From Sphingopyxis macrogoltabida (GTDB lineage Bacteria; Pseudomonadota; Alphaproteobacteria; Sphingomonadales; Sphingomonadaceae), in assembly GCF_001314325.1 (NCBI RefSeq), contig NZ_CP009429.1:744501-808500 (forward strand): 64,000 bases of DNA, in the 5' to 3' direction. Made by a program: the position numbers and the translations under genes. Numbering within the stretch: position 1 is the first letter of the stretch; the number at the start of each line of letters is the position of its first letter. The notes under the pieces are model-generated. The model was not told the origin of the DNA. It ran no database searches and worked only from the letters and a program-made list of their open reading frames with translations. Of the stretch, positions 1-64,000 are shown in pieces.

Positions 1-88
1 GATCAGGGAAAGCAAAATGTCCATTTCCGGAAGCTCTTTTGATTCCTTCAATCGGCATCTTCTGATAGGCTGCCGACCGAGAAAACAC

Positions 89-538
89 ATGCAGGCGAGC
101 CACCTTTCCGACGCATCAACAGCCGATACCGTTCGGGAGCCCGTCGCGCGCGATTGGCTCTGGAAGCCGTGGTACGCGAAGCTTTGGTGGGCAGCGATTC
201 CGGTCTACTGGGCAGGCGCGGCGGCCTCGCTGAAACTCCCGGCTCTGGCGGAGTTTTATACCAGCGCTCTGGCGGGCTATCTCAACATGCTCTTCTTCCC
301 GCTGACGACGCTGCTGGTGCTTGGTTTTGGATTCATCCGAGCTTGGTTGAACAGGCCGCTGTCTGGCGAACCTCTCTCGGACGAGGAAATCGACGAACTC
401 GAACAGATGAGGATGGAGGACGAGCACTGGGAGCGTCTTGGGCGACCTCATTGGTCGGTCGACATCTATGATCCGCGCTCCGGCGGACTCTATATAGGCA
501 ACCCACTCAGCCCTCAGCACCCTGGACGTCGAGATTAG
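89..538 (+). CDS. Hypothetical two-helix membrane protein
   Basis: A 149-residue protein with two likely transmembrane segments (about residues 30-47 and 66-84), a soluble acidic stretch after the second helix (PLSDEEIDELEQ) and an aromatic C-terminal tail. I chose the ATG at 89; an in-frame ATG at 17 would add 24 residues that look unstructured. It converges on traG and their ends overlap by 4 nt, so it is transcribed against the conjugation operon. I do not recognise the family. Its position beside the last tra gene suggests a transfer-associated accessory protein, but nothing in the sequence assigns a role. Confidence 0.6.
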   Translation: MQASHLSDASTADTVREPVARDWLWKPWYAKLWWAAIPVYWAGAAASLKLPALAEFYTSALAGYLNMLFFPLTTLLVLGFGFIRAWLNRPLSGEPLSDEEIDELEQMRMEDEHWERLGRPHWSVDIYDPRSGGLYIGNPLSPQHPGRRD

Positions 539-3500
539 CGCTTCTTGTAGCTGCTATCTCCGTCGAATGGACCATTTGCTAGGTCGGTAGAAAATCGGCC
601 ACTGCTCAAGATCGAGGATTGTTCAAGCGACGTCATCGGCCCAGTAATATCGGCGGTTCCACGTGCGGAATCGGCTTGCCCAAGGTAGCGATTTCGCAGC
701 CCCTCGGGGCCAAGCACCTGACGGTTCAACTCGCTCGTAAATGTCGTTTCAGGGTTTACAGAGCGCGCAGCCGCCCGCTCTGCGGCGGATATCGCCTCGC
801 GTACATCATAGTTTACGATATCGAGCGAAGCCCGAGCGGTCTCGTTACTCGTGCCCATGTCGCTGCTGCTATATCCCAAGCTGCCGCCGACGCTCCCTGA
901 CGTTGCTGTCTGTGATCGTTCCTTACCCTTGACCGAACCACCACGCGACGCATAATCACCGCTTTGGGCACTTGCGCCGACATTGCCGCCAACCGTCGTT
1001 CCCATTGAGATTTGGTCTTGCGCCGAGCGAGATATAGCCCGCTGCCACCCGGTCTGGGCCATGATCGCGGACACGTCGCGCTGAAGCGTATCGGCGACCT
1101 GCGGATTGAGCCGCCACTCGCCGTTGCGGTCCATTTCGAACCCTCCACGGAGCCAGTTGGCCATCATCGCCTGACCCTCGGGGCCGCTGCTCAGCATATG
1201 CTCGACAGTGTCGGGGCCGGCCTGCTTGCCGGCTTCATATTTGGTGCTGGTATCGCTGCGCGCGGACTGCGTGAACCCGGTGCTGCTCGATACGAGCAGA
1301 TCATTGTCCGCGAAACTGAAGCGCGCGCGGCCCCCCTCGGCGATCGCGCCATATTGGCTGTCGTTGATGAGGCCGGCGGCGCGGAGCTGTCGCGCGACAT
1401 CGGGCGAGACATTGAGATTGAGATCGCCATTCTGCGCCATGGCGAGCTCGCGCTTGGTCATGTTGATGCCCTCGCTGCGCAGCAGACCCTGCATGCGTGT
1501 GAGCCGCTCGTTGTCGACGATGCGCGTCAGCCGCTCATTGCGCGCGCGATCGGCAATCCCGGCCGCGCCGCCCTCGGCCATGTCGACCTGGTTGCCCGCC
1601 GTGCGGCTGAGTGCCTGGATGAAGCTGTCGAGCCGCGCCGCCTCGCGCGTGGAGACGCCGGCGGCGGCTGCGCCTTCCGCGAACCCGAAATTGTCGCTCT
1701 GCCGCCGCTGCTCGCCGATGCGCGCGGCGCCACGCACGCCGTCATGCCCGACCTCGCGCTGGGCATCGAGCTTGCCCGAGCGTTCGGCAAAGTCATAGCC
1801 AGCCACCTCGCGGGTGCGGCCATAGACGCTCTTTCCCTCACGCCCGGCCTCGGCTGTCGCGCCGTCGGCGGTGCCGAGCTGGACCGAGGCGTTATAGGTT
1901 TCCAGCGCGCGCATGACCTGCGCCTCGTTGCGGCCCGTCGCGCGGGAGAGCGAGGTGATCGCCGACGAGCGGGCCTCGCCCGAGAGGGTGTTGATGAAGC
2001 CCATGCGGCGCGAGGTTTCGTCGACGGACAGGCCGAGCATCGACGCGGCGTTGCGCTGGCCCTCGTTATTCCCGGTGCGCCACGCCTGCTCGGTTGCGAC
2101 GTTGCGCCGTTCGATCCCGGCGACATTGTCGCCCGCATAGTCGCGCCGGCCTTCCATCGCGCCGACATTGACCTGCGCGGTGGTGAGATCGTTCCGCAGC
2201 ATCGCCTCCTGGTCGTAGGTGTTGGCGATCAGCTTGGCGAAGGTCGGGTCGGCCGAAGCCTGTGCGATCACGGTCGAGGCCTTGAGCGCGGCATCCTTCT
2301 GGTCATAGCCATTGCGCTCGAAATGCCGCTGCGCGCCCTGCATCATCATGTCGTAGGCCCGCGTGTCACCGAACGCTTTCCACTGCACCATGTTCTGCGC
2401 GAAACCGGCGAAAGCCCGCTCGCCCGCCTGACCCGGCCCGAAATAGTTCGTCCCCAAGTTCCGCAGCGCGTCCTTCTCGGCGAAATTGTGGATCGCTGAC
2501 GTCGTCGCATTGGCGCGCACGGCCGCGGCCGTCGCGGGATGGGTTAAGTCGCGGCCGACAAGAGCAGGAGCGAGGCCGCCAAGTTCGCGCGCGGCATCGG
2601 TCGCTCCGAGCGCAAAACCCGTCGTTCCCGCGATGCCCGGCGTCCGGTCGGCGAGATATCCGCCGGCCGCGCCGAAAGCACGATTGGCGCCCATGGCGGA
2701 CCGCACCCCAAAATCCCCGAAGCTCGATGCCGCGCTGCGGCGCGCCGTCGTGCCGGTCGCCGAGGCCTGCGCCTCGAGCGCCTGAGCGCGGCCTTCGTGC
2801 GTCATGATCGGCGTCGCGGCCGCGGTGCCCTGGCCCTGCACGCCGAGCGCGCCGCTGGTGAAGGAGGTGAACACGTTGCCCGAGAAGCGGAACACGGTGA
2901 ATACGAAGGCGCCGGCGAGCCCGGCGGCGGCGGTGCGAAAACTCCCGAAGATGGCCAGCGCCTTCATCGCCGACCCCGGTGCGAGCATCCAGGCATTGGC
3001 GGCGACATGGTTCGAGCGCATCTCGGCAAGCACATCCATCGCGCGGCCGAGCGTGAGCTGGTAGATGCCGGCATCGATCACGCCCCACATGGCGACGAAG
3101 ACGAAGAGGCCGAGCGCGAAGCTCGCGACGCGCAGGTTGATCGGGGTCAGGATGAAGAGCAGCGCGATCGGCATCATGAACAGCATGATCCCGAAGACGG
3201 TGGCTCGGATCGTCGGCATCCATTCGTTCGCGGTCGACATGGTCGCGAGACCGCTCGAGACGACGGCGCGGTTGGCCATGACGCGCGCGGCGGTCGCGGG
3301 GCTGTCTTCGAACAGCACGTCGCCGACAGCATTGCCGAGGTTGATGTTGGTCATCAGCTGCTGGAGCGTCAGCGGCGTCGCCAGCATCTTGTCGCCGAGC
3401 GCGCCAAGATTGGACCTGCAGCGTTGAAGCTGGGCGGCGTTCGAGACATCATAGCCGGTACGCTCGCAGACCTGACGGCTGTAATCGTCGAACAGCGCCG

Positions 3501-4275
3501 GATCCGAAAGCCGGCCCGAGATATGCGTCCAGGCCTCGGTACAGCTCACCGTCGTTCCGCCCTTGTCGGTCGCGGTAAAGACGGTGCTGAAGGTTGCAGG
3601 GCCCGCCATCGCGGCGAAAGCCGCTGGAAGATCGTTGCTGGTGCGGAAGAGCTGATCGTCGTCGATGCCATAGGCGGGAGAGACGCGCGCGACGGGATAG
3701 CATTGCCGGACATAATCCTTGATCGTTGCATCGAGGAAGCTGTCAGTCATCGGCCCTCGCGGGCTAACAGCGTTCAGGAACAGGTCGAAGCTGTGGCCGC
3801 CGGCGCCGAACTCGAGCTTGGCATTGGGATCGATGGTATTGTCGTCAATCGTCTCAGCGATCGCGCGCTCCATCATGTTGGTGACGCCCGCGACCAGCAC
3901 GATCAGGTTCGGGACGTCGCCAACGGGCTGATAGGCGTTGCGGACCCGGTCGTAGACATGGACGGTGCCCGTGGTCGCGACCATGCCGACGAAGAGCCCG
4001 ATGCCGACGAGCGTCTGAAAGCCGAAAGCGACGATCCCCATGCCGTTGCCGCGCACGCTCGCGAGTAGCGCGCCGAGCGCGATCCCGGCGACCGCGACGA
4101 TGAGCACCAGCGTTTCGTAGCGCGGATCGGCAAAGATCATCGAGACGAGCCGGAACGCATCGACGGTCTCGTTGAACCCGTCATAGGTGTGGAAGCTGGT
4201 CTCGAGTGCGAGCGCGGGAGCGGGCAGCAGCGCGACCAAGGCGGCGGCGAGCGCGGAAAGCGAACTGACACGCAT
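535..4275 (-). CDS. traG: F-type conjugation protein TraG
   Basis: Mating-pair stabilisation and pilus assembly protein of F-type conjugation systems, 1246 residues. The ATG at 4275 opens a signal-like hydrophobic start (ALVALLPAPALA), followed by a membrane region with several hydrophobic segments in roughly the first 400 residues (for example LIVAVAGIALGALLA). A long hydrophilic Ala/Gly/Ser/Arg-rich C-terminal half follows, as expected for the periplasmic part of TraG. The open frame continues upstream to 4998, but that stretch is antisense-like arginine-rich translation inside traH and is not part of the gene. traG starts 5 nt after the traH stop and is the last gene of the operon. It is the F-plasmid-type TraG, not the VirD4/TraG coupling ATPase: no Walker motif is present. 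Confidence 0.9.
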   Translation of the reverse strand: MRVSSLSALAAALVALLPAPALALETSFHTYDGFNETVDAFRLVSMIFADPRYETLVLIVAVAGIALGALLASVRGNGMGIVAFGFQTLVGIGLFVGMVATTGTVHVYDRVRNAYQPVGDVPNLIVLVAGVTNMMERAIAETIDDNTIDPNAKLEFGAGGHSFDLFLNAVSPRGPMTDSFLDATIKDYVRQCYPVARVSPAYGIDDDQLFRTSNDLPAAFAAMAGPATFSTVFTATDKGGTTVSCTEAWTHISGRLSDPALFDDYSRQVCERTGYDVSNAAQLQRCRSNLGALGDKMLATPLTLQQLMTNINLGNAVGDVLFEDSPATAARVMANRAVVSSGLATMSTANEWMPTIRATVFGIMLFMMPIALLFILTPINLRVASFALGLFVFVAMWGVIDAGIYQLTLGRAMDVLAEMRSNHVAANAWMLAPGSAMKALAIFGSFRTAAAGLAGAFVFTVFRFSGNVFTSFTSGALGVQGQGTAAATPIMTHEGRAQALEAQASATGTTARRSAASSFGDFGVRSAMGANRAFGAAGGYLADRTPGIAGTTGFALGATDAARELGGLAPALVGRDLTHPATAAAVRANATTSAIHNFAEKDALRNLGTNYFGPGQAGERAFAGFAQNMVQWKAFGDTRAYDMMMQGAQRHFERNGYDQKDAALKASTVIAQASADPTFAKLIANTYDQEAMLRNDLTTAQVNVGAMEGRRDYAGDNVAGIERRNVATEQAWRTGNNEGQRNAASMLGLSVDETSRRMGFINTLSGEARSSAITSLSRATGRNEAQVMRALETYNASVQLGTADGATAEAGREGKSVYGRTREVAGYDFAERSGKLDAQREVGHDGVRGAARIGEQRRQSDNFGFAEGAAAAGVSTREAARLDSFIQALSRTAGNQVDMAEGGAAGIADRARNERLTRIVDNERLTRMQGLLRSEGINMTKRELAMAQNGDLNLNVSPDVARQLRAAGLINDSQYGAIAEGGRARFSFADNDLLVSSSTGFTQSARSDTSTKYEAGKQAGPDTVEHMLSSGPEGQAMMANWLRGGFEMDRNGEWRLNPQVADTLQRDVSAIMAQTGWQRAISRSAQDQISMGTTVGGNVGASAQSGDYASRGGSVKGKERSQTATSGSVGGSLGYSSSDMGTSNETARASLDIVNYDVREAISAAERAAARSVNPETTFTSELNRQVLGPEGLRNRYLGQADSARGTADITGPMTSLEQSSILSSGRFSTDLANGPFDGDSSYKKR

Positions 4276-4280
4276 GGCCG

Positions 4281-5708
4281 TCAGCGATTGCGGTTGGCGG
4301 CGGCGCCGGCGGCGTCGCGCGCGTCGCGGTCGCGCTGGCGAACGAGCCCGGCGTAATTTGCCGATAGGTTCGCCTGGTTCAGCGACGCCATATAGGACTG
4401 GCGCATCTGCGCGCGCTGCCGCAGCACTTCTTCGCGGAGATCGCGGAGCTGCTCGATGCCTTTGGTAAGGATGCGCGTCTGACAGATATTTGCGTTGCCG
4501 GCGTCGGCGGCACCGGCGACCGACGTTCCGCGTTCGGCATTGGACAGCGCGAAGTCGATGCTGCGGGTGAGGTCGTTGAGCATCTGGTAGGCGAGGGTCA
4601 GCGCGACCAGCTCGTCGGTATCGCCAATCACCGCGTCCTCGACGCCTTCGCGCACGCCCCATTCGAGCATGCGGTAGATGGGGAGGGTCTTCACATTGGC
4701 AACGAACTGCCGTTCTTCGGCCGTCAGTGCGGTGCGGGTGCGGATCTTGGTGGCGATCGCCTGCATCCGTTCGCGCGCGAGGACGAGCGCGCCGCGGCCC
4801 GGCCCGTCGACCCTGCAGTCCGCGCCCGTCGGCGGCAGGTTGAGCGATCGGGCCGGTACCCGCCCGGTCAGGAAATCCTCGACGGCCTCGGTATCCTGGC
4901 GCGGGCAGGCAGGGATGGCCGAGAAGAGCGGCACCTTGTCGGCCTGATCCCAGCGCATGTAAACATCGCCGACCCGCGCGCGCATGACGTTGGTCCATTC
5001 GCCTGCACCGACGCGCGCCGCGGCATGCGCGAGCAGTGAGCCGGTGCGGAAGATGTCGGTGACCTCGCGCGGGCAGTTGGCGAGCGCCTCCTTCAGATCC
5101 TCGGTCGGGTTGTTGTTGTTCGCCTCGATCTTCTCGCGGCTCTGCTGATAGCTTTTGGCATAGCCCTGCTTGATCGAGCGGTAGCCGGTCATCTCCTCGA
5201 TGATCCCCGACATATTGTCGTCGCCCTTCGCAATCTGCACCATGCGGTTCGCGAGACGGCAGTCGTTGACCTGGATCGAGTTCAGGAAGTTGGTCGCGGC
5301 TTCCATTTTCGAGATGATGTTGCCCATCTTCTCGTCAAGGGTTTCGAGGAGATACTGGAAGGCGACGGCGGGCGCGGCCTGCAGGATGCTCTCGAGCTTC
5401 TGGACGAGATAGTCGGGATCGAGAAACGACATGCCGCCGAGGAACATGTCGATGCCACCGCAGCCCGCGCGCACCTTGGGCAGCGTCACGCTCGTCAGAT
5501 AGTCGTGGTGGACGTCGACGCGGCCCGAGAAGCCGCCCGCGGTCACATAACCGCGCGCCTGGTCCTCGAAACTACCGGGCGACGTGTAGGTCACATTGTC
5601 GAACCAGTGTTCGGCCCAGCTTTGGGCATAGGCTCCCGGCGCGCCGGCTCCGCAGGTTGACATGATGAGGGCGATCATAATGGCGCGGCGGCCGCCAAGC
5701 GAGGACAT
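4281..5708 (-). CDS. traH: Conjugative pilus assembly protein TraH
   Basis: 475-residue periplasmic/outer-membrane-associated protein needed for F-type pilus assembly. It begins with a signal sequence ending near AYAQ, then the TraH-like start SWAEHWFDNVTYTSPG. Further family-like features are the CGGIDMFLGGMSFLDPDYLV segment and the QVNDCRLANRMV segment. The C-terminal third is rich in charged helices, consistent with the coiled-coil end of TraH. It lies between traG (5 nt downstream) and a toxin/defence insert. The next upstream transfer gene (8063-8623) is therefore 2.4 kb away, so traH may need its own promoter or long read-through. Confidence 0.9.
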   Translation of the reverse strand: MSSLGGRRAIMIALIMSTCGAGAPGAYAQSWAEHWFDNVTYTSPGSFEDQARGYVTAGGFSGRVDVHHDYLTSVTLPKVRAGCGGIDMFLGGMSFLDPDYLVQKLESILQAAPAVAFQYLLETLDEKMGNIISKMEAATNFLNSIQVNDCRLANRMVQIAKGDDNMSGIIEEMTGYRSIKQGYAKSYQQSREKIEANNNNPTEDLKEALANCPREVTDIFRTGSLLAHAAARVGAGEWTNVMRARVGDVYMRWDQADKVPLFSAIPACPRQDTEAVEDFLTGRVPARSLNLPPTGADCRVDGPGRGALVLARERMQAIATKIRTRTALTAEERQFVANVKTLPIYRMLEWGVREGVEDAVIGDTDELVALTLAYQMLNDLTRSIDFALSNAERGTSVAGAADAGNANICQTRILTKGIEQLRDLREEVLRQRAQMRQSYMASLNQANLSANYAGLVRQRDRDARDAAGAAANRNR

Positions 5709-5936
5709 CAGCGTTCTTTCTCAGGGGCGGGATGTGGCAGGCTGAACCCACTCATGGTCGCTTGTGTTGACCTCTCGCGACAAGGACAGAGGCACGTACG
5801 CGCCTCTCAGAGGCAAGGTCCTTCCGCTAATATGTCCCACGCGAAATGGGCCACTGCCATGTCGATCATCGCCTCGTCCCATGTTTCAGGGTCGGCAAGA
5901 TGCCGTGATGGATTGCAAACGCTTTCAAAGGATCGT

Positions 5937-5966
5937 ATGTGTATGATCTAAGAAAAGGATACACAT
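5937..5966 (+). promoter_or_regulatory. Inverted-repeat operator of vapBC
   Basis: ATGTGTAT (5937-5944) and ATACACAT (5959-5966) form a perfect 8-bp inverted repeat ending 1 nt before the antitoxin ATG and overlapping its AAAAGGA ribosome-binding site. VapB-type antitoxins normally autorepress through such palindromes, so this is probably the VapB/VapBC operator. Confidence 0.65.
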
Positions 5967-5967
5967 C

Positions 5968-6162
5968 ATGCGGACCAACATCGTCATCGATGATAATCTT
6001 ATGAACGAAGCTCTTCGCGCGACGGGTCTCAAGACGAAGCGCGAGGCCGTTGAACTCGGCTTGCGGACGTTGCTTCGGCTTCGCAAACAGGACGAGATTC
6101 GAAGGTTCCGGGGCAAGCTCACCTGGGCGGGCGATCTTGACGCCATGAGAACCGACGGGTGA
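5968..6162 (+). CDS. vapB: VapB-type antitoxin
   Basis: 64-residue antitoxin of the ribbon-helix-helix-like VapB (DUF2191-like) family. The start reads MRTNIVIDDNLMNEALRATG, the usual DNA-binding beta strand plus helix, followed by KTKREAVELGLRTLLRL and a short toxin-binding tail. By family knowledge it neutralises the PIN ribonuclease encoded next to it and represses the operon. Its stop codon overlaps the GTG start of vapC (GTGA), so the two are translationally coupled. It is transcribed opposite to the surrounding tra genes, which marks the module as cargo. Confidence 0.88.
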   Translation: MRTNIVIDDNLMNEALRATGLKTKREAVELGLRTLLRLRKQDEIRRFRGKLTWAGDLDAMRTDG

Positions 6163-6563
6163 TCCTCGTCGATTCCAGCGTCTGGATCAATTACTTCCGG
6201 GGCGATGCCACACCGCAGACGGAGAGGTTGGACGCGTTGCTTGGCGCGGAACCGCTGCTGACCGGCGACATCATTCTGGCCGAGGTTCTGCAAGGTTTTA
6301 CCAGCGATCGCGCCTTCAACGTCGCGCTAAGATTGATGGGGTCTCTCGACCAGATCGATATCGGAGGTCGTGACGTCGCAATCCAGGCGGCCCGAAACTT
6401 TCAGACCCTGCGCGGAAAGAGGATTACCGTTCGCAAGACAATCGATACGCTGATCGCCACGCGATGCATCGAGGATGGATTGTCACTGCTCTATAGTGAT
6501 CGCGATTTTGAACCCTTTGTGGAGCATCTCGGACTGGCGTCGGCCATGTCGAGCGCACGTTGA
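6159..6563 (+). CDS. vapC: VapC PIN-domain toxin
   Basis: 134-residue PIN-domain ribonuclease toxin. The GTG start at 6159 gives MILVDSSVWINYFRG, with the first catalytic Asp in VDSSVW. An acidic residue in DIILAEVLQGF, an Asp in TIDTLIATRCIEDGLSLL and the closing YSDRDFEPF motif complete the acidic PIN site. Family members cleave tRNA or rRNA when the antitoxin is lost, giving plasmid maintenance or stress control. Length is normal and no residue looks broken, so the module should be active. A striking perfect hairpin begins 6 nt after the stop. Confidence 0.9.
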   Translation: MILVDSSVWINYFRGDATPQTERLDALLGAEPLLTGDIILAEVLQGFTSDRAFNVALRLMGSLDQIDIGGRDVAIQAARNFQTLRGKRITVRKTIDTLIATRCIEDGLSLLYSDRDFEPFVEHLGLASAMSSAR

Positions 6564-6568
6564 TGTGT

Positions 6569-6625
6569 GATCACTTATCCTTGCAAATCTGGACCGTGGC
6601 TCCAGATTTGCAAGGATAAGTGATC
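6569..6625. terminator. Perfect 25-bp stem hairpin after vapC
   Basis: Positions 6569-6593 and 6601-6625 are exact reverse complements (25 nt each) separated by a 7-nt loop (CCGTGGC). The stem contains ACTTATCCTTGCAAATC. It starts just after the vapC stop. There is no T-run after either arm, so it is not a textbook rho-independent terminator. It may still stop transcription in both directions between vapBC and the minus-strand AbiEii module, or it may be a scar or recombination site. Confidence 0.55.
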
Positions 6626-6719
6626 GGCCAACTTGGCCTCGTCGCCTTGAAGGGAGTCTCGAACCGGCATTCGATCGAAATTATGGCTTCGTTCGGCGCT
6701 GCAATGAGATGCCCGGCCC

Positions 6720-6930
6720 CTGAGCAACAATTCCCGTGAATTTCGAAAACGCCCGGACCCCGGCTTGCAGGGCGCATGCCGGTCAGTATCTTTACGGCGA
6801 GATATAAATTGCGCGCGATATTGGGCGCATGATTCGGTGCCAACGGCAATCGGAATGATCCGGTTCGTATCGTTCACCGGTCGGACTCATGCGGCCGGGT
6901 ATCCGGATTCAGGATAGGCTGTTTCGCTGA
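6720..6930 (-). repeat. Divergent duplicate of the thioredoxin-like gene 3' end (copy A)
   Basis: Reading the minus strand, this stretch encodes NDTNRIIPIAVGT and then, after an indel shifts the frame, HAPNIARNLYLAVKILTG. It matches the end of the gene at 8063-8623 (NDTNRIIPIAVGTDHAPN, ARNLYLAAKMLTG). Nucleotide similarity, by eye roughly three quarters or more, runs over about 200 bp. The copy is frameshifted and cannot make the parent protein. Its upstream edge supplies the last residues and the stop codon of the AbiEii gene. Confidence 0.75.
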
Positions 6931-7590
6931 AGCTCGTCCGATCAGGTCTCGACTGATTTCTCGGGAGTGGGCAACGAGATTGCGCGTCTTTTCGCGAAGC
7001 ATGAGCTGGCCAATAATCCCTTCAACATAGGCGGGATTCGTTTTGTTGATGACTGCCAGAGCCGTTTCGCACCTCGCGCGGCCGCAATGCTCAATAGCCC
7101 CGACTACATAGTCGGGTCCAAAATGCTCGGCGACCGCTGCAAGGTCGAACATATCGCGCGGCTGGAAACTCCAACCGCGATAGAAGACCTTTTTAGCGAT
7201 GATTTCCGCTGGCGTTTCAAGCGCGATGGCGTGACCTTGAACGTCGTGCGCTCGTGTTGGATCTGGAATGATGCTGTCGCAGCAGATGAAATCAATTTCG
7301 CCCAGATCGTGATAAGCAAGCTTCAGCATATCGGTGCCTGCCTGATAGCTGTCAGGAGCGTGATCGAGTTTGATGCCTTGCGTTTCCGGATTGAGAAATG
7401 GGAGGATTTGTGGATCGTCCAGAAACAGGTCGATGTCGTGACTTTCACGATGATCGATCTGCAGCATCAGTGCGGTTCCGCCGCCGAAGCTCCACTGAGG
7501 CGCGAAGCCGTTCGCCTTCCTGAAATGGTCAAGAATATCTACGGCGAGATTGAAAAGGACCGGCCATTCGCTCGGCCGCTTTGCAGACAC
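6874..7590 (-). CDS. AbiEii/AbiGii-type nucleotidyltransferase toxin
   Basis: 238-residue protein of the AbiEii nucleotidyltransferase family (type IV toxin-antitoxin / abortive infection). The hallmark motif is FGGGTALMLQIDHRESHDID, with the GG-T-A-L turn and the D-x-D metal site (DIDLF). It is followed downstream by the family segment ETPAEIIAKKVFYRG and FQPRDMFDLAAV. Related enzymes transfer nucleotides to tRNA acceptor ends and cause growth arrest. Start GTG at 7590, 4 nt after the stop of the small gene upstream, so the two form an operon. The last residues (about QPILNPDTRPHESDR) derive from the duplicated tra fragment rather than from the family. Confidence 0.85.
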   Translation of the reverse strand: MSAKRPSEWPVLFNLAVDILDHFRKANGFAPQWSFGGGTALMLQIDHRESHDIDLFLDDPQILPFLNPETQGIKLDHAPDSYQAGTDMLKLAYHDLGEIDFICCDSIIPDPTRAHDVQGHAIALETPAEIIAKKVFYRGWSFQPRDMFDLAAVAEHFGPDYVVGAIEHCGRARCETALAVINKTNPAYVEGIIGQLMLREKTRNLVAHSREISRDLIGRASAKQPILNPDTRPHESDR

Positions 7591-7594
7591 GGCG

Positions 7595-7870
7595 TCAGGC
7601 CGCCAGCGGTAGCGTGTAGCCCGAAAGTTCGGAGATTTTATCGGCGACTTGGCTCGCTTGACTTGCGTCTACGCCCATCGCTGCCATGAACTGTTCCTGG
7701 ACGTTCAGCGGCACTTCGGAGAAGAAAGCGAAAACCGGCGCGTTGCAGTCAATCGCGCTCTTCAAGTCGACGATCATGGCAGCAAGCTGATGTGCGGAAA
7801 CGGCCGCCCCATAAGGGGCGTTCACCGTCGTCAGCACTTGAGTTACAGCGTTTGCCATCATTCCACTCAT
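7595..7870 (-). CDS. Small hypothetical partner of the AbiEii toxin
   Basis: 91-residue protein encoded 4 nt upstream of the AbiEii gene on the same strand. It is mildly hydrophobic and helical, with segments AHQLAAMIVDLKSAI and MGVDASQASQVADKISELSG. I see no winged helix-turn-helix as in the classical AbiEi antitoxin and do not recognise the family. Its position makes it the likely antitoxin or regulator, but that is inference. Alternative starts at the next two Met codons (residues 4 and 5) are possible. The 15-bp palindrome just upstream of the ATG may be its operator. Confidence 0.65.
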   Translation of the reverse strand: MSGMMANAVTQVLTTVNAPYGAAVSAHQLAAMIVDLKSAIDCNAPVFAFFSEVPLNVQEQFMAAMGVDASQASQVADKISELSGYTLPLAA

Positions 7871-7875
7871 AACAC

Positions 7876-7890
7876 GATCCTGTTTGGATC
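7876..7890. promoter_or_regulatory. Short palindrome upstream of the AbiEii operon
   Basis: GATCC-TGTTT-GGATC is a 5+5 inverted repeat ending 6 nt from the start codon of the small upstream gene. It is a candidate operator for autoregulation of the two-gene module. It is short, so chance occurrence cannot be excluded. Confidence 0.35.
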
Positions 7891-8062
7891 GTTGTTTTCA
7901 TATAGTCGCGAGCGGTTATCAAAACAAGAATCTCGCTCAGGTCGCGTCCTACGCCCGACGCGAGGCAATAATGACAAGACCAGATTCAGCTTATGAAGCA
8001 TGCATCATGGCTTTGATGTTTCAAGCAGATTCCGCGCCAGAGCTAAGAAAGTTCCGTCCGGC

Positions 8063-8623
8063 TTATCGCGACGGGCCCCCAACGATTCCAGTGAATTTCG
8101 AGAGTGCGCGGACGCCTACCGCTGGGCGAACGCCCGTCAGCATCTTCGCGGCGAGATAGAGGTTGCGCGCTAAATTGGGCGCATGATCGGTCCCGACGGC
8201 GATTGGAATGATCCGGTTCGTATCGTTCATCGGACGCACCCATGCGACCGGATGCCCGATCCAGGGCAAGCCGAGCCGGCCCGATCGCAGCATCGCTTCC
8301 TGCGCGGAAATGGCGCGGACCTGCCAGCCATATCGCCTTCCCAGACTTCCGAGCTTGGTCCAGAGATCGGCGCAGGGAACGCAGCCGGGCGCGGTGCTCA
8401 TCTCGACGACGAAGGCCGAACTGCGTCCGCGCAGTTCCTCGGTAAAGTCCGGCGGGAAAGCGCGCGTCACCGGAACGCGCGAGAGCCAGTGGTTCATCGC
8501 CGCAGTTGTTCCGACCGGATGGATCGCGGCGCGCGCTGCATCCTCGCGGCTGACAGTCTGCGCCATGCCGGGCGAAATGACTAGGATGCTCATGCTCAGC
8601 GCGCTTGCACATCGCGCCAACAT
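8063..8623 (-). CDS. Thioredoxin-fold transfer-associated protein
   Basis: 186-residue exported protein starting at the ATG at 8623 with a signal peptide (SALSMSILVISPGMAQ). It has a CxxC redox motif in STAPGCVPCADLWTKLG, then RRYGWQVRAISAQEAM and a cis-Pro-like GLPWIGHPVAWV, as in thioredoxin-fold proteins. It probably oxidises or isomerises disulfides in cysteine-rich Tra proteins in the periplasm. It is placed between traF and traH but is separated from both by toxin modules. The frame runs open to 10348, but the upstream part is antisense to other genes. Its 3' end is duplicated in degraded form at about 6720-6930. Confidence 0.75.
   Translation of the reverse strand: MLARCASALSMSILVISPGMAQTVSREDAARAAIHPVGTTAAMNHWLSRVPVTRAFPPDFTEELRGRSSAFVVEMSTAPGCVPCADLWTKLGSLGRRYGWQVRAISAQEAMLRSGRLGLPWIGHPVAWVRPMNDTNRIIPIAVGTDHAPNLARNLYLAAKMLTGVRPAVGVRALSKFTGIVGGPSR
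8075..8285 (-). repeat. Parent copy (copy B) of the duplicated segment
   Basis: Segment of the thioredoxin-like gene 3' end that matches the degenerate copy at about 6720-6930 in the same orientation. The AbiEii operon lies between the copies. Edges are approximate because the copies have diverged. Confidence 0.7.
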
Positions 8624-8639
8624 ACTGAACTCGCCTTGC

Positions 8640-8663
8640 AGGTAAGGGGATTTGCTCTTACCT
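8640..8663 (+). promoter_or_regulatory. Inverted-repeat operator of the second toxin-antitoxin module
   Basis: AGGTAAG (8640-8646) and CTTACCT (8657-8663) are a perfect 7-bp inverted repeat 25-48 nt before the antitoxin ATG. AbrB/MazE-type antitoxins autoregulate through such sites. It also overlaps the start region of the divergent thioredoxin-like gene, so it could affect that promoter. Confidence 0.55.
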
Positions 8664-8687
8664 TGTGCTATTGAAAGGACTCGCCAC

Positions 8688-8939
8688 ATGAACGCTGTTA
8701 CCATTACCGCGAAAGGGCAGGTCACGCTGCGGAAGGAATTGCTCAGGCATCTCGGCGTCCATCCAGGCGACAAGATCAGCTTTGACAAACTCCCCGGCGG
8801 TGAAATCAAGATTCGGGCCATCAGGCCTTCCGGAAAGATTGAGGATTTCTTCGGGTCACTCAAGCGGGAAGGCCAGCGGCCCATCTCGATCGAGGAGATG
8901 AATGAGGCCATTGAAAAGGGCTGGGCCGGACAGCTGTGA
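8688..8939 (+). CDS. AbrB/MazE-family antitoxin
   Basis: 83-residue swapped-hairpin (AbrB/SpoVT) DNA-binding antitoxin. The start MNAVTITAKGQVTLRKELLR followed by HLGVHPGDKISFDKLPGGEI is the complete AbrB fold. A short acidic/helical tail (ISIEEMNEAIEKGW) probably blocks the toxin. I chose the ATG at 8688 over one at 8652 because the AbrB consensus begins here and an AAAGGA sits upstream. The stop overlaps the toxin GTG (GTGA). A MazE-like antitoxin paired with a PIN toxin is a known VapBC variant. Confidence 0.87.
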   Translation: MNAVTITAKGQVTLRKELLRHLGVHPGDKISFDKLPGGEIKIRAIRPSGKIEDFFGSLKREGQRPISIEEMNEAIEKGWAGQL

Positions 8940-9346
8940 AAATTACTGCCGACACCAATATCCTCGTCCGATCCGCAACGCTGGACGATCCCGTTCAAAG
9001 CCCCTTGGCAAAAAAGCTCCTGAAGGAAGCAGAACTTATTGCTGTGACGCTTCCGGCCTTGTGCGAGTTCTGCTGGGTGCTCAGGAAAGTGTATCGCTAT
9101 GAGGCGGCAAGGGTCGCTGCATCGGTCAGATTGCTTATCGACGCCGGCAATGTCGCAGCGGACCGACAGGCTGTTGAAGCGGGGCTTGCAATACTGGAGC
9201 AAGGTGGAGACTTCGCTGATGGGGTCATCGCCCACGATGGCCAATGGCTGGGAGGCGAGACCTTCGTGAGCTTCGATCGAGGCGCTGTTGGCCTTCTGGC
9301 AAAGCATGGGCAAGCTGCGATGAACCCCGATCAATCGAAAGCTTGA
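8936..9346 (+). CDS. PIN-domain (VapC-like) toxin
   Basis: 136-residue PIN ribonuclease. GTG start at 8936 gives KITADTNILVRSATLDD with the first catalytic Asp in ADTNILVR. TLPALCEFCWVLRKVY carries the second acid, and GGDFADGVIAHDGQ plus FVSFDRGAVGLL supply the last ones. Motifs are intact. It forms an operon with the AbrB-type antitoxin and lies head-on to the tra operon, ending 36 nt from the traF stop. It is the second PIN toxin within 3 kb. Confidence 0.87.
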   Translation: MKITADTNILVRSATLDDPVQSPLAKKLLKEAELIAVTLPALCEFCWVLRKVYRYEAARVAASVRLLIDAGNVAADRQAVEAGLAILEQGGDFADGVIAHDGQWLGGETFVSFDRGAVGLLAKHGQAAMNPDQSKA

Positions 9347-9381
9347 TCCGACTGCGCGGCGCTGCGCGGCAATAGACGCTG

Positions 9382-10260
9382 TCATCGACGCGGCTCCATG
9401 CTTGCGCCCACCAAATCGCCGCCGAGTGCGCGCGGATCGGTCGCCGATACCGGCCCGTTGCCGAGCGCATCGAAGAAACCATCTTCCTCGCCCGCGCCGG
9501 TCAGGAACTGCTCGGGGCGGATGTCGCCGAGCATCAGCCGCACGGCCTGGTATGTGGTCTGCGCGAGATTGGGATAGGATTCGACACCCGACGCGATCAC
9601 CATCCTTGCCGAGCTGTCGCGGCGGATCACCATCGTCGTCGGCGTGATCTCGACGCCGAAGCGCTGGCCGAGTTCGGGACGGCGCTCGAGATCCATCTGT
9701 GTGACCTGCCAGCCCGTCTCCTCGCGGAACCGTTCGAGGATCGGCCATTGCACCCGGCAATAGCCACAGGAATTCCGCGAGAACATGACGAGCGCGAACT
9801 GGCCTGCGTGGGCGCGGAGATACCGGCGGCGAACCGCTTCCTTCTCGGCACCCATCGCCGCGCGCGCGTCGCCGACGATCGGGTTGGCGGACTTGGCATT
9901 GAGTTCGGGGTTCTGGAGCAAGGCGATCTGAGTCACGCCTGCGAACGCACGTGCCTTGCGCCGCGCGAAGTCCTGCAGCCGCCAGAAGTCCGCGACCGCG
10001 TCGACGGTGAGCACGGTCGCGGCATAGTCGCGTTGCTGCTCGATCAGCTTGCGGATTTTGGGCGGCGTCCATGTCGCCAGTTCCGCCATCGGCGGTATCG
10101 CCGGCTTCATCAGCGCGTCGGGCTCGGCATCCGCATCTTCGACCGGCGGCGGTGCCTGATACCACCAATAGCCCTGCTTCGGTTCGCGGGTGGGTGAGGT
10201 CGGCTGCGCGGCGGCGGGGAAGGCCGTGATGAGCGCCGCGAGGAGGGCAGGGCGGATCAC
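9382..10260 (-). CDS. traF: Conjugation protein TraF (thioredoxin-like)
   Basis: 292-residue periplasmic protein for F-type pilus assembly. The GTG start at 10260 overlaps the stop of the signal peptidase gene (GTGA) and opens a signal peptide (ALLAALITAFPAAAQ). TraF-family segments include QGYWWYQAPPP near the mature start and the ETGWQVTQMDLERRP region. A thioredoxin fold carries an intact CxxC (NSCGYCRVQW) and a cis-Pro-type EITPTTMV loop, so this TraF could be redox-active. Longer readings of the frame to 10689 overlap the peptidase gene and are not credible. Confidence 0.88.
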   Translation of the reverse strand: MIRPALLAALITAFPAAAQPTSPTREPKQGYWWYQAPPPVEDADAEPDALMKPAIPPMAELATWTPPKIRKLIEQQRDYAATVLTVDAVADFWRLQDFARRKARAFAGVTQIALLQNPELNAKSANPIVGDARAAMGAEKEAVRRRYLRAHAGQFALVMFSRNSCGYCRVQWPILERFREETGWQVTQMDLERRPELGQRFGVEITPTTMVIRRDSSARMVIASGVESYPNLAQTTYQAVRLMLGDIRPEQFLTGAGEEDGFFDALGNGPVSATDPRALGGDLVGASMEPRR

Positions 10261-10856
10261 AGCAGCTTCTCCATGCGGGTGAGGCGCGCGATCGGCACCG
10301 GTCCGTAATAGCGGCTGTCGAACCCGCTCGGGTGCAGCGAGCCGACATAGATCAATCCCGGCGGGATCAGCCCGTGATCGGGCCGCCAATAGTCGAGCCG
10401 CTGGCCACCCCGGCCATAAGGCTTGGTCACGCCGAGCAGCACGCCGTCGCAATAATACCAGCCATCCATGGCATCGGGCTCCATCGAAGATGGCTTTTCG
10501 ATCAGCGATATCCGTTCGCCCGGCATGCAGAGCGCGCGCTTGGTCACCTTGACGGGCTCGGAGCCGGCCAGCGGATGTGAGAGCATGAACAGGACGAGGT
10601 CGCCCTTGGCGATCGGCCCCGGCGCCGCGCGCACCGCCAAGGCGTCGATCGACGGTGACATGACGAGAATGGCTTGCGGGATCGCCCACCAGGTCAGCAG
10701 CGCGAGGGGCACGAGGAGCGCCGTCGCCTTCCAGAGCCGGTCGGGGCGTGCGGGTTCGCCGAGCCCCGGACTGCCGAGCGCAACGGCTGCGCGCCGCGGC
10801 AGTCCCTTCAAACCGATCGCCAGATGCTTACCGGCCTTCCAGGCGAGACTGAGCAT
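10257..10856 (-). CDS. S26-family signal peptidase of the transfer system
   Basis: 199-residue membrane-bound serine peptidase of the LepB/TraF(RP4) S26 family. One N-terminal transmembrane segment (ALLVPLALLTWWAIPQ) is followed by the catalytic-serine box MSPSIDALAVR, the strand KGDLVLFML, and the lysine box KVTKRALCMPGERI. It probably processes the pilin precursor or another transfer protein at the inner membrane. I chose the ATG at 10856 because GAGGAGGTG precedes it; the frame is open to 10925. It overlaps the end of trbC by 29 nt and traF by 4 nt. Confidence 0.8.
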   Translation of the reverse strand: MLSLAWKAGKHLAIGLKGLPRRAAVALGSPGLGEPARPDRLWKATALLVPLALLTWWAIPQAILVMSPSIDALAVRAAPGPIAKGDLVLFMLSHPLAGSEPVKVTKRALCMPGERISLIEKPSSMEPDAMDGWYYCDGVLLGVTKPYGRGGQRLDYWRPDHGLIPPGLIYVGSLHPSGFDSRYYGPVPIARLTRMEKLL

Positions 10857-11721
10857 CGCGCACCTCCTCTTTTCCGCCGAGGCGGGCAATTTCCTCGAGC
10901 AAGCCAGAAAGCGCGGCATCGCCATAGGCGACGTGCGCAGCGCGCGGGCTTTCGTCTTCGCGCTCGCAATAGGGGAGCACCGGATCGCCCGGGATCATGG
11001 CGAGCGCGGGCACGCGGGTGACGCCGTGCTGGCGAAAGACCAGCGGGTCGACGATCACCTGCACGTCGCGCATCACGCATGCCGGTCCCTCGCAGCCGGG
11101 ATCGAGGCGGAGAATCTCGGCGGTGAGCTTCGCCATCGGCGCGACCTTGGCCATCCCGCCCGGCATGCCGCGGAACGCGAGGACACCGCGTGCCTTCTCG
11201 AGCTGCGCTGCATAGGTGCGCAGCGTTGACGTCGGCATCGACGAGGAGACGAACAGCACAGGCACCCAGCCTTTCGCCGCCGGCGCCGGACCGGCATCGG
11301 CGACGGCCTTGATCTCGGGCGCTTCGAGCCCGAGTGCCTGGCCGAGCCGCTTCGCCATCGCCTCGCGCTCTGCGGCGAAGCGGTCTTTGCCGGTCTCAAG
11401 CGCATCGCGGGCGCGGGCTTCCATCGCTGGCGACTTGGCACGGTCGCGCATCGCCTCGAAGGCGCGCCGGCGTTCGACCTCGCTCGGCTTCGGCAGGTCA
11501 GATGGGCCGTTTTGCTGTTGGGCTTTGCGGCGCGACACCGCGCCCTTCAGCCGGTCCATCGCCGCTTCGCCCTCGCGTTCTACCTTCTCGCGCGCCGACG
11601 GGTTGTCGTCGATGCCCGGCGATATTTGCGCTGCGGCAAGGCCGGCGATGCCGGCTACGTCGGCGAGCGCCACCGCGAGTACGGCGCGGCGCCTAGCGGC
11701 CGATGGCCTGCATATAGGCAT
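10828..11721 (-). CDS. trbC: Pilus assembly protein TrbC
   Basis: 297-residue type-F pilin assembly protein. A signal-like start (AVLAVALADVAGIAGLAAA) leads into a charged helical region and then the conserved thioredoxin-like C-terminal domain: PVLFVSSSMPTSTLRTYA, RGVLAFRGMPGG and VIVDPLVFRQHGVTRVPALA. In the F plasmid TrbC acts with TraW in the periplasm. The gene overlaps the traN C-terminal gene by 29 nt and the signal peptidase gene by 29 nt, so its expression is tightly tied to both. Confidence 0.88.
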   Translation of the reverse strand: MPICRPSAARRRAVLAVALADVAGIAGLAAAQISPGIDDNPSAREKVEREGEAAMDRLKGAVSRRKAQQQNGPSDLPKPSEVERRRAFEAMRDRAKSPAMEARARDALETGKDRFAAEREAMAKRLGQALGLEAPEIKAVADAGPAPAAKGWVPVLFVSSSMPTSTLRTYAAQLEKARGVLAFRGMPGGMAKVAPMAKLTAEILRLDPGCEGPACVMRDVQVIVDPLVFRQHGVTRVPALAMIPGDPVLPYCEREDESPRAAHVAYGDAALSGLLEEIARLGGKEEVRDAQSRLEGR

Positions 11722-12802
11722 CGATACGATCCTTCATGTCTGACTGGATGTCGGCCTGCGCGCGGGCCTGAACTTCCGAATAATATTCGGAGAGGTCCAT
11801 TCGGCTGAAGTCGAGCGCTTGGAACTCTTCGGGCGTGAACCCGCGGCAGTTCGGCGTCTTCACCGGTCCCCAGCCATCCGCGAACGACTTCAGCTGCGGG
11901 CGGCCCTGTTCCTGGATGATGCGGCCGAGCTTGGTATTGAAGCAGCAATGGCTGCGCGACTTCTGGACGCAGATGCCGAGGATCTTCGACGAGCAATAGG
12001 AGCCGACCTCGACGCACATGCCCGAGCCGCGTAGCATGCCCGTCTCCATGTCCTGCTGGTCGCAGGAGGAGAGGAGGAACTCGATCATGACGTTGACCGC
12101 GAGGCTGATCGCGATCGAGGTCGGATCGATGCCGACAATGATCGCATTGGCGCCCGCGCTCGCCGCCTGGCTTGCCGTCGCGCCCGCCTGGAAGGCGGCA
12201 TAGGCGGCTTGGGCTCCGGTGAACACGCCCTTGGCGATCGCGATCTTCGTCTGCGTCGACGCGATCGACGAGCCCATTCCGTCCTTGACGATCTTACCCT
12301 TGTCCTTGCAGCAGTTGGAAAAGGTTGTCTTGAGGCCCGCTGGGCGGCAGCGCAGCGCGCGGCCGCCGAATATCTCGATGTTCCCGAGACAATTGCCGTC
12401 GGTGTCGACTTCGCCGTCGGCGGGCGCGCCCGGATCGTCGACGACGGGTTCATCCTCGATCGGGTTTGCCGCGGTATCGATGCAGGCGTTCGGCGAGCAA
12501 CTCGGCACGCCGCCGCTCGCCAGCGTCTCGCACGCATATTGCGAACCAAGCGGGCAGGACGACGCGCCGCCGGGCTCGGGCGCGCACGATGCCCGTTCGA
12601 TCGGGCACTGCCAGCTACCACCTTGCATCCCGACGCAGCTAGCGGTCTCGCCCGCGTCGTCGGCGTCACCATTGCCATTGAGGTCGACCGCGCAAATCTG
12701 CTGCGCCTGCGCTGCCGACGCGTAAACGGCGAGCGCGAAGGCGACGATGCCGAACAGGATCAGCGCGAGGCGCGACGGCCAGAAGAGAAAGCGGCCCATC
12801 AT
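11693..12802 (-). CDS. traN: TraN-like protein, C-terminal TraN domain as a separate gene
   Basis: 369-residue cysteine-rich exported protein carrying the C-terminal signature of TraN: CVEVGSYCSSKILGICVQKS, then SHCCFNTKLGRIIQEQGR and the GWGPVKTPNCRGFTPEEF region. TraN is an outer-membrane adhesin that contacts the recipient surface during mating-pair stabilisation. This gene has its own signal peptide (IVAFALAVYASAAQAQQ), so it is a free-standing secreted protein rather than a frameshifted tail of the upstream gene. It starts in a 4-nt overlap with that gene. The many paired cysteines fit the several thioredoxin-like genes nearby. Confidence 0.82.
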   Translation of the reverse strand: MMGRFLFWPSRLALILFGIVAFALAVYASAAQAQQICAVDLNGNGDADDAGETASCVGMQGGSWQCPIERASCAPEPGGASSCPLGSQYACETLASGGVPSCSPNACIDTAANPIEDEPVVDDPGAPADGEVDTDGNCLGNIEIFGGRALRCRPAGLKTTFSNCCKDKGKIVKDGMGSSIASTQTKIAIAKGVFTGAQAAYAAFQAGATASQAASAGANAIIVGIDPTSIAISLAVNVMIEFLLSSCDQQDMETGMLRGSGMCVEVGSYCSSKILGICVQKSRSHCCFNTKLGRIIQEQGRPQLKSFADGWGPVKTPNCRGFTPEEFQALDFSRMDLSEYYSEVQARAQADIQSDMKDRIDAYMQAIGR

Positions 12803-14745
12803 CGCGCTGTCGCCGTGCAGGCGAGATCGGCGCCAGCGAGCCTAACCGTTTGCATCATGACCACCGCCTCGGGAAAGGTATCAAGGCAGCCGCAGGGCGT
12901 GACGATGGTCTCGCCGGGACCGGCGGGACAGACATTGCCCGGTGAGCAGGCGTGATAGAAGGTGTCGAAGCCGGTCGGGCTGGTCTGCTGCGCGCCGACG
13001 ACGCCCGCAGGCGCCGCGTCGGTATTGGCTTTCGCAGAGCGCGTCTTGCAGACCGCCTCGCAAGCTGGAACCGAGCCGCGATCGGGAAGCGCGAAGGCGC
13101 GCGTAGACGCGGCGCTGCCGCCGTCGGCCGTCCGAACGCGGTCGGCGAGCAGCGTCTCGGTCGAACGATCGATGATATAGGCGCCGCGCGACAGGTCGGG
13201 TTCGGGCATCGCGCCGGTGTCGATCGCGCATTTATAGGTCCGCTGGCGCAGGAAAAAGTCGCGGGTAAGGGTAGCGGTGCAACTGCCCGTGCCGAACTGG
13301 CGCGACCGCGGGAGGGGGCGAAGGCCGGTGCCGACGCCGTTCAGAAACGTCTGGACGCCATCGACGCTCTCGCTGTCGAGGCGGCACTTTTGATTGGCGC
13401 CAATATCTGCGCACTGGTCGACGAGCCGGTCGCTCGGTTCGCATGCGTCCGAAACGCGAATCTCGACGTCGACCAGTCCCCATTCGGTCGTGAGAGGCGC
13501 ACCGCCGCCGCCGCCGCGCACGCGTGCCGACACCGTCGTCGGCCCCGCCCGCAGGTCGGTGGTAAAATCATAGGAGGTGTAATTGCGCGCCGCGCCGCCA
13601 TCGGTGCGGCAGTCGCCTGAAGGCAATCCTGTCGTCAGCCACGGACGCGGCCCCGCGGAGCCGACGACGCGGCCGTTGATGCGGCCCTGGACCCAGTCGT
13701 CGGCGCCCATCTCGACGATCCGCGCCGACAGGAGCTTCGCGGGGTCGCTGACTTCGAAGCGCGCGGTGAAGATCGGCGGCGCGCTACTGCAATTGCCATC
13801 TCCGATGATGCGAAAGCGTCGGCAGCCTTCGCCGCAGCCCTGAACCGAATAGATGACGCCCGTCGCGGAGACGATATCCTCATACGCGAGCGGCCGCAGT
13901 GTGACGTCGCGTTCGATCGTGCAGGCGCGGACCTGTTCGGCCTTGCCGATGCCGGCGGGCGATCCCTTGAGGCTCTGGAACAGCGAGCTTCCGGCTGCGG
14001 TCGCCGCGGCGTCGCCGAGGATCGAAGTCGGACGGCCGCGATAGGCTGTTTGCGGAAGGTCCGGCAAAGCCGTGCAGGCGGTTGATTGCGCTCCGACATA
14101 CTGGATCAGCGGGCCGTTGATGCGCGCCTCGGCCACGCCGACGCGGGGATCGTGGCTCGTGAGTGCGCCGATCGCGCCGCCGCCGAGATCCTTGAGCACC
14201 GACGGCAGATTGTCCATCACGAGATTCGCGCCGCAGCTATTGTTGATGCAATAGCAGCCCGCGAGTTCGGCCATTTCGGCGGCGGCGAGCCCCAGGTCGC
14301 CCGAGACATCGACGTTCCAACGATGATAGTTGCACGCGTTCCAGCTTCCGGGCTGGCAAGCGATGACGCCGTTGGCGCAGATGCCCGAGACGGGCACGGG
14401 CAAGGTGGACACGCGGTCGAAGCTGCCGTCGAGATCGGTGTCGCGGGCGATGCGGACGGTGTTGATGTCGCCCGTGCCGTCAGGCTGGATCAGGATTTCG
14501 AGGAGGCTCGATGTTTTCTGGCAGGCGAGACTCGGCGTAAAGCTCTGGCTGCGATCGACCGTCGCGATCGGCTGTCCGCTGAGGCCGGGGGTGAGGTAAT
14601 TCTCCTGGATCGCCTTGCTGGTCGAGGACTTCGCGCGAGAAGCTTCCGCGGCTGCGCGCGCGCGGTCCTCGACTGACTGCGCCAGTGTGCTGGCGGAAGC
14701 CATTGCCGCCATCGGCAGCAACAGGAGAGAAACCGAGCGCTTCAC
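12799..14745 (-). CDS. TraN-like protein, N-terminal part
   Basis: 648-residue secreted cysteine-rich protein with signal peptide SLLLLPMAAMASASTLAQ. The segment AELAGCYCINNSCGANLV followed by LPSVLKDLGGGAIGALTSHD is TraN-like, and more than 20 cysteines are spread along the chain. It lacks the C-terminal TraN block, which is encoded by the next gene. The two together have about the content of one long TraN. It probably sits in the outer membrane or periplasm as a mating-pair-stabilisation factor. Start ATG overlaps the stop of a possible small ORF upstream. Confidence 0.75.
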   Translation of the reverse strand: MKRSVSLLLLPMAAMASASTLAQSVEDRARAAAEASRAKSSTSKAIQENYLTPGLSGQPIATVDRSQSFTPSLACQKTSSLLEILIQPDGTGDINTVRIARDTDLDGSFDRVSTLPVPVSGICANGVIACQPGSWNACNYHRWNVDVSGDLGLAAAEMAELAGCYCINNSCGANLVMDNLPSVLKDLGGGAIGALTSHDPRVGVAEARINGPLIQYVGAQSTACTALPDLPQTAYRGRPTSILGDAAATAAGSSLFQSLKGSPAGIGKAEQVRACTIERDVTLRPLAYEDIVSATGVIYSVQGCGEGCRRFRIIGDGNCSSAPPIFTARFEVSDPAKLLSARIVEMGADDWVQGRINGRVVGSAGPRPWLTTGLPSGDCRTDGGAARNYTSYDFTTDLRAGPTTVSARVRGGGGGAPLTTEWGLVDVEIRVSDACEPSDRLVDQCADIGANQKCRLDSESVDGVQTFLNGVGTGLRPLPRSRQFGTGSCTATLTRDFFLRQRTYKCAIDTGAMPEPDLSRGAYIIDRSTETLLADRVRTADGGSAASTRAFALPDRGSVPACEAVCKTRSAKANTDAAPAGVVGAQQTSPTGFDTFYHACSPGNVCPAGPGETIVTPCGCLDTFPEAVVMMQTVRLAGADLACTATAR

Positions 14746-15095
14746 GAACGATCACCGTCCACAGTGCGCGATCCATGCGCGAGCCGAAACAGGTCTCCCG
14801 CCCGGAAGTCATCGGATCCGGGCGAGAGGTGCCGATAGACGGCCTGGCCGTCGAACACCGTGAGCACCGCTTTTACCCGAGGACACGGCGGGATCAGGGC
14901 CGGTCTCGCTTGTGGCGATGGCAATTTACCCGTATCGTCTGCAGGTGGAGCGGCGCCCGAGAGGGGGCAGGGCGCCGCTCCCGCCTCGCGCGCCTGCCGG
15001 CAGCCACCGGGGCTGTGGCGGGCAGACCGGGCCGATTCCGGGCTGCGCACGAGACGATCGGGGAGTGCCGGGTCAGGGCGTCGAAATGCCGGCAC
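14742..15095 (-). CDS. Possible small ORF between traU and traN
   Basis: A 117-codon frame that starts 23 nt inside the end of traU and stops in a 4-nt overlap with traN, the same coupling used elsewhere in the operon. The translated protein is proline/arginine-rich at the start, and only the end (KAVLTVFDGQAVYRHLSPG, DDFRAGDLFRLAHGS) looks like folded protein. I recognise no family. The alternative is that this 327-nt gap is simply leader sequence for traN. Confidence 0.35.
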   Translation of the reverse strand: MPAFRRPDPALPDRLVRSPESARSARHSPGGCRQAREAGAAPCPLSGAAPPADDTGKLPSPQARPALIPPCPRVKAVLTVFDGQAVYRHLSPGSDDFRAGDLFRLAHGSRTVDGDRS

Positions 15096-16161
15096 AGCAG
15101 ATCGCTTTCTCGAAGAGCATGAACTGGGCGTTGTCCTTGCCCGGCGCGTGTTTGCCGGAGGTCCAGAGCGCGCCGGGACGGCCGATGTTGACGCACTTGC
15201 CGCCCTTCACCGGCTCCATGAGCTGGAGTTTGTATCGGCTCTTGGTCCAGATCGGCTGCGGCTTGAACGAGCAGCCGTCCGCCGAATGGATGGTCAGCGC
15301 GCCGAGCCGGCCCATCATGAACGTGCCGCGCGCTGCCAGCCCCGCCCAGGCTTCGACGCGGTCGCCCATGTGAATGTCGCCGGCGACAGGATAGGTGCTT
15401 CCCCAACTGCCCATGCACCAGAAGAGCGGGTCGATGACCTTGCCCGCTGCCGCCGCGGCGCTGTCGGACATGCAGGCAAGGCCGGCCGCGGGATTGCCGA
15501 ACAGGATGCCTTCGGGCTGGATGATCGCTCCCAGCGTCCCCGACTGCCAGGTCGGCATCACCTCGGTCATCAGCGCGACGTCGAAACCGTCATCCTCGAG
15601 GCACGGAAGATCGCTGAACATGTCGAGCATCTTCCAGACCGGCGCGACATAATAGTGCATCTGCGCGAACAACTTCGTCGTGTTCGTGCCGTCCGAAATC
15701 GACGACTGGCTGCCCTGGAGCTTGCCGCCGGTCGCCATGATGTCCGTGCCGAGCGCCATCATGCAGCCGGGTTCGGTCACCACGTCGATCATCCGGTTCG
15801 GAGTCCAGAAACTGACCTTGACACCGAACCAGAAGGTTGCACCTTTGCGGCACGCACACAGCGGTTTCGACGCCGATTGTGCGTCGAGCGCCTTGTCGAG
15901 CTTGTCGTAGCTGCCGGCGCGCACGCCGCCGATGGTGATGGGGAAGATGCAGTTCCAACGCACCTTGGTGATCGGGTTGAAGATCGTGTCGCTCGGACAT
16001 TTGGATGCTTGCGCTGGAGCGGGGATGAAAGCGAGAACTGCGCCGAGCCCGACGGGTACCGCCCAGCGAAAGGACCGGCGCGTCTTCTTCGGCTCGACTT
16101 GGCGCCTGGCGCCGCTGCTCCCCGATGCGGAAGTCGCGCGCAAGTGTCGGCAAGCTGGCAT
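15073..16161 (-). CDS. traU: Conjugation protein TraU
   Basis: 362-residue periplasmic TraU, required for F-type pilus assembly and DNA transfer. The ATG at 16161 leads through a basic stretch to a signal segment (GLGAVLAFIPAPAQA). The mature part has the TraU hallmarks FNPITKVRWNCIFPITIGGV, PLCACRKGATFWFGVKVSFW, DIMATGGKLQG, and the cysteine-rich tail MEPVKGGKCVNIGRPGALWT. The frame is open to 16311, but upstream codons look non-coding. A gap of 525 nt with a rho-independent terminator separates it from traW, which is unusual because these two genes are normally adjacent. Confidence 0.92.
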   Translation of the reverse strand: MPACRHLRATSASGSSGARRQVEPKKTRRSFRWAVPVGLGAVLAFIPAPAQASKCPSDTIFNPITKVRWNCIFPITIGGVRAGSYDKLDKALDAQSASKPLCACRKGATFWFGVKVSFWTPNRMIDVVTEPGCMMALGTDIMATGGKLQGSQSSISDGTNTTKLFAQMHYYVAPVWKMLDMFSDLPCLEDDGFDVALMTEVMPTWQSGTLGAIIQPEGILFGNPAAGLACMSDSAAAAAGKVIDPLFWCMGSWGSTYPVAGDIHMGDRVEAWAGLAARGTFMMGRLGALTIHSADGCSFKPQPIWTKSRYKLQLMEPVKGGKCVNIGRPGALWTSGKHAPGKDNAQFMLFEKAICCAGISTP

Positions 16162-16532
16162 GACTTCTCCGTTCCGCCAGGTAGGGCGCTGAAAAGGTTG
16201 GATGAGGCTTCGGCGCTCTGTATGGGCGATTGGCCTGCCCGAAGCGGAGATGGACCCGCCGACATGCTCGTCGCAACCAGATGGGAAAGGATATGCCGCG
16301 GATGGGCACATCGTTGCCGCTATCAGCGGTGCGGGGCCGGCTTCCGTGACGCTGAGGTTGGATTTGCCGATCAGATGTCTGCTCGCGGTCCCGTCGCGTC
16401 CTTGCGGACCAGACCATGGCGAAGGGAAGGCACCAAAGCTCGCTTCTTGCGAAGCGAGTTCCTCCAGGCATCAACGAAGTCGACGATCGGGCCAAATGGG
16501 ACCCTGCGGAATCTTGCGAACTTCATCGAAGT

Positions 16533-16571
16533 AAAAAAAGACGCCCGTCCAGCCGAAGCCAGGCGGGCGTC
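16533..16571 (-). terminator. Rho-independent terminator in the traW-traU gap
   Basis: On the minus strand GACGCCCG (16564-16571) pairs with CGGGCGTC (16540-16547) and is followed by seven Ts (16533-16539). It lies 116 nt after the traW stop and about 370 nt before the traU start. The rest of the 16162-16686 gap holds no convincing gene. traU and the genes after it would need read-through, antitermination or a promoter in 16162-16532. Confidence 0.8.
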
Positions 16572-16686
16572 AAGATGAAGAACTCTGTCTTCGTTTCCGA
16601 GTAGAGCTCCCCTGGGTCGCGGCGTCCGAATAGGCGGATGACCGGATTTGCGATTGGATGAAGGCGCCAAAAAAGAGCTGGCGAAA

Positions 16687-17370
16687 TTACGGCGTGCTCG
16701 CCGAGCGTAGGATTTGGCTCGCGGGAGCCGGGCCTTTTCGTTCAAGCGCGAACTCGCTGACCTCGAGCTTTTGTCCGACCTGCGCGACTATGACCGGCGC
16801 AACGCGAAGATCGAGCCGCTCCTTCACGCGCTCTTCGAGAATGAACAGCGGGCGCGCAACCTTCTCTCCGAGTGCGATCGGGTCGGTCACCTCCGGGCCG
16901 CCCCCGGCGAGCAATATCCAGTCGCTCGCCCGCGCGTGGCCAAGCGCCCAGTTCAGGTCGCGCGAATGAACCACGATCAGGCGCTGCGGCATCGACACAT
17001 AGGTGAGGGGGTTGAAGGTGTAGCCTTTGGGATAGAGCAGTTTGCCGTCGTCCAACCGGACCTCAAAATCGAGCGTGTGGAACGGCACGACGCTTCGTTT
17101 CCTGTTCGCGCGCGCAACGCCGAGTGCGGCTGACTGCATTGCGCTCCACTTCTCACGCGGACCGAAACGACCCGCGATGCTTTTCGGCTGCTGCGCAACG
17201 CGCGCCTCGATTTCAGAAAGGGCATCGGGTTCAGCGATCGCCCAGGTGCGCCCGACCGCCGCGGTCTGTCCACGCGCCGTGGCGGCGATGACGAATGCCC
17301 CAAACACGAGCATCAACGAGGTGCCAAACTGCCAGGCGGCCACTCGAATGCTACCGCGATCATGTTCCAC
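16687..17370 (-). CDS. traW: Conjugation protein TraW
   Basis: 227-residue periplasmic TraW of F-type systems, which acts with TrbC in pilus assembly. Features are the hydrophobic export signal (TSLMLVFGAFVIAATARG), the TraW start RTWAIAEPDALSEIEARV, the segment LYPKGYTFNPLTYVSMPQRL, IVVHSRDLNW and the DWILLAGGGPEVTDP block. I prefer the GTG at 17370 because GGAGGAG lies 8 nt before it; an ATG at 17433 in the same frame is less likely. It overlaps the preceding small gene by 11 nt. Confidence 0.85.
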   Translation of the reverse strand: MEHDRGSIRVAAWQFGTSLMLVFGAFVIAATARGQTAAVGRTWAIAEPDALSEIEARVAQQPKSIAGRFGPREKWSAMQSAALGVARANRKRSVVPFHTLDFEVRLDDGKLLYPKGYTFNPLTYVSMPQRLIVVHSRDLNWALGHARASDWILLAGGGPEVTDPIALGEKVARPLFILEERVKERLDLRVAPVIVAQVGQKLEVSEFALERKGPAPASQILRSASTP

Positions 17371-17602
17371 GACGATATCTCCTCCATCTTTCTCGCGGAT
17401 CGGAGCTGCCAACACCGATGATCGCACCGACAAGTGAAACCAACGAGAGAAGGCTCAGCACGACGATGAGCGATCGCGGCGAGTTCGCGATTGGGCCGGG
17501 CGCGGCGAAGAGGATGAGGGCTTGCGCCTGGCCGAGCATCAGGCCACCGACGGCCAACCTGACCGCGATGGGCGAAGGAGCGTGGGAGAGGAGGCCGTTC
17601 AT
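17360..17602 (-). CDS. Small membrane protein between traC and traW
   Basis: 80-residue protein with two hydrophobic segments (LAVGGLMLGQAQALILFAAPG and SLIVVLSLLSLVSLVGAIIG) joined by a short loop, and an arginine-rich C-terminal tail. ATG at 17602 overlaps the stop of the previous gene (ATGA). F plasmids often encode the membrane protein TrbI at this place, but the sequence here is too short and too divergent for me to call it TrbI. A role at the inner membrane of the secretion channel is inferred from location only. Confidence 0.7.
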   Translation of the reverse strand: MNGLLSHAPSPIAVRLAVGGLMLGQAQALILFAAPGPIANSPRSLIVVLSLLSLVSLVGAIIGVGSSDPRERWRRYRRGT

Positions 17603-17931
17603 CGTGTCCGCCGATGACCGCGCCACCGGAGCATCAGACCGCTCGTCACGGACGAGAGCCAGATCAGGAGCAGCCCGCTTGCGAAGCAAGCGATTCCGAC
17701 CGTCACCGACGCCTGCGTAAACAGCGACGTCGGCTGGTCAACCAGCAGTCCGGCGATGAGAACGAGGCCAGCCATCATGACGGATTCGATCATGACGAGC
17801 CGGAACCGCCAACCCAGTGCCTGCCGCTCGGCCACTGCCGCAACGGCCGCGTCGAACAGCGCCCGATCGGCGGGCAACATGGCGTCGAGCTGCATCGCTA
17901 GCTCGTCGGGATGGAGCGAAGGCCGCTTCAT
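17599..17931 (-). CDS. Membrane protein after traC
   Basis: 110-residue protein with an N-terminal soluble part (HPDELAMQLDAMLPADRALF) and two transmembrane segments (VMIESVMMAGLVLIAGLLV and VGIACFASGLLLIWLSS). ATG at 17931 overlaps the traC stop by 4 nt, and its own stop overlaps the next gene. The pair of small membrane proteins occupies the position of trbI in F-like operons. I recognise no family; a link to the transfer apparatus rests on the operon context. Confidence 0.72.
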   Translation of the reverse strand: MKRPSLHPDELAMQLDAMLPADRALFDAAVAAVAERQALGWRFRLVMIESVMMAGLVLIAGLLVDQPTSLFTQASVTVGIACFASGLLLIWLSSVTSGLMLRWRGHRRTR

Positions 17932-20456
17932 GCCGCTGGCTCCGATGCTCGCGGCAAGTCGCGGCGATCGCCCAATATCTCGCGGGGATCGACGTCGGCG
18001 AGCTCGCACACAGCCTCGAGCGGCGATCGCCCGGCCCGGATCAGTGCTTCGAACGCCGCGACTTCGCCGGGCGCGCTGGTGTTGATCCAGTAGCTGAAGG
18101 GATCGACGACAAGCCGCGCGACCCCGAGCCCGAGCGGAGAGTCGATGAAGACCTCGCTATAGTTCGGCTTGTTGTTGCGGACCGATTTCAGGAGGTCGAG
18201 GACGAACCCGGAATAGTCAAGAATTTTGCTCTCGACAGCACGATCATAGGTGGAGCCTTGCAGGAGGAACCGCGTCGCCGCATTCTCGAGGATGACTTGG
18301 CCTGTGCCGCCGAACAGCGTGAGGTCGTTCATAGACTGGAGGACGATGCCGAAGCTGCCCTGATATTTGCGGGCACGGCGGTAGCCTTGTGCGAAGGCTT
18401 CAGCCAGCCGCGACAGATCCTGACCATCGCTTTTCGTCATGAACTGCGCTGCTTCGTCACAAAGCACGAAGCGGGGCCGGTCGCGCGCCGAGAGGTAGAG
18501 CTCCTGCGTCACCGCATTTACCACCACCATGACGATGACGTTGAACAGGTCAGGCATGGCTTTCAGCCGCTCGAGCTCGAGGACGACGAACTCGTCGGCG
18601 GAGATGTCGAAGGTCGACGGCCCGTTGAAGAAGTGCCCGTAAGCGCCATCCGAGCCGAAATCCCTGAGATTGAACGCGAGCTCGCGCGCGACCGGCTTCA
18701 GATGCTCGACACGGTCGAGATCGGCTGCGGCAAATTGCGGATAGGCACCGAGCCAGGCGCGGACCCAGTCGATGCCTTCATCGGCATAGCCCCCATCGAT
18801 CGTCCACTGGACGGCCGACTTGATGAGATTCCATTCTGAGGTCGAAACGCCTTTGCGCGTCGCCGCGTTCGCCATCTCGGCAACGATCGCGACCGCCATC
18901 GCGATCGCCGAATGCTTGTCCTCGCCGTCGAGCGCGAGCCCGAGGTCGAACGGGTTCAGAACCAGCCGTTCCTCGCCGACGTCGATATAACGACCCGAGC
19001 AGAGGGTGCAGAGCTTGCGGTAGGAACCGCCAATGTCGATGATGCGGATGAGGGCGTTCTGGGCATAATATTGCCGGCAGAGATCGTTGAGGAGGAAACT
19101 CTTGCCCGCGCCGCTTTCGGCCGCGACCACAAAATTATAATTGTTGATGCGCGGATCGAAGAGGTCGAGTGTGACGAGCTGACCCTTGCGGCCCACATAG
19201 AGCAGGGCAGGGCGGCCGCCTCCGCGAAAGTCGGTCTGGATCGGCACCATCAGCGCTGCCGCCTTCACCGGCATCCGGAAATCGCGCTCGAGCATCTTGA
19301 TCGTTCGGCGCTCGGGATAAAGGCCGAACGGCAGGCTCGCGGTCAGCAAGATCGGATTGAGGTAGGATTCTTCCTGCACCATCCAGGGCAGCGGTTCACT
19401 TTCCCAGAGGCGCTTGGCGCGCGCGGCCATCTCGCGGGCGTGATGGGAATCGCGGCCGAACACCCAGACGGTCGGCATGACCGAGACGAAACGGCTGTTG
19501 CCGGCCTCGTCGAGCACCCAGCCGATTTCCTCGATCTGTTTGCCGACCTCGACCGCAAAGCTGCCCGCCGCTTTCTGCGCCGACAATATCTGGGCGCGCT
19601 TGTGAATTTCGAACTGCGAATGGTCGAAGAGGATGTTGAGGCAATAGAGGAAGGGGCCGCCAATCTGGTCGCTGTCCTCGGCGCTCCCGCGCATCCCGCC
19701 CATCAGCCGGTTCATGCGTTCCGCGGTAACCCGCCTCGCCGGCGCTTTCGGCGTCAGGCAGCGTGCGACCTGGCCCCCGAGGAACACTTCGGGTCCGTCG
19801 AAAGCGAGATCGGGTCCGGCATCGACGATCTGCTTGCGGATCGGCGGGGCGGGGTGCCCGGCTGCACCGCTGGCGAATACGCCAGGAGCGTCCTCGAAGA
19901 CGCCGTTGAAGATACGGCGATAGAAGGAGATCATTTCGTGCGGCTCGACGCGGCGAATGCCGAGCTTGGCAAGCTGCTCTTCGATCTGGCGGCGCAGGTC
20001 GCTGTGCATGGGGGCGCGCGTTTTGACAGCGAGGAAGGTCCGGAAATCACGCACCGGAATGCCGTGGAGCGCGCCAAGCCCGTCCCGGCCTTCGTTCAGA
20101 TAAGCGTGCGTCCGGCGCGCCGATGCCTGGATCAGCGGATCTGGCCGGGTCTTGAGGTCGAGATAGGCGTCGAGCGCTGGCGCAATCAGCGGGTCGGCGA
20201 AGCTGATAAGCTGGACGACGCTGTTCTCGGGAAACTGGACGTTGAACAGGCCGAGCAGCGCCTGGTGAACATGCGCGAACATATAGGCGGCAGGGGTCAA
20301 CTCCCAAGCATAGCCCCAGCCATCATCGATGCAGAGAAAGGCTTCCTCTTCCTCGACCCAGGCGACGAGCGGGAGGAAATCCGAATAGCGGTCGCGCGCA
20401 ACGGCGCGGTGCAGGTCGGAGAAGGTAAGACCACCGCCGGTTCCGGGCGCCTTCAT
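17928..20456 (-). CDS. traC: Conjugation ATPase TraC (VirB4 family)
   Basis: 842-residue cytoplasmic/peripheral ATPase that powers pilus assembly. The Walker A loop is ESGAGKSFLL with Lys near residue 452, and Walker B is RFVLCDEAAQFM with Asp-Glu near 667-668. Other VirB4/TraC segments are RRTHAYLNEGRDGLG in the N-terminal half, NYNFVVAAESG before Walker A and YQGSFGIVLQSMND after Walker B. Length fits the family. It starts in a 4-nt overlap with traV and ends in one with the next small gene. Confidence 0.95.
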   Translation of the reverse strand: MKAPGTGGGLTFSDLHRAVARDRYSDFLPLVAWVEEEEAFLCIDDGWGYAWELTPAAYMFAHVHQALLGLFNVQFPENSVVQLISFADPLIAPALDAYLDLKTRPDPLIQASARRTHAYLNEGRDGLGALHGIPVRDFRTFLAVKTRAPMHSDLRRQIEEQLAKLGIRRVEPHEMISFYRRIFNGVFEDAPGVFASGAAGHPAPPIRKQIVDAGPDLAFDGPEVFLGGQVARCLTPKAPARRVTAERMNRLMGGMRGSAEDSDQIGGPFLYCLNILFDHSQFEIHKRAQILSAQKAAGSFAVEVGKQIEEIGWVLDEAGNSRFVSVMPTVWVFGRDSHHAREMAARAKRLWESEPLPWMVQEESYLNPILLTASLPFGLYPERRTIKMLERDFRMPVKAAALMVPIQTDFRGGGRPALLYVGRKGQLVTLDLFDPRINNYNFVVAAESGAGKSFLLNDLCRQYYAQNALIRIIDIGGSYRKLCTLCSGRYIDVGEERLVLNPFDLGLALDGEDKHSAIAMAVAIVAEMANAATRKGVSTSEWNLIKSAVQWTIDGGYADEGIDWVRAWLGAYPQFAAADLDRVEHLKPVARELAFNLRDFGSDGAYGHFFNGPSTFDISADEFVVLELERLKAMPDLFNVIVMVVVNAVTQELYLSARDRPRFVLCDEAAQFMTKSDGQDLSRLAEAFAQGYRRARKYQGSFGIVLQSMNDLTLFGGTGQVILENAATRFLLQGSTYDRAVESKILDYSGFVLDLLKSVRNNKPNYSEVFIDSPLGLGVARLVVDPFSYWINTSAPGEVAAFEALIRAGRSPLEAVCELADVDPREILGDRRDLPRASEPAA

Positions 20457-21061
20457 GGCCGCGGCTCCGCGCGCGCGGGCACAACCGGCGGCGTCAGTTC
20501 GCTTCCGGGCACCTCGCGGATCTGCTCGAGCACCGGCACGCGCGCCGCGGCTGAGACCAGCGGCACGAGATAGCCGCCGACGACCCAGGAGGGGGTCTCG
20601 AGCACCGAATAGACGAAGCGCGACATGTAGAGCCGGTCGGGCCGGTTCCGATCGGCATAGGGCAGGATCAGTGTTCGCACCGCCTGCGCCGGCCGCAGCA
20701 TCGGCGTCTCGGGCGCCTCGATCAGCCCCTGAAGCTCCCGGTAGACGCTGTCGCGGTAATCACCATAGGCATCAGCATCGCTGCGTCCTCGGCGCGCGGT
20801 GCCGCGCTGGTTCGCCTTGAGCAATATCTTGTCGCGTGTCACCGCCGGGTCCGAACGCGAAGCCCGGCCCTCCGCCGCATCCTCATAGGCTTTCTCGGGA
20901 TGGATGCACTGGCCGTGATCGTCGTTCTTGCAGCTGAACTTTTCGCTGTACGGCGACATCGCTGAGCCGAGCGTTGCGCACCCTGAGAGTGGCAAGACGC
21001 CGGCAAGCAAGAGTGCGGCTGAGCAGAGGCGCGCGCGGCGCCGGTTTGACATATCGGTCAT
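20453..21061 (-). CDS. traV: Outer-membrane lipoprotein TraV
   Basis: 202-residue lipoprotein of the core outer-membrane complex. The lipobox is in LLAGVLPLSGCATLG, with the acylated Cys preceded by Leu-Ser-Gly. The TraV segment SPYSEKFSCKNDDHGQCIHP supplies the usual cysteine pair. I chose the ATG at 21061 because GGAGGAATATCG precedes it; an ATG at 21091 overlaps the traB stop and would bury the signal sequence. TraV, TraK and TraB together form the F-type core complex. Confidence 0.88.
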   Translation of the reverse strand: MTDMSNRRRARLCSAALLLAGVLPLSGCATLGSAMSPYSEKFSCKNDDHGQCIHPEKAYEDAAEGRASRSDPAVTRDKILLKANQRGTARRGRSDADAYGDYRDSVYRELQGLIEAPETPMLRPAQAVRTLILPYADRNRPDRLYMSRFVYSVLETPSWVVGGYLVPLVSAAARVPVLEQIREVPGSELTPPVVPARAEPRP

Positions 21062-21090
21062 CGATATTCCTCCGAGGATGGGCGGGGGCA

Positions 21091-22383
21091 TCAGAACTTG
21101 CTCCCGGCGGTCGGCTTGATCTCGAGCGTGACGCCTTCCTGGATGACGACGACGACGTCCTTGGCGGCGCCCACTTCGACGATAGGTCCCGCCTGCCGCG
21201 CGAGATCGAGATAGAAGTCGGTGAGCTTGTCGGACGACTTCGAGAGGCCGCCGGCGATCCCCACCTTGGCGGCGTCGCCGACATCGAGCGTCCGCACCGA
21301 ACCCAAGGCCGATGTCGACACGTCACCGACCGTGTTCTCGACCGTCTGGCTGATCCCGCTGATCGTGCCGGCGATGAAGGCGCGCGCGAGACTCGCGCCG
21401 GCGCGCGTTACCACCTTGCCCGACAGCCCCTTCTTGCCGTCGGTGTCGACGAAGAAACCCTTGATCGGCTGGTCGACCACCGAGCGTTCGTCGAAATCGA
21501 CGCAGGACAGCGACACGAGCTGGACCTCGACCCGCTCCTTGGCGAGGCTGCCCGTTGCATTGCCGATGACGAAGCAGCCCGAGAGATTGGCCTTGACGTC
21601 ATTCGGCAGCACGGCGGGCGCCTGGACGCGCGCAATCAGCGGTTCGGGGTTCGAGGTAGCATCGCGGCTCGCGAGCGCGTCGATCCCGGTCAGCAGCCGC
21701 GCTTTCATGAAACCAGGCGGCAAATAGATCGTCCGGGTCTTTTTTTTAGCGCCAGACTGTGCATTCTTGCCGTCGGCTGCGGCGCTTGTCCCGAGAGCGG
21801 TCACCGCGGTGCCGATCCCGCCGACGGCCTTTTCAACCGGGGGCGCAGGAGGAGCAGGGGGCGCCGCCGGTGGTGAAGGAGGTGGCGGGATCTCGCCTGT
21901 CGCGATTTCGGCATCGCCGGGCGCGGGTGGATAATCTGGTATCGCGCCCGGCAGAGCCGGGGGAAGCCCGGGGTCGCCGTCGGGAGGTGCGCCTGGCTTG
22001 CTGCCGGGCACGACCTTGCCCTCCTCGATCGCGGTGACGCGGTCGCCGAGCAAGGTCTGGCCATCGAGGATCTTCTTCAGGTCGCCTCGCAGCTTGGTCT
22101 CGAGGCTGTCGCCGCGCAGACCGGCGCCCATGTCGAGCTTGGTCGCCGCTGGCGCCTCGGGCGCCTTCTCATCTCCGCCTGTACTCGCCGTGTAGAGACC
22201 GGTTCCGAGCATCGCGACGACGCCCGCGACACCCAACTGCTTGGCGCGCAGCTTCTGTTTCGAACTCAGCGTCGCCCAGCGGTCCTTGAATGCGAGAAGA
22301 GCGGGGCCGCGAGTGGCCTCGGGCGGAAGCGGTTTGCCGACCTCGCCGAGATCGAGCGGCTCTTGTTCGGGCGTGTCGTTCAT
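21091..22383 (-). CDS. traB: Core-complex protein TraB (VirB10-like)
   Basis: 430-residue envelope-spanning TraB. A cytoplasmic start with a single transmembrane segment (LGVAGVVAMLGTGLYTA) is followed by a coiled region and a proline-rich linker (PPPPSPPAAPPAPPAPP), then the VirB10-like domain: IYLPPGFMKARLLTGIDALA, NLSGCFVIGNATGSLAKERV, and GKKGLSGKVVTRAGASLARAF. It links the inner and outer membranes in the secretion channel. Its start overlaps the traK stop by 4 nt. Confidence 0.92.
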   Translation of the reverse strand: MNDTPEQEPLDLGEVGKPLPPEATRGPALLAFKDRWATLSSKQKLRAKQLGVAGVVAMLGTGLYTASTGGDEKAPEAPAATKLDMGAGLRGDSLETKLRGDLKKILDGQTLLGDRVTAIEEGKVVPGSKPGAPPDGDPGLPPALPGAIPDYPPAPGDAEIATGEIPPPPSPPAAPPAPPAPPVEKAVGGIGTAVTALGTSAAADGKNAQSGAKKKTRTIYLPPGFMKARLLTGIDALASRDATSNPEPLIARVQAPAVLPNDVKANLSGCFVIGNATGSLAKERVEVQLVSLSCVDFDERSVVDQPIKGFFVDTDGKKGLSGKVVTRAGASLARAFIAGTISGISQTVENTVGDVSTSALGSVRTLDVGDAAKVGIAGGLSKSSDKLTDFYLDLARQAGPIVEVGAAKDVVVVIQEGVTLEIKPTAGSKF

Positions 22384-23144
22384 TCGCCGTCTTCCCGGCG
22401 GATCACGATCAGCCGCGCGTCTTCGCCCGCCTTGAGGCTCAGTCGGTCGAGCGTGACCGCGAAGATGTCGGTGCCGAGGGCGCGGTCTAAGAACTGCCGT
22501 TCCTCGAGAACGGCGTCGCTATCGCTGGCGAGACGATACTCGGAGACGGAAAGGCCGGAGCCTTCAATCGCGAGACGGCGCCGCTCGACCAGCTGCGCCG
22601 AAGGGATGGCGGCAATCGTGATCGTCCCCGACCGCGGCGCTATCTCGGTGAAGCTCGCCGGCACGCGGTCCTGAAGCATTGCCAGCGTGACCGACACCGC
22701 CCGCTCTTCTTCGACGAGCGGACCAAGCAGTTCCTCGTTCGCCCGCGCGAGCTGCGGCCGTCCGGGCGTAAGCGTGACCGTTTGCGCGGGAATCTCCGCG
22801 GGTTCGGCATAGAGCGGATAGATGGCGCCGTTGCAGTTGATGAAGAACTCCGAGGGCGTCGTCACATAGCTGCGCGTTACCATTCCCATGTCGTCGACCT
22901 CCTTGACGAGGAACTTGACCCATGCGTCGGAGCCCGCCCGCTCGACCGCGATCGCCTTTTCGGCCGAGAATTTCACATCCTCGATCTCGCCGCCGACGCA
23001 GACGATATGATTGACGTCGCGGTTTGAGAGGCGGATCGTGCTCATCTGGTCGGGAAGGACGGTGATGGCTTGCGCCGATGCGGGCGCGGGCAACAGCAGC
23101 GCGGCAACGGGCAGCGCCGCCGCGAGCCTAGCGAGGCTGGACAT
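22380..23144 (-). CDS. traK: Secretin-like core protein TraK
   Basis: 254-residue periplasmic/outer-membrane TraK. Start at 23144 gives a clear signal peptide (AALPVAALLLPAPASAQ). The mature protein begins with the TraK-typical strand VLPDQMSTIRLSNRDVNHI, and later has YVTTPSEFFINCNGAIYPLY. F-type TraK resembles VirB9/secretin parts and forms the outer core ring with TraB and TraV. It overlaps the end of traE by 17 nt. The upstream open frame to 23186 lies in traE and is not used. Confidence 0.88.
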   Translation of the reverse strand: MSSLARLAAALPVAALLLPAPASAQAITVLPDQMSTIRLSNRDVNHIVCVGGEIEDVKFSAEKAIAVERAGSDAWVKFLVKEVDDMGMVTRSYVTTPSEFFINCNGAIYPLYAEPAEIPAQTVTLTPGRPQLARANEELLGPLVEEERAVSVTLAMLQDRVPASFTEIAPRSGTITIAAIPSAQLVERRRLAIEGSGLSVSEYRLASDSDAVLEERQFLDRALGTDIFAVTLDRLSLKAGEDARLIVIRREDGE

Positions 23145-23769
23145 CGAATTTCTCCTCGGTGAGCGCGACGAGCCAGAAGCGGCCATTTTCGACGGCGTAG
23201 CGAATGCGAAGATCGCCGCGGAACTTGCGGATGACGCCGCCGATCACGCGAACCTTCTCGATTGGCACCAGGATGTCGCGGTCGGTCCACTGCACGGGCT
23301 GGTCGGGGCGGATGTAGGTCGCGATTGACAGCGTCGGATTGTTCGCGAGATCGTCCAATATGCTGTTCAGGCTGTCGCGCATGCTGTTGTACGCCGATGG
23401 GTGGACGATCGAGAGCAGTTCCTGGAACTGCCGGTCGGCCGAGTAGGCCGAATAGGTCCCGGCGAGCGCGACGATATTGCGCGTCATCGTGCGGATATAG
23501 GCGGCCGATGGCTTCGAGCCGGTCACATAGAGATCGCCGCCCGAACCGAACGGCACGACCACCGTGCGCTCTTTCTGGTCCGAGCTGTAAATCACCGCGC
23601 CAAGCACCGCGGTAATGCCGAACAGCCCGACGATCGCGAACTTGAGCAGCCGGTTCTCTTCGAAGAGGTTCGATGAGCCCTGAATGTAACGATGGATCCC
23701 GAAGCTGGCGGGTTTACCGAGCAGCGGGTCGACCGGCGCGCTTCGGGGTTTGCGATGACGCGAGAACAT
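23128..23769 (-). CDS. traE: Conjugation protein TraE (VirB5/VirB8-like position)
   Basis: 213-residue inner-membrane protein. A cytoplasmic N-terminus (YIQGSSNLFEENRLLKFAIV) leads into one transmembrane helix (IVGLFGITAVLGAVIY), then a periplasmic domain with the TraE segments TVVVPFGSGGDLYVTGSKPS and YIRTMTRNIVALAGTYS. F-type TraE corresponds to VirB8 in the channel. I chose the ATG at 23769 because a GAGG lies 8 nt upstream; the open frame continues to 23997 through traL. Confidence 0.88.
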   Translation of the reverse strand: MFSRHRKPRSAPVDPLLGKPASFGIHRYIQGSSNLFEENRLLKFAIVGLFGITAVLGAVIYSSDQKERTVVVPFGSGGDLYVTGSKPSAAYIRTMTRNIVALAGTYSAYSADRQFQELLSIVHPSAYNSMRDSLNSILDDLANNPTLSIATYIRPDQPVQWTDRDILVPIEKVRVIGGVIRKFRGDLRIRYAVENGRFWLVALTEEKFDVQPR

Positions 23770-23777
23770 CTGCGGCC

Positions 23778-24044
23778 TCACTCGTAAAATCGGGTTTGGG
23801 TCGGACCCGGATAATGGCGAAAGTGAAGCATCCCCCAGCGCCATGCGAGATGGGCGAGGAAACCGCGCGGCTGCGCGCGCTTCCATGGCAGGAAAAGGAG
23901 AAGGGCCGCGATGAACGCCCAACCGACCAGTCCGCCGACGATGACGGCGACGAAGATGGTGGTGACCACCAACACGAACTCGTCCGATCCGAACCACAGG
24001 ATCTGAACCGGCTTGTGCAGATATTGGGGCAAGCGTTCGTCCAT
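23778..24044 (-). CDS. traL: Conjugation protein TraL
   Basis: 88-residue inner-membrane protein of the pilus-assembly complex (VirB3-like). Features are the N-terminal ERLPQYLHKPVQILWFGSDE, two adjacent transmembrane segments (LVVTTIFVAVIVGGLV and GWAFIAALLLFLPW), and the terminal RWGMLHFRHYPGPTQTRFYE, all typical of TraL. The ATG at 24044 follows a strong AGGAGGAGAAGG site. Its distance from traE is 8 nt. A stem-loop lies between it and the pilin gene. Confidence 0.92.
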   Translation of the reverse strand: MDERLPQYLHKPVQILWFGSDEFVLVVTTIFVAVIVGGLVGWAFIAALLLFLPWKRAQPRGFLAHLAWRWGMLHFRHYPGPTQTRFYE

Positions 24045-24130
24045 CGACCCTTCTCCTCCTGCTACGGTCCTCACCAGCGAAGCAAATCGAAAGCGAGGAC
24101 GAGGGTCCGGGAGCACTTCCTCCCGGTGAC

Positions 24131-24175
24131 CGGAACGTGGGCGAGCGTGGAACCCGAATGCTTGCCCACGTTCCG
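24131..24175 (-). terminator. Stem-loop between pilin gene traA and traL
   Basis: CGGAACGTGGGC (24131-24142) and GCCCACGTTCCG (24164-24175) are exact inverted repeats, and the match extends to 14 of 15 positions with a 15-nt loop. It begins 6 nt after the traA stop. There is no T-run. It is likely an attenuator or an RNA-stabilising hairpin that lets the pilin be made in excess over the downstream genes. Confidence 0.65.
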
Positions 24176-24181
24176 ATGCCG

Positions 24182-24496
24182 TCAGATCACCATGCCGAAG
24201 GTCTGAAGGATGCTGTCCGCCTTGATGAGGCAGACGGCAGCGACGATCGTCGGGATGCCGATCATGATATTGCTGAACAGTCGCGACACGCCGAACAGGA
24301 AGGCGGCGACACCCCCGACGAAGCCGAGCGGGCCTTTGACACCCTGGTTCACGACAATGTCGTAGATGTCGTAGCCGAGATCCCCCGCCACGGGCGCGGT
24401 AAAGGCGTGGACGCTTGCCGCGAGGAGCGACAGAAGCAGGACCGGTACGCCGACATCGGCGGCCGAAAGTACGGTTCTGGTAAGTTTTTTGACCAT
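24182..24496 (-). CDS. traA: Conjugative pilin TraA
   Basis: 104-residue pilin precursor. A basic start and leader (VKKLTRTVLSAADVGVPVLL, continuing to ASVHA) is followed by a mature part with two hydrophobic stretches, LGFVGGVAAFLFGVSRLF and MIGIPTIVAAVCLIKAD, as in F-type pilins. The protein is inserted in the inner membrane and assembled into the pilus by the other Tra proteins; the S26 peptidase at 10257-10856 could process it. Placement as the second gene of the operon, after dsbC, and before traL supports the call. The ATG at 24496 has only a weak ribosome-binding site. Confidence 0.82.
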   Translation of the reverse strand: MVKKLTRTVLSAADVGVPVLLLSLLAASVHAFTAPVAGDLGYDIYDIVVNQGVKGPLGFVGGVAAFLFGVSRLFSNIMIGIPTIVAAVCLIKADSILQTFGMVI

Positions 24497-24680
24497 GGAT
24501 GATTGCTTTCTTGGGCATTGGGCCGCCCTGAACTCTGCCTGCCGGCATCGATGGTGATCGTTGTCGGCCGACGGCGGTGCTGGACGGCCCGAAGGGGCGT
24601 CGCCGCCGGCATTCCGGTGCGTTGGGACCGAGAGCGATGATGCTCTCTGCGTCCGAGCAGCCGCCATGAAGAGATGGAAT

Positions 24681-25517
24681 TCAGCGAGAAACACGGTTGG
24701 TCTTCGCCGAGGATAGGAATGCCTCGATCTCGGCCTGCTGAAATCCTGAGATGAGCTTGCCCCCCACGATCAAGGTCGGCGTCCCGCTGACGCCAGCGGC
24801 GCTGACCACTTTGGCGTGAGCTTCGACCTTTCCGCGGCCTTCAGCGCAGGTTCGCAGCGCTGTCGGGGCGGCACCCGAATAGATGGCTTTAAAGGCTACC
24901 GCCTTATCGACTGAGCACAGGATGTGCTCGGACTTTGCCGCGGCTTCCGGATGGATGCCGCTCACGAAGAATATGAGACGCCGGACCGGTTTTCCCTCGG
25001 CGGCCTTCGCTGCCCAATATCGATTAAGCGCGCGACAATAGGGGCAGTCGGGATCGGTAAATTCGATCACCGTCGGCGCATCCTTGGGGCCGATTTCAAG
25101 CGCCTGTGAGGAGTCTATCGATTTCAGACGGTTGGAGATGCCGGCTTCCTGCGCGAGGGCTGTCAGATTGACGCCGTTCTTGTCGAAGATCGACGCGAAC
25201 AAGAGATGCTCGCTCTCGGGCGCATAATAGACGATCCGGCCGCCAGCACTCGCTTGATAGATCGCGCCTTTCACCGGCGCCGGTTCGAAATCATCGAACT
25301 GGAGATTTGTGAAGGTTTGCTTGAGTTGCTGCTCCGCCTCCGCTGCGGCTTTTGCCAGCAACACCTTCTCCGTCTTCTCTTGTGCACTAACGACCGGCGA
25401 GGCGAGAAGTGCGGCCGCCGCCAGTAAGACGGCAGGTTTCTTGAAGGGGCCGTTCGCCGATAATGACGATAACCGGAATCGAGGCGCAGCACGATCGTTC
25501 GCGGAATCGCATGACAT
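24681..25517 (-). CDS. dsbC: DsbC-type disulfide isomerase of the transfer operon
   Basis: 278-residue periplasmic thiol:disulfide isomerase. Start ATG at 25517 with AGGGAGGAC upstream. An unusually long N-terminus precedes the signal segment (AVLLAAAALLASPVVSAQ). A dimerisation-like region (GRIVYYAPESEHLLFASIFD) is followed by the thioredoxin domain with FTDPDCPYCRALNRYW (CPYC active site) and the cis-Pro loop VSGTPTLIVGGKLISGF. It probably corrects disulfides in TraN, TraU, TraV and TraH. It is the first gene of the minus-strand operon, next to the divergent regulator. Confidence 0.9.
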   Translation of the reverse strand: MSCDSANDRAAPRFRLSSLSANGPFKKPAVLLAAAALLASPVVSAQEKTEKVLLAKAAAEAEQQLKQTFTNLQFDDFEPAPVKGAIYQASAGGRIVYYAPESEHLLFASIFDKNGVNLTALAQEAGISNRLKSIDSSQALEIGPKDAPTVIEFTDPDCPYCRALNRYWAAKAAEGKPVRRLIFFVSGIHPEAAAKSEHILCSVDKAVAFKAIYSGAAPTALRTCAEGRGKVEAHAKVVSAAGVSGTPTLIVGGKLISGFQQAEIEAFLSSAKTNRVSR

Positions 25518-25881
25518 GAGTCCTCCCTGGCGCGACGGCGCCCGTTCGATGTGGGTTGCGTGAACGTCCGATGAGGCAGCCAGTGATAAGTCAGCCGGTC
25601 GGAACGGAGGGATAGATGGACGCGCTGTGAGCCAGCGGCAATCGTGAGGGCAGGCGCGTTCCCCAAGGCGGCACGATTGTGCCGCAGCCGAGCATCGTGA
25701 TTCCAACTTTCATATTGGAATCAATGAATTGAAGGGAATTGCGTCAGGCGCGACACAGACTGAAATCGTTGAAGATGAACGAAGCTAATAGACTGAAAGC
25801 ATCTCTACTTGCTGTGTCGCTCAGCGATAGCCAGCCTCGCATGGAGCGCTAGCGCACCACATACTATTCGGACGGAAGCTC
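25518..25881. promoter_or_regulatory. Divergent control region of the tra operon
   Basis: The 364 nt between dsbC and the XRE gene hold no gene that I can support. The region is AT-richer than its flanks, especially 25698-25800, and should contain the promoter of the long tra operon and of the regulator. Within it, GATTCCAA (25699-25706) and TTGGAATC (25715-25722) form a perfect 8-bp inverted repeat with an 8-nt spacer, a good candidate for the XRE protein's operator. Confidence 0.6.
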
Positions 25882-26358
25882 ATGTCGGACACCAGGACAT
25901 GCGAGAAGGGCGGCGTCGCTTCGCTGGATCAGCTCAAGGAGTTCTCTGGGCGGCGCATCGAAAGCGAGCGTCTTCGCCGTCGCTTGAGTCAGGAGCATCT
26001 TGCCCGCAGAGTTGGATTGAGCGTTCGTTGGCTACGAGAGATCGAGAGCGGTAACCCGGCCGTGGCGCTCGATGACCATTTACGTTGCGCAGCGGCGCTC
26101 CGTCTCGCGCCCGCGTTCGTCCTTCTTCCCTTGTTGGACCCTGACTACAGCCAAGCTTCGTCGATCGATCCAGCGCCATTCGAATGGGCCGACATCGAAT
26201 ATCTGATCTGGACTCATATCGGCAGACGAGCAGGATGGGCTGCACACCGCGGCGAATTTGAACGCGCCCAGGAACCTCTGCGCGCCGAGGTTCGAGTCCC
26301 TGCTGAAAATCAGTCAAGAACAGCACAATCTTTACCTGCTACTCAGGATAGGAGCTAA
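25882..26358 (+). CDS. XRE-family transcriptional regulator
   Basis: 158-residue protein with a helix-turn-helix of the Cro/CI type at about residues 26-80: RIESERLRRRLSQEHLARRV, GLSVRWLREIESG and DDHLRCAAALRL. It is transcribed away from the tra operon and probably controls it and itself through the inverted repeat at 25699-25722. The C-terminal 30 residues (from about EPLRAEVRVPAENQ) have an unlikely composition, and another frame stays open from 26258 to 26503. A frameshift or loss of the native end by the nearby IS damage is possible. Confidence 0.75.
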   Translation: MSDTRTCEKGGVASLDQLKEFSGRRIESERLRRRLSQEHLARRVGLSVRWLREIESGNPAVALDDHLRCAAALRLAPAFVLLPLLDPDYSQASSIDPAPFEWADIEYLIWTHIGRRAGWAAHRGEFERAQEPLRAEVRVPAENQSRTAQSLPATQDRS

Positions 26359-26555
26359 AATTGCTACTTCTGAAAATTTGTCAAGTGAACCAGGGACAAG
26401 GATTTGCGTACCCGAGTTGCATTGCGATCAGAACGACGAAGTTTGGGGCAAACCGACATCCCAGGATCGTCCAGAACTTGCCAAGATACTCGATGGCTTC
26501 TGAGCTGCTACCCGTTTCTGGACCGCCCTGCTGGCAGCCTTCCAGCGTGCTGACA

Positions 26556-26915
26556 TCAGGGCGGGCCATGTGCCGCTGATGCCAACATGAGCGATATCGG
26601 TGATTTGTTCTCGATCGCGCTGTGCGGTCGTACCTCGTTGTAGTCCCTACGCCAAGCCTCGCATTTTCGCACCGCGTCATCCAGGCTCATGAACCAGTGG
26701 GCGTTAAGGCATTCCTTGCCGTTGAAGCTCTCGATGAACGCGTTGTCGGTGGGCTTGCCAGGCCGCGAGAAGTCGAGCGTCACGCCCTTCATGTAGGCCC
26801 ACAGATCGAGCTCGCGGGAGATAAAATTCGCTGCCATTGTCAGCCCTGATCGAGGCGGGATAACCCACTTGCGCGCAGCCCCGTTCCAGCACCTCGAACA
26901 CATCCGGTGTCCGGT
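26556..26915 (-). pseudogene. IS3-family transposase, C-terminal fragment with frameshift
   Basis: Minus-strand remnant of an IS3-type OrfB. One frame reads VFEVLERGCAQVGYP and IRADNGSEF; the next reads ISRELDLWAYMKGVTLDFSR, then PGKPTDNAFIESFNG and the end HSAIENKSPISLML. The frame change falls at a run of four Ts near 26825, where one base appears added. The 5' part is missing, replaced at about 26915 by an IS481 fragment. It is not functional. Confidence 0.82.
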
Positions 26916-27250
26916 GCAGGCGCGATTGCCGCTCGACGACGTGTTCATCGCGCTGAAGGACGTGATCCCACACCTGACACGCTCGTCGCTGCACCGTTGC
27001 CTGCAACGCCACGGGATCAGTCGGTTGCCCAAAGCCGATCGGGAGAAGCCGAAGAAGTTCAAGAAATATGAGATTGGCTACTTCCACGTCGATATCGCGG
27101 AACTGCGCTATGAAGGCGGAAGAGGCTTCCTCTATGTCGAAGTGGACCGCACCTCGAAGCTGGTGTTCGCCCGCATCTATCGCCGGGCGACCAAGCTTGC
27201 CGCGGCAGCCTTCCTGCGCGTGCTTATCAAGACGGTGCCATACAGGATCC
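26916..27250 (+). pseudogene. IS481-type transposase, N-terminal part, truncated and interrupted
   Basis: Reads RLPLDDVFIALKDVIPHLTR, SSLHRCLQRHGISRLPKAD and YEIGYFHVDIAELRYEGGRG, then VLIKTVPYRI, where it is cut by the IS66 element. The frame continues after that element at 29848 (HTILTDN) and, after the IS110 element, at 31539 (GVQF). The first part of the gene, including the helix-turn-helix, is missing at the junction with the IS3 fragment. Confidence 0.85.
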
Positions 27251-27333
27251 GTAAGCGCTAATTTACCCCCACATTTTCGAATGTTCTGAGATCGTTATGT
27301 TGCGCGCCTTCTGTATCGGGAGCGTAACTAGCG

Positions 27334-27738
27334 ATGGGCGATGTAACGACGTTCGAAAGTAGCTTCGAAAGCAACGGGAACGGTCGTGCTCGCCCGATGG
27401 AGGTGATCCCGGCGGGTCGCGAGCGTCGGCAGTGGACGCCGGAAGCGAAGGCCCGGATCATCGCCGAGAGTATGGCGCCGCGGGCGAACGTCGCGGATAT
27501 CGCGCGCCGGAACGATATCCTGCCGCAGCAGCTCTACGCCTGGCGCCGGGAAGCGCGCGAACGGATGGAATCGGACGACGCGCCGGCCTTCGTTCCGGCG
27601 ATGGTCGAGGAGCCGAAGGCGCAGGGCAGCGGCGCCGAGATCCGCATCAACATCAAGGGCATGACGATCCGCATTCCCGACGGCGTGACGGCCGACCATA
27701 TCGAGCGGGTGCTGCTGGCTGTGCAGGTGTCGACATGA
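27334..27738 (+). CDS. tnpA: IS66 accessory protein TnpA
   Basis: 134-residue first gene of IS66 elements. It has a helix-turn-helix of the transposase-8 type (RRQWTPEAKARIIAESM, ANVADIARRNDILPQQLYAW) and the C-terminal IKGMTIRIPDGVTADHI segment common to IS66 TnpA. Its stop overlaps the tnpB start (ATGA). It is intact and required with TnpB for IS66 transposition. Confidence 0.9.
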   Translation: MGDVTTFESSFESNGNGRARPMEVIPAGRERRQWTPEAKARIIAESMAPRANVADIARRNDILPQQLYAWRREARERMESDDAPAFVPAMVEEPKAQGSGAEIRINIKGMTIRIPDGVTADHIERVLLAVQVST

Positions 27739-28088
27739 TCATCCCGCCGGGACCGCTCAAGGTGCTGGCGGCGGTGAAGCCGGTCGACTTCCGCAAGGGA
27801 ATGGTGGGCCTGGCGTCGCTCGTGCAGCACGAGCTGAACCGCGACCCCTTCTCCGGAATCATGTTCGTGTTCCGCTGCAAGCGCGCCGATCGGATCAAGC
27901 TGCTGCTATGGGACGGGACCGGCCTGGTGCTGGTGACGAAGCGGCTCGAGACGGGCACGTTCCGCTGGCCGCGCTTCGGCGACGGGGTGATGAGCCTTAC
28001 CGCGGCGCAGGCTTCGGCGCTGATCGAAGGGCTCGACTGGGCGCGTGTTCATGCCCCGCGTGTGGCGCGTCCGGTCATGGCGTTATAG
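27735..28088 (+). CDS. tnpB: IS66 accessory protein TnpB
   Basis: 117-residue IS66 Orf2 protein. Conserved segments are KVLAAVKPVDFRKGMVGLAS, FVFRCKRADRIKLLLWDGTG and KRLETGTFRWPR, typical of the TnpB (IS66 Orf2-like) family. Full length. It starts in a 4-nt overlap with tnpA. Confidence 0.93.
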   Translation: MIIPPGPLKVLAAVKPVDFRKGMVGLASLVQHELNRDPFSGIMFVFRCKRADRIKLLLWDGTGLVLVTKRLETGTFRWPRFGDGVMSLTAAQASALIEGLDWARVHAPRVARPVMAL

Positions 28089-28158
28089 GCCGTGAAAATG
28101 ACTCGTCTTGCCGCACAAAACGGGCAGAAAACCGCGAAATAATGTATCCATCCGCACC

Positions 28159-29741
28159 ATGAGCGAGGGGGTGGAAGAGCTGCCCGACGACGTCGAGGCA
28201 CTAAAGGCGATGATCATCGCCGAACGGCTCCGCTCCGCCCGGCTCCAGCACCTTCTTGATGTCCTCAATCGCATGCACTTCGGCAAGCGGTCGGAGAAGA
28301 TCGACAGCGGCCAGCTCGCGCTGGCGCTCGAAGATCGCGACGTATCGATGGCCGAAGCTGAACTGCTGGTCGAACAGGGCGAGGAAGCCACCGGCATCGC
28401 GCCGCCGCGGCGCAAGCGTGCGGCGGACGAACCCGCGCCTCGCTGCCGGCGCATCTTCCGCGTCACGAGATCGAGATCGCGCCGGAGGCCGGCTGCTGCG
28501 CGGGCTGCGGCGGTGCGCTGCACCGGATCGGCGAGGATCGGTCCGAACGACTCGACATCATCCCCGCCCAATATCGCGTCATCGTGACGGTGCGGCCGAG
28601 GATGGTGTGCCGATCGTGCGGCGATAGCGTCGCGCAGGCGAAGGCTCCCGCGCATGTGGTGCCGGGCGGCCTGCCGAGGGAAGCGCTGCTCGCCGATATC
28701 CTCGTCAAGAAATACGCTGATCACCTTCCGCTCTACCGGCAGGCGCAGATGTTGGCGCGCCAGGGCGTGACGATCGATCGCGCGACGCTCGCGGGCTGGG
28801 TCGGCCGCGCGGCGGGCTATCTGAAGCCGATCGTCGACCGGCAGAAGGCGGAGCTTCTGAAGAGCGATCGCCTGTTCGTCGACGAGACCACCGCGAAGGT
28901 GCTGGCGCCGAGCAGCGGCAAGACGAAGACGGGCTACCTGTGGGCGATGGTCCGCGACGACCGCCCGCATGGCGGGGTCGATCCACCCGCGATCGTTTAC
29001 AGCTACATGCCGGGCCGGGGCGGCATGTGGGCGGCGAAGCTCCTCGGCGAGTATCACGGCATCCTGCAGGTCGATGGCTATGAAGCCTATGGCTAGTTTG
29101 GCAAGGCGGGCCGTCCCGGCGGACCCTCGGTGCTGGCCTATTGCTGGGCGCATGTTCGCCGCGGCTTCTTCGACGCCGGCGGCAAGGGCGATGGCGCGCC
29201 GATCGCCACCGAAGCGCTGCACCGGATCGGGCTGCTCTACAACATCGAGCGCGAGATCCACGGTCGCACGCCCGAGGAGCGCCTTGCCGTCCGCTAGGCG
29301 CGGGCCAGCCCGATCGTCGACGAGCTGCATGACTGGCTCGACGCCAAGCGCCGGCGCATGTTCAGCGGCTCGCCGACCCTCAAGGCGATCAACTATGCAC
29401 TGAGCCACTGGGCCGGGCTCGTCCGGTTCCTCGACGATGGCCGGATCGACATCGACAACAACCCGGTGGAGCGGTCGATGCGGCCGATCGCACTCCAACG
29501 GAAAAATGCGTTGTTCGCGGGCCACGAACTGGGCGCCGAGAACTGGGCGGCGATCGCGTCGCTGATCGAGACCTGCAAGCTGGGTGCGATCAACCCCGCC
29601 GCCTACCTGGCCGACGTCCTTGCCCGCATCGTCACCCGCGGCGACGGCGAGCCCATCGATGACCTGCTACCTGGGAACTGGGTCGATACAAAGGCCGCCG
29701 AAATGACGTTCGAAACGAGTGCCACCGCCAACGCCGCCTGA
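28159..29741 (+). pseudogene. tnpC: IS66 transposase TnpC, broken by a frameshift and two amber codons
   Basis: The DDE transposase of the element is readable end to end but inactive. The first frame (28159 on) gives LRSARLQHLLDVLNRMHFGK and is lost near 28440. A second frame then gives VPGGLPREALLADILVKKYA and LFVDETTAKVLAP, and stops at TAG 29094-29096. The same frame resumes, stops at TAG 29295-29297, and resumes with DIDNNPVERSMRPIAL to 29741. At both TAG codons related proteins would plausibly have Gln (CAG). The element can now move only if a transposase is supplied elsewhere. Confidence 0.9.
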
Positions 29742-30080
29742 GCAAAGCACGATCGAAATTAGATACAACGAAATTAGGCGCCAGCTTCTAATCGAAGCCC
29801 GCGCCCGTCCGCCCCGCGTGGGGGAAAATTATCGCTTACCAGGATCCACACCATCCTGACAGATAACGTCCTATGTTAGGAAGGCGTAGCGGAAAAAGGC
29901 CAGCAGATCTCGTTGCGCCGAGGGTGATCGGCGCTGGTGATTTTATGATCCAGATGGCTTCCATCGTCAAGGAAAGCACTCTCGGCCATAGCAAACACAG
30001 GATCCATCGATTGTCGAGGTCGTGGTCCTCACCGTCCTTAAGATGAGATGCGCATGCCAGATGGAAGGCCCAAACATTAT

Positions 30081-31385
30081 CTACAGGGTCGCGCCAAGAG
30101 ATCTTGGCACGCCCTCACGGCACAGCAGAGAGGGGTCCTTCCATCTGGTGTCCGCCCGTTCAACGAACGGACGGTACTCGGTTCCCGTCTTGATGACGGC
30201 GTGCACGACGCGGGCCATCTTGGCGGTGAGAGCGGTCATCGCCTTGCGGCGTCGATCAGGATCGTCGGCATGCCCGGCAACATAGCGCCCGAGCTTGTCG
30301 CGGAAGCTGTTGTTGGGCTGCCGGATCGCAACCTGGGTCGCCATCCAGAAGGTGCGTCGCAATCGGGCGCTGCCGTACTTCGACAGCTTGGTTCGTCCGC
30401 GGAACAGGCCTGACTGTCGGGTGGCGAGATCGAGGCCGCAGAACTTTAGAAACTGGCGATGGTGGCCGAAACGGCGCAGGTCGCCGGCTTCCGCCAGGAT
30501 CGTCAGGGCATTGATCGGGCCGATCCCCGGGATCATGCGCAGGAGTTGATAGTCGCGGTTCGCGGCCAGCGCATCATGGGCGATCCGCTCGATCTCGTTG
30601 CGCTGCCGAATAAGGGTGCGTGCCTGAGCGATGACCATGCGGAACATTTTGACGGCGGTGGAATCTTCGTCGATCGGCAGCGCCATCGACGCGCAGGCCG
30701 TCTCGTAAATGTCGTTGACCACCCGGGCCTTGGAAACCTTGCGACCGATCAGCGGCCAGACCTGTTCGGTGAAATCCTCGCGCCCGATCGAGGCGATGCT
30801 GCCCGGAGTCGGAAAGCGCTCGATCATTGCCAGGAACCAATCTGATCGGCTGTTCCCCGCGAAGCGCTCGATCTCCGGAAAATACAGCGGCAGATAATGC
30901 GTCAGAATCCGGTACCATGTCTGGGTCTTCGCCTTGGAAATGGCTTCGTGTGTCTTCGACATCTCCTGCAGATCGTTGATGCCCGCGGCCAGCGGATCGA
31001 CATAGCGCTGGGTCGCGCCGATCCGCAGCATATGCAGGATCTCCTGCGCGTCCTTGGAATCATTCTTGTCCCAGCCATTGTGCAGGGCTTCTCGGGTCCG
31101 GGCCAAAGCAACCGAGGAAATCAGGCGCAGCTCGAAGCCGGCGGTCAGTAATCGATGCGCCAGCGTGCGGTGATAGTTGCCGGTCGCTTCGAATCCGACG
31201 ATGACGGGCCGGCCGATTGCGGTCAGCTCGTCCGCGAGCCGGTCATAGTCCGCCTTCGTCGCCATCACGGTCATACGGCGACGGCGGCCGCCTTCCGGTC
31301 GCTCAAGGAGAATCTCCTGGCGGTGCTTCGCCATATCGATCGCTACCAGCACGGCATCGGGTGGAGTAGAATTACGCTTGGTCAT
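30081..31385 (-). CDS. IS110-family transposase (DEDD)
   Basis: 434-residue recombinase. The N-terminal RuvC-like DEDD domain shows VLVAIDMAKHRQEILLERP, VGFEATGNYHRTLAHRLL and NDSKDAQEILHMLRIG. The C-terminal transposase-20 domain has LRMIPGIGPINALTILAEAG, FLKFCGLDLATRQSG and the catalytic-serine region SKYGSARLRRTFWMA. All motifs are intact. IS110 enzymes are guided by a structured RNA made from the element's non-coding end, which is probably the segment just upstream of this gene. Confidence 0.93.
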   Translation of the reverse strand: MTKRNSTPPDAVLVAIDMAKHRQEILLERPEGGRRRRMTVMATKADYDRLADELTAIGRPVIVGFEATGNYHRTLAHRLLTAGFELRLISSVALARTREALHNGWDKNDSKDAQEILHMLRIGATQRYVDPLAAGINDLQEMSKTHEAISKAKTQTWYRILTHYLPLYFPEIERFAGNSRSDWFLAMIERFPTPGSIASIGREDFTEQVWPLIGRKVSKARVVNDIYETACASMALPIDEDSTAVKMFRMVIAQARTLIRQRNEIERIAHDALAANRDYQLLRMIPGIGPINALTILAEAGDLRRFGHHRQFLKFCGLDLATRQSGLFRGRTKLSKYGSARLRRTFWMATQVAIRQPNNSFRDKLGRYVAGHADDPDRRRKAMTALTAKMARVVHAVIKTGTEYRPFVERADTRWKDPSLLCREGVPRSLGATL

Positions 31386-31538
31386 GATCGGTCAGCCTCC
31401 AAAGGGTTGTGTCGACAACTTCTCTTTAGAGACCTGCTGGCCGATCATGGCTGCCTTGATGAAGCCGGCGGGCGCTACGCGCCCTTGTCTCCATCAAGGC
31501 ATTGTGGCCCTTCGATAGGCCGCTTCCCAATGTGCTAC
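31386..31538 (-). ncRNA. Candidate IS110 guide (bridge) RNA region
   Basis: The 150 nt between the transposase start and the element end has strong secondary structure. GCCTTGATG and CATCAAGGC form a 9-bp stem enclosing an inner GGGCG/CGCCC stem, and GATCGGTCAGC pairs imperfectly with GCTGGCCGATC. In IS110-group elements the bridge RNA is encoded in this end. I infer the RNA from position and structure only; its loops were not matched to a target. Confidence 0.35.
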
Positions 31539-31904
31539 GGCGTACAGTTCGTGCAGCGGGACCAAGGCGGCCCACTGGGATGGATCGGCCATATCTTCGG
31601 CCGTGTCTGCGAGCAGAACGGCATCGAGCATCGCCTCACCAAGCCCTATCACCCATGGACCAACGGCCAGGCCGAACGGATGGTGCGCACCATCAAGGAG
31701 GCCACCGTCAAATCCTTCCGTTACACGTCGATCAATGAACTGCGCCGCCATGTCCGCGACTGGCTCGTCGCTTACAACTTCGCCAAGCAGTTGAAGGCTC
31801 TGCGCTTCAAGACAACCTACGAGGCCATCGAAGAGCTCCGGAAATCCAAGCCAGATATCTTCAATATGAAACCACACCATCACATGCTGGGACTAAACAC
31901 CTAA
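31539..31904 (+). pseudogene. IS481-type transposase, C-terminal part
   Basis: Continuation of the gene cut at 27250. It reads GVQFVQR, then FGRVCEQNGIEHRLTKPYHP, WTNGQAERMVRTIKEATVKS and SINELRRHVRDWLVAYNFAK, the end of the integrase-like core of IS481 transposases, including the catalytic Glu in GQAERM. The gene is split by two insertions and has lost its 5' end, so it is dead. The 158 nt after it contain nothing I can identify before a terminator. Confidence 0.85.
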
Positions 31905-32062
31905 CAGTCCACGCGGACCACTCGGTGGGGGCCGGTCAGATTCGAGGGGCAGGAGCCAATGTGCCTCCCATATCGCTCGCGCGAGACGCAAGTTTCCGCA
32001 GTGCGCACGCCGGACGTATCTCACACCAATTCCTCGCCAAGACTGCAATTGGCGCATGAAAT

Positions 32063-32099
32063 CGGCGTCGGAGGGCCTGCTACTGGCCCTCCGACGCCG
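32063..32099. terminator. Strong hairpin downstream of the TonB receptor gene
   Basis: CGGCGTCGGAGGGCC (32063-32077) and its exact complement (32085-32099) form a 15-bp stem with a 7-nt loop. It lies 50 nt after the receptor stop on the minus strand. T-runs are short on both sides (ATTTC / ATTTTC), so it could terminate in both directions. Confidence 0.7.
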
Positions 32100-32149
32100 C
32101 GATTTTCATGCGGTATAATTTTTCCCGATCGATTGGGACAGCTAAATCA

Positions 32150-35086
32150 TTAGAATTTTGCGCCGATCGCGACACCATAACGCCGCGGATCAAGCGTGTA
32201 GATATTTGTAAAATTACCGGAAGATGCATCGGTGACATAAAGTCCGGTAACTGAGTTGCTATCGAAGATATTCTGAACGAACCCCCGGACAAACCAGCGC
32301 TCGTCGGCACCATTCAACTGCAAAACTGCATTAGCCTGTACGAAAGGTTGGATGCGATTAATCCTGCCGTTGAAGATATTGCCATATTGCTTTCCGGTCA
32401 TGGAAATGTCGACGCGGGGGACGAGTGTCATACCATTCCCGACCTCTGCCGTGTACTGCACGCCCATCGAGACCTTGACATTCGGCGCTTGCGGCAATGT
32501 GTTGCCCTTGATGTTAACCTCGACGCCAGGACTCAATACCTGGATCCCGCTGTTCGCAGGGATAGCGCTCGCGAGGACACCGCAAATGCCGAACGCGCCG
32601 CTGGAGGCGATATTGCCGTCCGAAGGAAATTCCTGCGGTGCGCGAAGGCCGAGAGCCGCATTTACGCCCGCAACGAACGCATCAGCAACGCCAGGCGCAG
32701 GTCCCGTGACAGCGCAGTGCGCACCATTGCTGATGTCCTTGATAATCACGGCATCAGGATCCCCGCCGCCCGGATCACGCGGATTGGAGAAGAATTGATC
32801 GCCGGCGACCTTGGCATTGAGATAGCTGAAGGACAGATTGATAAGCCAGTTCGGGTCCGGCCTGATGACAGACTCCAGTTCGACACCCCAGATATTGGCG
32901 TCAACCGTGTCATTCACGGACGTTCTTGCCACGATGCGGCTGAGCTGCAGTCCACTATATTTGTAGTAAAATGCGGTGGCATTGAGTTGCAACGCGCCGT
33001 TTGCGAAGACGTTCTTGGAGCCGATCTCGAAGGCATCGATCGATTCAGAGCCGAAACTCTCGCTGACGGCGAAAATCGGAGAAAGCGGAGGATTGATCCC
33101 GCCGGATTTGTAACCCCTAGAATAAGATGCATAGAGTGAATTGTCCGGCGTAACCTCGAAGGCCAGAACTGCTCGTCCGGTAATTTCGTCGAAGCTTACT
33201 TCGCGAAACTGGGCGAGCTGTTGGCCCGGCGTCCCCGGGTCGGCATCGAAAAGCCCAGACGGCCCGGTGAGGGGCGTTATCGGGGTATCGAACGGATCTC
33301 CATCATTGGCATAAGGGTTCAGGAAACTGATCAGCGTCGTACGCGCCGTCACATCCTTCTTGTCATTGTTGTAACGCAGCCCCCCGGTCAACGTCAGCCG
33401 GTCGCTTAGATCGAAATAGACCTCGCCGAAAATGCCATAGCTCTCTAGATTCGATTCCAGCGAGTTGTTCCGATACATCGACGTCGCGAAATAGGATGGC
33501 GGAAGGCCGCCCGACAAGGAGCCGAATGAACCCAATACGGCACTGGCGTAATCGAGCGCAAACGAGTTCACATAATAGCTATTGTCGGTGGTTTTCGATT
33601 TCGCATAAATTCCGCCCAACAGGAAATTGAACGGCCCGTCGAAGTCACTCGTGAGGATGAGCTCTCCGCTCCACGATTCGCGTTGTTCCGAAGATCGATC
33701 GAAAGAAAGCGGCGTTTCGGAACACAGCGAGTTCCCTTCGAAAGCGCCTCTGCTTCCATCATCATTATCCGACGTGCACAGCACGCCCTGCGGACCGTCC
33801 GGGATTAGAGCGCCGGCAATCGGCGAAAAATAGGCCGAAGAGCCGGGAATGAAGGCTGGCGCCGGCGGAGCAAGACCTGTCGGTAATCCGTTAGCCGCAA
33901 AAAAGTCCAACGTATTGAGCGCCGGGGCGAAACCGGCACGGCTTTGAATTCCAAGAAAATAGTCCTGCCTGGAATCGACTTCAGTATCCTGATAAATGCC
34001 GGTGGCCGTCAGGGTCATCGCGCCGAATTTTTGCTCAAGGCGCGCCTGCACCTGTAGCTCTTCGGCAAAATAGAAAGGGGTATAGGCCGTGTTGACGACA
34101 CGCACATCGCCAGGCTCCTGAAACCCGGAAAACCCATCAGGGCCATAAAGGCTGCCGAGGCCGAGCACGGCGGGAATGCCCTGAATGGCGAAGAACTCGG
34201 ATGAACTGAGCGTCGCACCGACCGTTGAATTTGCGTTCGTGGTATCGAAATCACGTCGATTGTTCAGGCATCCGAGCACGCCCAATGGATCGCGTTGGCA
34301 CGTTTGTTTCTGGTTTCTGAGGCGCGTGTCCTTTTCCCGGAAATAATAGCCCATGAGATCGATCGTCGTATCAGGACCGGGTTCGAAACGAAGGGAGCCT
34401 CGCAACGCATAGAGGTCCCGAGCGTCGATGTCCGATCCATCATAGAGATTCGTCGTATAACCGTCGCGGTTCACATATATGCCCGCCAGCCTCACGCCGA
34501 TCATATCCCCGATCGGGACGTTGACCATGCCACGCGCTTCGATGCTGTTGAAATTGCCATACTCGAATTGCGCTTCAGCCTCGAAACGGGAGAGTTTGGG
34601 TTTCGCGGTCACAACATTCACGACCCCGGAGGTCGCATTCCGGCCGAACAGGGTGCCTTGAGGTCCGCGAAGGACTTCAATCCTTTCCAGATCGAAATAT
34701 TCGGTCTCGAACAGGCGTGTTCCGAACAAGGGGGATCCATTGACATGGATTGCGGTCGCAGCATCGCAGGTGACGCCGACGCACAGGTCGCCAACGCCGC
34801 GAATAGTGAATGAAGCTGAGGTGAAATTGCCTTTCGAGAAAGATACATTGGGCAGCGTCAGCTGTAGATCCGAGGCATTTTCGATCTGCTGGCTTTCAAG
34901 CGCCTCAGCGCTGAATGCGCTGACAGCGATCGGTACGTCTTGCAAGCTTTGCGCCTGACGTTGCGCTGTCACGACGATGACATTGTCACCGCCATCTGGC
35001 TCTTCGGCTATGACTTCCTGAGCATTTGAGACCTGTGGCAACGCCATCACGACGGCGCTTGCCAACCAATAGGCTTTCTTATTCAT
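32150..35086 (-). CDS. TonB-dependent outer-membrane receptor
   Basis: 978-residue receptor that would import a large substrate across the outer membrane using TonB energy. The ATG at 35086 follows GGGAGAGATAGGG and opens a signal peptide (AYWLASAVVMALPQVSNAQ). The TonB box region is VIVVTAQRQAQSLQDVPIAV. The plug domain contains ADLERIEVLRGPQGTLFGRN-like sequence (FDLERIEVLRGPQGTLFGRN), and the last barrel strand ends DPRRYGVAIGAKF. It is the sphingomonad type often linked to catabolic clusters. It stands alone between IS elements, 8 kb from the acyl-CoA dehydrogenases, and may have been separated from them. Substrate unknown. Confidence 0.9.
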   Translation of the reverse strand: MNKKAYWLASAVVMALPQVSNAQEVIAEEPDGGDNVIVVTAQRQAQSLQDVPIAVSAFSAEALESQQIENASDLQLTLPNVSFSKGNFTSASFTIRGVGDLCVGVTCDAATAIHVNGSPLFGTRLFETEYFDLERIEVLRGPQGTLFGRNATSGVVNVVTAKPKLSRFEAEAQFEYGNFNSIEARGMVNVPIGDMIGVRLAGIYVNRDGYTTNLYDGSDIDARDLYALRGSLRFEPGPDTTIDLMGYYFREKDTRLRNQKQTCQRDPLGVLGCLNNRRDFDTTNANSTVGATLSSSEFFAIQGIPAVLGLGSLYGPDGFSGFQEPGDVRVVNTAYTPFYFAEELQVQARLEQKFGAMTLTATGIYQDTEVDSRQDYFLGIQSRAGFAPALNTLDFFAANGLPTGLAPPAPAFIPGSSAYFSPIAGALIPDGPQGVLCTSDNDDGSRGAFEGNSLCSETPLSFDRSSEQRESWSGELILTSDFDGPFNFLLGGIYAKSKTTDNSYYVNSFALDYASAVLGSFGSLSGGLPPSYFATSMYRNNSLESNLESYGIFGEVYFDLSDRLTLTGGLRYNNDKKDVTARTTLISFLNPYANDGDPFDTPITPLTGPSGLFDADPGTPGQQLAQFREVSFDEITGRAVLAFEVTPDNSLYASYSRGYKSGGINPPLSPIFAVSESFGSESIDAFEIGSKNVFANGALQLNATAFYYKYSGLQLSRIVARTSVNDTVDANIWGVELESVIRPDPNWLINLSFSYLNAKVAGDQFFSNPRDPGGGDPDAVIIKDISNGAHCAVTGPAPGVADAFVAGVNAALGLRAPQEFPSDGNIASSGAFGICGVLASAIPANSGIQVLSPGVEVNIKGNTLPQAPNVKVSMGVQYTAEVGNGMTLVPRVDISMTGKQYGNIFNGRINRIQPFVQANAVLQLNGADERWFVRGFVQNIFDSNSVTGLYVTDASSGNFTNIYTLDPRRYGVAIGAKF

Positions 35087-35773
35087 CACCCTATCTCTCC
35101 CTGTCTCGATTTTTTCGTTTCTTGCGCGAACCCGTCCTTGTCCCCGATTGTCGATGTTCAAAAATGGGGCAGCTCGCCGAGCTGCCCCGAGTTTGAGGAG
35201 TGGCCAGAAGGAGATTTCCGGAGAGGAAAAGATTCTCGCCGCTCGGCTGGAAGATGAGCAGTTTTTCGGCATTTGGTAAAGAACTTTATTATGGCACTTT
35301 ATTATTTTGCTCGGGGCGGTGGGAGGTGTGCCATCTCAGATCCGAAGATATCAGTTTATACATCCGATGCTTGCTGTCAGCGCTTCAGCCTTGGCGCGGT
35401 CGAGCGCGCGCCGACGACTTTTGGATGCGGCTGCGGTACGGCATGCCCGATCCGGAGCGCATGACCCGCGTGGTCGAAAGTTGGATAGCAGTGCAAAAGG
35501 CCGGGCTCTGATCCCGGCTGGTGGAAACCAGGGGGTCAGGTCAGTTCACCTATTCCTTCCCGTTCATTTTAGAGTCATCAAGATCGTATTAACCACGTCA
35601 CGGTCCCTGCCGGGCAGGGCTTTCACGTGGGGGCATCCATGACCAGAACCAAACCATCCCTTAAGTCAGCTATCCTGTTGGCCAAATAGGATCAAGGCGA
35701 CCGGCGCACCAATTTACCTCGTGACTGAGCCATGTGCGCGCGAAAACCGTCACCACTTCGATGGGGATTCGAC
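35087..35773. other. Non-coding stretch upstream of the TonB receptor
   Basis: No gene here is convincing. A frame at 35200-35511 ends in a plausible-looking ADDFWMRLRYGMPDPERM segment, but the rest looks random, so it may be a remnant of an unknown gene. The part near 35087-35165 should hold the receptor's leader and perhaps its promoter. A terminator-like hairpin lies at 35166-35188. I see nothing in 35520-35770 beyond possible IS debris. Confidence 0.4.
35166..35188 (-). terminator. Rho-independent-type hairpin upstream of the TonB receptor
   Basis: GGGGCAGCTCG and CGAGCTGCCCC (11-bp arms, 1-nt centre) are followed on the minus strand by ATTTTT. It lies 80 nt before the receptor start. 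It is either the terminator of a lost upstream minus-strand gene or a leader attenuator of the receptor gene. Confidence 0.7.
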
Positions 35774-36031
35774 ATGACATTGCCATTTCACATGCCGTCC
35801 ACAATCCGCCTTTCGGGTGTAGGTCTTGCCGCTTGTGCGATTGCCACGATTGCTGCCGCAAGTGCGCAGGCGCTACCACTATCCAGCTTCAAGGATCAGG
35901 GCGTCGACCATATCTTTGGCAGCTACGCCCCGCGCGGCGACTGCTCAAAGGAACCGCGCGTAACCATCGATGAAAAGGGCAGGTCGCGTCCGTCAAGGTG
36001 GTGTAATTTCGGCTGTGGCCGTGGGCCATCG

Positions 36032-37246
36032 TCAGGCGGCTTTGGCGGTGATGTGTAGGGGCTGATTTTCCTCCTCGATCATGGGTTGGTTGAGTTCGGC
36101 CATGCCTTCGATCTGCATGTATCGGTGCTGGAGCTGCCACTCGTCGTTCTGCTCCATCAGCACAGCCCCGACGAGGCGGATGATGCTGTCTTCGTTCGGG
36201 AAGATTCCGACGACGTCGGCGCGGCGCTTGACCTCCTTGTTGAGCCGCTCGAGCGGATTGGTTGAGTGTAACTTCGTGCGGTGCTGGGTGGGAAAGCCGG
36301 TGTAGGCGAGCACGTCGGTTTCGGCCTCGTCCATGCAGGCGCCGAGCTTGGGCCAACGGGTGCGCAACTGGTCGGCGACCTGTCGCCAGACCTGCGTTGC
36401 GCTTTTCTGATCGGGCTGCAGGAAGACCTGGCGGATCGCGGCGGCGACGACAGTGTTCTGGCCCTTGGGCACATAGGACAGGGCATTGCGCATGAAGTGC
36501 ACCCGGCAGCGCTGCCAGGTGGCGCCCATGACGCGGGTGATCGCGCCCTTGAGGCCCTCGTGAGCATCGGAGATGACCAGCTTCACGCCGGTAAGACCGC
36601 GCCGAACAAGGTCCTTCAGGAAGTCGGACCAGAAGACCTCCGCTTCCGAGGGGCCGATATGCAGGCCGACGATCTCGCGCCGGCCCTCGGTGTTGACGGC
36701 CATGGCGATTATTGCGGCAACGCTGATGATCCGCCCGCCTTCGCGTACCTTGAGATAGGTGGCATCGAGCCAGAGATACGGCCATTCGCCGGTGAGCGGG
36801 CGTTTCAGAAAGGCATGGACGCGCTCGTCAATGTCCTTGCAAAGCTTGGAGACGGTGGACTTGGAGATGCCGGTCATGCCCATGGCCTGGACGAGTTCAT
36901 CGACCCGCCGGGTGCTGACCCCGCCGATCCACGCTTCCTGGATCACCGCAACCAGCGCTTTCTCGACCATCTTGCGGGGCTCAAGGAAGCCCGGAAAGTA
37001 GGACCCAGCACGCAGCTTGGGGATTTTCAGGTTCAGCGTGCCTACCCGGGTATCCAGCGAACGGTCGCGATAGCCGTTGCGCCAGGTCGCGCGCTCGCTG
37101 CTGCGTTCGTGGCGACCCGCGCCGATCAGGCCATCAACGTCGGCCTCCATGATCAGCTGCAGCACGTTCTCGGCGATGGTGCGCAAAAAATCCGGTTGGC
37201 CGCCCTTCGCAGCAAGCTCTTCGATCAGTAATCTGTCCTCGGTCAT
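36032..37246 (-). CDS. IS256-family (mutator-type) transposase
   Basis: 404-residue DDE transposase. ATG at 37246 follows GAGGAG; the frame is open to 37363. Motifs are RATWRNGYRDRSLDTRVGTL, LKIPKLRAGSYFPGFLEPRK, the first Asp in WPYLWLDATYLKVREGG, the second in LVISDAHEGLKGAI, and the Cys/His block WQRCRVHFMRNALSYVPKG, with a Glu in TNPLERLNKEVKRRADVVGI. It appears full length and active. Confidence 0.95.
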   Translation of the reverse strand: MTEDRLLIEELAAKGGQPDFLRTIAENVLQLIMEADVDGLIGAGRHERSSERATWRNGYRDRSLDTRVGTLNLKIPKLRAGSYFPGFLEPRKMVEKALVAVIQEAWIGGVSTRRVDELVQAMGMTGISKSTVSKLCKDIDERVHAFLKRPLTGEWPYLWLDATYLKVREGGRIISVAAIIAMAVNTEGRREIVGLHIGPSEAEVFWSDFLKDLVRRGLTGVKLVISDAHEGLKGAITRVMGATWQRCRVHFMRNALSYVPKGQNTVVAAAIRQVFLQPDQKSATQVWRQVADQLRTRWPKLGACMDEAETDVLAYTGFPTQHRTKLHSTNPLERLNKEVKRRADVVGIFPNEDSIIRLVGAVLMEQNDEWQLQHRYMQIEGMAELNQPMIEEENQPLHITAKAA

Positions 37247-37324
37247 CGGGAACTCCTCTTCGTCACGGTTGAAGTGTGCAAACTCCACCATAACGATGAA
37301 CCCGGTGGCCACCAGCGACGCCGC

Positions 37325-37356
37325 ATTCCGGGGTGGGGCATGCCCCACCCCGGAAT
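37325..37356. repeat. Perfect 32-bp palindrome upstream of the IS256 transposase
   Basis: Centre GGGGCATGCCCC, extending to ATTCC and GGAAT at the edges without mismatch. It lies between the right end of the element and the transposase start. It could block transcription entering from the host gene or hide the ribosome-binding site in read-through RNA. Confidence 0.75.
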
Positions 37357-37526
37357 ACACCATCGCCTACACCGGAAATTACACCACGAGCGCGGACGCT
37401 AACAAAAGGGCATGACGTTCCGCGCCAATGGTCGGGAAATAAAGCCCCCTCGGGTGGAATATGCTCTCACCTTCATGGGCCAGAGCTATGACGGCATCAT
37501 GGCAGTATTTTTTCCCTTTCCAGTTA

Positions 37527-38380
37527 GGGCTGAGACTCATTCAGAGCCAGAAGGCCAAGGTAGTGACCAGCGCGACGGCTGACAGGAAGTTGGCGGCGAG
37601 CTTGTCGTAGCGTGTGGCGATCCGACGGAAGTCTTTGATCCGGCAGAAGGCATTTTCGATGAGGTGCCGGCTACGGTAGCGGTGCTGATCGTATCGGATG
37701 GCTCGCTTGCGGTTGCGGCGACCCGGAATGACGGGGCTGGTGCCATTCTCGCGCAAGGACGTCCGCAGCCGGTTTGCGTCGTAGCCCTTGTCGCCGAGCA
37801 GGTAGCGCATCGGTCCGGCGCGTTCGAGCAGTGCCGGTGCAGCCTTCACATCGCTGACATTGCCCGCCGTCAGCATAAGGGCATAGGGGCGGCCGAGAAC
37901 GTCGGTCAGGGCATGGATCTTGGTTGTCCAGCCGCCGCGAGAACGACCGATCGCCTGCGTCTGGCGCCCCCTTTTCCACCAAAGGCCGAGCGCTGGGCTT
38001 TGATGTAGGTGCTATCGATCGCCGTGCTCTTCGTCACCGCACCCGCCCCTGCCAAGGCATCGAGCAACTTCGTCCAGAACCCCCGCCGCGACCAGCGGTT
38101 GAAGCGGTTGTAGACCGTCGTCGATGGTCCATAGTCTGCCGGACAGTCGCACCACCGGCAGCCGGATTTCAGTACATGAAGGATGCCCGAAATCACCCGC
38201 CGGTCATCGACCCGTCGCGCACCAGGCTGGTTCCGGGGCAAGTACGGCTCGATCGCCAGCCAAGCTTCGTCCGACAACCAGAATAAAGAACGCGACATCG
38301 TGAAGGGCCTCCCGCTGCGGTGAAGGCCCTTTGAATCAATACATACAAGCAATTTCAAGAGGCTGATTGGGTTTTAACCC
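37527..38380 (-). mobile_element. IS5-family element (IS427-like)
   Basis: About 854 bp. The ends share 14 of 19 inner positions as inverted repeats (AGGGCTGAGACTCATTCAG on the left and AGGGTTAAAACCCAATCAG on the right). TA is present at both junctions (37525-37526 and 38381-38382), fitting a 2-bp duplication. Removal restores the secreted-protein frame. It carries one transposase gene read by -1 frameshift. Confidence 0.85.
37541..38298 (-). CDS. IS5-family transposase, two frames joined by -1 frameshift
   Basis: First frame (38298 down): SRSLFWLSDEAWLAIEPYLP, DDRRVISGILHVLKSGCRW, then IDSTYIKAQRSAFGGKGG. The DDE core continues in the -1 frame: AIGRSRGGWTTKIHALTD, YLLGDKGYDANRLR, and HLIENAFCRIKDFRRIATRY. 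The switch falls at AAAAGGGGG near 37965-37975, a slippery run typical of two-frame IS5 elements. Probably active. Confidence 0.88.
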
Positions 38381-39383
38381 TAGCAGCAATGATTTTGGTC
38401 GGGTTCTCATGTATGTGAACGACGACGAGAAGCGCGGTGTCATCCGCTTTGAATCCGATCTGCCGCGCGGCCAACGCCCGGCTTCTTTCCATGCGGCCTT
38501 CACGGGTGGCGGCCCGTTCACGCTCTGCCAGGGCAGCGCTCTTGCTGGCACGCCACTGCCGCCACGGCCTGAGCCGGCGGTGGCCGTGCAAGGCATTCCA
38601 GCGGAATGGACCAATCTCGCCAGCCTCGTCGGCAAATATCCGGGAAGCTACGCCAAGGACAATATCGACCTGTTCGATAAGGGTACCTTGGCTGCGGCAT
38701 TGAAGGCCCGGATGGGGCCGAAGATGGCTGCGCTGCGGACCAATCTCTCAGCCGTCTCGCCATTGCAGCGGGCTGGGAACTATTACTATCTTTCCGGCAA
38801 TGCGCAGCATCAGGGCGGTGTGGAGCAGGCCTATATAATAATAGACCCGGCGCGCCGTGCGGTGCAGGTGGGCCTTTGGGAGCGCGGCAAGCTAACAGTT
38901 TATCCGTCTGCTTCGGGCGTTAGGCTGCCGATTGCGCCGGAAATCAAGACGCTGTTGGACAAAAGCCCGCCCGAAACGGCAGTGCCGCTTCCCGGTACAC
39001 CCTGGGAAGTTGTACCGGTGCAAGGTCGCGCGCCCATGGCTTATGTGAGCGCCGCGGCATCGCCCAACATCGAAGCCCTCAGTCTCTATTGTGAAGGCGG
39101 AAAGCCCTACATGGCGATGCTGCTCAACAAGCCCTCCGCCGACAATGCGATGACGATGACGTGGAACTTCTCCGGTCGGCTCGTTAGCATATCCGTTCAG
39201 CGCGCCAATGCGAACGGCACTCAATGGATCGGCGGCGTGACGGGTACGCAACTTGTTCCCCTGCTCATGCAGCAAAGCGGGACGGTGATGCTACGTATCA
39301 ACGGGCGGCTGGAAGGCGAAGCCTCGCTCAGCAATTCAATTGCAGTGCTGCGCGATACCCTGCGGGGATGCGTGCGGCTCTGA

Positions 39384-39796
39384 CCTGTAAGAACGGCGCC
39401 GCCTCCATTTCAGGTGCTCTGCCACCTGAATTCTGGACCAGTTGCGGTTAGAGTTTTCCGCCGTAGATATCATTGGCTGGGCGAGGAGTTAGAGCGGGAT
39501 GACATTTGGCTGATTCAAAGGGGATTCTTTTTTGGGCGGTTTTCTGATTCATATGTGGACGCCCCCTATGGCAAGGGCTTTGTGGTCGCGATGGCTTTGA
39601 TCGGTTGCTTTCATATGTCCGGCCTGTTTGTGCGGCGTTTTGAGTGCCGCTGGCCTTGATGGAAATCCGCCGGTGAGGTCCCTAATCAAGTTGGCGCGCG
39701 GTTGAAGCGCATTGAATCAGACGGGTTGGTTTCACCATTGGCTCGATCGTTACTCATCATTGACTGCCACTGCCAATTCGGTTGTTCGGTATTCTG
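39384..39796. other. Gap between the secreted-protein gene and the second IS110
   Basis: 413 nt without a supportable gene. A short frame at 39414-39659 has no recognisable content. The right part presumably includes the non-coding end of the IS110 element, whose boundary I cannot place. No terminator-like hairpin was seen. Confidence 0.4.
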
Positions 39797-40819
39797 TTAG
39801 GTCGTCAGTTGATAGGGCCCATAGGCTTCCTTCCGGGTCAGCACGACCCAGGCGATCCGGGCCAACTTGTTGGCAAGCGCCACGGAGACGACCCTGAACG
39901 GCTTTTTCTCCGAGAGTTTCCTGATCCAGTCGGCCATGGGCGTTGGCTTATCCTTGATGTGGCGCATGACGGCGGTGGCGCCGACGACGAGCAGTCGGCG
40001 CAGATATCGGTCTCCCTGCTTCGAGATGCCACCCAACCTGGTCTTGCCGCCGGTGGAGTGCTGCTGCGGAGTTAGGCCGAGCCAGGCGGCGAATTGCCTT
40101 CCCGACCGGAACTGATCGGGATCGGTGACGATAGCAGCGATCGCGGTTGCCGTGATCACGCCGAGCCCCGGGATCGCGGCGAGCCTGCGAGAGGCCTCGC
40201 TCTCGGCATGCCAGGCCGCGAGTTGCTGGTCGAGCACCGCAATCTGGCTACTGACGCCCATGATCTGACGGATCAGTATCTCTACGGCCGCGCTTGCATA
40301 GGATGGAAAAGCATCTTTGTTGGCCAGCACCTGGTCGGTCAGCTTTGCAAGGTTGGCAATGCCGGGGTTAGTGACGAAGCCCAGTTCCGCCAGATGCGCG
40401 CGCAGGGCATTGGCGAGCATAGTGCGCTGGCGCACGAGCAGGGACCGGGCGCGATGGGTCATGAGGATGGCCTGCTGCTCGACTGTCTTGACGGGCACGA
40501 ACCGCATCGTCGGACGCTGCACGGCTTCGCAGATCGCTTCGGCATCGAGGGCGTCGCTCTTGCCGCGCTTCACATAGGCCTTCACGTAGGATGGTGGGAT
40601 CAAGCGAACCTCGTGTCCCATCTCGGCGAGCGTGCGTGCCCAGTAATGTGCCGTTCCGCACGCCTCAATGCCAATCAGGCATGGCGACAGCTTCGAAAAG
40701 AACGGCAGCATCTGCTTGCGGTGCAGCTTCTTCACCAGCACCGTGGCGCCGTTCTCATCGACGCCGTGCGCCTGGAAAACGCTCTTCGCCAGATCCAGTC
40801 CTATCGTCGCAATCCTCAT
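39797..40819 (-). CDS. IS110-family transposase, second type
   Basis: 340-residue IS110/IS1111-type recombinase, distinct from the one at 30081-31385. The DEDD domain shows TIGLDLAKSVFQAHGVDENG, LIGIEACGTAHYWARTLAEM and GKSDALDAEAICEAVQRP. The C-terminal domain has LAAIPGLGVITATAIAAIV, FAAWLGLTPQQHSTGGKTRL and GGISKQGDRYLRRLLVVGA with the catalytic Ser. Full length and probably active. Element ends not defined. Confidence 0.93.
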   Translation of the reverse strand: MRIATIGLDLAKSVFQAHGVDENGATVLVKKLHRKQMLPFFSKLSPCLIGIEACGTAHYWARTLAEMGHEVRLIPPSYVKAYVKRGKSDALDAEAICEAVQRPTMRFVPVKTVEQQAILMTHRARSLLVRQRTMLANALRAHLAELGFVTNPGIANLAKLTDQVLANKDAFPSYASAAVEILIRQIMGVSSQIAVLDQQLAAWHAESEASRRLAAIPGLGVITATAIAAIVTDPDQFRSGRQFAAWLGLTPQQHSTGGKTRLGGISKQGDRYLRRLLVVGATAVMRHIKDKPTPMADWIRKLSEKKPFRVVSVALANKLARIAWVVLTRKEAYGPYQLTT

Positions 40820-40932
40820 CGTGAACGCTCCTCTTTCTGTTCGGGTGACCGACTCGCAGCATAGCGGCTGCGGACCGGTGCAGGGGCGTCCACATCATCA
40901 AGCTTTGTGCTGGGATTGGAGGCCAGCAAATC

Positions 40933-41876
40933 ATGTCCAGACCCATATCGACGGATTTACGCGAGCGGCTGGTTTTGGCGGTTTTGCGGGAGGGGATTTC
41001 GGCCCGGGCTGCTGCGGCGCGCTTTGGTGTTTCGGTCAGCAGCGCGATTGTGTGGGTCCGTCGGCACCGTGAGACGGGGAGCGTGGCACCGGGCAAGATC
41101 GGCGGTTACAAGCCCAACATTCTGTCGGGCGCGCATGGCGACTGGCTGGTCGAGCGAGCCAAGTCAGATTTCACCTTGCGCGGACTGGTTGCCGAACTGG
41201 CCGAACGCGGGGTCAGGGTCGACTATGTGCAGGTCTGGCGCTTCGTCCATGCGCGGGGGCTGAGCTTCAAAAAAAAAGCGTTCTTCCCGCCGAACAGCTG
41301 CGCCCCAAGATCGCAAGGCGGCGCGCGCAGTGGCGCAAGTATCAGGGGCGGCTTGATCCCCGGCATCTCGTCTTCATCGACGAGACCTGGGCCAAGACCA
41401 ACATGGCCCCGCTCAGGGGCTGGGCGCCCAAGGGCCAGCGGCTGCACGCCAAGGTGCCCTATGGCCATTGGCGCACCATGACCTTCATCGCCGCGCTGCG
41501 CTGCGACCGGATCGATGCACCGTGCGTCCTCGATCAGCCGATCAACGGGGCCAGCTTTGCCAAATGGGTCGAGCAGTTCCTCGTGCCCACCCTCGCACCG
41601 GGCGACGTCGTCATCATGGACAACCTCTCCAGCCACAAACGTCCAGCTATCCGCCAGGCCATCCGTGCCGCCAAGGCCAAGTTGCTCTACCTGCCACCAT
41701 ATTCGCCCGACCTGAACCCGATCGAGCAGATGTTCTCGAAGCTCAAACACCTGCTGCGAAAGGCCTCCGAGCGAACCGCTGAAAACACCTGGCGACGCAT
41801 CGGATCATTGCTCGATGCCTTCAGCCCACAAGAGTGTGCCAACTACTTCGCCAACTCCGGATATGCATCAACCTAA
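40933..41876 (+). CDS. IS630-family transposase with poly-A -1 frameshift
   Basis: First frame: STDLRERLVLAVLREGISAR with a helix-turn-helix and VQVWRFVHARGLSFKK. At a run of nine As (41269-41277) the reading must slip -1 to continue as SVLPAEQLRPKIARRRAQW, HLVFIDETWAKTNMAPLRGW, VVIMDNLSSHKRPAIRQAI and YLPPYSPDLNPIEQMFSKLK, the DDE core of IS630/Tc1-like enzymes. Programmed slippage is usual in this group, so the gene is probably functional. The element cuts the IS3 OrfB on its right. Confidence 0.88.
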
Positions 41877-41885
41877 TGTCATCCC

Positions 41886-42394
41886 GGTCTAATGTGCGCT
41901 GGCGGCCCGCGCGTAACGAACAGCTCGGCCAGGGCCGCAAGCACGTCGTCGCTCTTGAGCTTGCGCGCGACCGGCAACGCCAGGCACTCCCGGCTCGCCT
42001 CGTCGATGATCGACAGGATCCGGTATTTGCGGCCATCGTGGGTGCGACCCTCGACGAAGTCGTAGGACCAGACATGCCCAGGATACTCGGGCCGAAGCCG
42101 GATGCATGATCCGTCGTTCAGCCACAATCGCCCGCGCTTCGGTTGCCTTTGCGGCACCTTGAGCCCCTCGCGTCGCCAGATGCGCTCGACCCGCTTGCGG
42201 TTCACATGCCACCCCGCGTCGCGCAGCAACGCAGTCACCCGGCGATAGCCATAACGACCATATTGCCGCGCCAGCGCGATGATATCCTCGGTAAGAGCCG
42301 CTTCGTCATCTGCCCCGCGGGGCGCCTTGCGCTGTGTCGACCGGTGCTGCCCAAGCACACGGCACAGCCGCCGCTCGGACACCGGCATCATCAT
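41886..42394 (-). pseudogene. IS3-family OrfB, truncated by the IS630 insertion
   Basis: N-terminal two thirds of an IS3 (IS407-like) transposase: MPVSERRLCRVLGQHRSTQ, YGRYGYRRVTALLRDAGW, GHVWSYDFVEGRTHDGRKYR and SDDVLAALAELFVTRGPPAH. It ends where the second catalytic Asp (DNG) should follow, at the TA dinucleotide 41890-41891 next to the IS630 end. The missing end is not found on the other side of the IS630 gene. Confidence 0.85.
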
Positions 42395-42432
42395 TCTGAT
42401 GTGGTCGATACAGCGCCTTCGGCGCGCGGGGC

Positions 42433-42711
42433 TCAGAAGTTTCCCCGAGCAGCTTCCTGCAGGATCAGTTTGTCCAGCGTCAGGTCAGAGATCGCACGAC
42501 GAAGCCGCGCATTCTCTTTCTCCAGGTCCTTCATTCGCCGCGCCTGATCGGTCTTCAGGCCGCCATATTCCTTGCGCCACCGATAATAGGTCTGCTCGCT
42601 GACCGCGATCCGGCGACACGCTTCTGCGGTCGTCGCACCCTGCGCCAGAACAACCTCCGCTTCACGCAGCTTGCCGATAATCTCTTCCGGGCGATGCTTC
42701 TTGCTCGGCAT
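42433..42711 (-). CDS. IS3-family OrfA
   Basis: 92-residue helix-turn-helix protein, first frame of an IS3 (IS407-like) element: HRPEEIIGKLREAEVVLAQG, CRRIAVSEQTYYRWRKEYGG and a leucine-zipper-like LEKENARLRRAISDLTLDKL. It is intact, but its OrfB partner is truncated, so the element cannot move by itself. Confidence 0.9.
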   Translation of the reverse strand: MPSKKHRPEEIIGKLREAEVVLAQGATTAEACRRIAVSEQTYYRWRKEYGGLKTDQARRMKDLEKENARLRRAISDLTLDKLILQEAARGNF

Positions 42712-42784
42712 TCATAATCTCCTTCGAAATCCAAAATATCATCAATTTTGGACCACTCAGAAGGAGGCAGATCAAAGGCTGGAC

Positions 42785-42931
42785 TGTGCGCTGGTAGTTG
42801 AACGCCTCCGGCGACCGGATCGCCTTCCGGACCACCTTGCGCGATAACCGAAGATCACGGGCGATCACCTTGATCGCCTTGCCAGACGCATGCTCACGCC
42901 GAATCCGAACCACTGTCTCCACTACGAACAT
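42785..42931 (-). pseudogene. IS21-family IstA, N-terminal fragment
   Basis: About 50 residues: MFVVETVVRIRREHASGKAI, KVIARDLRLSRKVVRKAIRS. This is the helix-turn-helix start of IstA. It is cut near 42785 by the IS3 element, after which the frame continues into unrelated sequence. No IstB is present. Confidence 0.8.
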
Positions 42932-43009
42932 CCCGTTCTCGCCAACTAATCAAACCAGTCAGCCGCCTAAATCCTCGGGATGAAGGGTCCTATTGCACGC
43001 TGATCCTCA

Positions 43010-43222
43010 GCCTTGGCCGAAACGATCAATGGCCTTTACAAGGCGGAGGTGATCCACCGGCGAGGTCCGTGGCGATCCTTTGAAGCTGTCGAATATGCCA
43101 CGCTCGAATGGGTCGACTGGTTCAACAACAGGCGGCTGCTCAAGCCTATCGGAAACATCCCGCCCGCTGAAGCCGAAGAACGATATTACGCCATGCTGGA
43201 CGACATCGCCATGGCTGCGTAA
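43010..43222 (+). pseudogene. IS3-family transposase, C-terminal fragment
   Basis: About 70 residues of the end of a second IS3-type transposase: LAETINGLYKAEVIHRRGPW, EYATLEWVDWFNNRRLLKPI and IPPAEAEERYYAM. The Glu in LAETINGLYK is the third catalytic residue. Everything upstream is missing. It marks the boundary of the IS-rich region with the catabolic island. Confidence 0.85.
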
Positions 43223-43430
43223 CTTATGCCAAATGGCCTCCGGCAGTCCCGCGGCGCTTCACTTCATATTCGACGGCGTATACGACCATGCCTTCGACAA
43301 ACGATTTTAACCGGTACAACTGAGGCCGAGCCAGCAAACCCAATCATACACCGCTACGATCGCGACATCATCGATCGGAGAAAGATGCAAAAACCCCTCT
43401 TGACGGTCACGCGACCGTTACAAGTCCACG

Positions 43431-44639
43431 CTATTTTACCAAGTCCTTGGATATGACCTCGCGCTGGATTTCGGAGGCACCGCCGAAAATAGTGCCCGCC
43501 AAACCATTCAGATGCCTACCGACTATTGCCCAACCGTGTTCTGGCACTGGAGCCTCATTGGAAACTGCGAATGCTGGACCATCGAATGCCAAATCAGGCA
43601 GCGCATGGGGCCCAAGGGCTTCCACCGAAGCTTTTTCGATCTCTTGGAGAAGCTCAGAGGCGAGCGTCTTGATGAGCGAAGCTGTCGTGCCGAGACGTTC
43701 TCCGGTCTGTCGCTTTGCGACTAGCCGCATGTCTAGCGCTTCGAGCGCCATCACTCGCGCCTCCAATTCGCCCAATCGAAATTGCCTATCTTTTTCGTCA
43801 ATCAGGCGACTGCCATGGGAATCGCCGACTTCGTTCCGCAGGACATTCTTGAATCGCTCAAGCGCCACGCGCGATCGAACGGATGGCGCGCCGCCGCCTC
43901 GTTCGAATTCAAGCAGGTACTTGGCCTGGTTCCAGCCTTTTCCTTCTTCACCAACGAGGTTTTCGACCGGCACGCGAACGTCGTCGAAGAACACCTGGTT
44001 AACTTCATGATCGCCGCCAAGAGTAATGATCGGTCGAACCGAAACACCCGGTGATTTCATGTCGATGAGGAGAAAGCTGATCCCTTGCTGCTGCCGTTCC
44101 TCCGGCGACGTGCGCGCGAGCACGAAGATCATGTTCGCGAAATGCGCATGGGTCGTCCAGATCTTTTCACCGGTGACGATGTAATGATCGCCATCCCGCA
44201 CGGCCTTCGTCTTCAGGCTGGAAAGGTCAGAGCCGGCGCCAGGCTCGGAAAAGCCCTGGCACCAGTAGTCTTCGCCGGATCGAATGCGAGGTAGATAGAA
44301 CTCCTTCTGCCAGGGTGAACCGAACTCGCAGATGACTGGTCCGACGAGATTGATTCCCATGGGCGCGACGGCAGGAGCGCCACAGAGTGATGCCTCGCTC
44401 TCATAGATATATCGCTGCATGGGAGACCAGCCACATCCGCCGTATTCCCGAGGCCAGGCATGGGTAATCCAGCCCTTCCGGAATAGCGCCTGATGCCATT
44501 CTTTTGACCAGGGGGGATCGACGAATACGCCGGTGGATAACCGACTCGCGCGACGGACGTCCGCCGACAGATGCTCCTCAAGGAAGGATAACACTTCCCG
44601 ACGGAATTCGAGATCCTCTGGGGCTAGATCAATATCCAA
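43431..44639 (-). CDS. Acyl-CoA dehydrogenase (large-subunit type)
   Basis: 402-residue flavin enzyme for alpha,beta-dehydrogenation of an acyl-CoA. The N-terminal helical domain is followed by the FAD/substrate segment YWCQGFSEPGAGSDLSSLKT and GEKIWTTHAHFANMIFVLAR, then FFDDVRVPVENLVGEEGKGW and the end AGTIFGGASEIQREVISKDL. The last motif has Gly where medium-chain enzymes carry the catalytic Glu, as in PimC-like and many steroid-type enzymes that place it elsewhere or work as heteromers. It lies downstream of the enoyl-CoA hydratase on the same strand, now separated by an IS5. A possible partner subunit is the gene at 48977. Confidence 0.9.
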   Translation of the reverse strand: MDIDLAPEDLEFRREVLSFLEEHLSADVRRASRLSTGVFVDPPWSKEWHQALFRKGWITHAWPREYGGCGWSPMQRYIYESEASLCGAPAVAPMGINLVGPVICEFGSPWQKEFYLPRIRSGEDYWCQGFSEPGAGSDLSSLKTKAVRDGDHYIVTGEKIWTTHAHFANMIFVLARTSPEERQQQGISFLLIDMKSPGVSVRPIITLGGDHEVNQVFFDDVRVPVENLVGEEGKGWNQAKYLLEFERGGGAPSVRSRVALERFKNVLRNEVGDSHGSRLIDEKDRQFRLGELEARVMALEALDMRLVAKRQTGERLGTTASLIKTLASELLQEIEKASVEALGPHALPDLAFDGPAFAVSNEAPVPEHGWAIVGRHLNGLAGTIFGGASEIQREVISKDLVK

Positions 44640-44849
44640 GTTTACCTAACCTTCCATGTTTCAGCCATGCCCCGCAGAAAACGTGACAAAGCGCTTCGAA
44701 CCAATAGTGGTCAACCGACGTTGCCGCTAAATTGCGCGATTTCTCCAGTGATACTAAGGTGCCGGGATGCCGATGCATCACACCTTGAAATATCCGGCTA
44801 CGACACCGGTTGAACCGGAATGCGATGAGTCATACCCATCCTATCCTAG

Positions 44850-45688
44850 GCCGTAAACTCATAAACTGACTTGCGCGGCGCGGGCGCGGTTGATTCAAGG
44901 CTTCGGGAAGGAGCTTTGGATGACGCGTCGTAGATTTGAACTGACCGATGATGAGTGGCTGGTGATCGAGCCGTTGTTGCCGAACAAGCCTCGCGGGGTT
45001 CCGCGTGTGGATGACCGGCGGGTCATCGACGGGATATTGTGGCGCTTTCGCACGGGCAGTCCTTGGGCTGATATTCCCGAGCGCTATGGCCCACATACCA
45101 CCTGCTACAACCGTTTCGTGCGCTGGCGCAAAGCCGGTGTGTGGGACCGCCTTCTCGAAGCGGTGAGCCAAGCCTTCGACGGCGAGTTGGTCATGATCGA
45201 CAGTTCTTCCATCCGGGTCCACCAGCACGGTGCGACCCTAAAAAGGGGGACCCAAATCGCTGCATGGGACGTTCCCGGGGCGGTTTGACAACCAAGATCC
45301 ATGCCCTGGTTGATGGTCGCGGCCTGCCGATCCAACTGCATCTGTCCGAAGGCCAGGCGAGCGATTGCCGTGAGGCCGAGAGGCTGCTGGCCGCCGTGCC
45401 GAACGCCACCACCTTTCTCGCCGATAAGGCTTATGACAGCGATGCCATTCGCAGTCAGATCACCGCGCAGGGTGGCTTCGCCAACATCCCAGCCAAGCGC
45501 AATCGTCGCAAAGGCTTCGCGTTCAGCAGCTTCCTGTATCGCTACCGTAATCTGGTCGAGCGTTTCTTCGGGAAACTCAAAAACGCCAGAGGCTTGGCCA
45601 CCAGATACGACAAACGAAGCGATAACTTCCTCGCTGCCATCAAGCTCTTCTGCACACGCCTATGGATCGCCGCTAATGAGTCTACGCC
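44850..45688 (+). mobile_element. IS5-family element flanked by CTAG
   Basis: 839 bp between two CTAG copies (44846-44849 and 45689-45692). The ends are inverted repeats: GGCCGTAAACTCAT on the left and GGGCGTAGACTCAT on the right. It differs in sequence from the IS5 at 37527 but uses the same kind of frameshift. It separates the enoyl-CoA hydratase from the acyl-CoA dehydrogenase downstream and alters the end of the former. Confidence 0.88.
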
Positions 45689-45692
45689 CTAG
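44920..45692 (+). CDS. IS5-family transposase, two frames joined by -1 frameshift
   Basis: Frame one: RRRFELTDDEWLVIEPLLPN, DDRRVIDGILWRFRTGSPW, DGELVMIDSSSIRVHQHGAT. At AAAAAGGGGG near 45240-45249 the reading shifts -1 and continues as MGRSRGGLTTKIHALVDGRG, FLADKAYDSDAIRSQI, and NLVERFFGKLKNARGLATRY. DDE residues are present in both parts. The stop codon is formed by the CTAG target copy. Probably active. Confidence 0.88.
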
Positions 45693-46593
45693 CATAAGAC
45701 AGTCCGGCCATTGCCACCGCCTTAGCCTTACCTAAATTAATATAACGCGTATCATAATTTAAGTCAATCACGGGCCCTAAACTGAGTTTGCGACATTCGT
45801 CAGCCCACACGGGCCGACGTTTTGCAATAAAGGCGTCTACGGCCTCAATGTGATCGACTGTGTGATGCGCCAAGGCCTGATAAGCAGCTGACAGTTCCAA
45901 AAGGGGGCCTAACTTCATGTCCTGACCTTCTCGAAGAAGCCGTTTCGCCAAACGTGTCGAATGGCCGGGGTTCGCTGCGATTCGGTCGGCGATATCCAGG
46001 GCTCGATCGAGACAGGTCTCGGGCTCCACCACCTCGGTCACCAGTCCGAATTCAAGCGCGGTTGCCGCATTAATCGCGTCCCCGGTCAATGTCATGATGC
46101 TGGCGCGCGCCATTCCTACTATGCGCGGCAGGAGCCAGGCACCACCATCTCCCGGGATAATTCCCAGTTTGACGAAACTCTCTGCGAATGCTGCAGTTTT
46201 CGAGGCTATTCGGACGTCACACATACAGGCGAGATCAAGTCCGGCGCCAATCGCCGGTCCGTTGACCGCCGCAACCACGGGAACTTCGAGTTCGTACAGG
46301 GAAAGAGGAATCTTTTGAATGCCAAGCCGATAGTAATTTCGCTGTTCATACGGATTGCCTGCAAACATTCCATGCCTGGCCGCCATGTCCTTAACATTTC
46401 CACCGGCACAAAAAGCGGATCCTGCGCCGGTCATGACGATCACTCTGACAGTATGATCTTCGGTCATTTCGCGGCAAAATTCCTCAATTTCCCTGCTATC
46501 ATCGCGCGTGGAAATGGCGTTGCGTTGCTCAGGCCTGTTGAGGGTTGCAATAGCCACCGGCCCTTCGCGAGAAACCTTTAGGAATGAGCTCAT
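45682..46593 (-). CDS. Enoyl-CoA hydratase/isomerase family protein
   Basis: 303-residue crotonase-fold enzyme. ATG at 46593 gives SSFLKVSREGPVAIATLNRP. The oxyanion-hole motifs are AGSAFCAGGNVKDMAARHGM and AVNGPAIGAGLDLACMCDVR; PGDGGAWLLPRIVGMARA carries the Gly-Asp-Gly segment near the active site. It would hydrate an enoyl-CoA made by the neighbouring acyl-CoA dehydrogenases. The last three residues (ARA) and stop come from the IS5 end. Without the IS the frame would end ARIGWV, so the change is small and activity is likely kept. Confidence 0.88.
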   Translation of the reverse strand: MSSFLKVSREGPVAIATLNRPEQRNAISTRDDSREIEEFCREMTEDHTVRVIVMTGAGSAFCAGGNVKDMAARHGMFAGNPYEQRNYYRLGIQKIPLSLYELEVPVVAAVNGPAIGAGLDLACMCDVRIASKTAAFAESFVKLGIIPGDGGAWLLPRIVGMARASIMTLTGDAINAATALEFGLVTEVVEPETCLDRALDIADRIAANPGHSTRLAKRLLREGQDMKLGPLLELSAAYQALAHHTVDHIEAVDAFIAKRRPVWADECRKLSLGPVIDLNYDTRYINLGKAKAVAMAGLSYARA

Positions 46594-46734
46594 TTCAAAT
46601 TCTACTCCGTGTTGACATTTTTGCCGGAATGGGCGTTTAGTCAAACCGCTGCTATATCCGCAACCCCAATCGGTACGGATGCAATGATCGGTGAACCAGG
46701 CGTGCCACACGCTTTCGGGGAGTGTACCTCATAC
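46594..46734. promoter_or_regulatory. Divergent promoter region, hydratase versus dehydrogenase pair
   Basis: The 141-nt gap between the two divergent genes should hold both promoters. TTGACA at 46612-46617 is a good -35-like element for the plus strand, but no strong -10 sequence follows at 17 nt. No clear operator palindrome was seen. Confidence 0.35.
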
Positions 46735-47886
46735 ATGTTCAGTTCCTTTTCTCTTTCCGACATTCCGGGAGCGGATGAGGAATTCCGCTCGCGCGCGCGC
46801 GATCTTGCGGCAAGTGCGGTGGCGAATATGCCTATGGACCGTCGCGCACGCTCATGGATGGGTTTCGATGCCGAATTCAGCCGCCGTTTAGGCCAGGCCG
46901 GTCTTATCGGACTGATGCTGCCAGAAGAGTATGGCGGGGCCGGGCTGGGCCCATTCTCGCGCTTCGTGATCGTGGAAGAATTGCTTTCGGCGGGCGCGCC
47001 GGTCTCGGCCCACTGGATTGCTGAACGTCAGAGCGCGCCCCTGCTTCTAAAGTTCGGCACCGAGACCCAACGCTACAAGTATGTTCCCGGGATTTGCCGC
47101 GGCGAAATATTTTTCTGCATCGGTATGAGCGAACCAAACGCGGGTTCCGACCTGGCAAGTGTCAGGACCAGGGCCGAACCGATCGACAACGGCTGGCTCC
47201 TCAATGGCCAGAAAATCTGGACCACCAACGCTTTACATTCGGATTACATGATCGCTCTGGTCCGCACTTCCGGCACGCCGGAAGATCGGCACAAGGGCCT
47301 TTCCCAATTGATAGTGGACCTGCGCTTACCGGGCGTGGAAATCAGGCCGATAAGGGATCTCGCTGGAGACGAACATTTCGCGGAGGTTTTCTTCGATAAC
47401 GTGGAACTCGATACTTCCGCGCTGATCGGTGAAGAAGGAAAGGGCTGGCAACAGGTAGCCGCAGAGCTCGCCTTTGAAAGAAGCGGTCCTGAACGGATTT
47501 ACTCGTCTCTGGTGTTGCTGGACGGCTGGCGACAGCACTTGCGGAATTCTGGGCGATCCGACGAAACGACCGCACGCACCTTGGGATCGCTGGTCGCGCG
47601 ATTCAGCAGTTTACGCGCTATGTCGCTCGCTTGCACTGCGCAGCTGGCTTTAGGCGAAAGTCCTGTCGTCGAAGCCTCGATGGTCAAGGATCTCGGCACA
47701 GCGTTCGAGCAAGACATACCCCGCATCGTGGGCGATGACCTGGCGTCCCATCCCGAGGAAGACGTCGATCAGGATCTGTACAAGACATTGGCTTACATCG
47801 AGATGATCTGTCCGAGCTTTTCTCTAAGAGGAGGAACGCGGGAGATTCTCAGAGGCATCATCGCTCGCGGAATGGGGTTGCGATAA
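46735..47886 (+). CDS. Acyl-CoA dehydrogenase, subunit 1 of a likely heteromeric pair
   Basis: 383-residue acyl-CoA dehydrogenase. Start ATG at 46735 chosen because the family begins with this helical segment (SLSDIPGADEEFRSRARDLA); the frame is open to 46609. Motifs are FCIGMSEPNAGSDLASVRTR, NGQKIWTTNALHSDYMIALV, FFDNVELDTSALIGEEGKGW and the end SLRGGTREILRGIIARGMG. The stop overlaps the start of the next, shorter dehydrogenase (TAATG), the arrangement of alpha2-beta2 enzymes in steroid degradation where the two chains share FAD and active-site residues. Confidence 0.9.
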   Translation: MFSSFSLSDIPGADEEFRSRARDLAASAVANMPMDRRARSWMGFDAEFSRRLGQAGLIGLMLPEEYGGAGLGPFSRFVIVEELLSAGAPVSAHWIAERQSAPLLLKFGTETQRYKYVPGICRGEIFFCIGMSEPNAGSDLASVRTRAEPIDNGWLLNGQKIWTTNALHSDYMIALVRTSGTPEDRHKGLSQLIVDLRLPGVEIRPIRDLAGDEHFAEVFFDNVELDTSALIGEEGKGWQQVAAELAFERSGPERIYSSLVLLDGWRQHLRNSGRSDETTARTLGSLVARFSSLRAMSLACTAQLALGESPVVEASMVKDLGTAFEQDIPRIVGDDLASHPEEDVDQDLYKTLAYIEMICPSFSLRGGTREILRGIIARGMGLR

Positions 47887-48836
47887 TGGACGAAATCGGC
47901 CTTCTTGAACCGTTTGACCGGATGCTTGCCGATCTGTTCAGCAGCGCGACCCTGCGGCAAATCGGACGGGGTGAGCTGGATCCAGAAATTTGGATTACTC
48001 TGGAATCTTCGGGTTTCCTTGATGCACTAGTGTGCGAAGAGAGCGGCGGGGCGAATCTGTCTTTTGCCACTGTCCTGCCTCTCTTCTTGGCGCTGGGACG
48101 AAGAGCGGTTCCGCTCCCGGTCGGCGAAACCATCGTGGCCCGCGCCTTGCTGGCGCAAGCGGGAAGCGATTATCGCCTCGGGCCAATCGTGCTCGGCGTT
48201 CCATCATTGATACTCCCAGGTGCGGAACACTCAAATTTTGTTCTGACGGAGGATTCGCGCGGAGTGAAACTACAACGTCTGGATGGCGTCGAAACGGTCG
48301 GCGCTTCCCGCGATCCGCTTTCGAGGAAAGAGCCAGCCATCGGGATGGAAGAAGGCCGCGTGACAAAGACCGCCCCGGCTGCCGCAGTGCTGTATGCCGC
48401 CTTGATTGTCGGCGCGAGCGAGGCAGTTCTGGAAATGTGTGTGGACTACGCCCTCCAGCGTACCCAATTTGGGAAACCGATAGCGCGCCAACAGGTGCTT
48501 CAGCAGAATCTTGCGCTTGCTAGCGAACATGTAGTCGCCGCGCGAATGGCCTGCGAGACGGCAGTCCGGCATAGCAGTTGGCCAAGTCCCCTGGCAGCTG
48601 CAAGCGCCAAATTGATCGCCTCGCGTGCGGCACCGGTCGTTGCCGGGATCGCTCACGGCCTGCACGGGGCAATTGGAATCAGCGGCGAACACGATCTCAA
48701 TCTTCTTATTCGACGAATCCATGCCTCGCGCCTGGCGGGCGGAGCCGAGAATTACTGGGCCGGCCTGATCGGTCGCGAAATACTGGCTGATCCTAGATCC
48801 ACGCTCGATCTCGTTCGCGAAGAGATGTTTTCGTAG
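47886..48836 (+). CDS. Acyl-CoA dehydrogenase, short subunit 2
   Basis: 316-residue, shortened acyl-CoA dehydrogenase. The N-terminal helical domain (SGFLDALVCEESGGANLSFA) is followed by a reduced middle domain. The C-terminal helical domain has the FAD-contact motif ALQRTQFGKPIARQQVLQQN and the end LHGAIGISGEHDLNLLIRRI. The usual FSEP-AGSD flavin/substrate segment is absent, so it probably works only together with the preceding subunit. It begins in a 1-nt overlap with that gene. Confidence 0.88.
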   Translation: MDEIGLLEPFDRMLADLFSSATLRQIGRGELDPEIWITLESSGFLDALVCEESGGANLSFATVLPLFLALGRRAVPLPVGETIVARALLAQAGSDYRLGPIVLGVPSLILPGAEHSNFVLTEDSRGVKLQRLDGVETVGASRDPLSRKEPAIGMEEGRVTKTAPAAAVLYAALIVGASEAVLEMCVDYALQRTQFGKPIARQQVLQQNLALASEHVVAARMACETAVRHSSWPSPLAAASAKLIASRAAPVVAGIAHGLHGAIGISGEHDLNLLIRRIHASRLAGGAENYWAGLIGREILADPRSTLDLVREEMFS

Positions 48837-48866
48837 AGTCTGAATTCAGAATCATTGGTGATGATT

Positions 48867-48962
48867 TTATGAGCTTGCGAGTCTGCGGGTGATGAGCTGG
48901 ATCAAGGCGAGGTAGAGCCACGCCGCGGCGCTTCCTGCCCTTGATCTTCTTGCCCGCATCAG
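48867..48962 (-). pseudogene. Internally deleted IS5-type transposase remnant
   Basis: Minus-strand text reads SDAGKKIKGRKR, a core motif of IS5-type transposases, fused directly and out of frame to the C-terminal end AAAWLYLALIQLITRRLASS. The middle of the gene is missing. It lies between two convergent acyl-CoA dehydrogenase genes, 15 nt from the stop of the minus-strand one. Confidence 0.65.
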
Positions 48963-48976
48963 AGCCGCCCCGCGGC

Positions 48977-50104
48977 TCAGGACGTTGAAAGCTTGGCTAG
49001 TCGCAGAGCGTGCTCTCGTTTGTTGCCGTACATCTCTTGCAAAGCGAGTCCGCGCTTGTAGTGGTGTGAGAGTTCATATTCGTCCGTCAATCCGATGCCC
49101 CCGTGAAGTTGGATTGACTGCTTGCCAATGAAGTCAAAGGCTTTTGCGACCGTTACCTTGGCGGCGGAAACGAGCTTGGCAGCGTGATGTGTTCCCGCCG
49201 GAAAGATGCACAGCCCGGCAACTACACTTCGTGCCAATTCGTAATGCATGAGCATTTCGGCCAGACGGTGGCGGACTACCTGATTTCCGGTGAGCGGACG
49301 CCCAAACTGAACACGACTGTTCGTGTACTCGGTCGTCAGTTCGAACATCCGCCTCAAAATCCCCAGGCTTTCGGCGACAGCTGCGCGGGCACCCCGGTCA
49401 TGCATGCCTTCAATAGCGCGGACAGCACCTGCGCCACTGGCGACCATCGCTGCGGATGTTAATCTGGTGTTTTCGAATTCAAAGTCCGCCGCCAAGGTCC
49501 CATCGATGAGCCTGTACGTCCTGGTTGAAATCCCGTCGGTTCCTGCCGGCACAAGCAATAGTATCAAACCATTCTCAGCGTCCTCATTCGCCAGAAGGGC
49601 GCTAACCAGGAGAAAGTCTGCCTCTGGATAGGAAACGACGTGCTTGGTGCCCCATAGTGTAATGTTTCCGCCATCGATCTTCGCTCGGCACGCGATTGCG
49701 GCAGCGTCGAACCGCCTGGCACCTTCTGAGAGCGCAACGCCGACGGTTTTGGTTCCTGCCTGCATCTCGGCAGCCAGGGTTCGCGCCCGACCCTCGTCGT
49801 CGAATTCCTGGAGGGCTACCGCAGGTATGACAATGTTTTCCGAAAATGGCTCAACGGCCAGCCGGTAACCCAATTCTTCCTGTATGATAGCGATTTCCGC
49901 TGCTGTTCCGCCAAGACCGCCCAAACCATCAGGGATTGGCAAGGATAACACGCCCAGATCCGCCAGCGCTGACCAGTTTTCCGGATCGTATCCGCGGCGC
50001 TGCTCCAGAAACTGCTGTCTGTGCGCAACGGAATACCGGTCATCAAGAAACCTTGCGATGGTTTCACGGTACATCGCCTGCTCTTCGGTAGGGTTGAAAT
50101 GCAT
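48977..50104 (-). CDS. Acyl-CoA dehydrogenase (small-subunit type)
   Basis: 375-residue acyl-CoA dehydrogenase. ATG at 50104 starts HFNPTEEQAMYRETIARFLD. The protein has GVLSLPIPDGLGGLGGTAAE, a middle domain without the FSEP-AGSD motif (ALSEGARRFDAAAIACRAKI instead), TNSRVQFGRPLTGNQVVRHR and the end SIQLHGGIGLTDEYELSHHY. This is the PimD/FadE-small type, so a large-subunit partner is expected; the 43431-44639 protein is one candidate. It is divergent from the large plus-strand operon. Confidence 0.9.
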   Translation of the reverse strand: MHFNPTEEQAMYRETIARFLDDRYSVAHRQQFLEQRRGYDPENWSALADLGVLSLPIPDGLGGLGGTAAEIAIIQEELGYRLAVEPFSENIVIPAVALQEFDDEGRARTLAAEMQAGTKTVGVALSEGARRFDAAAIACRAKIDGGNITLWGTKHVVSYPEADFLLVSALLANEDAENGLILLLVPAGTDGISTRTYRLIDGTLAADFEFENTRLTSAAMVASGAGAVRAIEGMHDRGARAAVAESLGILRRMFELTTEYTNSRVQFGRPLTGNQVVRHRLAEMLMHYELARSVVAGLCIFPAGTHHAAKLVSAAKVTVAKAFDFIGKQSIQLHGGIGLTDEYELSHHYKRGLALQEMYGNKREHALRLAKLSTS

Positions 50105-50448
50105 AATAATCCCAAAAAGAGTTTCGTGTATAATTTTGATGCCGCGCTTTGATTGCGTTGGCAAGAGATTTAGCAAGTTTAGGTCCTTATCACTCTGTCA
50201 CGAGAGGCGAATCGCCGAACGATCCGCCGCGATCTGAGTGCTCGGAGTCTGCCAGAAATGGCTGAATTCCGTGCCTTGATAGCAGCGTCGCGAAAGAGTG
50301 CAGGGAAATCGCAGGTCACTGCCCGCTTCGCCGTGCGTCAAAAGTATAACAGTGCGTATATAGTGTTGCAATCCAACTCTGTGGCTGTTATCTGGCGGGC
50401 AATCAGAGCGTCCGGGATTCATGCCGCGCTGAGGGAGATGGAGAGGAA
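50105..50448. promoter_or_regulatory. Divergent control region of the catabolic operon
   Basis: 344 nt without a gene I can support, between the minus-strand dehydrogenase and the plus-strand operon. An imperfect inverted repeat, AACAGT (50348-50353) and AGTGTT (50362-50367), around GCGTATAT is a weak operator candidate about 80 nt before the first start codon. A good GGGAGATGGAGAGG site precedes the start at 50449. No regulator gene is present in this part of the window. Confidence 0.4.
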
Positions 50449-52401
50449 ATGAAAGCCCTAGAGCCGATCTCGATCGCCGGTGTCGAAATCCCGAACAGGG
50501 TGGTGCGAACCGCTCACAGCACGCATTTTGGTAGCGGCGGAATTGTCCCCAGCCTTATAGACTATCATGTCGAACGTGCGCGTGGCGGCGTTGGTCTGAC
50601 GATTCTCGAAATCGCAGGGGTGCATCCCACCTGCCCGTCTTCGATCTGCAACTTCGACGATTCGGTAATCGAAGGGTACGAACAATTGATGCGGGCCATC
50701 CGGCCCCACGGCATGCGGGTGTTCCAGCAATTATGGCACGCGGGACATAACGGGGTCCCAATTGACGGGAGCCCCCCATGGTCTTCCTGCGATCTTCCAA
50801 GCCCGGTACTCGGGATAGTGCCCATCACGATGAGCCAGTCCCAGATCCGGGAGATGGTAGAGGCTTTCGCTGCTGCTGCGGAGCGCTGTCAGAGGGGCGG
50901 GATCGACGGGGTGGAGCTGCACGGCTCGCATGGTTACCTGCCGCAGCAATTCATGTCCGCCATGCTCAATCGGCGAGAGGACGAATATGGCGGCAGCTTC
51001 GAGAACCGGATGCGGTTCACCGTGGAAGTGCTGGCGGCAATTCGCGAGCAGGTCGGCCCCGGCTACCCCGTGGGCATTCGCCTCAGCCCCGAAATCGTCG
51101 AAGGCGGAATGACGCCCGAGGAAACAGCCCGCGCGGCCAGCTATCTCGAGGAACGGGGGCTGATCGATTTTCTCGACGTATCGATGGGCGGGTATTTCGC
51201 CTTTCCCAAGATGATCGGCGGAATGTTCGAGCCGGCGGGTTACGAGCTGGCGACCAGTGCGCCCGTGACCGCGGCGGTAAAGGTTCCACGGATCGTTACA
51301 GGCAGGTTTCGTACGCTTGAGGAGGTCAGTCAGGTCATTGCCGAGGGGACGGCGGACCTAGTCGGCATGACCCGCGCGCACATTGCCGATGCCGCGATCG
51401 TCCGCAAAACGCGCGAGGGGAGGGAGGCAGAAATCCGCCCCTGCATTGGCTGCAATCAAGGTTGCGTCGGAATGCTGCTCGGTCCGGAACGGCGTATGGG
51501 GTGCACGGTCAATCCCTATATCGGGCGGGAAGGCGAAGTGAGCGACGATCGTCTGCCGCCCGCAGATGCAAAACGAACGGTACTGGTCATAGGAGGCGGG
51601 CCGGCAGGGATGGAGGCGGCTCGGGTTTCCCGGCTGCGGGGACACAACGTCATTCTCGCCGAAGCGGCCCCCCAACTTGGCGGCCAGGTGAGGATCGCGG
51701 CGCTGGCTCCCCGGCATCAAGGGATCGGCGATTACACTCTTTGGCAGGAGGCGGAAATCTATCGCCTGGGCGTCGATGTGCGGCTCAGCACATATCTGGA
51801 TGGGGGCGATGCCGACGCTTTCGGAGCGGACCGGATCATCATTGCCACCGGTTCCAGTCCGCGGGTGGACGGGGTCCAGATGGCTATTCCCGCCCGCCCC
51901 ATGAAAGGAATCGAACATCCCGATGCAATATCATCGATCGACTTTTTTTCCGGTCGGCATAATTCCTGCCCTGCCAGTGCGATAGTGGTCGATGACGTCG
52001 GGCATTACGAGGGCATTGCGGTCGCCGAAGCGCTCATCGAGCGTGGCTCGGATGTCACTTTCGTCACCCGTCACAAGTCCTTCGCCCACCTGCTCGAATC
52101 GGCGTTGCAGCCAGAGCCGGCGCTGCAGCGTCTCAACCGCGGGAGCTTTCGCCTGCACCTGCGCTCGCACGTGGATTCGTTCAACGGGTCCGAGGCAGTC
52201 ATAAGCGATCTGAACGGCGGAGGCACAAGCACCGTCCGGGCAGATTGGGCAGTTATGGTCAGTCATAACCGGCCTGCGATCGAGCCATTTGCCGATCTTC
52301 TGGGGACCAGATCCGACATCGCGATTGTTGGGGATGCCAACAGCCCGCGCTTTCTTCTCCGCGCGATCGCCGAGGGGAACCGGGCAGGCTGTATGGCATG
52401 A
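50449..52401 (+). CDS. Old-yellow-enzyme / 2,4-dienoyl-CoA reductase-like flavoprotein
   Basis: 650-residue three-part reductase. The N-terminal TIM barrel (residues 1-330) binds FMN: NRVVRTAHSTHFG, GIDGVELHGSHGYLPQQFMS and NRREDEYGGSFENRMRF. Cys332, 335, 339 and 352 form the C-x2-C-x3-C-x12-C 4Fe-4S site. The C-terminal part is a pyridine-nucleotide/FAD module (TVLVIGGGPAGMEAARVSRL). Such enzymes reduce conjugated C=C bonds with NAD(P)H. Tyr in the HGSHGYLPQQF motif matches the proton donor of dienoyl-CoA reductases. First gene of the operon. It could act on a ring enone or on an unsaturated acyl-CoA; the sequence does not decide. Confidence 0.9.
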   Translation: MKALEPISIAGVEIPNRVVRTAHSTHFGSGGIVPSLIDYHVERARGGVGLTILEIAGVHPTCPSSICNFDDSVIEGYEQLMRAIRPHGMRVFQQLWHAGHNGVPIDGSPPWSSCDLPSPVLGIVPITMSQSQIREMVEAFAAAAERCQRGGIDGVELHGSHGYLPQQFMSAMLNRREDEYGGSFENRMRFTVEVLAAIREQVGPGYPVGIRLSPEIVEGGMTPEETARAASYLEERGLIDFLDVSMGGYFAFPKMIGGMFEPAGYELATSAPVTAAVKVPRIVTGRFRTLEEVSQVIAEGTADLVGMTRAHIADAAIVRKTREGREAEIRPCIGCNQGCVGMLLGPERRMGCTVNPYIGREGEVSDDRLPPADAKRTVLVIGGGPAGMEAARVSRLRGHNVILAEAAPQLGGQVRIAALAPRHQGIGDYTLWQEAEIYRLGVDVRLSTYLDGGDADAFGADRIIIATGSSPRVDGVQMAIPARPMKGIEHPDAISSIDFFSGRHNSCPASAIVVDDVGHYEGIAVAEALIERGSDVTFVTRHKSFAHLLESALQPEPALQRLNRGSFRLHLRSHVDSFNGSEAVISDLNGGGTSTVRADWAVMVSHNRPAIEPFADLLGTRSDIAIVGDANSPRFLLRAIAEGNRAGCMA

Positions 52402-52466
52402 TAGAGTTCGTATTGAGAGCCGAGAGTGCAGTTGCTGCTAGATAAATTGATGGAAAGAGGACGACC

Positions 52467-53711
52467 ATGACTTCTACGGTACAAGATGCGGATCCCGCCC
52501 AGTTGGATTTTGCCAATCCGCAGGTGATGGAGTGTCCCTATCCCATCTACGAGAGCTTGCGTGAAAAAGCGCCGGTTTACTTCGCGGAGAAGTTGGGATT
52601 CTGGCTCATTACCCGCTACGACGATTGCCTGAATGCCATCCGCGATCCGCAAGTATTTTCGAGCAAGATGGGTTTTCGGCCCGGCTCGGTTCCCGATGAG
52701 GTAATGCGGATTTACAACGAAGAAGGCTTTGGGGATCTTCCCGATACCTTGGTCAGCAACGATCCGCCATCGCACACGCGTTATCGCAAGCTGGTCGACC
52801 GCGCTTTTACCGCCGGTCGCGTGCGTCAGATGGAAGATTACATGGTGGTGGTCGTCAGGGAATTGATCGACGCCTTTATCGAGAAGGGTCGCCTCTCGGT
52901 CATGCAGGACTTCGCTGTCCCCGTTCCCATGTATGTGATTGCGGACCAGCTGGGCGTGCCGCGCAGCCACCGGGACAGGTTCAAGGAATGGTCGGATTCG
53001 GCGGTTGCCCCGCTCGGCCTGCTTTTGTCTGACGAGAGAAAAATCGAATGCGCCAAAAGTGCAGTCGAAATGCAACATTACTTCGTTGAGGTCTTTGCCG
53101 ATCGCCGGGCAAATCCGCGCGACGACATGATTTCGGATCTGGTCACCAAGGAAATCGACGGAGCTCCGTTGAGCATCCCGGAACTCCTGTCGATCCTCAA
53201 TCAGCTTCTCGTCGCCGGCAATGAGACCACGACCAGCGCAATCGCTGCGTCCATAGTGCGCCTGGCCAACGAGCCCGAACTGGTCGAACTCCTCGCCAAA
53301 GAACCGGGCAAATGCGACAATTTCGCAGAAGAAATTCTGCGTCACGAGTCTCCCGTCCAGGGACTGTTCCGGATGACGACTGCGGATGTCGAGGTCGCCG
53401 GCGTTACCATTCCCAAAGGCAGCCTTGTAAACCTTCGCTATGGCTCGGCGAACCGCGACGAGCGAAAGTATGAATGCCCCGAAGTATTCAACGTGGCTCG
53501 CGCGAACGCGTCATCCCATCTAGCATTCGGGGCCGGCATCCACCACTGCATCGGCGCTCAGCTGGCGCGTCGCGAAATCGCGATCGCCGCGCGCGAACTG
53601 ACGGCCCGGCTGAAGGACATCCGCCTGGTCGAGGCGGACAAGATTTCGCATGCGCCGAGCGTGATCCTGCGGGCTCTCAATGAATTCGAGATCGAATTCT
53701 CGAAGCGGTGA
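52467..53711 (+). CDS. Cytochrome P450
   Basis: 414-residue soluble bacterial P450. The I-helix oxygen-binding motif is LLVAGNETTTSAIAA, the ExxR is in NFAEEILRHESPV, and the haem-binding loop is FGAGIHHCIGAQLAR with Cys361. All signatures are intact. It would hydroxylate a hydrophobic substrate with electrons from a ferredoxin and reductase, neither of which is encoded in the window. It sits between two flavin enzymes in the operon, 65 nt after the first. Confidence 0.95.
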   Translation: MTSTVQDADPAQLDFANPQVMECPYPIYESLREKAPVYFAEKLGFWLITRYDDCLNAIRDPQVFSSKMGFRPGSVPDEVMRIYNEEGFGDLPDTLVSNDPPSHTRYRKLVDRAFTAGRVRQMEDYMVVVVRELIDAFIEKGRLSVMQDFAVPVPMYVIADQLGVPRSHRDRFKEWSDSAVAPLGLLLSDERKIECAKSAVEMQHYFVEVFADRRANPRDDMISDLVTKEIDGAPLSIPELLSILNQLLVAGNETTTSAIAASIVRLANEPELVELLAKEPGKCDNFAEEILRHESPVQGLFRMTTADVEVAGVTIPKGSLVNLRYGSANRDERKYECPEVFNVARANASSHLAFGAGIHHCIGAQLARREIAIAARELTARLKDIRLVEADKISHAPSVILRALNEFEIEFSKR

Positions 53712-53731
53712 GATCCCAGGTGAGAACAGAC

Positions 53732-55159
53732 ATGACCTACGACTATGATGTAATCGTGATTGGCGGCGGAGGGGCCGGGATGGCAGCCGCCATCACGGCT
53801 TGTGATTCCGGCGCGCGCGTGGCGCTTCTGGAAGCCGCAAACCAGCTTGGCGGCTCGACGGCATTGTCGGGCGGTGTGGTTTATGGTGCCCCGACCAGCA
53901 TCCAGCGGGCTGCCGGCATCGACAGCGACACAGTCGATGCAATGTTCGAATATTACATGACCTTGAACCAGCACAAGGTGGAACCGTCGATCGTTCGGCG
54001 GCTCTGCGAGTTGTCCGGACCGGCGATCGAATGGCTCATCTCGATGGGGGTCGAGTTCGATCCGGCTGAACTGTATGCCTCCGGTGTGGAAAGCGTTCCG
54101 CGAGGCCACAAGACAACGGGCAACGGCGCCGCCTTGTCAGAGGTGCTGGACCGCGAGGTCAACCGCCGCAATATCGACGTTTCGCGGGGCTGCCGCGTGA
54201 CCGCGCTGCACACAGACGAACACGGTTGTGTGCGCGGCGTCGTACTGGATGGCGAGACCGTAAGCGCGAATAGCGTGATAATCGCCACAGGAGGCTTCGG
54301 TCACAACCGGCTCCTCCTGAACCGTCACTATCCCGAAGCCGCCCAGCACGGCGATTGGACTTGGGCCATAACCGCCAAGACCTGCACTGGCGATGGCCTG
54401 TTGATGGGCCAGGAAGTCGGCGCGGATATTGCCGGTCACAATCGCGGGTTGCTGCTGACCACGCCCGGTTTCTATCGCGATCTCGAAGTCTTCGTCCCGG
54501 GCTGGCTGGTCTATGTCAACCGCGAGGGGCGCCGCTTCATCAACGAAACCACCGAATATGCGGTCATGGCCGGGGTCGTGAAGGACCAAATTGGCGGGTC
54601 TATCTTTGCTATCTTCGACGAGAATGCACGCGCCACTGCCGTGCCAGAGCCTCGCTATGCCGCAGCCCACAAGGCGGGGATCATCACGCTGAACTGGGTG
54701 ACCGACAAGATCGACGAACAGATCGCCAAGGGCAAGGTCATCAAGGCGCAGACCTTGGCCGAACTCGCCGACCTGGTCGGTATCGAAAGCGGCGCGTTGG
54801 AAACCACGATCGCCCGTTACAATTCGGATTGCGAGCAAGGGGTGGACAGCAAATTCCACAAGGACGGCGCACTGATGAAGCCTGTCGCCCAACCGCCCTT
54901 CTATGCCGCCGAAATCCGCCCTGCGATTGTCTGTCTGACCTCGACCGGCTTGCGGGTGGACAGGGACATGCACGTTCTCGACTGCGCAGACCGCCCCATC
55001 GGCGGGCTCTTTTCTGCCGGAGAAGTGTCGGGCGGTGTTTTGGGTGACAGATATATAGGCGGCGGAAATTCGATCGCCAACGCGATCGTCTTCGGACGTG
55101 TCGCAGGTGAGCAGGCGGCGCGTGAAGCGGGCCTTGGAACCGACAGGGAGCAAGCATGA
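53732..55159 (+). CDS. FAD-dependent oxidoreductase (ketosteroid dehydrogenase / fumarate reductase family)
   Basis: 475-residue flavoprotein. The N-terminal dinucleotide fold is DYDVIVIGGGGAGMAAAITA, followed by GGSTALSGGVVYGAP. GHKTTGNGAALSEVLDREV, YVNREGRRFINETTEYAVMA and the end LFSAGEVSGGVLGDRYIGGG are typical of the 3-ketosteroid delta-dehydrogenase / fumarate reductase flavoprotein family. It probably introduces or reduces a ring C=C next to a ketone. ATG at 53732 preferred over the GTG at 53708 because of the AGGTGAG spacing. Its stop overlaps the SDR start. Confidence 0.88.
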   Translation: MTYDYDVIVIGGGGAGMAAAITACDSGARVALLEAANQLGGSTALSGGVVYGAPTSIQRAAGIDSDTVDAMFEYYMTLNQHKVEPSIVRRLCELSGPAIEWLISMGVEFDPAELYASGVESVPRGHKTTGNGAALSEVLDREVNRRNIDVSRGCRVTALHTDEHGCVRGVVLDGETVSANSVIIATGGFGHNRLLLNRHYPEAAQHGDWTWAITAKTCTGDGLLMGQEVGADIAGHNRGLLLTTPGFYRDLEVFVPGWLVYVNREGRRFINETTEYAVMAGVVKDQIGGSIFAIFDENARATAVPEPRYAAAHKAGIITLNWVTDKIDEQIAKGKVIKAQTLAELADLVGIESGALETTIARYNSDCEQGVDSKFHKDGALMKPVAQPPFYAAEIRPAIVCLTSTGLRVDRDMHVLDCADRPIGGLFSAGEVSGGVLGDRYIGGGNSIANAIVFGRVAGEQAAREAGLGTDREQA

Positions 55160-55920
55160 TGGCAAACGAATTTTCGCTAGACGGCAAAGTGGCGCTCGTC
55201 ACCGGCGCGGCACGGGGCATTGGCCTCGAAATCGCTTGCCGGCTTGCGCAAAGCGGCGCGCAGGTGGTTTTCACCGATGTCGAACCAGAACTCGGTCCCG
55301 AGGCCGCCGCTTCGGTGCAGGGTGGCTCATACCGCAATCTCGACGTCACGGCGCAATCCCAATGGGAAGACACGATCCAGGAAATTCGTGACCAGCATGG
55401 TCGCCTGGACATTCTCGTCAATAATGCCGGGATCAGCCCGGCCGGGAACATTGAACAAAGCGATCTGGCTTTGTGGCGGCGCGTTCAGACCATCAATGTC
55501 GAGAGCGTGTTTCTCGGGTGCCGAACCGCGCTGCCGCTGATGCGCCAATCTGGCGAAGGCGGTTCGATTATCAATCTCAGCTCGATTCAGGCCCTGCGCC
55601 CCGCAGCCGAACTGGCTGCCTATTCCGCATCGAAGGCCGCCGTGCGGGCTTTGACCAAATCGGTGGCACTCCACGCTGCCCGTGACCGGATACGTTGCAA
55701 TTCGGTGCACCCAGGCGGGGTGCATACCCGAATGCTTGACGATTTCGCCGCGCTTACCGGCGATGCGGAAGCGGCGCTGCTCAAGCTAAATGCCGCAAAC
55801 CCCTTGGGGCGGGTGGGTTTGCCGCTCGATATTGCGAATGGCGTTCTCTATCTCGCCTCAGACCTCTCGGCTTGGGTCACGGGCCTCGAACTTGTGATCG
55901 ATGGAGGTTCGACCCTGTGA
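55156..55920 (+). CDS. Short-chain dehydrogenase/reductase
   Basis: 254-residue classical SDR. The NAD(P) motif TGAARGIG is at 16-23, NNAG at 89-92, and the catalytic Asn114, Ser142/143, Tyr156 and Lys160 are in place (YSASK). Asp41 after the second strand suggests NAD preference. It probably oxidises a hydroxyl formed by the P450 or hydratase to a ketone. It overlaps both neighbours by 4 nt, so it is translated with them. Confidence 0.93.
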   Translation: MMANEFSLDGKVALVTGAARGIGLEIACRLAQSGAQVVFTDVEPELGPEAAASVQGGSYRNLDVTAQSQWEDTIQEIRDQHGRLDILVNNAGISPAGNIEQSDLALWRRVQTINVESVFLGCRTALPLMRQSGEGGSIINLSSIQALRPAAELAAYSASKAAVRALTKSVALHAARDRIRCNSVHPGGVHTRMLDDFAALTGDAEAALLKLNAANPLGRVGLPLDIANGVLYLASDLSAWVTGLELVIDGGSTL

Positions 55921-57563
55921 GGGAAGGTGTCCTCGATCCTTCAGGCTGGCGGTTGTGGCGCAGCCAGGACGAGATGAAAGATCTGGTCAAAACGGGCGTG
56001 TGGGAAAACCGCACCACTTGGCAGGATGCCGTGGCCTTTGCTCAGTCAGACCCCGACGGCGTCGCTATCTGGTTCGACGACGGTTCCGAGTTGACTTACC
56101 GTCAGGGATGCGAGGAGGCGATTACGCTTGCTGCCTCGCTGAAGGAACTGAGCCTGCGCAAGGGTGACGTGGTCAGCGCCACCCTGCCGAACTGGCGGGA
56201 GATGGCGATCATCAACCTAGCTTGCTGCGCCCTCGGCCTGGTCATCAACCCGATCATTCCGATTTACCGCGATCGCGAGGTGGGCTTCATTCTGAAGGAC
56301 GCTGGCTCGCGCCTGCTGTTCACGCCGGGCGGTACGGGGAGCTTCGACTATCTCGCCATGGCGGCGCGCATTGCGGCAAAGACCCCTTCGCTGGAGCACA
56401 TCGTGACGGTGAGGCCGGGCGAAAGCGAGAGCGCAACCCTGAGCTACGCTGAGCTTATCGAGAAAGGGAATCCCGAACAATTTGAAGCTGCGGAGGTCGA
56501 TCCCAGTCACGTCAAGCTCTTGATGTATACCTCCGGCACCACGGGAATTCCCAAAGGGGTTCTGCACAGCCATAATACGCTGAGGCGTTCTGCGGCCAAT
56601 TCCCGCGAGGCGCGAGGAGTGGGGGAAGGCGACATCACCCTGATGGCGTCGCCGGTTACTCATGTGACGGGCTATTCGTCGCTCGAGCAGGCATTCAATT
56701 CCCCGATCAAGACTGCTCTCATGTCACGCTGGGATAAGGCAGCGGCCATTGATTTCATCAATCGCACAGGGGCCACCCTGACGGTTGGCGCAACCCCTTT
56801 TCTCAAGGAGCTTCTGGACGAAGCGGAAGCGCGCGGCACCGGCCTGCCGAGCCTGCGTCAATTTGCCTGCGGTGGCGCGGAGGTGTCTCCCCAGCTGATC
56901 GTCCGGGCTCATGAGACGCTTGATAATTGTCGCTGCTTCCGGGTCTTTGGAAGCACTGAGGTGCCGCTCGTCACACAAGGATACCTGCGGCCCGAACATG
57001 CAAATCTGGCCGCCGAAACCGACGGCCGGATCTACAATTACGACGTGCGCATCGTCGATGCAGACGGCCGCGATGTCGCACCTGGCGAAGAGGGAGAAAT
57101 CCTCGCGCGGGGGCCGTCGATGTTCCTTGGGTACACCGATTGGCAGGAAACGATGAAGGCGGTCGACGGGAATGGCTATTTTCATACCGGCGATCTCGTT
57201 CGCGCTGGGCCAGAAGGCAGCATTGTCGTCAGCGGGCGGTTGAAAGATCTCATCATCAGGGGTGGCGAAAACCTCAGCGCGAAAGAGATCGAGGATGTCC
57301 TGAGTCTTCATCCTGCCATTCAGGAGGCTGCGGTGGTCTCGATGCCTGATCCAAGGCTGGGAGAAGGTGTCTGTGCCTTTCTCGTTCTGCAGGCCGATTG
57401 TCCGGCGCCAAGCGTTGGCGAACTCAGCCAGTTTGTGCGGCAACAAGGCCTTGCCCCTCAAAAAGCACCAGCCAGAATCGAAGTAATCAGCAAATTTCCA
57501 ATGACTGCCTCTGGCAAGATTCAGAAAAATGTTCTGCGTGAGAGAATTCGTGAAATTATATAA
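55917..57563 (+). CDS. AMP-forming acyl-CoA ligase
   Basis: 548-residue adenylating enzyme that would activate a carboxylate as its CoA thioester. Core motifs are LLMYTSGTTGIPKGVLHSHN, FRVFGSTEVPLVTQG, GYFHTGDLVRAGPEGSIVVS, GRLKDLIIRGGENLSAKEIE and the C-terminal catalytic lysine in TASGKIQKNVLRE. GTG at 55917 overlaps the SDR stop (GTGA). It resembles the cyclohexanecarboxylate/long-chain/steroid-acid ligase branch. The substrate acid is probably the transported compound or an intermediate feeding the acyl-CoA dehydrogenases. Confidence 0.92.
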   Translation: MREGVLDPSGWRLWRSQDEMKDLVKTGVWENRTTWQDAVAFAQSDPDGVAIWFDDGSELTYRQGCEEAITLAASLKELSLRKGDVVSATLPNWREMAIINLACCALGLVINPIIPIYRDREVGFILKDAGSRLLFTPGGTGSFDYLAMAARIAAKTPSLEHIVTVRPGESESATLSYAELIEKGNPEQFEAAEVDPSHVKLLMYTSGTTGIPKGVLHSHNTLRRSAANSREARGVGEGDITLMASPVTHVTGYSSLEQAFNSPIKTALMSRWDKAAAIDFINRTGATLTVGATPFLKELLDEAEARGTGLPSLRQFACGGAEVSPQLIVRAHETLDNCRCFRVFGSTEVPLVTQGYLRPEHANLAAETDGRIYNYDVRIVDADGRDVAPGEEGEILARGPSMFLGYTDWQETMKAVDGNGYFHTGDLVRAGPEGSIVVSGRLKDLIIRGGENLSAKEIEDVLSLHPAIQEAAVVSMPDPRLGEGVCAFLVLQADCPAPSVGELSQFVRQQGLAPQKAPARIEVISKFPMTASGKIQKNVLRERIREII

Positions 57564-57582
57564 ATATTTGGGGAGAGAACTT

Positions 57583-59961
57583 ATGAACAATAATCACAAC
57601 TTTTTGTCGGGTTGCGCAATTGCTGCTCTTGCCTGGAGTGGATTTTCTGCGCCGGCCTTTGCCCAGAACGCCAGTGAACAGGTTGCGGAGACTGCGGATC
57701 CTGCCGAGAGCGATGAGATCGTAGTTACTGCCCGTCGGCGTGACGAAGCGCTCCAGGATGTCCCGATTACCATCGCATCCATTGGTGGTGACGAACTCGA
57801 GAAGTCGCAGATCACCAAACCGGAAGCACTTGCGGCGCGCGTGCCCACATTGAATATCGCGGTGGGCGGTTCGGGTTCGGGCGGCCAGATGAGTCTGCGT
57901 GGGATCGGATCCTCGAATGTGTCTGCGGCGTTCGACAGTGCAGTTGCGCTCGATTTCGACGGCATTGTGGTCAGTTCCATGCGCCTGGTCCAGTCTGGGT
58001 TTTTCGACGTCGCCCAGATCGACATTCTGAAGGGACCGCAGTCGTTGTATTTCGGCAAGAGCGCTACCGCTGGCGTGGTTTCGATCCGGTCTGCCGGTCC
58101 TACGTCGTCACTCGAAGCATCATTGCGCGGGTCCTACGAATTCGAAGAGAAGGGCTATACTGTCGAAGGATACGTTTCCGGACCGATCAGCGACACTCTG
58201 GGTTTCCGCATCGCCGGCCGCTTTAACAAGATTGACGAGCTCTATTTCAATGCGGCACCAAATGTGGCCCACCCCTATCGCGGGGAGAAGAACATCAATC
58301 TGCGCGGCACGCTCGAATGGGAGCCGAGTGCAGACTTCACTCTCAATCTCAAAGCGAACTATGTCGGTCACAATAACAACGGCGAGATCCGGCACACACA
58401 GATTTTCTGCGGAGCGAACGGCTTAGCCGACCCCCTGCATTTGCTGGGCGGGGCTGTGGTCATTCCAGCTGGCTACGATTGCAACGCTTTCGACAATGTT
58501 TTCTGGTTGCCGGATTCCGCAGTTCCCTTGGGCGCAATGGCACCTCCGGGCATGGATAATAACGGAGGTGTTCCGTTCAACGATACGGATACGTACCTGA
58601 TCCGCGCAAAAGCAGACATAGCGCTGCAGGATAATTTGTCGCTGGCGCTGGTGACCGGATATTTCGACTTCAAATCGCGCGGTCAGGATTTCTATGGTTA
58701 TGGCGGCGTGATGGGGGTCGGTACCGATCTTAACCTCAACCGGAACCAGCAGTTCACGCAGGAAATTCGTTTCGCCAGCGACAATGAAGGACCGTTCAAC
58801 TGGCTGGTCGGCGGTTTCTACGAGCGCCGCGACATCCTGTTCGAAGCAGCGCAGAATGCAGTCAACATTTCATTTCTGGCGGCCGACCCCATTACGGGTT
58901 CGACATTTGACTGGCGCCGTCAGCATTACACCAAGACTGACGCATACTCGGTCTTCGGCAACGTTTTGCTGGAACCCACAGAAAACCTCGAGCTGTCGGC
59001 TGGCCTGCGTTACACCAAGGAAAAGAAGATGAACCGGATCGAGGTTCCTTACGTTCACCGTATATTATCCGGCCCGCCGTTCAACTTCATCGCAAGCGGT
59101 TTCGAATCGCCGCAGATCCGCTTCCAGGACGATAATTTCTCACCAGAAGTATCGGTGAAATACAAGATTTCCGACGATGCCCAGGTCTATGCTTCCTACA
59201 AGAAGGGCTTCAAGTCAGGCGGAATCGACAATAGCGCCTTGCCCTCAAGCGGGTTGAGTGCCATCGTTGCTTCGGGCGACTATTCCTCGCTCATCTTCGC
59301 TTCCGAGACGGCCGAAGGTTTTGAGGTCGGATTGAAAAGTTCACTGGCTCAGAACAAAGTGCGATTGAACATGTCGCTGTTCAACTACACCTTCTCGGGC
59401 TTGCAGATACAAAGCTTCGATCCGGTCGCCATCCAATATAGCACAAGCAATGCTGGCCAACTGCGATCACGCGGCGGAGACCTTGAGCTCCGCTGGAAAG
59501 CGCCGACGGATGGCCTGACCCTTAGTGCGGCAGTCGCTTATACTGATGCCGAATTTACCGAGACCTTCATCAGCAATGCCGGAATCGACCTCAAAGGCAG
59601 GGCTGCACCAAGAGCGCCCAAGTGGTCAGGCAATCTGTCTTTCGACTGGGAGATCCCGATCTCTAATAGCCTCGACTTCAGTGTGTTCGGTTTGGCTAAC
59701 TACAGCGGTTCCTATTTTGCCGATGCAACGACCTTGAATGACTATGTTCAGAAAGACTACGTCACATTGGATGCCAATGTTACGATCAGTTCGTCGAATG
59801 ATCGTTGGCGCATTTCCTTGTTAGGAAATAACCTGACCGACAAGATCTATGTCAATCAGGCATCTGGTCGACCGTTCCGGCAAGCCGGAGTGGGTGACGA
59901 CTTGGCACTCACACAGAACAGGGGCCGGCAGGTCTTCGTAGAGTTCGCTGTTAAGTACTGA
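57583..59961 (+). CDS. TonB-dependent outer-membrane receptor
   Basis: 792-residue receptor inside the catabolic operon. ATG at 57583 follows GGGGAGAG and opens a signal peptide (CAIAALAWSGFSAPAFAQ). The TonB box is EIVVTARRRDEALQDVPITI, the plug has QMSLRGIGSSNVSAAFDSAV and AQIDILKGPQSLYFGKSATA, and the barrel ends RGRQVFVEFAVKY. It probably imports the operon's substrate. It shares the general type but not close sequence with the receptor at 32150-35086. Confidence 0.93.
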   Translation: MNNNHNFLSGCAIAALAWSGFSAPAFAQNASEQVAETADPAESDEIVVTARRRDEALQDVPITIASIGGDELEKSQITKPEALAARVPTLNIAVGGSGSGGQMSLRGIGSSNVSAAFDSAVALDFDGIVVSSMRLVQSGFFDVAQIDILKGPQSLYFGKSATAGVVSIRSAGPTSSLEASLRGSYEFEEKGYTVEGYVSGPISDTLGFRIAGRFNKIDELYFNAAPNVAHPYRGEKNINLRGTLEWEPSADFTLNLKANYVGHNNNGEIRHTQIFCGANGLADPLHLLGGAVVIPAGYDCNAFDNVFWLPDSAVPLGAMAPPGMDNNGGVPFNDTDTYLIRAKADIALQDNLSLALVTGYFDFKSRGQDFYGYGGVMGVGTDLNLNRNQQFTQEIRFASDNEGPFNWLVGGFYERRDILFEAAQNAVNISFLAADPITGSTFDWRRQHYTKTDAYSVFGNVLLEPTENLELSAGLRYTKEKKMNRIEVPYVHRILSGPPFNFIASGFESPQIRFQDDNFSPEVSVKYKISDDAQVYASYKKGFKSGGIDNSALPSSGLSAIVASGDYSSLIFASETAEGFEVGLKSSLAQNKVRLNMSLFNYTFSGLQIQSFDPVAIQYSTSNAGQLRSRGGDLELRWKAPTDGLTLSAAVAYTDAEFTETFISNAGIDLKGRAAPRAPKWSGNLSFDWEIPISNSLDFSVFGLANYSGSYFADATTLNDYVQKDYVTLDANVTISSSNDRWRISLLGNNLTDKIYVNQASGRPFRQAGVGDDLALTQNRGRQVFVEFAVKY

Positions 59962-60004
59962 GTCTCTCAAGTTTGATGTCATTGTGGATAGAGGAGTCTC
60001 GATC

Positions 60005-61540
60005 ATGATAGAAACGCTGACCGGAACAAATCGATCAAGAGGATTATCCTATCAGGAACTCCTCAAGACTGATTCGAAAAGCGTACCTGCGTCGCTGAAG
60101 AAGGAATCGGCGCTGGATCATACTCCTCTATCTATCGATGTTGAGCGATATTACAGTCGCGAATTCCACGATCTGGAAGTCGAAAAACTCTGGCGGCGCG
60201 TGTGGCAATTGGCTTGTCACGAAGACGAAATTCCCGAGGTTGGGGATGCATTGGTCTATGACATCGCGTCGCTTTCTTTTGTTGTGGTGAGGACGGGAGA
60301 AGATGAATTCTCCGCCTATCCCAACGCCTGCCGCCACAGGGGGCGCCGCCTGCTGGATTGCCCCAAAAAGGGGCTCACCAATTTCCGATGCCCTTTCCAC
60401 GGTTGGTCGTGGAAACTTGATGGGACACTCAAAGAGGTTCCATGCCACTGGGATTTCCCAAACGTCACCGAAGAAACGCACTCACTTCCCAAGGTGAAAA
60501 CCGGCCGCTGGGGTGGGTTCGTGTTCATCAACCCAGACCCGGACGCGCAGCCCCTCAAGGAGTTCCTGGGGGACATTGACGAACACTGGACAACCCTTCC
60601 CTTCGAACGTCGCTACAAGGCCGTGCACGTCGCCAAAAAGCTGCCCTGCAATTGGAAAATTGCACAGGAAGCCTTCATGGAATCCTATCACGTGATCGCG
60701 ACGCATCCTACTCTGCTGTATGAGATGGGGGATGCTAACTCGCAGTACGACGCTTTCGGGGTGCTTTCACGCGCCATCTCCGCGCAAGGCATAGCCAGTC
60801 CGCATATTGAGGCCGAACTTGCGGGCGAGCCGTTTGACGATACCACGCCCTTTACCGTCTACCGTCACCCCATAACTGGTGATCTCTATGAGCGCCTCAG
60901 TGAGGGCCGCATACGTTTGACAAAGGCGGATGGCCGGGTCGGGGTGTTCAATGCACAGGCAGAGCCGCTGGAGGGCGAGTTGAAAAATGCGGACCTCCAC
61001 ATTTGCAACTGGTTCGCGGGCAGGTTGACCCCCGATATGGAAGCGGCAAGCCATGCTTTCGGCGCCTTGCCGGTGGTCGAAGCCCGTGCGAGTCGCGCTG
61101 CTGCCAAGCGGGAGCAATTGCGACCGCTGATGGGGGACGAGATCGACCGGGTGTGTGACGCCGAATTGGTCGATTCAATATATTACAGCATCTTTCCGAA
61201 CATTAGTCCGTGGGGGTGCTACAATCCAATCTTCTACAGGTTCCGACCAGATGGCGATAATCCGGAACAATGCATCCACGAAATCATGTTCATGCTTCCG
61301 GTTCCCAAAGGACAAGACCGACCGAAGCCGGCTTCGATCCATTGGCTCGGCCTAAATGATGACTACATGGAGGCTCCCGAACTCGGTTCGTTGGCGAAGG
61401 TGTTCAATCAGGATAATTTGAACCTGCCGGCAGTACAGCTGGGGTTGCGCAATGTTCCTGGGGGCAAGATCATGCTGGCGGAATATCAGGAAGCCAAGAT
61501 CCGGCATTTTCATGCCACTTTGGACGATTGGCTCGATTAA
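60005..61540 (+). CDS. Rieske non-haem iron oxygenase, alpha subunit
   Basis: 511-residue oxygenase. The Rieske 2Fe-2S ligands are Cys109, His111, Cys129 and His132 (ACRHRGRRLLDC, FRCPFHGWSWKLDG). The mononuclear iron ligands are His229 and His234 in FMESYHVIATHP. Position 226, three before the first His and usually Asp, is Glu, as reported for carnitine-type Rieske monooxygenases. No beta subunit or reductase is nearby. It probably hydroxylates a non-aromatic or bulky substrate. ATG at 60005 chosen for the GAGGAG before it. Confidence 0.92.
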   Translation: MIETLTGTNRSRGLSYQELLKTDSKSVPASLKKESALDHTPLSIDVERYYSREFHDLEVEKLWRRVWQLACHEDEIPEVGDALVYDIASLSFVVVRTGEDEFSAYPNACRHRGRRLLDCPKKGLTNFRCPFHGWSWKLDGTLKEVPCHWDFPNVTEETHSLPKVKTGRWGGFVFINPDPDAQPLKEFLGDIDEHWTTLPFERRYKAVHVAKKLPCNWKIAQEAFMESYHVIATHPTLLYEMGDANSQYDAFGVLSRAISAQGIASPHIEAELAGEPFDDTTPFTVYRHPITGDLYERLSEGRIRLTKADGRVGVFNAQAEPLEGELKNADLHICNWFAGRLTPDMEAASHAFGALPVVEARASRAAAKREQLRPLMGDEIDRVCDAELVDSIYYSIFPNISPWGCYNPIFYRFRPDGDNPEQCIHEIMFMLPVPKGQDRPKPASIHWLGLNDDYMEAPELGSLAKVFNQDNLNLPAVQLGLRNVPGGKIMLAEYQEAKIRHFHATLDDWLD

Positions 61541-61595
61541 TAGTCCTGCGCAGGCTCGTTGGCGCCCACAGATAAACGTTTTTCAAGGTCAATGT

Positions 61596-62588
61596 ATGAA
61601 CAAATCAGATTCCTCCCATGCCTTCACGCCTGAGTTAGCGAGATCGATTTATCGCAAAGCGTATCTCATCAACCGCACGGACCAACGATTCCGGGCGATG
61701 CTGACGAATGGTGAATTGGCAGTTGCATACTACCCTGTTCGTGGACAGGAGGTCACCGCAGCCGCTGCGCTGTCTGCATTGCAGCCCGAAGACTATCTGG
61801 TGACAACCTATCGCGGCCTTCACGATTCCCTGGCCAAGGGGATTCCATCACGCTTGCTATGGGCCGAGTTTGCCGGAAAACGCACCGGGACCTGCAAGGG
61901 CAAGGGCGGACCGATGCATATCACTTATCCCCCGACCGGGGTAATGGTGACGACAGGAATCGTCGGGTCGGGCATTCCGATCGCCAATGGCCTGGCAATG
62001 GCCGCGCAAATTAGAGGCGAGAACCGGGTAGCGGTGGCGAGTTTCGGTGACGGGGCCAGCAATATCGGCGCGTTCCACGAAGCGCTCAACATGGCGTCGG
62101 TTTGGAAACTGCCGGTTGTTTTCCTCTGCCAGAACAACCAATACGCCGAGCATACGACGCTCGCGGCAGGTACTTCAGTGACGAGCATCGCCGAAAGAGC
62201 TGCGGGTTACGAAATGCCCGGCGTGTCGTGCGACGGTCTCGATCCCGAAATGATGTATCAAACAATGGCCGCAGCGGTTGCTCGTGCCCGTGCTGGAGAC
62301 GGCCCTACCCTGGTCGAAGCACATACGTACCGCTTGCAGGGTCATATCTTCGGCGCTGATTACAGTTATATTCCCAAGGAAGAGCTCAAGGCTGCCGAAG
62401 AGCGGGCCAGCATGATGCGCCTTCGCCAAAGGATCAGCGAGAGACAGGTCACCGATTCCGATCTCGCGCAGATCGAACAGGAGGTGGACGCCGAAATCGA
62501 AGATGCCGTGGCGTTCGCACTGAAAAGTGATCCGCCGGATCCGGACGAGATCAGGTTCGACATCTACGAAACGGAGCAGGCAGCATGA
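61596..62588 (+). CDS. Thiamine-diphosphate E1 alpha subunit (2-oxoacid/acetoin dehydrogenase type)
   Basis: 330-residue E1 alpha of the pyruvate/acetoin/branched-chain dehydrogenase family. The thiamine-diphosphate motif runs from GDGASNIGAFHEALNMA (GDG at 151-153) to CQNNQY (NN at 180-181). YRGLHDSLAKGIPSRLLWAE, GKGGPMHITYPPTGVMVTTG and ADYSYIPKEELK are typical of the acetoin-type branch. With the beta subunit it would decarboxylate or cleave an alpha-oxo compound and pass the acyl group to a lipoyl arm. Start ATG at 61596; earlier Met codons are inside the oxygenase gene. Confidence 0.92.
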   Translation: MNKSDSSHAFTPELARSIYRKAYLINRTDQRFRAMLTNGELAVAYYPVRGQEVTAAAALSALQPEDYLVTTYRGLHDSLAKGIPSRLLWAEFAGKRTGTCKGKGGPMHITYPPTGVMVTTGIVGSGIPIANGLAMAAQIRGENRVAVASFGDGASNIGAFHEALNMASVWKLPVVFLCQNNQYAEHTTLAAGTSVTSIAERAAGYEMPGVSCDGLDPEMMYQTMAAAVARARAGDGPTLVEAHTYRLQGHIFGADYSYIPKEELKAAEERASMMRLRQRISERQVTDSDLAQIEQEVDAEIEDAVAFALKSDPPDPDEIRFDIYETEQAA

Positions 62589-63586
62589 GCGGAAAAACTA
62601 TCAGCTTCGGCCAGGCTCTCAATGCTGCGCTCGATGATGCGATGGCGGACGACGGAAATGTCATGATTCTTGGCGAGGATGTTGCCGACGAGCAGGGCGG
62701 CGGCGTGTTCAAGGTCAGCAAGGGCCTTTCGAGCAAATACGGAACCAGTCGCGTTCGTTCGACTCCCATTTCTGAACAGGCCATCCTGGGCGCGGCAGTG
62801 GGTGCGGCGATTGTTGGCATGCGTCCGGTGGCCGAGATCATGCTGATGAATTTCATCACGGTCGCGATGGACCAGCTGGTCAATCACGCCGCGAAGCTGC
62901 GCTTCATGTCGGGCGGCCAGACCAATGTGCCGCTGGTTGTCCGAACGACGACCGGGGCTGGTGTGGGTTTCGGAGGTCAGCATTCCGATATGCTGGAAGC
63001 CTGGTTTGCTCATGTTCCCGGCCTAAAGATTGCGACCGCCTCGAACCCGGCGGATGCCTATGGCCTGCTTCGCTCTGCGATTGACGATGAAGATCCCGTT
63101 ATCCTGATCGAGAATATCACACACTACGGAATGACAGGCCCCGCCCCAGAGGCTGGTTATCGCGTGCCGCTGGGCAAGGCAGCGATTGCGCGCGAGGGAA
63201 GGGACATCACTCTTGTTACTTACGGACGCGGTGTAAGCGATAGCCTGAAGGCGGCCAGCCTGTTGGCTGATGAAGGTATCGCCGCTGAAGTCATTGACTT
63301 GCGCACCATAGCCCCGTGGGATGAACAGGCGGTTTTCGCTTCTGTCGCCAAGACAAAGCGCGCTGTAATCGTCCACGAAGCAGTTCGTCCTTTCGGGGCC
63401 GGAGCCGAGATTTCCGCTCGCATTCACGAAGAACTGTTCTCTGATCTACTAGCGCCAGTTCAGCGGGTCGCGTCCTATCCCTCTCCGGTTCCCTTTGCGA
63501 AGCCACTGGAGACAGCATTCCTCTATAGTGTCGATGACATTGTTCGTGCGGCACACGCAACAACAGATAAGGCAATTAACTCATGA
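62585..63586 (+). CDS. Thiamine-diphosphate E1 beta subunit
   Basis: 333-residue E1 beta partner. Hallmarks are MILGEDVADEQGGGVFKVSK, TPISEQAILGAAVGAAIVGM, ALDDAMADDGNVM at the start, the metal/monovalent loop GAGVGFGGQHSDMLEAWFAH, and AEVIDLRTIAPWDEQAVF. It overlaps the alpha gene and the lipoyl-domain gene by 4 nt each, so the three proteins are made together. Confidence 0.94.
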   Translation: MSGKTISFGQALNAALDDAMADDGNVMILGEDVADEQGGGVFKVSKGLSSKYGTSRVRSTPISEQAILGAAVGAAIVGMRPVAEIMLMNFITVAMDQLVNHAAKLRFMSGGQTNVPLVVRTTTGAGVGFGGQHSDMLEAWFAHVPGLKIATASNPADAYGLLRSAIDDEDPVILIENITHYGMTGPAPEAGYRVPLGKAAIAREGRDITLVTYGRGVSDSLKAASLLADEGIAAEVIDLRTIAPWDEQAVFASVAKTKRAVIVHEAVRPFGAGAEISARIHEELFSDLLAPVQRVASYPSPVPFAKPLETAFLYSVDDIVRAAHATTDKAINS

Positions 63587-63813
63587 CTATAGAAGTTCGC
63601 ATACCAAAGCTTGGGATGAGCATGGAAACTGCAACCCTTTTGGAATGGTGCGTTGAAGATGGTGCGCAGGTCAGTGCTGGCATGCCACTTTATACGGTCG
63701 AGACAGACAAATCGACCATTGAGGTGGAAGCGCCGGCCGACGGACAGATTGAGATAATCGGCTTGGTCGATACTGAATATGAGGTCGGCACTCTCATTGC
63801 TCGTATTTCCTGA
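63583..63813 (+). CDS. Free-standing lipoyl-domain protein
   Basis: 76-residue protein that consists of a single biotinyl/lipoyl hairpin domain. The lipoyl lysine is Lys43 in VETDKSTIEVEAPADG, and the domain starts IEVRIPKLGMSMETATLLEW as in E2 proteins. There is no peripheral-subunit-binding domain and no acyltransferase catalytic domain; the frame ends right after the lipoyl fold with a true stop. It would serve as a mobile acyl/electron carrier for the adjacent E1. Its acyl acceptor enzyme is unknown. Confidence 0.92.
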   Translation: MTIEVRIPKLGMSMETATLLEWCVEDGAQVSAGMPLYTVETDKSTIEVEAPADGQIEIIGLVDTEYEVGTLIARIS

Positions 63814-63843
63814 AGCCTGTTGGGAAAGTGGAGAAGACCCGAA

Positions 63844-64000
63844 ATGCGTGACGAGGTATTTGTTGTCGACCAGGCCGGGAAGGCTCGCATTGTCGCCGGG
63901 AAGAACCGCACCAATGGACAGATTGTCTTTCCATATCCAGATGGAGAGGGCGAGGGGGCATACGAACGGATCGAGCTTCCGCAAAGCGGGACTTTGTGGA
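63844..64000 (+). CDS. DUF35-like OB-fold protein (partial, runs off the window)
   Basis: First 52 residues of a protein starting at ATG 63844: DEVFVVDQAGKARIVAGKN, then FPYPDGEGEGAYERIELPQS ahead of GTLW. The GTLW strand preceded by LPQS resembles the start of the OB fold in DUF35 proteins, which assist thiolases or hydratases in steroid-type beta-oxidation. The zinc-ribbon cysteines of many DUF35 proteins are absent in the visible part. The family call rests on a short segment. Confidence 0.5.
   Translation, partial: MRDEVFVVDQAGKARIVAGKNRTNGQIVFPYPDGEGEGAYERIELPQSGTLW

Follow-up and report, generated by a model that had tools for sequence, protein, structure and literature searches.

In Sphingopyxis macrogoltabida, three overlapping genes of a probably catabolic gene cluster encode the two subunits of a thiamine diphosphate (ThDP)-dependent E1 and a free-standing lipoyl protein. 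On balance we favour, by a modest degree, the reading that they form a core-less E1/lipoyl-carrier system of the 2-oxoacid/acetoin dehydrogenase type, which would borrow its E3 and, in this species, a housekeeping E2. The window, i.e. the whole stretch of 64,000 nucleotides that was analysed, covers positions 744501-808500 in a genome of 5.75 Mb (3 contigs), and the genes concerned were listed in Table 1.

Table 1 Genes of the E1/lipoyl cluster in window coordinates, with the matches on which their names are based
Feature	Position	Strand	Evidence
Old-Yellow-Enzyme-type flavoprotein (OYE), large	50449..52401	+	TIGR03997- and BaiCD-like, under cut-offs
Cytochrome P450	52467..53711	+	PF00067
FAD dehydrogenase, flavocytochrome c / 3-ketosteroid dehydrogenase (KSTD) type	53708..55159	+	PF00890, 181 bits
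SDR oxidoreductase	55156..55920	+	NF005559, 241 bits vs cut-off 215
Acyl-CoA ligase (AMP-binding)	55872..57563	+	PF00501, 228 bits
TonB-dependent receptor	57529..59961	+	named by eye; syntenic in L051, L052
Rieske oxygenase alpha subunit, last gene before E1-alpha	59984..61540	+	PF00355 + PF00848
E1-alpha, ThDP-dependent dehydrogenase type, 330 aa	61596..62588	+	PF00676, 235 bits, E=9.9e-70
E1-beta, 333 aa	62585..63586	+	PF02779 + PF02780; NF006667, 345 bits
Lipoyl carrier protein, free-standing, 76 aa, predicted lipoyl-lysine K43	63583..63813	+	PF00364 alone
OB-fold protein (ChsH2_C/DUF35-like)	63844..64257 (window-equivalent, start inside window)	+	PF01796, 48 bits; L009 4344-4757
Thiolase-like protein, gene with 4-nt overlap with OB-fold gene	64254-65399 (window-equivalent)	+	thiolase domains; L009 4754-5899

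The E1-alpha, E1-beta and lipoyl genes are intact and joined by consecutive 4-nt ATGA overlaps. The first-pass annotation, made from the letters alone, had described complete E1 subunits followed by a 76-residue protein that is nothing but a lipoyl domain, and Pfam analysis and the coordinates bore this out. Both E1 proteins belong to the families of 2-oxoacid dehydrogenase complexes and carry their conserved catalytic residues; E1-beta scores above the NF006667 subfamily cut-off (321 bits), and E1-alpha stays under the NCBIfam equivalog cut-offs for pyruvate dehydrogenase (PDH) E1-alpha (TIGR03182, 270 vs 394 bits; TIGR03181, 226 vs 411 bits). The lipoyl domain is complete (PF00364, 58 bits, residues 4-75, profile positions 2-73 of 73), and no other family was found in the protein by Pfam search at E<=0.001; the best NCBIfam match was to the lipoyl part of the acetoin dehydrogenase E2 (NF011457, 65 bits, cut-off 307). 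What defines 2-oxoacid dehydrogenase complexes is their E2 core; beside this E1, no E2 that combines lipoyl, E3-binding and acyltransferase domains is encoded, and there is a lipoyl domain only.

An alignment of 16 E1-alpha proteins was scanned against one genome per species, and the best 80 of at least 576 confirmed loci (from at least 596 stretches) were kept with six plasmid loci, giving a total of 86; part of the 80 came from incomplete MAGs, in which the ORF starts are guesses. Loci were considered usable if E1-beta was present and the sequence left room of 1.3 kb or more, so that L058, L094 and L113 were dropped and 83 were retained, the window being uncounted. Among these best-scoring E1-alpha and plasmid loci, 64 of the 83 carry a lipoyl-only ORF that follows E1-beta at a distance of no more than 1.2 kb. 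The distance is at most 150 bp in 56 loci, 228 bp in one and about 720 bp in seven of the Acidimicrobiia type, and with such numbers the co-occurrence of the triplet exceeds chance. No lipoyl gene lies within 1.2 kb in the other 19; in five of them a lipoyl match is located upstream of E1-alpha, 4-7 kb away. The triplets are distributed over Alpha-, Beta- and Gammaproteobacteria (Pseudomonadota) and Actinomycetota.

Lys43 is invariant in all 66 lipoyl-only sequences, counting those of the window and of L113; their lengths are 76 aa (52 sequences), 77 aa (8), 78 aa (3) or more (3, with uncertain starts). E1-alpha H250 and E1-beta E64 and H133 are likewise invariant in 85/85 aligned E1 pairs, the window included; we take their mechanistic roles from human PDH, H133 being equivalent to a residue held important for reductive acylation. 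The carrier of the window scored better against all 65 other lipoyl-only sequences than against the lipoyl domains of its own genome (6 of 12 PF00364 places compared, 4 matched). At E1 loci with 41-43% identity (Rhizobium, Terrarubrum and RHA1, drawn from 139 matched plasmid records), E1-beta is followed by an E2 gene of 422-433 aa, as judged from annotation and length, and lpdA, an E3 gene, is also nearby in RHA1; because of these longer E2 genes, the sequences suggest that the lipoyl-only state is derived.

Past base 64000, the lipoyl gene is followed by the genes of the OB-fold protein (starting 30 bp after the lipoyl stop codon), the thiolase-like protein and TetR, and then by transposase-like ORFs, the latter judged by eye. 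An E2 or E3 gene immediately downstream is thus ruled out, PF00198 matches being located elsewhere, and the earlier observation that no E2 catalytic domain accompanies the pair held when its proposed check beyond base 64000 was made. The genome-wide PF00198 search revealed three E2 catalytic domains; the frames that contain them measure 432, 443 and 515 aa and lie at a distance from the cluster, and a search with a split-E2 profile led to the same three and none further, which rules out a stand-alone E2 elsewhere in this genome. One of these housekeeping E2s is followed by an E3 gene. In the cluster of the window, no dedicated E3 was matched by similarity to a partial E3 or by the active-site motif, and the same two approaches detected none in the 86 related loci.

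In part of the relatives, the missing E2 exists as a protein of its own. In 14 of 84 (13 of the 83 usable loci plus L113), the gene after the lipoyl gene is an E2 catalytic domain alone. In the five matched stretches examined with Pfam, four from these 14 and one from a further stand-alone E2 (L095), PF00198 was present and neither a lipoyl nor an E3-binding domain was found; no subunit-binding domain was found in the short E2s scanned, that of genome G242 included. On a tree of the 85 E1 pairs, built by a quick method, the split-E2 neighbour needs at least six changes. With cut-offs picked after viewing the score lists (E1-alpha, 360 bits; thiolase, 370 bits; split E2, 320 bits plus a frame of <400 aa), the split E2 was found anywhere in the genome in 17 of 67 genomes tested and was absent from 50, and in five (G291, G299, G303, G305 and G307) it lies away from the E1 locus. 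At least three genomes scored as split-E2-negative have another short E2 ORF (G242, G188 and, via locus L106, G325). A contig of Zhongshania carries E1, lipoyl and E2 catalytic-domain genes in a closely similar cluster, with matches to the window's OYE (599 bits), P450 (417), KSTD-like protein (600), ligase (537) and thiolase (525). Among 30 sphingomonad genomes examined, 25 have three E2s only, every frame being at least 406 aa, and therefore E2 borrowing would be general in the clade or the E2 step would be dispensable.

The gene order OYE-P450-KSTD-like-SDR-ligase-TonB-Rieske-E1-alpha-E1-beta-lipoyl-OB-thiolase-TetR is common to the window, L051 and L052, whose E1-alpha proteins are 85% and 84% identical to that of the window, respectively. 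The first reading of the sequence had also linked the triplet to oxygenases, and this is supported by a Rieske match of at least 60 bits in 42 of 84 related loci, a raw count over the available flanks with the window, L051 and L052 left out; counted in the same way, an acyl-CoA dehydrogenase match of at least 80 bits occurs in 44 of 84. Taken with these counts, the CoA ligase gene and the acyl-CoA dehydrogenases of pimC/pimD-like type suggest that an alicyclic or isoprenoid compound is degraded, and the E1/carrier system is probably used in the breakdown of complex organic compounds. The solved structures nearest to the FAD dehydrogenase are flavocytochromes c, 3-ketosteroid dehydrogenases being weaker matches, and the solved relatives of the P450 include the steroid hydroxylases CYP125/CYP142 among many others. 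The P450 and Rieske matches are broad. A steroid-type substrate is a possibility suggested by the gene families (KSTD-like protein, OYE, P450, acyl-CoA dehydrogenase pair, Ltp-like thiolase and OB fold); we infer that a hydroxy or oxo side chain may be attacked. A review states in general terms, in the part consulted, that bile-acid side chains are degraded in sphingomonads by enzymes not yet known (PMC8399759).

In the mechanism that we propose, E1-alpha/beta would use ThDP to cleave an alpha-oxo acid, an alpha-hydroxyketone or an alpha-diketone supplied by the oxygenases and dehydrogenases of the cluster, and would reductively acylate the lipoate predicted on Lys43 of the free carrier. Much like GcvH in the glycine cleavage system, the carrier would then diffuse to an E2 acyltransferase, by which the acyl-CoA is formed, and to a housekeeping E3, by which it would be reoxidised. 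In some relatives the E2 step would be performed by the separate catalytic-domain protein encoded beside the carrier; in S. macrogoltabida, this role most likely falls to one of the three housekeeping E2s. The first-pass annotation had proposed either that E2 and E3 are borrowed from housekeeping enzymes or that the lipoyl protein passes an acyl group or electrons to a pathway enzyme; borrowing is the better supported branch, given that E3 was not found at the 86 loci and that the separate E2 of 14 of the 84 relatives is missing here.

Several known systems resemble parts of this arrangement. The pyruvate and branched-chain 2-oxoacid dehydrogenases share the E1-alpha/beta families, the catalytic residues and the lipoyl domain, whereas the cluster of the window has neither a three-domain E2 nor an E3 gene, and its E1-alpha is far under the PDH equivalog cut-offs. 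Acetoin dehydrogenase AcoABC provides the best NCBIfam match of the carrier, and ketol-type substrates would suit the cluster, but the carrier lacks the E2 body. In its mode of working, the system comes nearest to the glycine cleavage H-protein, GcvH, a free lipoyl carrier that shuttles between a decarboxylase and an acceptor and shares its E3; that decarboxylase uses PLP, not ThDP, and the carrier of the window has no match to GCV_H (PF01597) at E<=0.001, the G242 carrier having a weak one (20.1 bits, cut-off 22.2). In steroid catabolism of sphingomonads, 2-oxo acid decarboxylation with CoA addition has been proposed for EdcC of estrogen degraders, according to the sections of PMC7793797 consulted; EdcC belongs to the indolepyruvate ferredoxin oxidoreductase family, and the word 'lipoyl' has 0 occurrences in that text as consulted, as in the other papers searched for it.

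The two downstream genes offer another possible destination for the acyl group, which might pass from the carrier to the OB-fold/thiolase-like pair, the thiolase Cys transferring it to CoA or a carbon nucleophile in place of an E2. The pair comes next after the lipoyl gene both here and at the syntenic loci L051 and L052. The thiolase keeps its nucleophilic Cys78 (NGCATGG) and has QDTES for HDCF and GEP for GHP; with minor changes this pattern recurs in 12 other loci of Pseudomonadota and Actinomycetota (sphingomonads, Acidimicrobiales, Nocardia and Halopseudomonas; one is partial, with the Cys outside it), and four other aligned thiolases have the usual HDCF/GHP. A thiolase or SCP2 thiolase would have the Cys and two catalytic His, and the His positions are here Q280 and E330. 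The fold and the DUF35/OB partner are those of the Ltp2-ChsH2 and Sal-Shy aldolases, whose catalytic motifs are given as YDHF and YDCY in the portion of PMC12329534 consulted; the thiolase-like protein differs in having QDTES, without the catalytic Tyr, and its OB-fold partner lacks the Zn-ribbon cysteines, as seen in its sequence and in the alignment to 6esq_E. Among 296 Sphingomonadales genomes, 33 have a close E1, and this thiolase type is present in 30 of these vs 19 of 263 others (Fisher p 7e-25, genomes taken as independent), and in 23 of those 30 it lies within 20 kb of E1. Where the split E2 is present, 5 of 17 genomes have this thiolase, vs 43 of 50 where it is absent (Fisher p 2.7e-5, genomes again taken as independent); this anti-correlation would also fit replacement of E2, and in that respect counts against our preferred explanation. 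However, the split E2 and the thiolase coexist in G299, G301, G302, G311 and G321 (G301 and G302 in one cluster), neither is present in seven genomes, and G242, a close sphingomonad relative with an E1-alpha 62% identical to that of the window, has on one strand the gene row E2 catalytic domain, acyl-CoA dehydrogenase, OB, thiolase, E1-alpha, E1-beta and lipoyl, in which the short E2 differs in type from the split E2. Because of the five genomes with both, the seven with neither and this gene row, the gene distribution argues that the thiolase usually represents a step different from that of E2; as a general E2 substitute it is weakened by the five genomes that carry both. To our knowledge, moreover, the OB/thiolase pairs so far known are thiolases or aldolases, and we consider transfer to this pair unlikely. 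Slightly less probable still is a truly E2-less dehydrogenase, in which the ThDP E1 loads the free lipoyl carrier and the OB-fold/thiolase-like enzyme, with its Cys kept and both His replaced, accepts the acyl group; if true, lipoate would with such an acceptor serve as the donor of acyl groups for C-S or C-C chemistry, within a catabolic pathway of sphingomonads and actinomycetes.

Two further readings were weighed. The E1 could be an acyloin or 2-oxoacid lyase or oxidase, its lipoate carrying only electrons, with the acyl group released by hydrolysis and the carrier reoxidised by the housekeeping E3. An acyltransferase is absent from the S. macrogoltabida cluster, and there are ThDP-type enzymes, such as DesAB and cyclohexane-1,2-dione hydrolase, by which a ketol side chain is cleaved with no E2; we know of no lipoyl carrier for DesAB. 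This steroid 17,20-desmolase is described as a transketolase-like enzyme that cleaves the steroid side chain (PMC3735941, as far as consulted). The acyltransferase gene adjoining the carrier gene in the 14 relatives and the invariance of H133 of E1-beta speak against this reading, to which we assign a small but real chance. That the lipoyl protein is what remains of a decayed E2, with an E1 that is non-functional or uncoupled here, would fit the absence from this genome of the E2 gene that some relatives have, the transposase-like ORFs around the cluster (by eye) and a truncated piece of the cluster's end in G119, but it is very improbable, since Lys43 and the whole domain are kept, the protein has the length of most of its counterparts, the 4-nt gene overlaps are retained, and dN/dS against L051/L052 is low (E1, about 0.05-0.06; lipoyl protein, 0.10), with dS near saturation. 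The 64/83 loci, which answer the survey for such triplets suggested in the first-pass annotation, together with the invariant Lys43 and the low dN/dS, rule out a truncation confined to this strain.

E1, the lipoyl domain and E2 are known families. In the open-licence PMC literature, no description was found of a free carrier with a free catalytic domain that has no E3-binding domain or E3, nor of a missing dedicated E2 in most of the sphingomonad genomes examined. The system gives the impression of a classic metabolic complex that has been taken apart, of which E1 and a free lipoyl carrier have been kept in two phyla. In both, the E1/lipoyl part stands apart from the E2 core, and the acyltransferase is a separate small protein or absent. 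It may allow the need for core assembly and for swinging-arm channelling to be tested on a natural example, and provide a tractable candidate enzyme for unassigned C-C cleavage steps in catabolic clusters with Rieske, P450 and acyl-CoA dehydrogenase genes.

The 3' end of the catabolic cluster was also found in a second genome (G119), where a piece of 1.88 kb (locus L151) with 99.8% identity to it encodes the TetR regulator and a thiolase lacking its first 23 residues. The G119 genome was searched for E1-alpha at E<=1e-60 and no match was found. The piece looks like a remnant of the window's cluster in a congener.

Within the pair of OB-fold and thiolase-like proteins of L009, the stretch that includes sequence past the window end, the former lacks the Zn-ribbon cysteines and the catalytic His motifs of the latter are replaced by QDTES/GEP. 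This QDTES/GEP thiolase subfamily was observed to be linked to the E1 module.

Among loci of E1-alpha relatives, those of a Sphingobium/Novosphingobium subclade (L044, L111, L098, L116 and L124) have their nearest lipoyl gene 4-7 kb upstream of E1-alpha, and in RAC03 this upstream gene adjoins a Gfo/Idh/MocA oxidoreductase gene. At L043 (TomTYG74 plasmid) and L106, Rieske and acyl-CoA dehydrogenase genes accompany the E1 pair, and ~6.7 kb upstream of the E1-beta end the opposite strand carries a short E2 ORF; no lipoyl match was found within the stretch examined around either pair. In Paraburkholderia PGU19 (L042) and Diaphorobacter HDW4B (L150, left out of the locus counts), an MMPL transporter gene and a YCF48-related gene are followed by an E1a-E1b-lipoyl-E2cat row, and DUF1302 and DUF1329 genes lie nearby.

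Read by eye, ORFs on both sides of the catabolic cluster look like transposase genes, and some stretches within the first 25 kb of the window, likewise read by eye, resemble conjugation genes. The GC content is 0.60-0.67 over the window's first 32 kb versus 0.56 at its end. This region may be mobile.

Coordinates of the features described
Feature	Sequence	Position
OB-fold and thiolase-like protein pair	L009	4344-5899
1.88 kb piece (L151)	G119 C1	166225-168108
Transposase-like ORFs, one side	window	29000-45700
Transposase-like ORFs, other side	G000:C1	810956 onward
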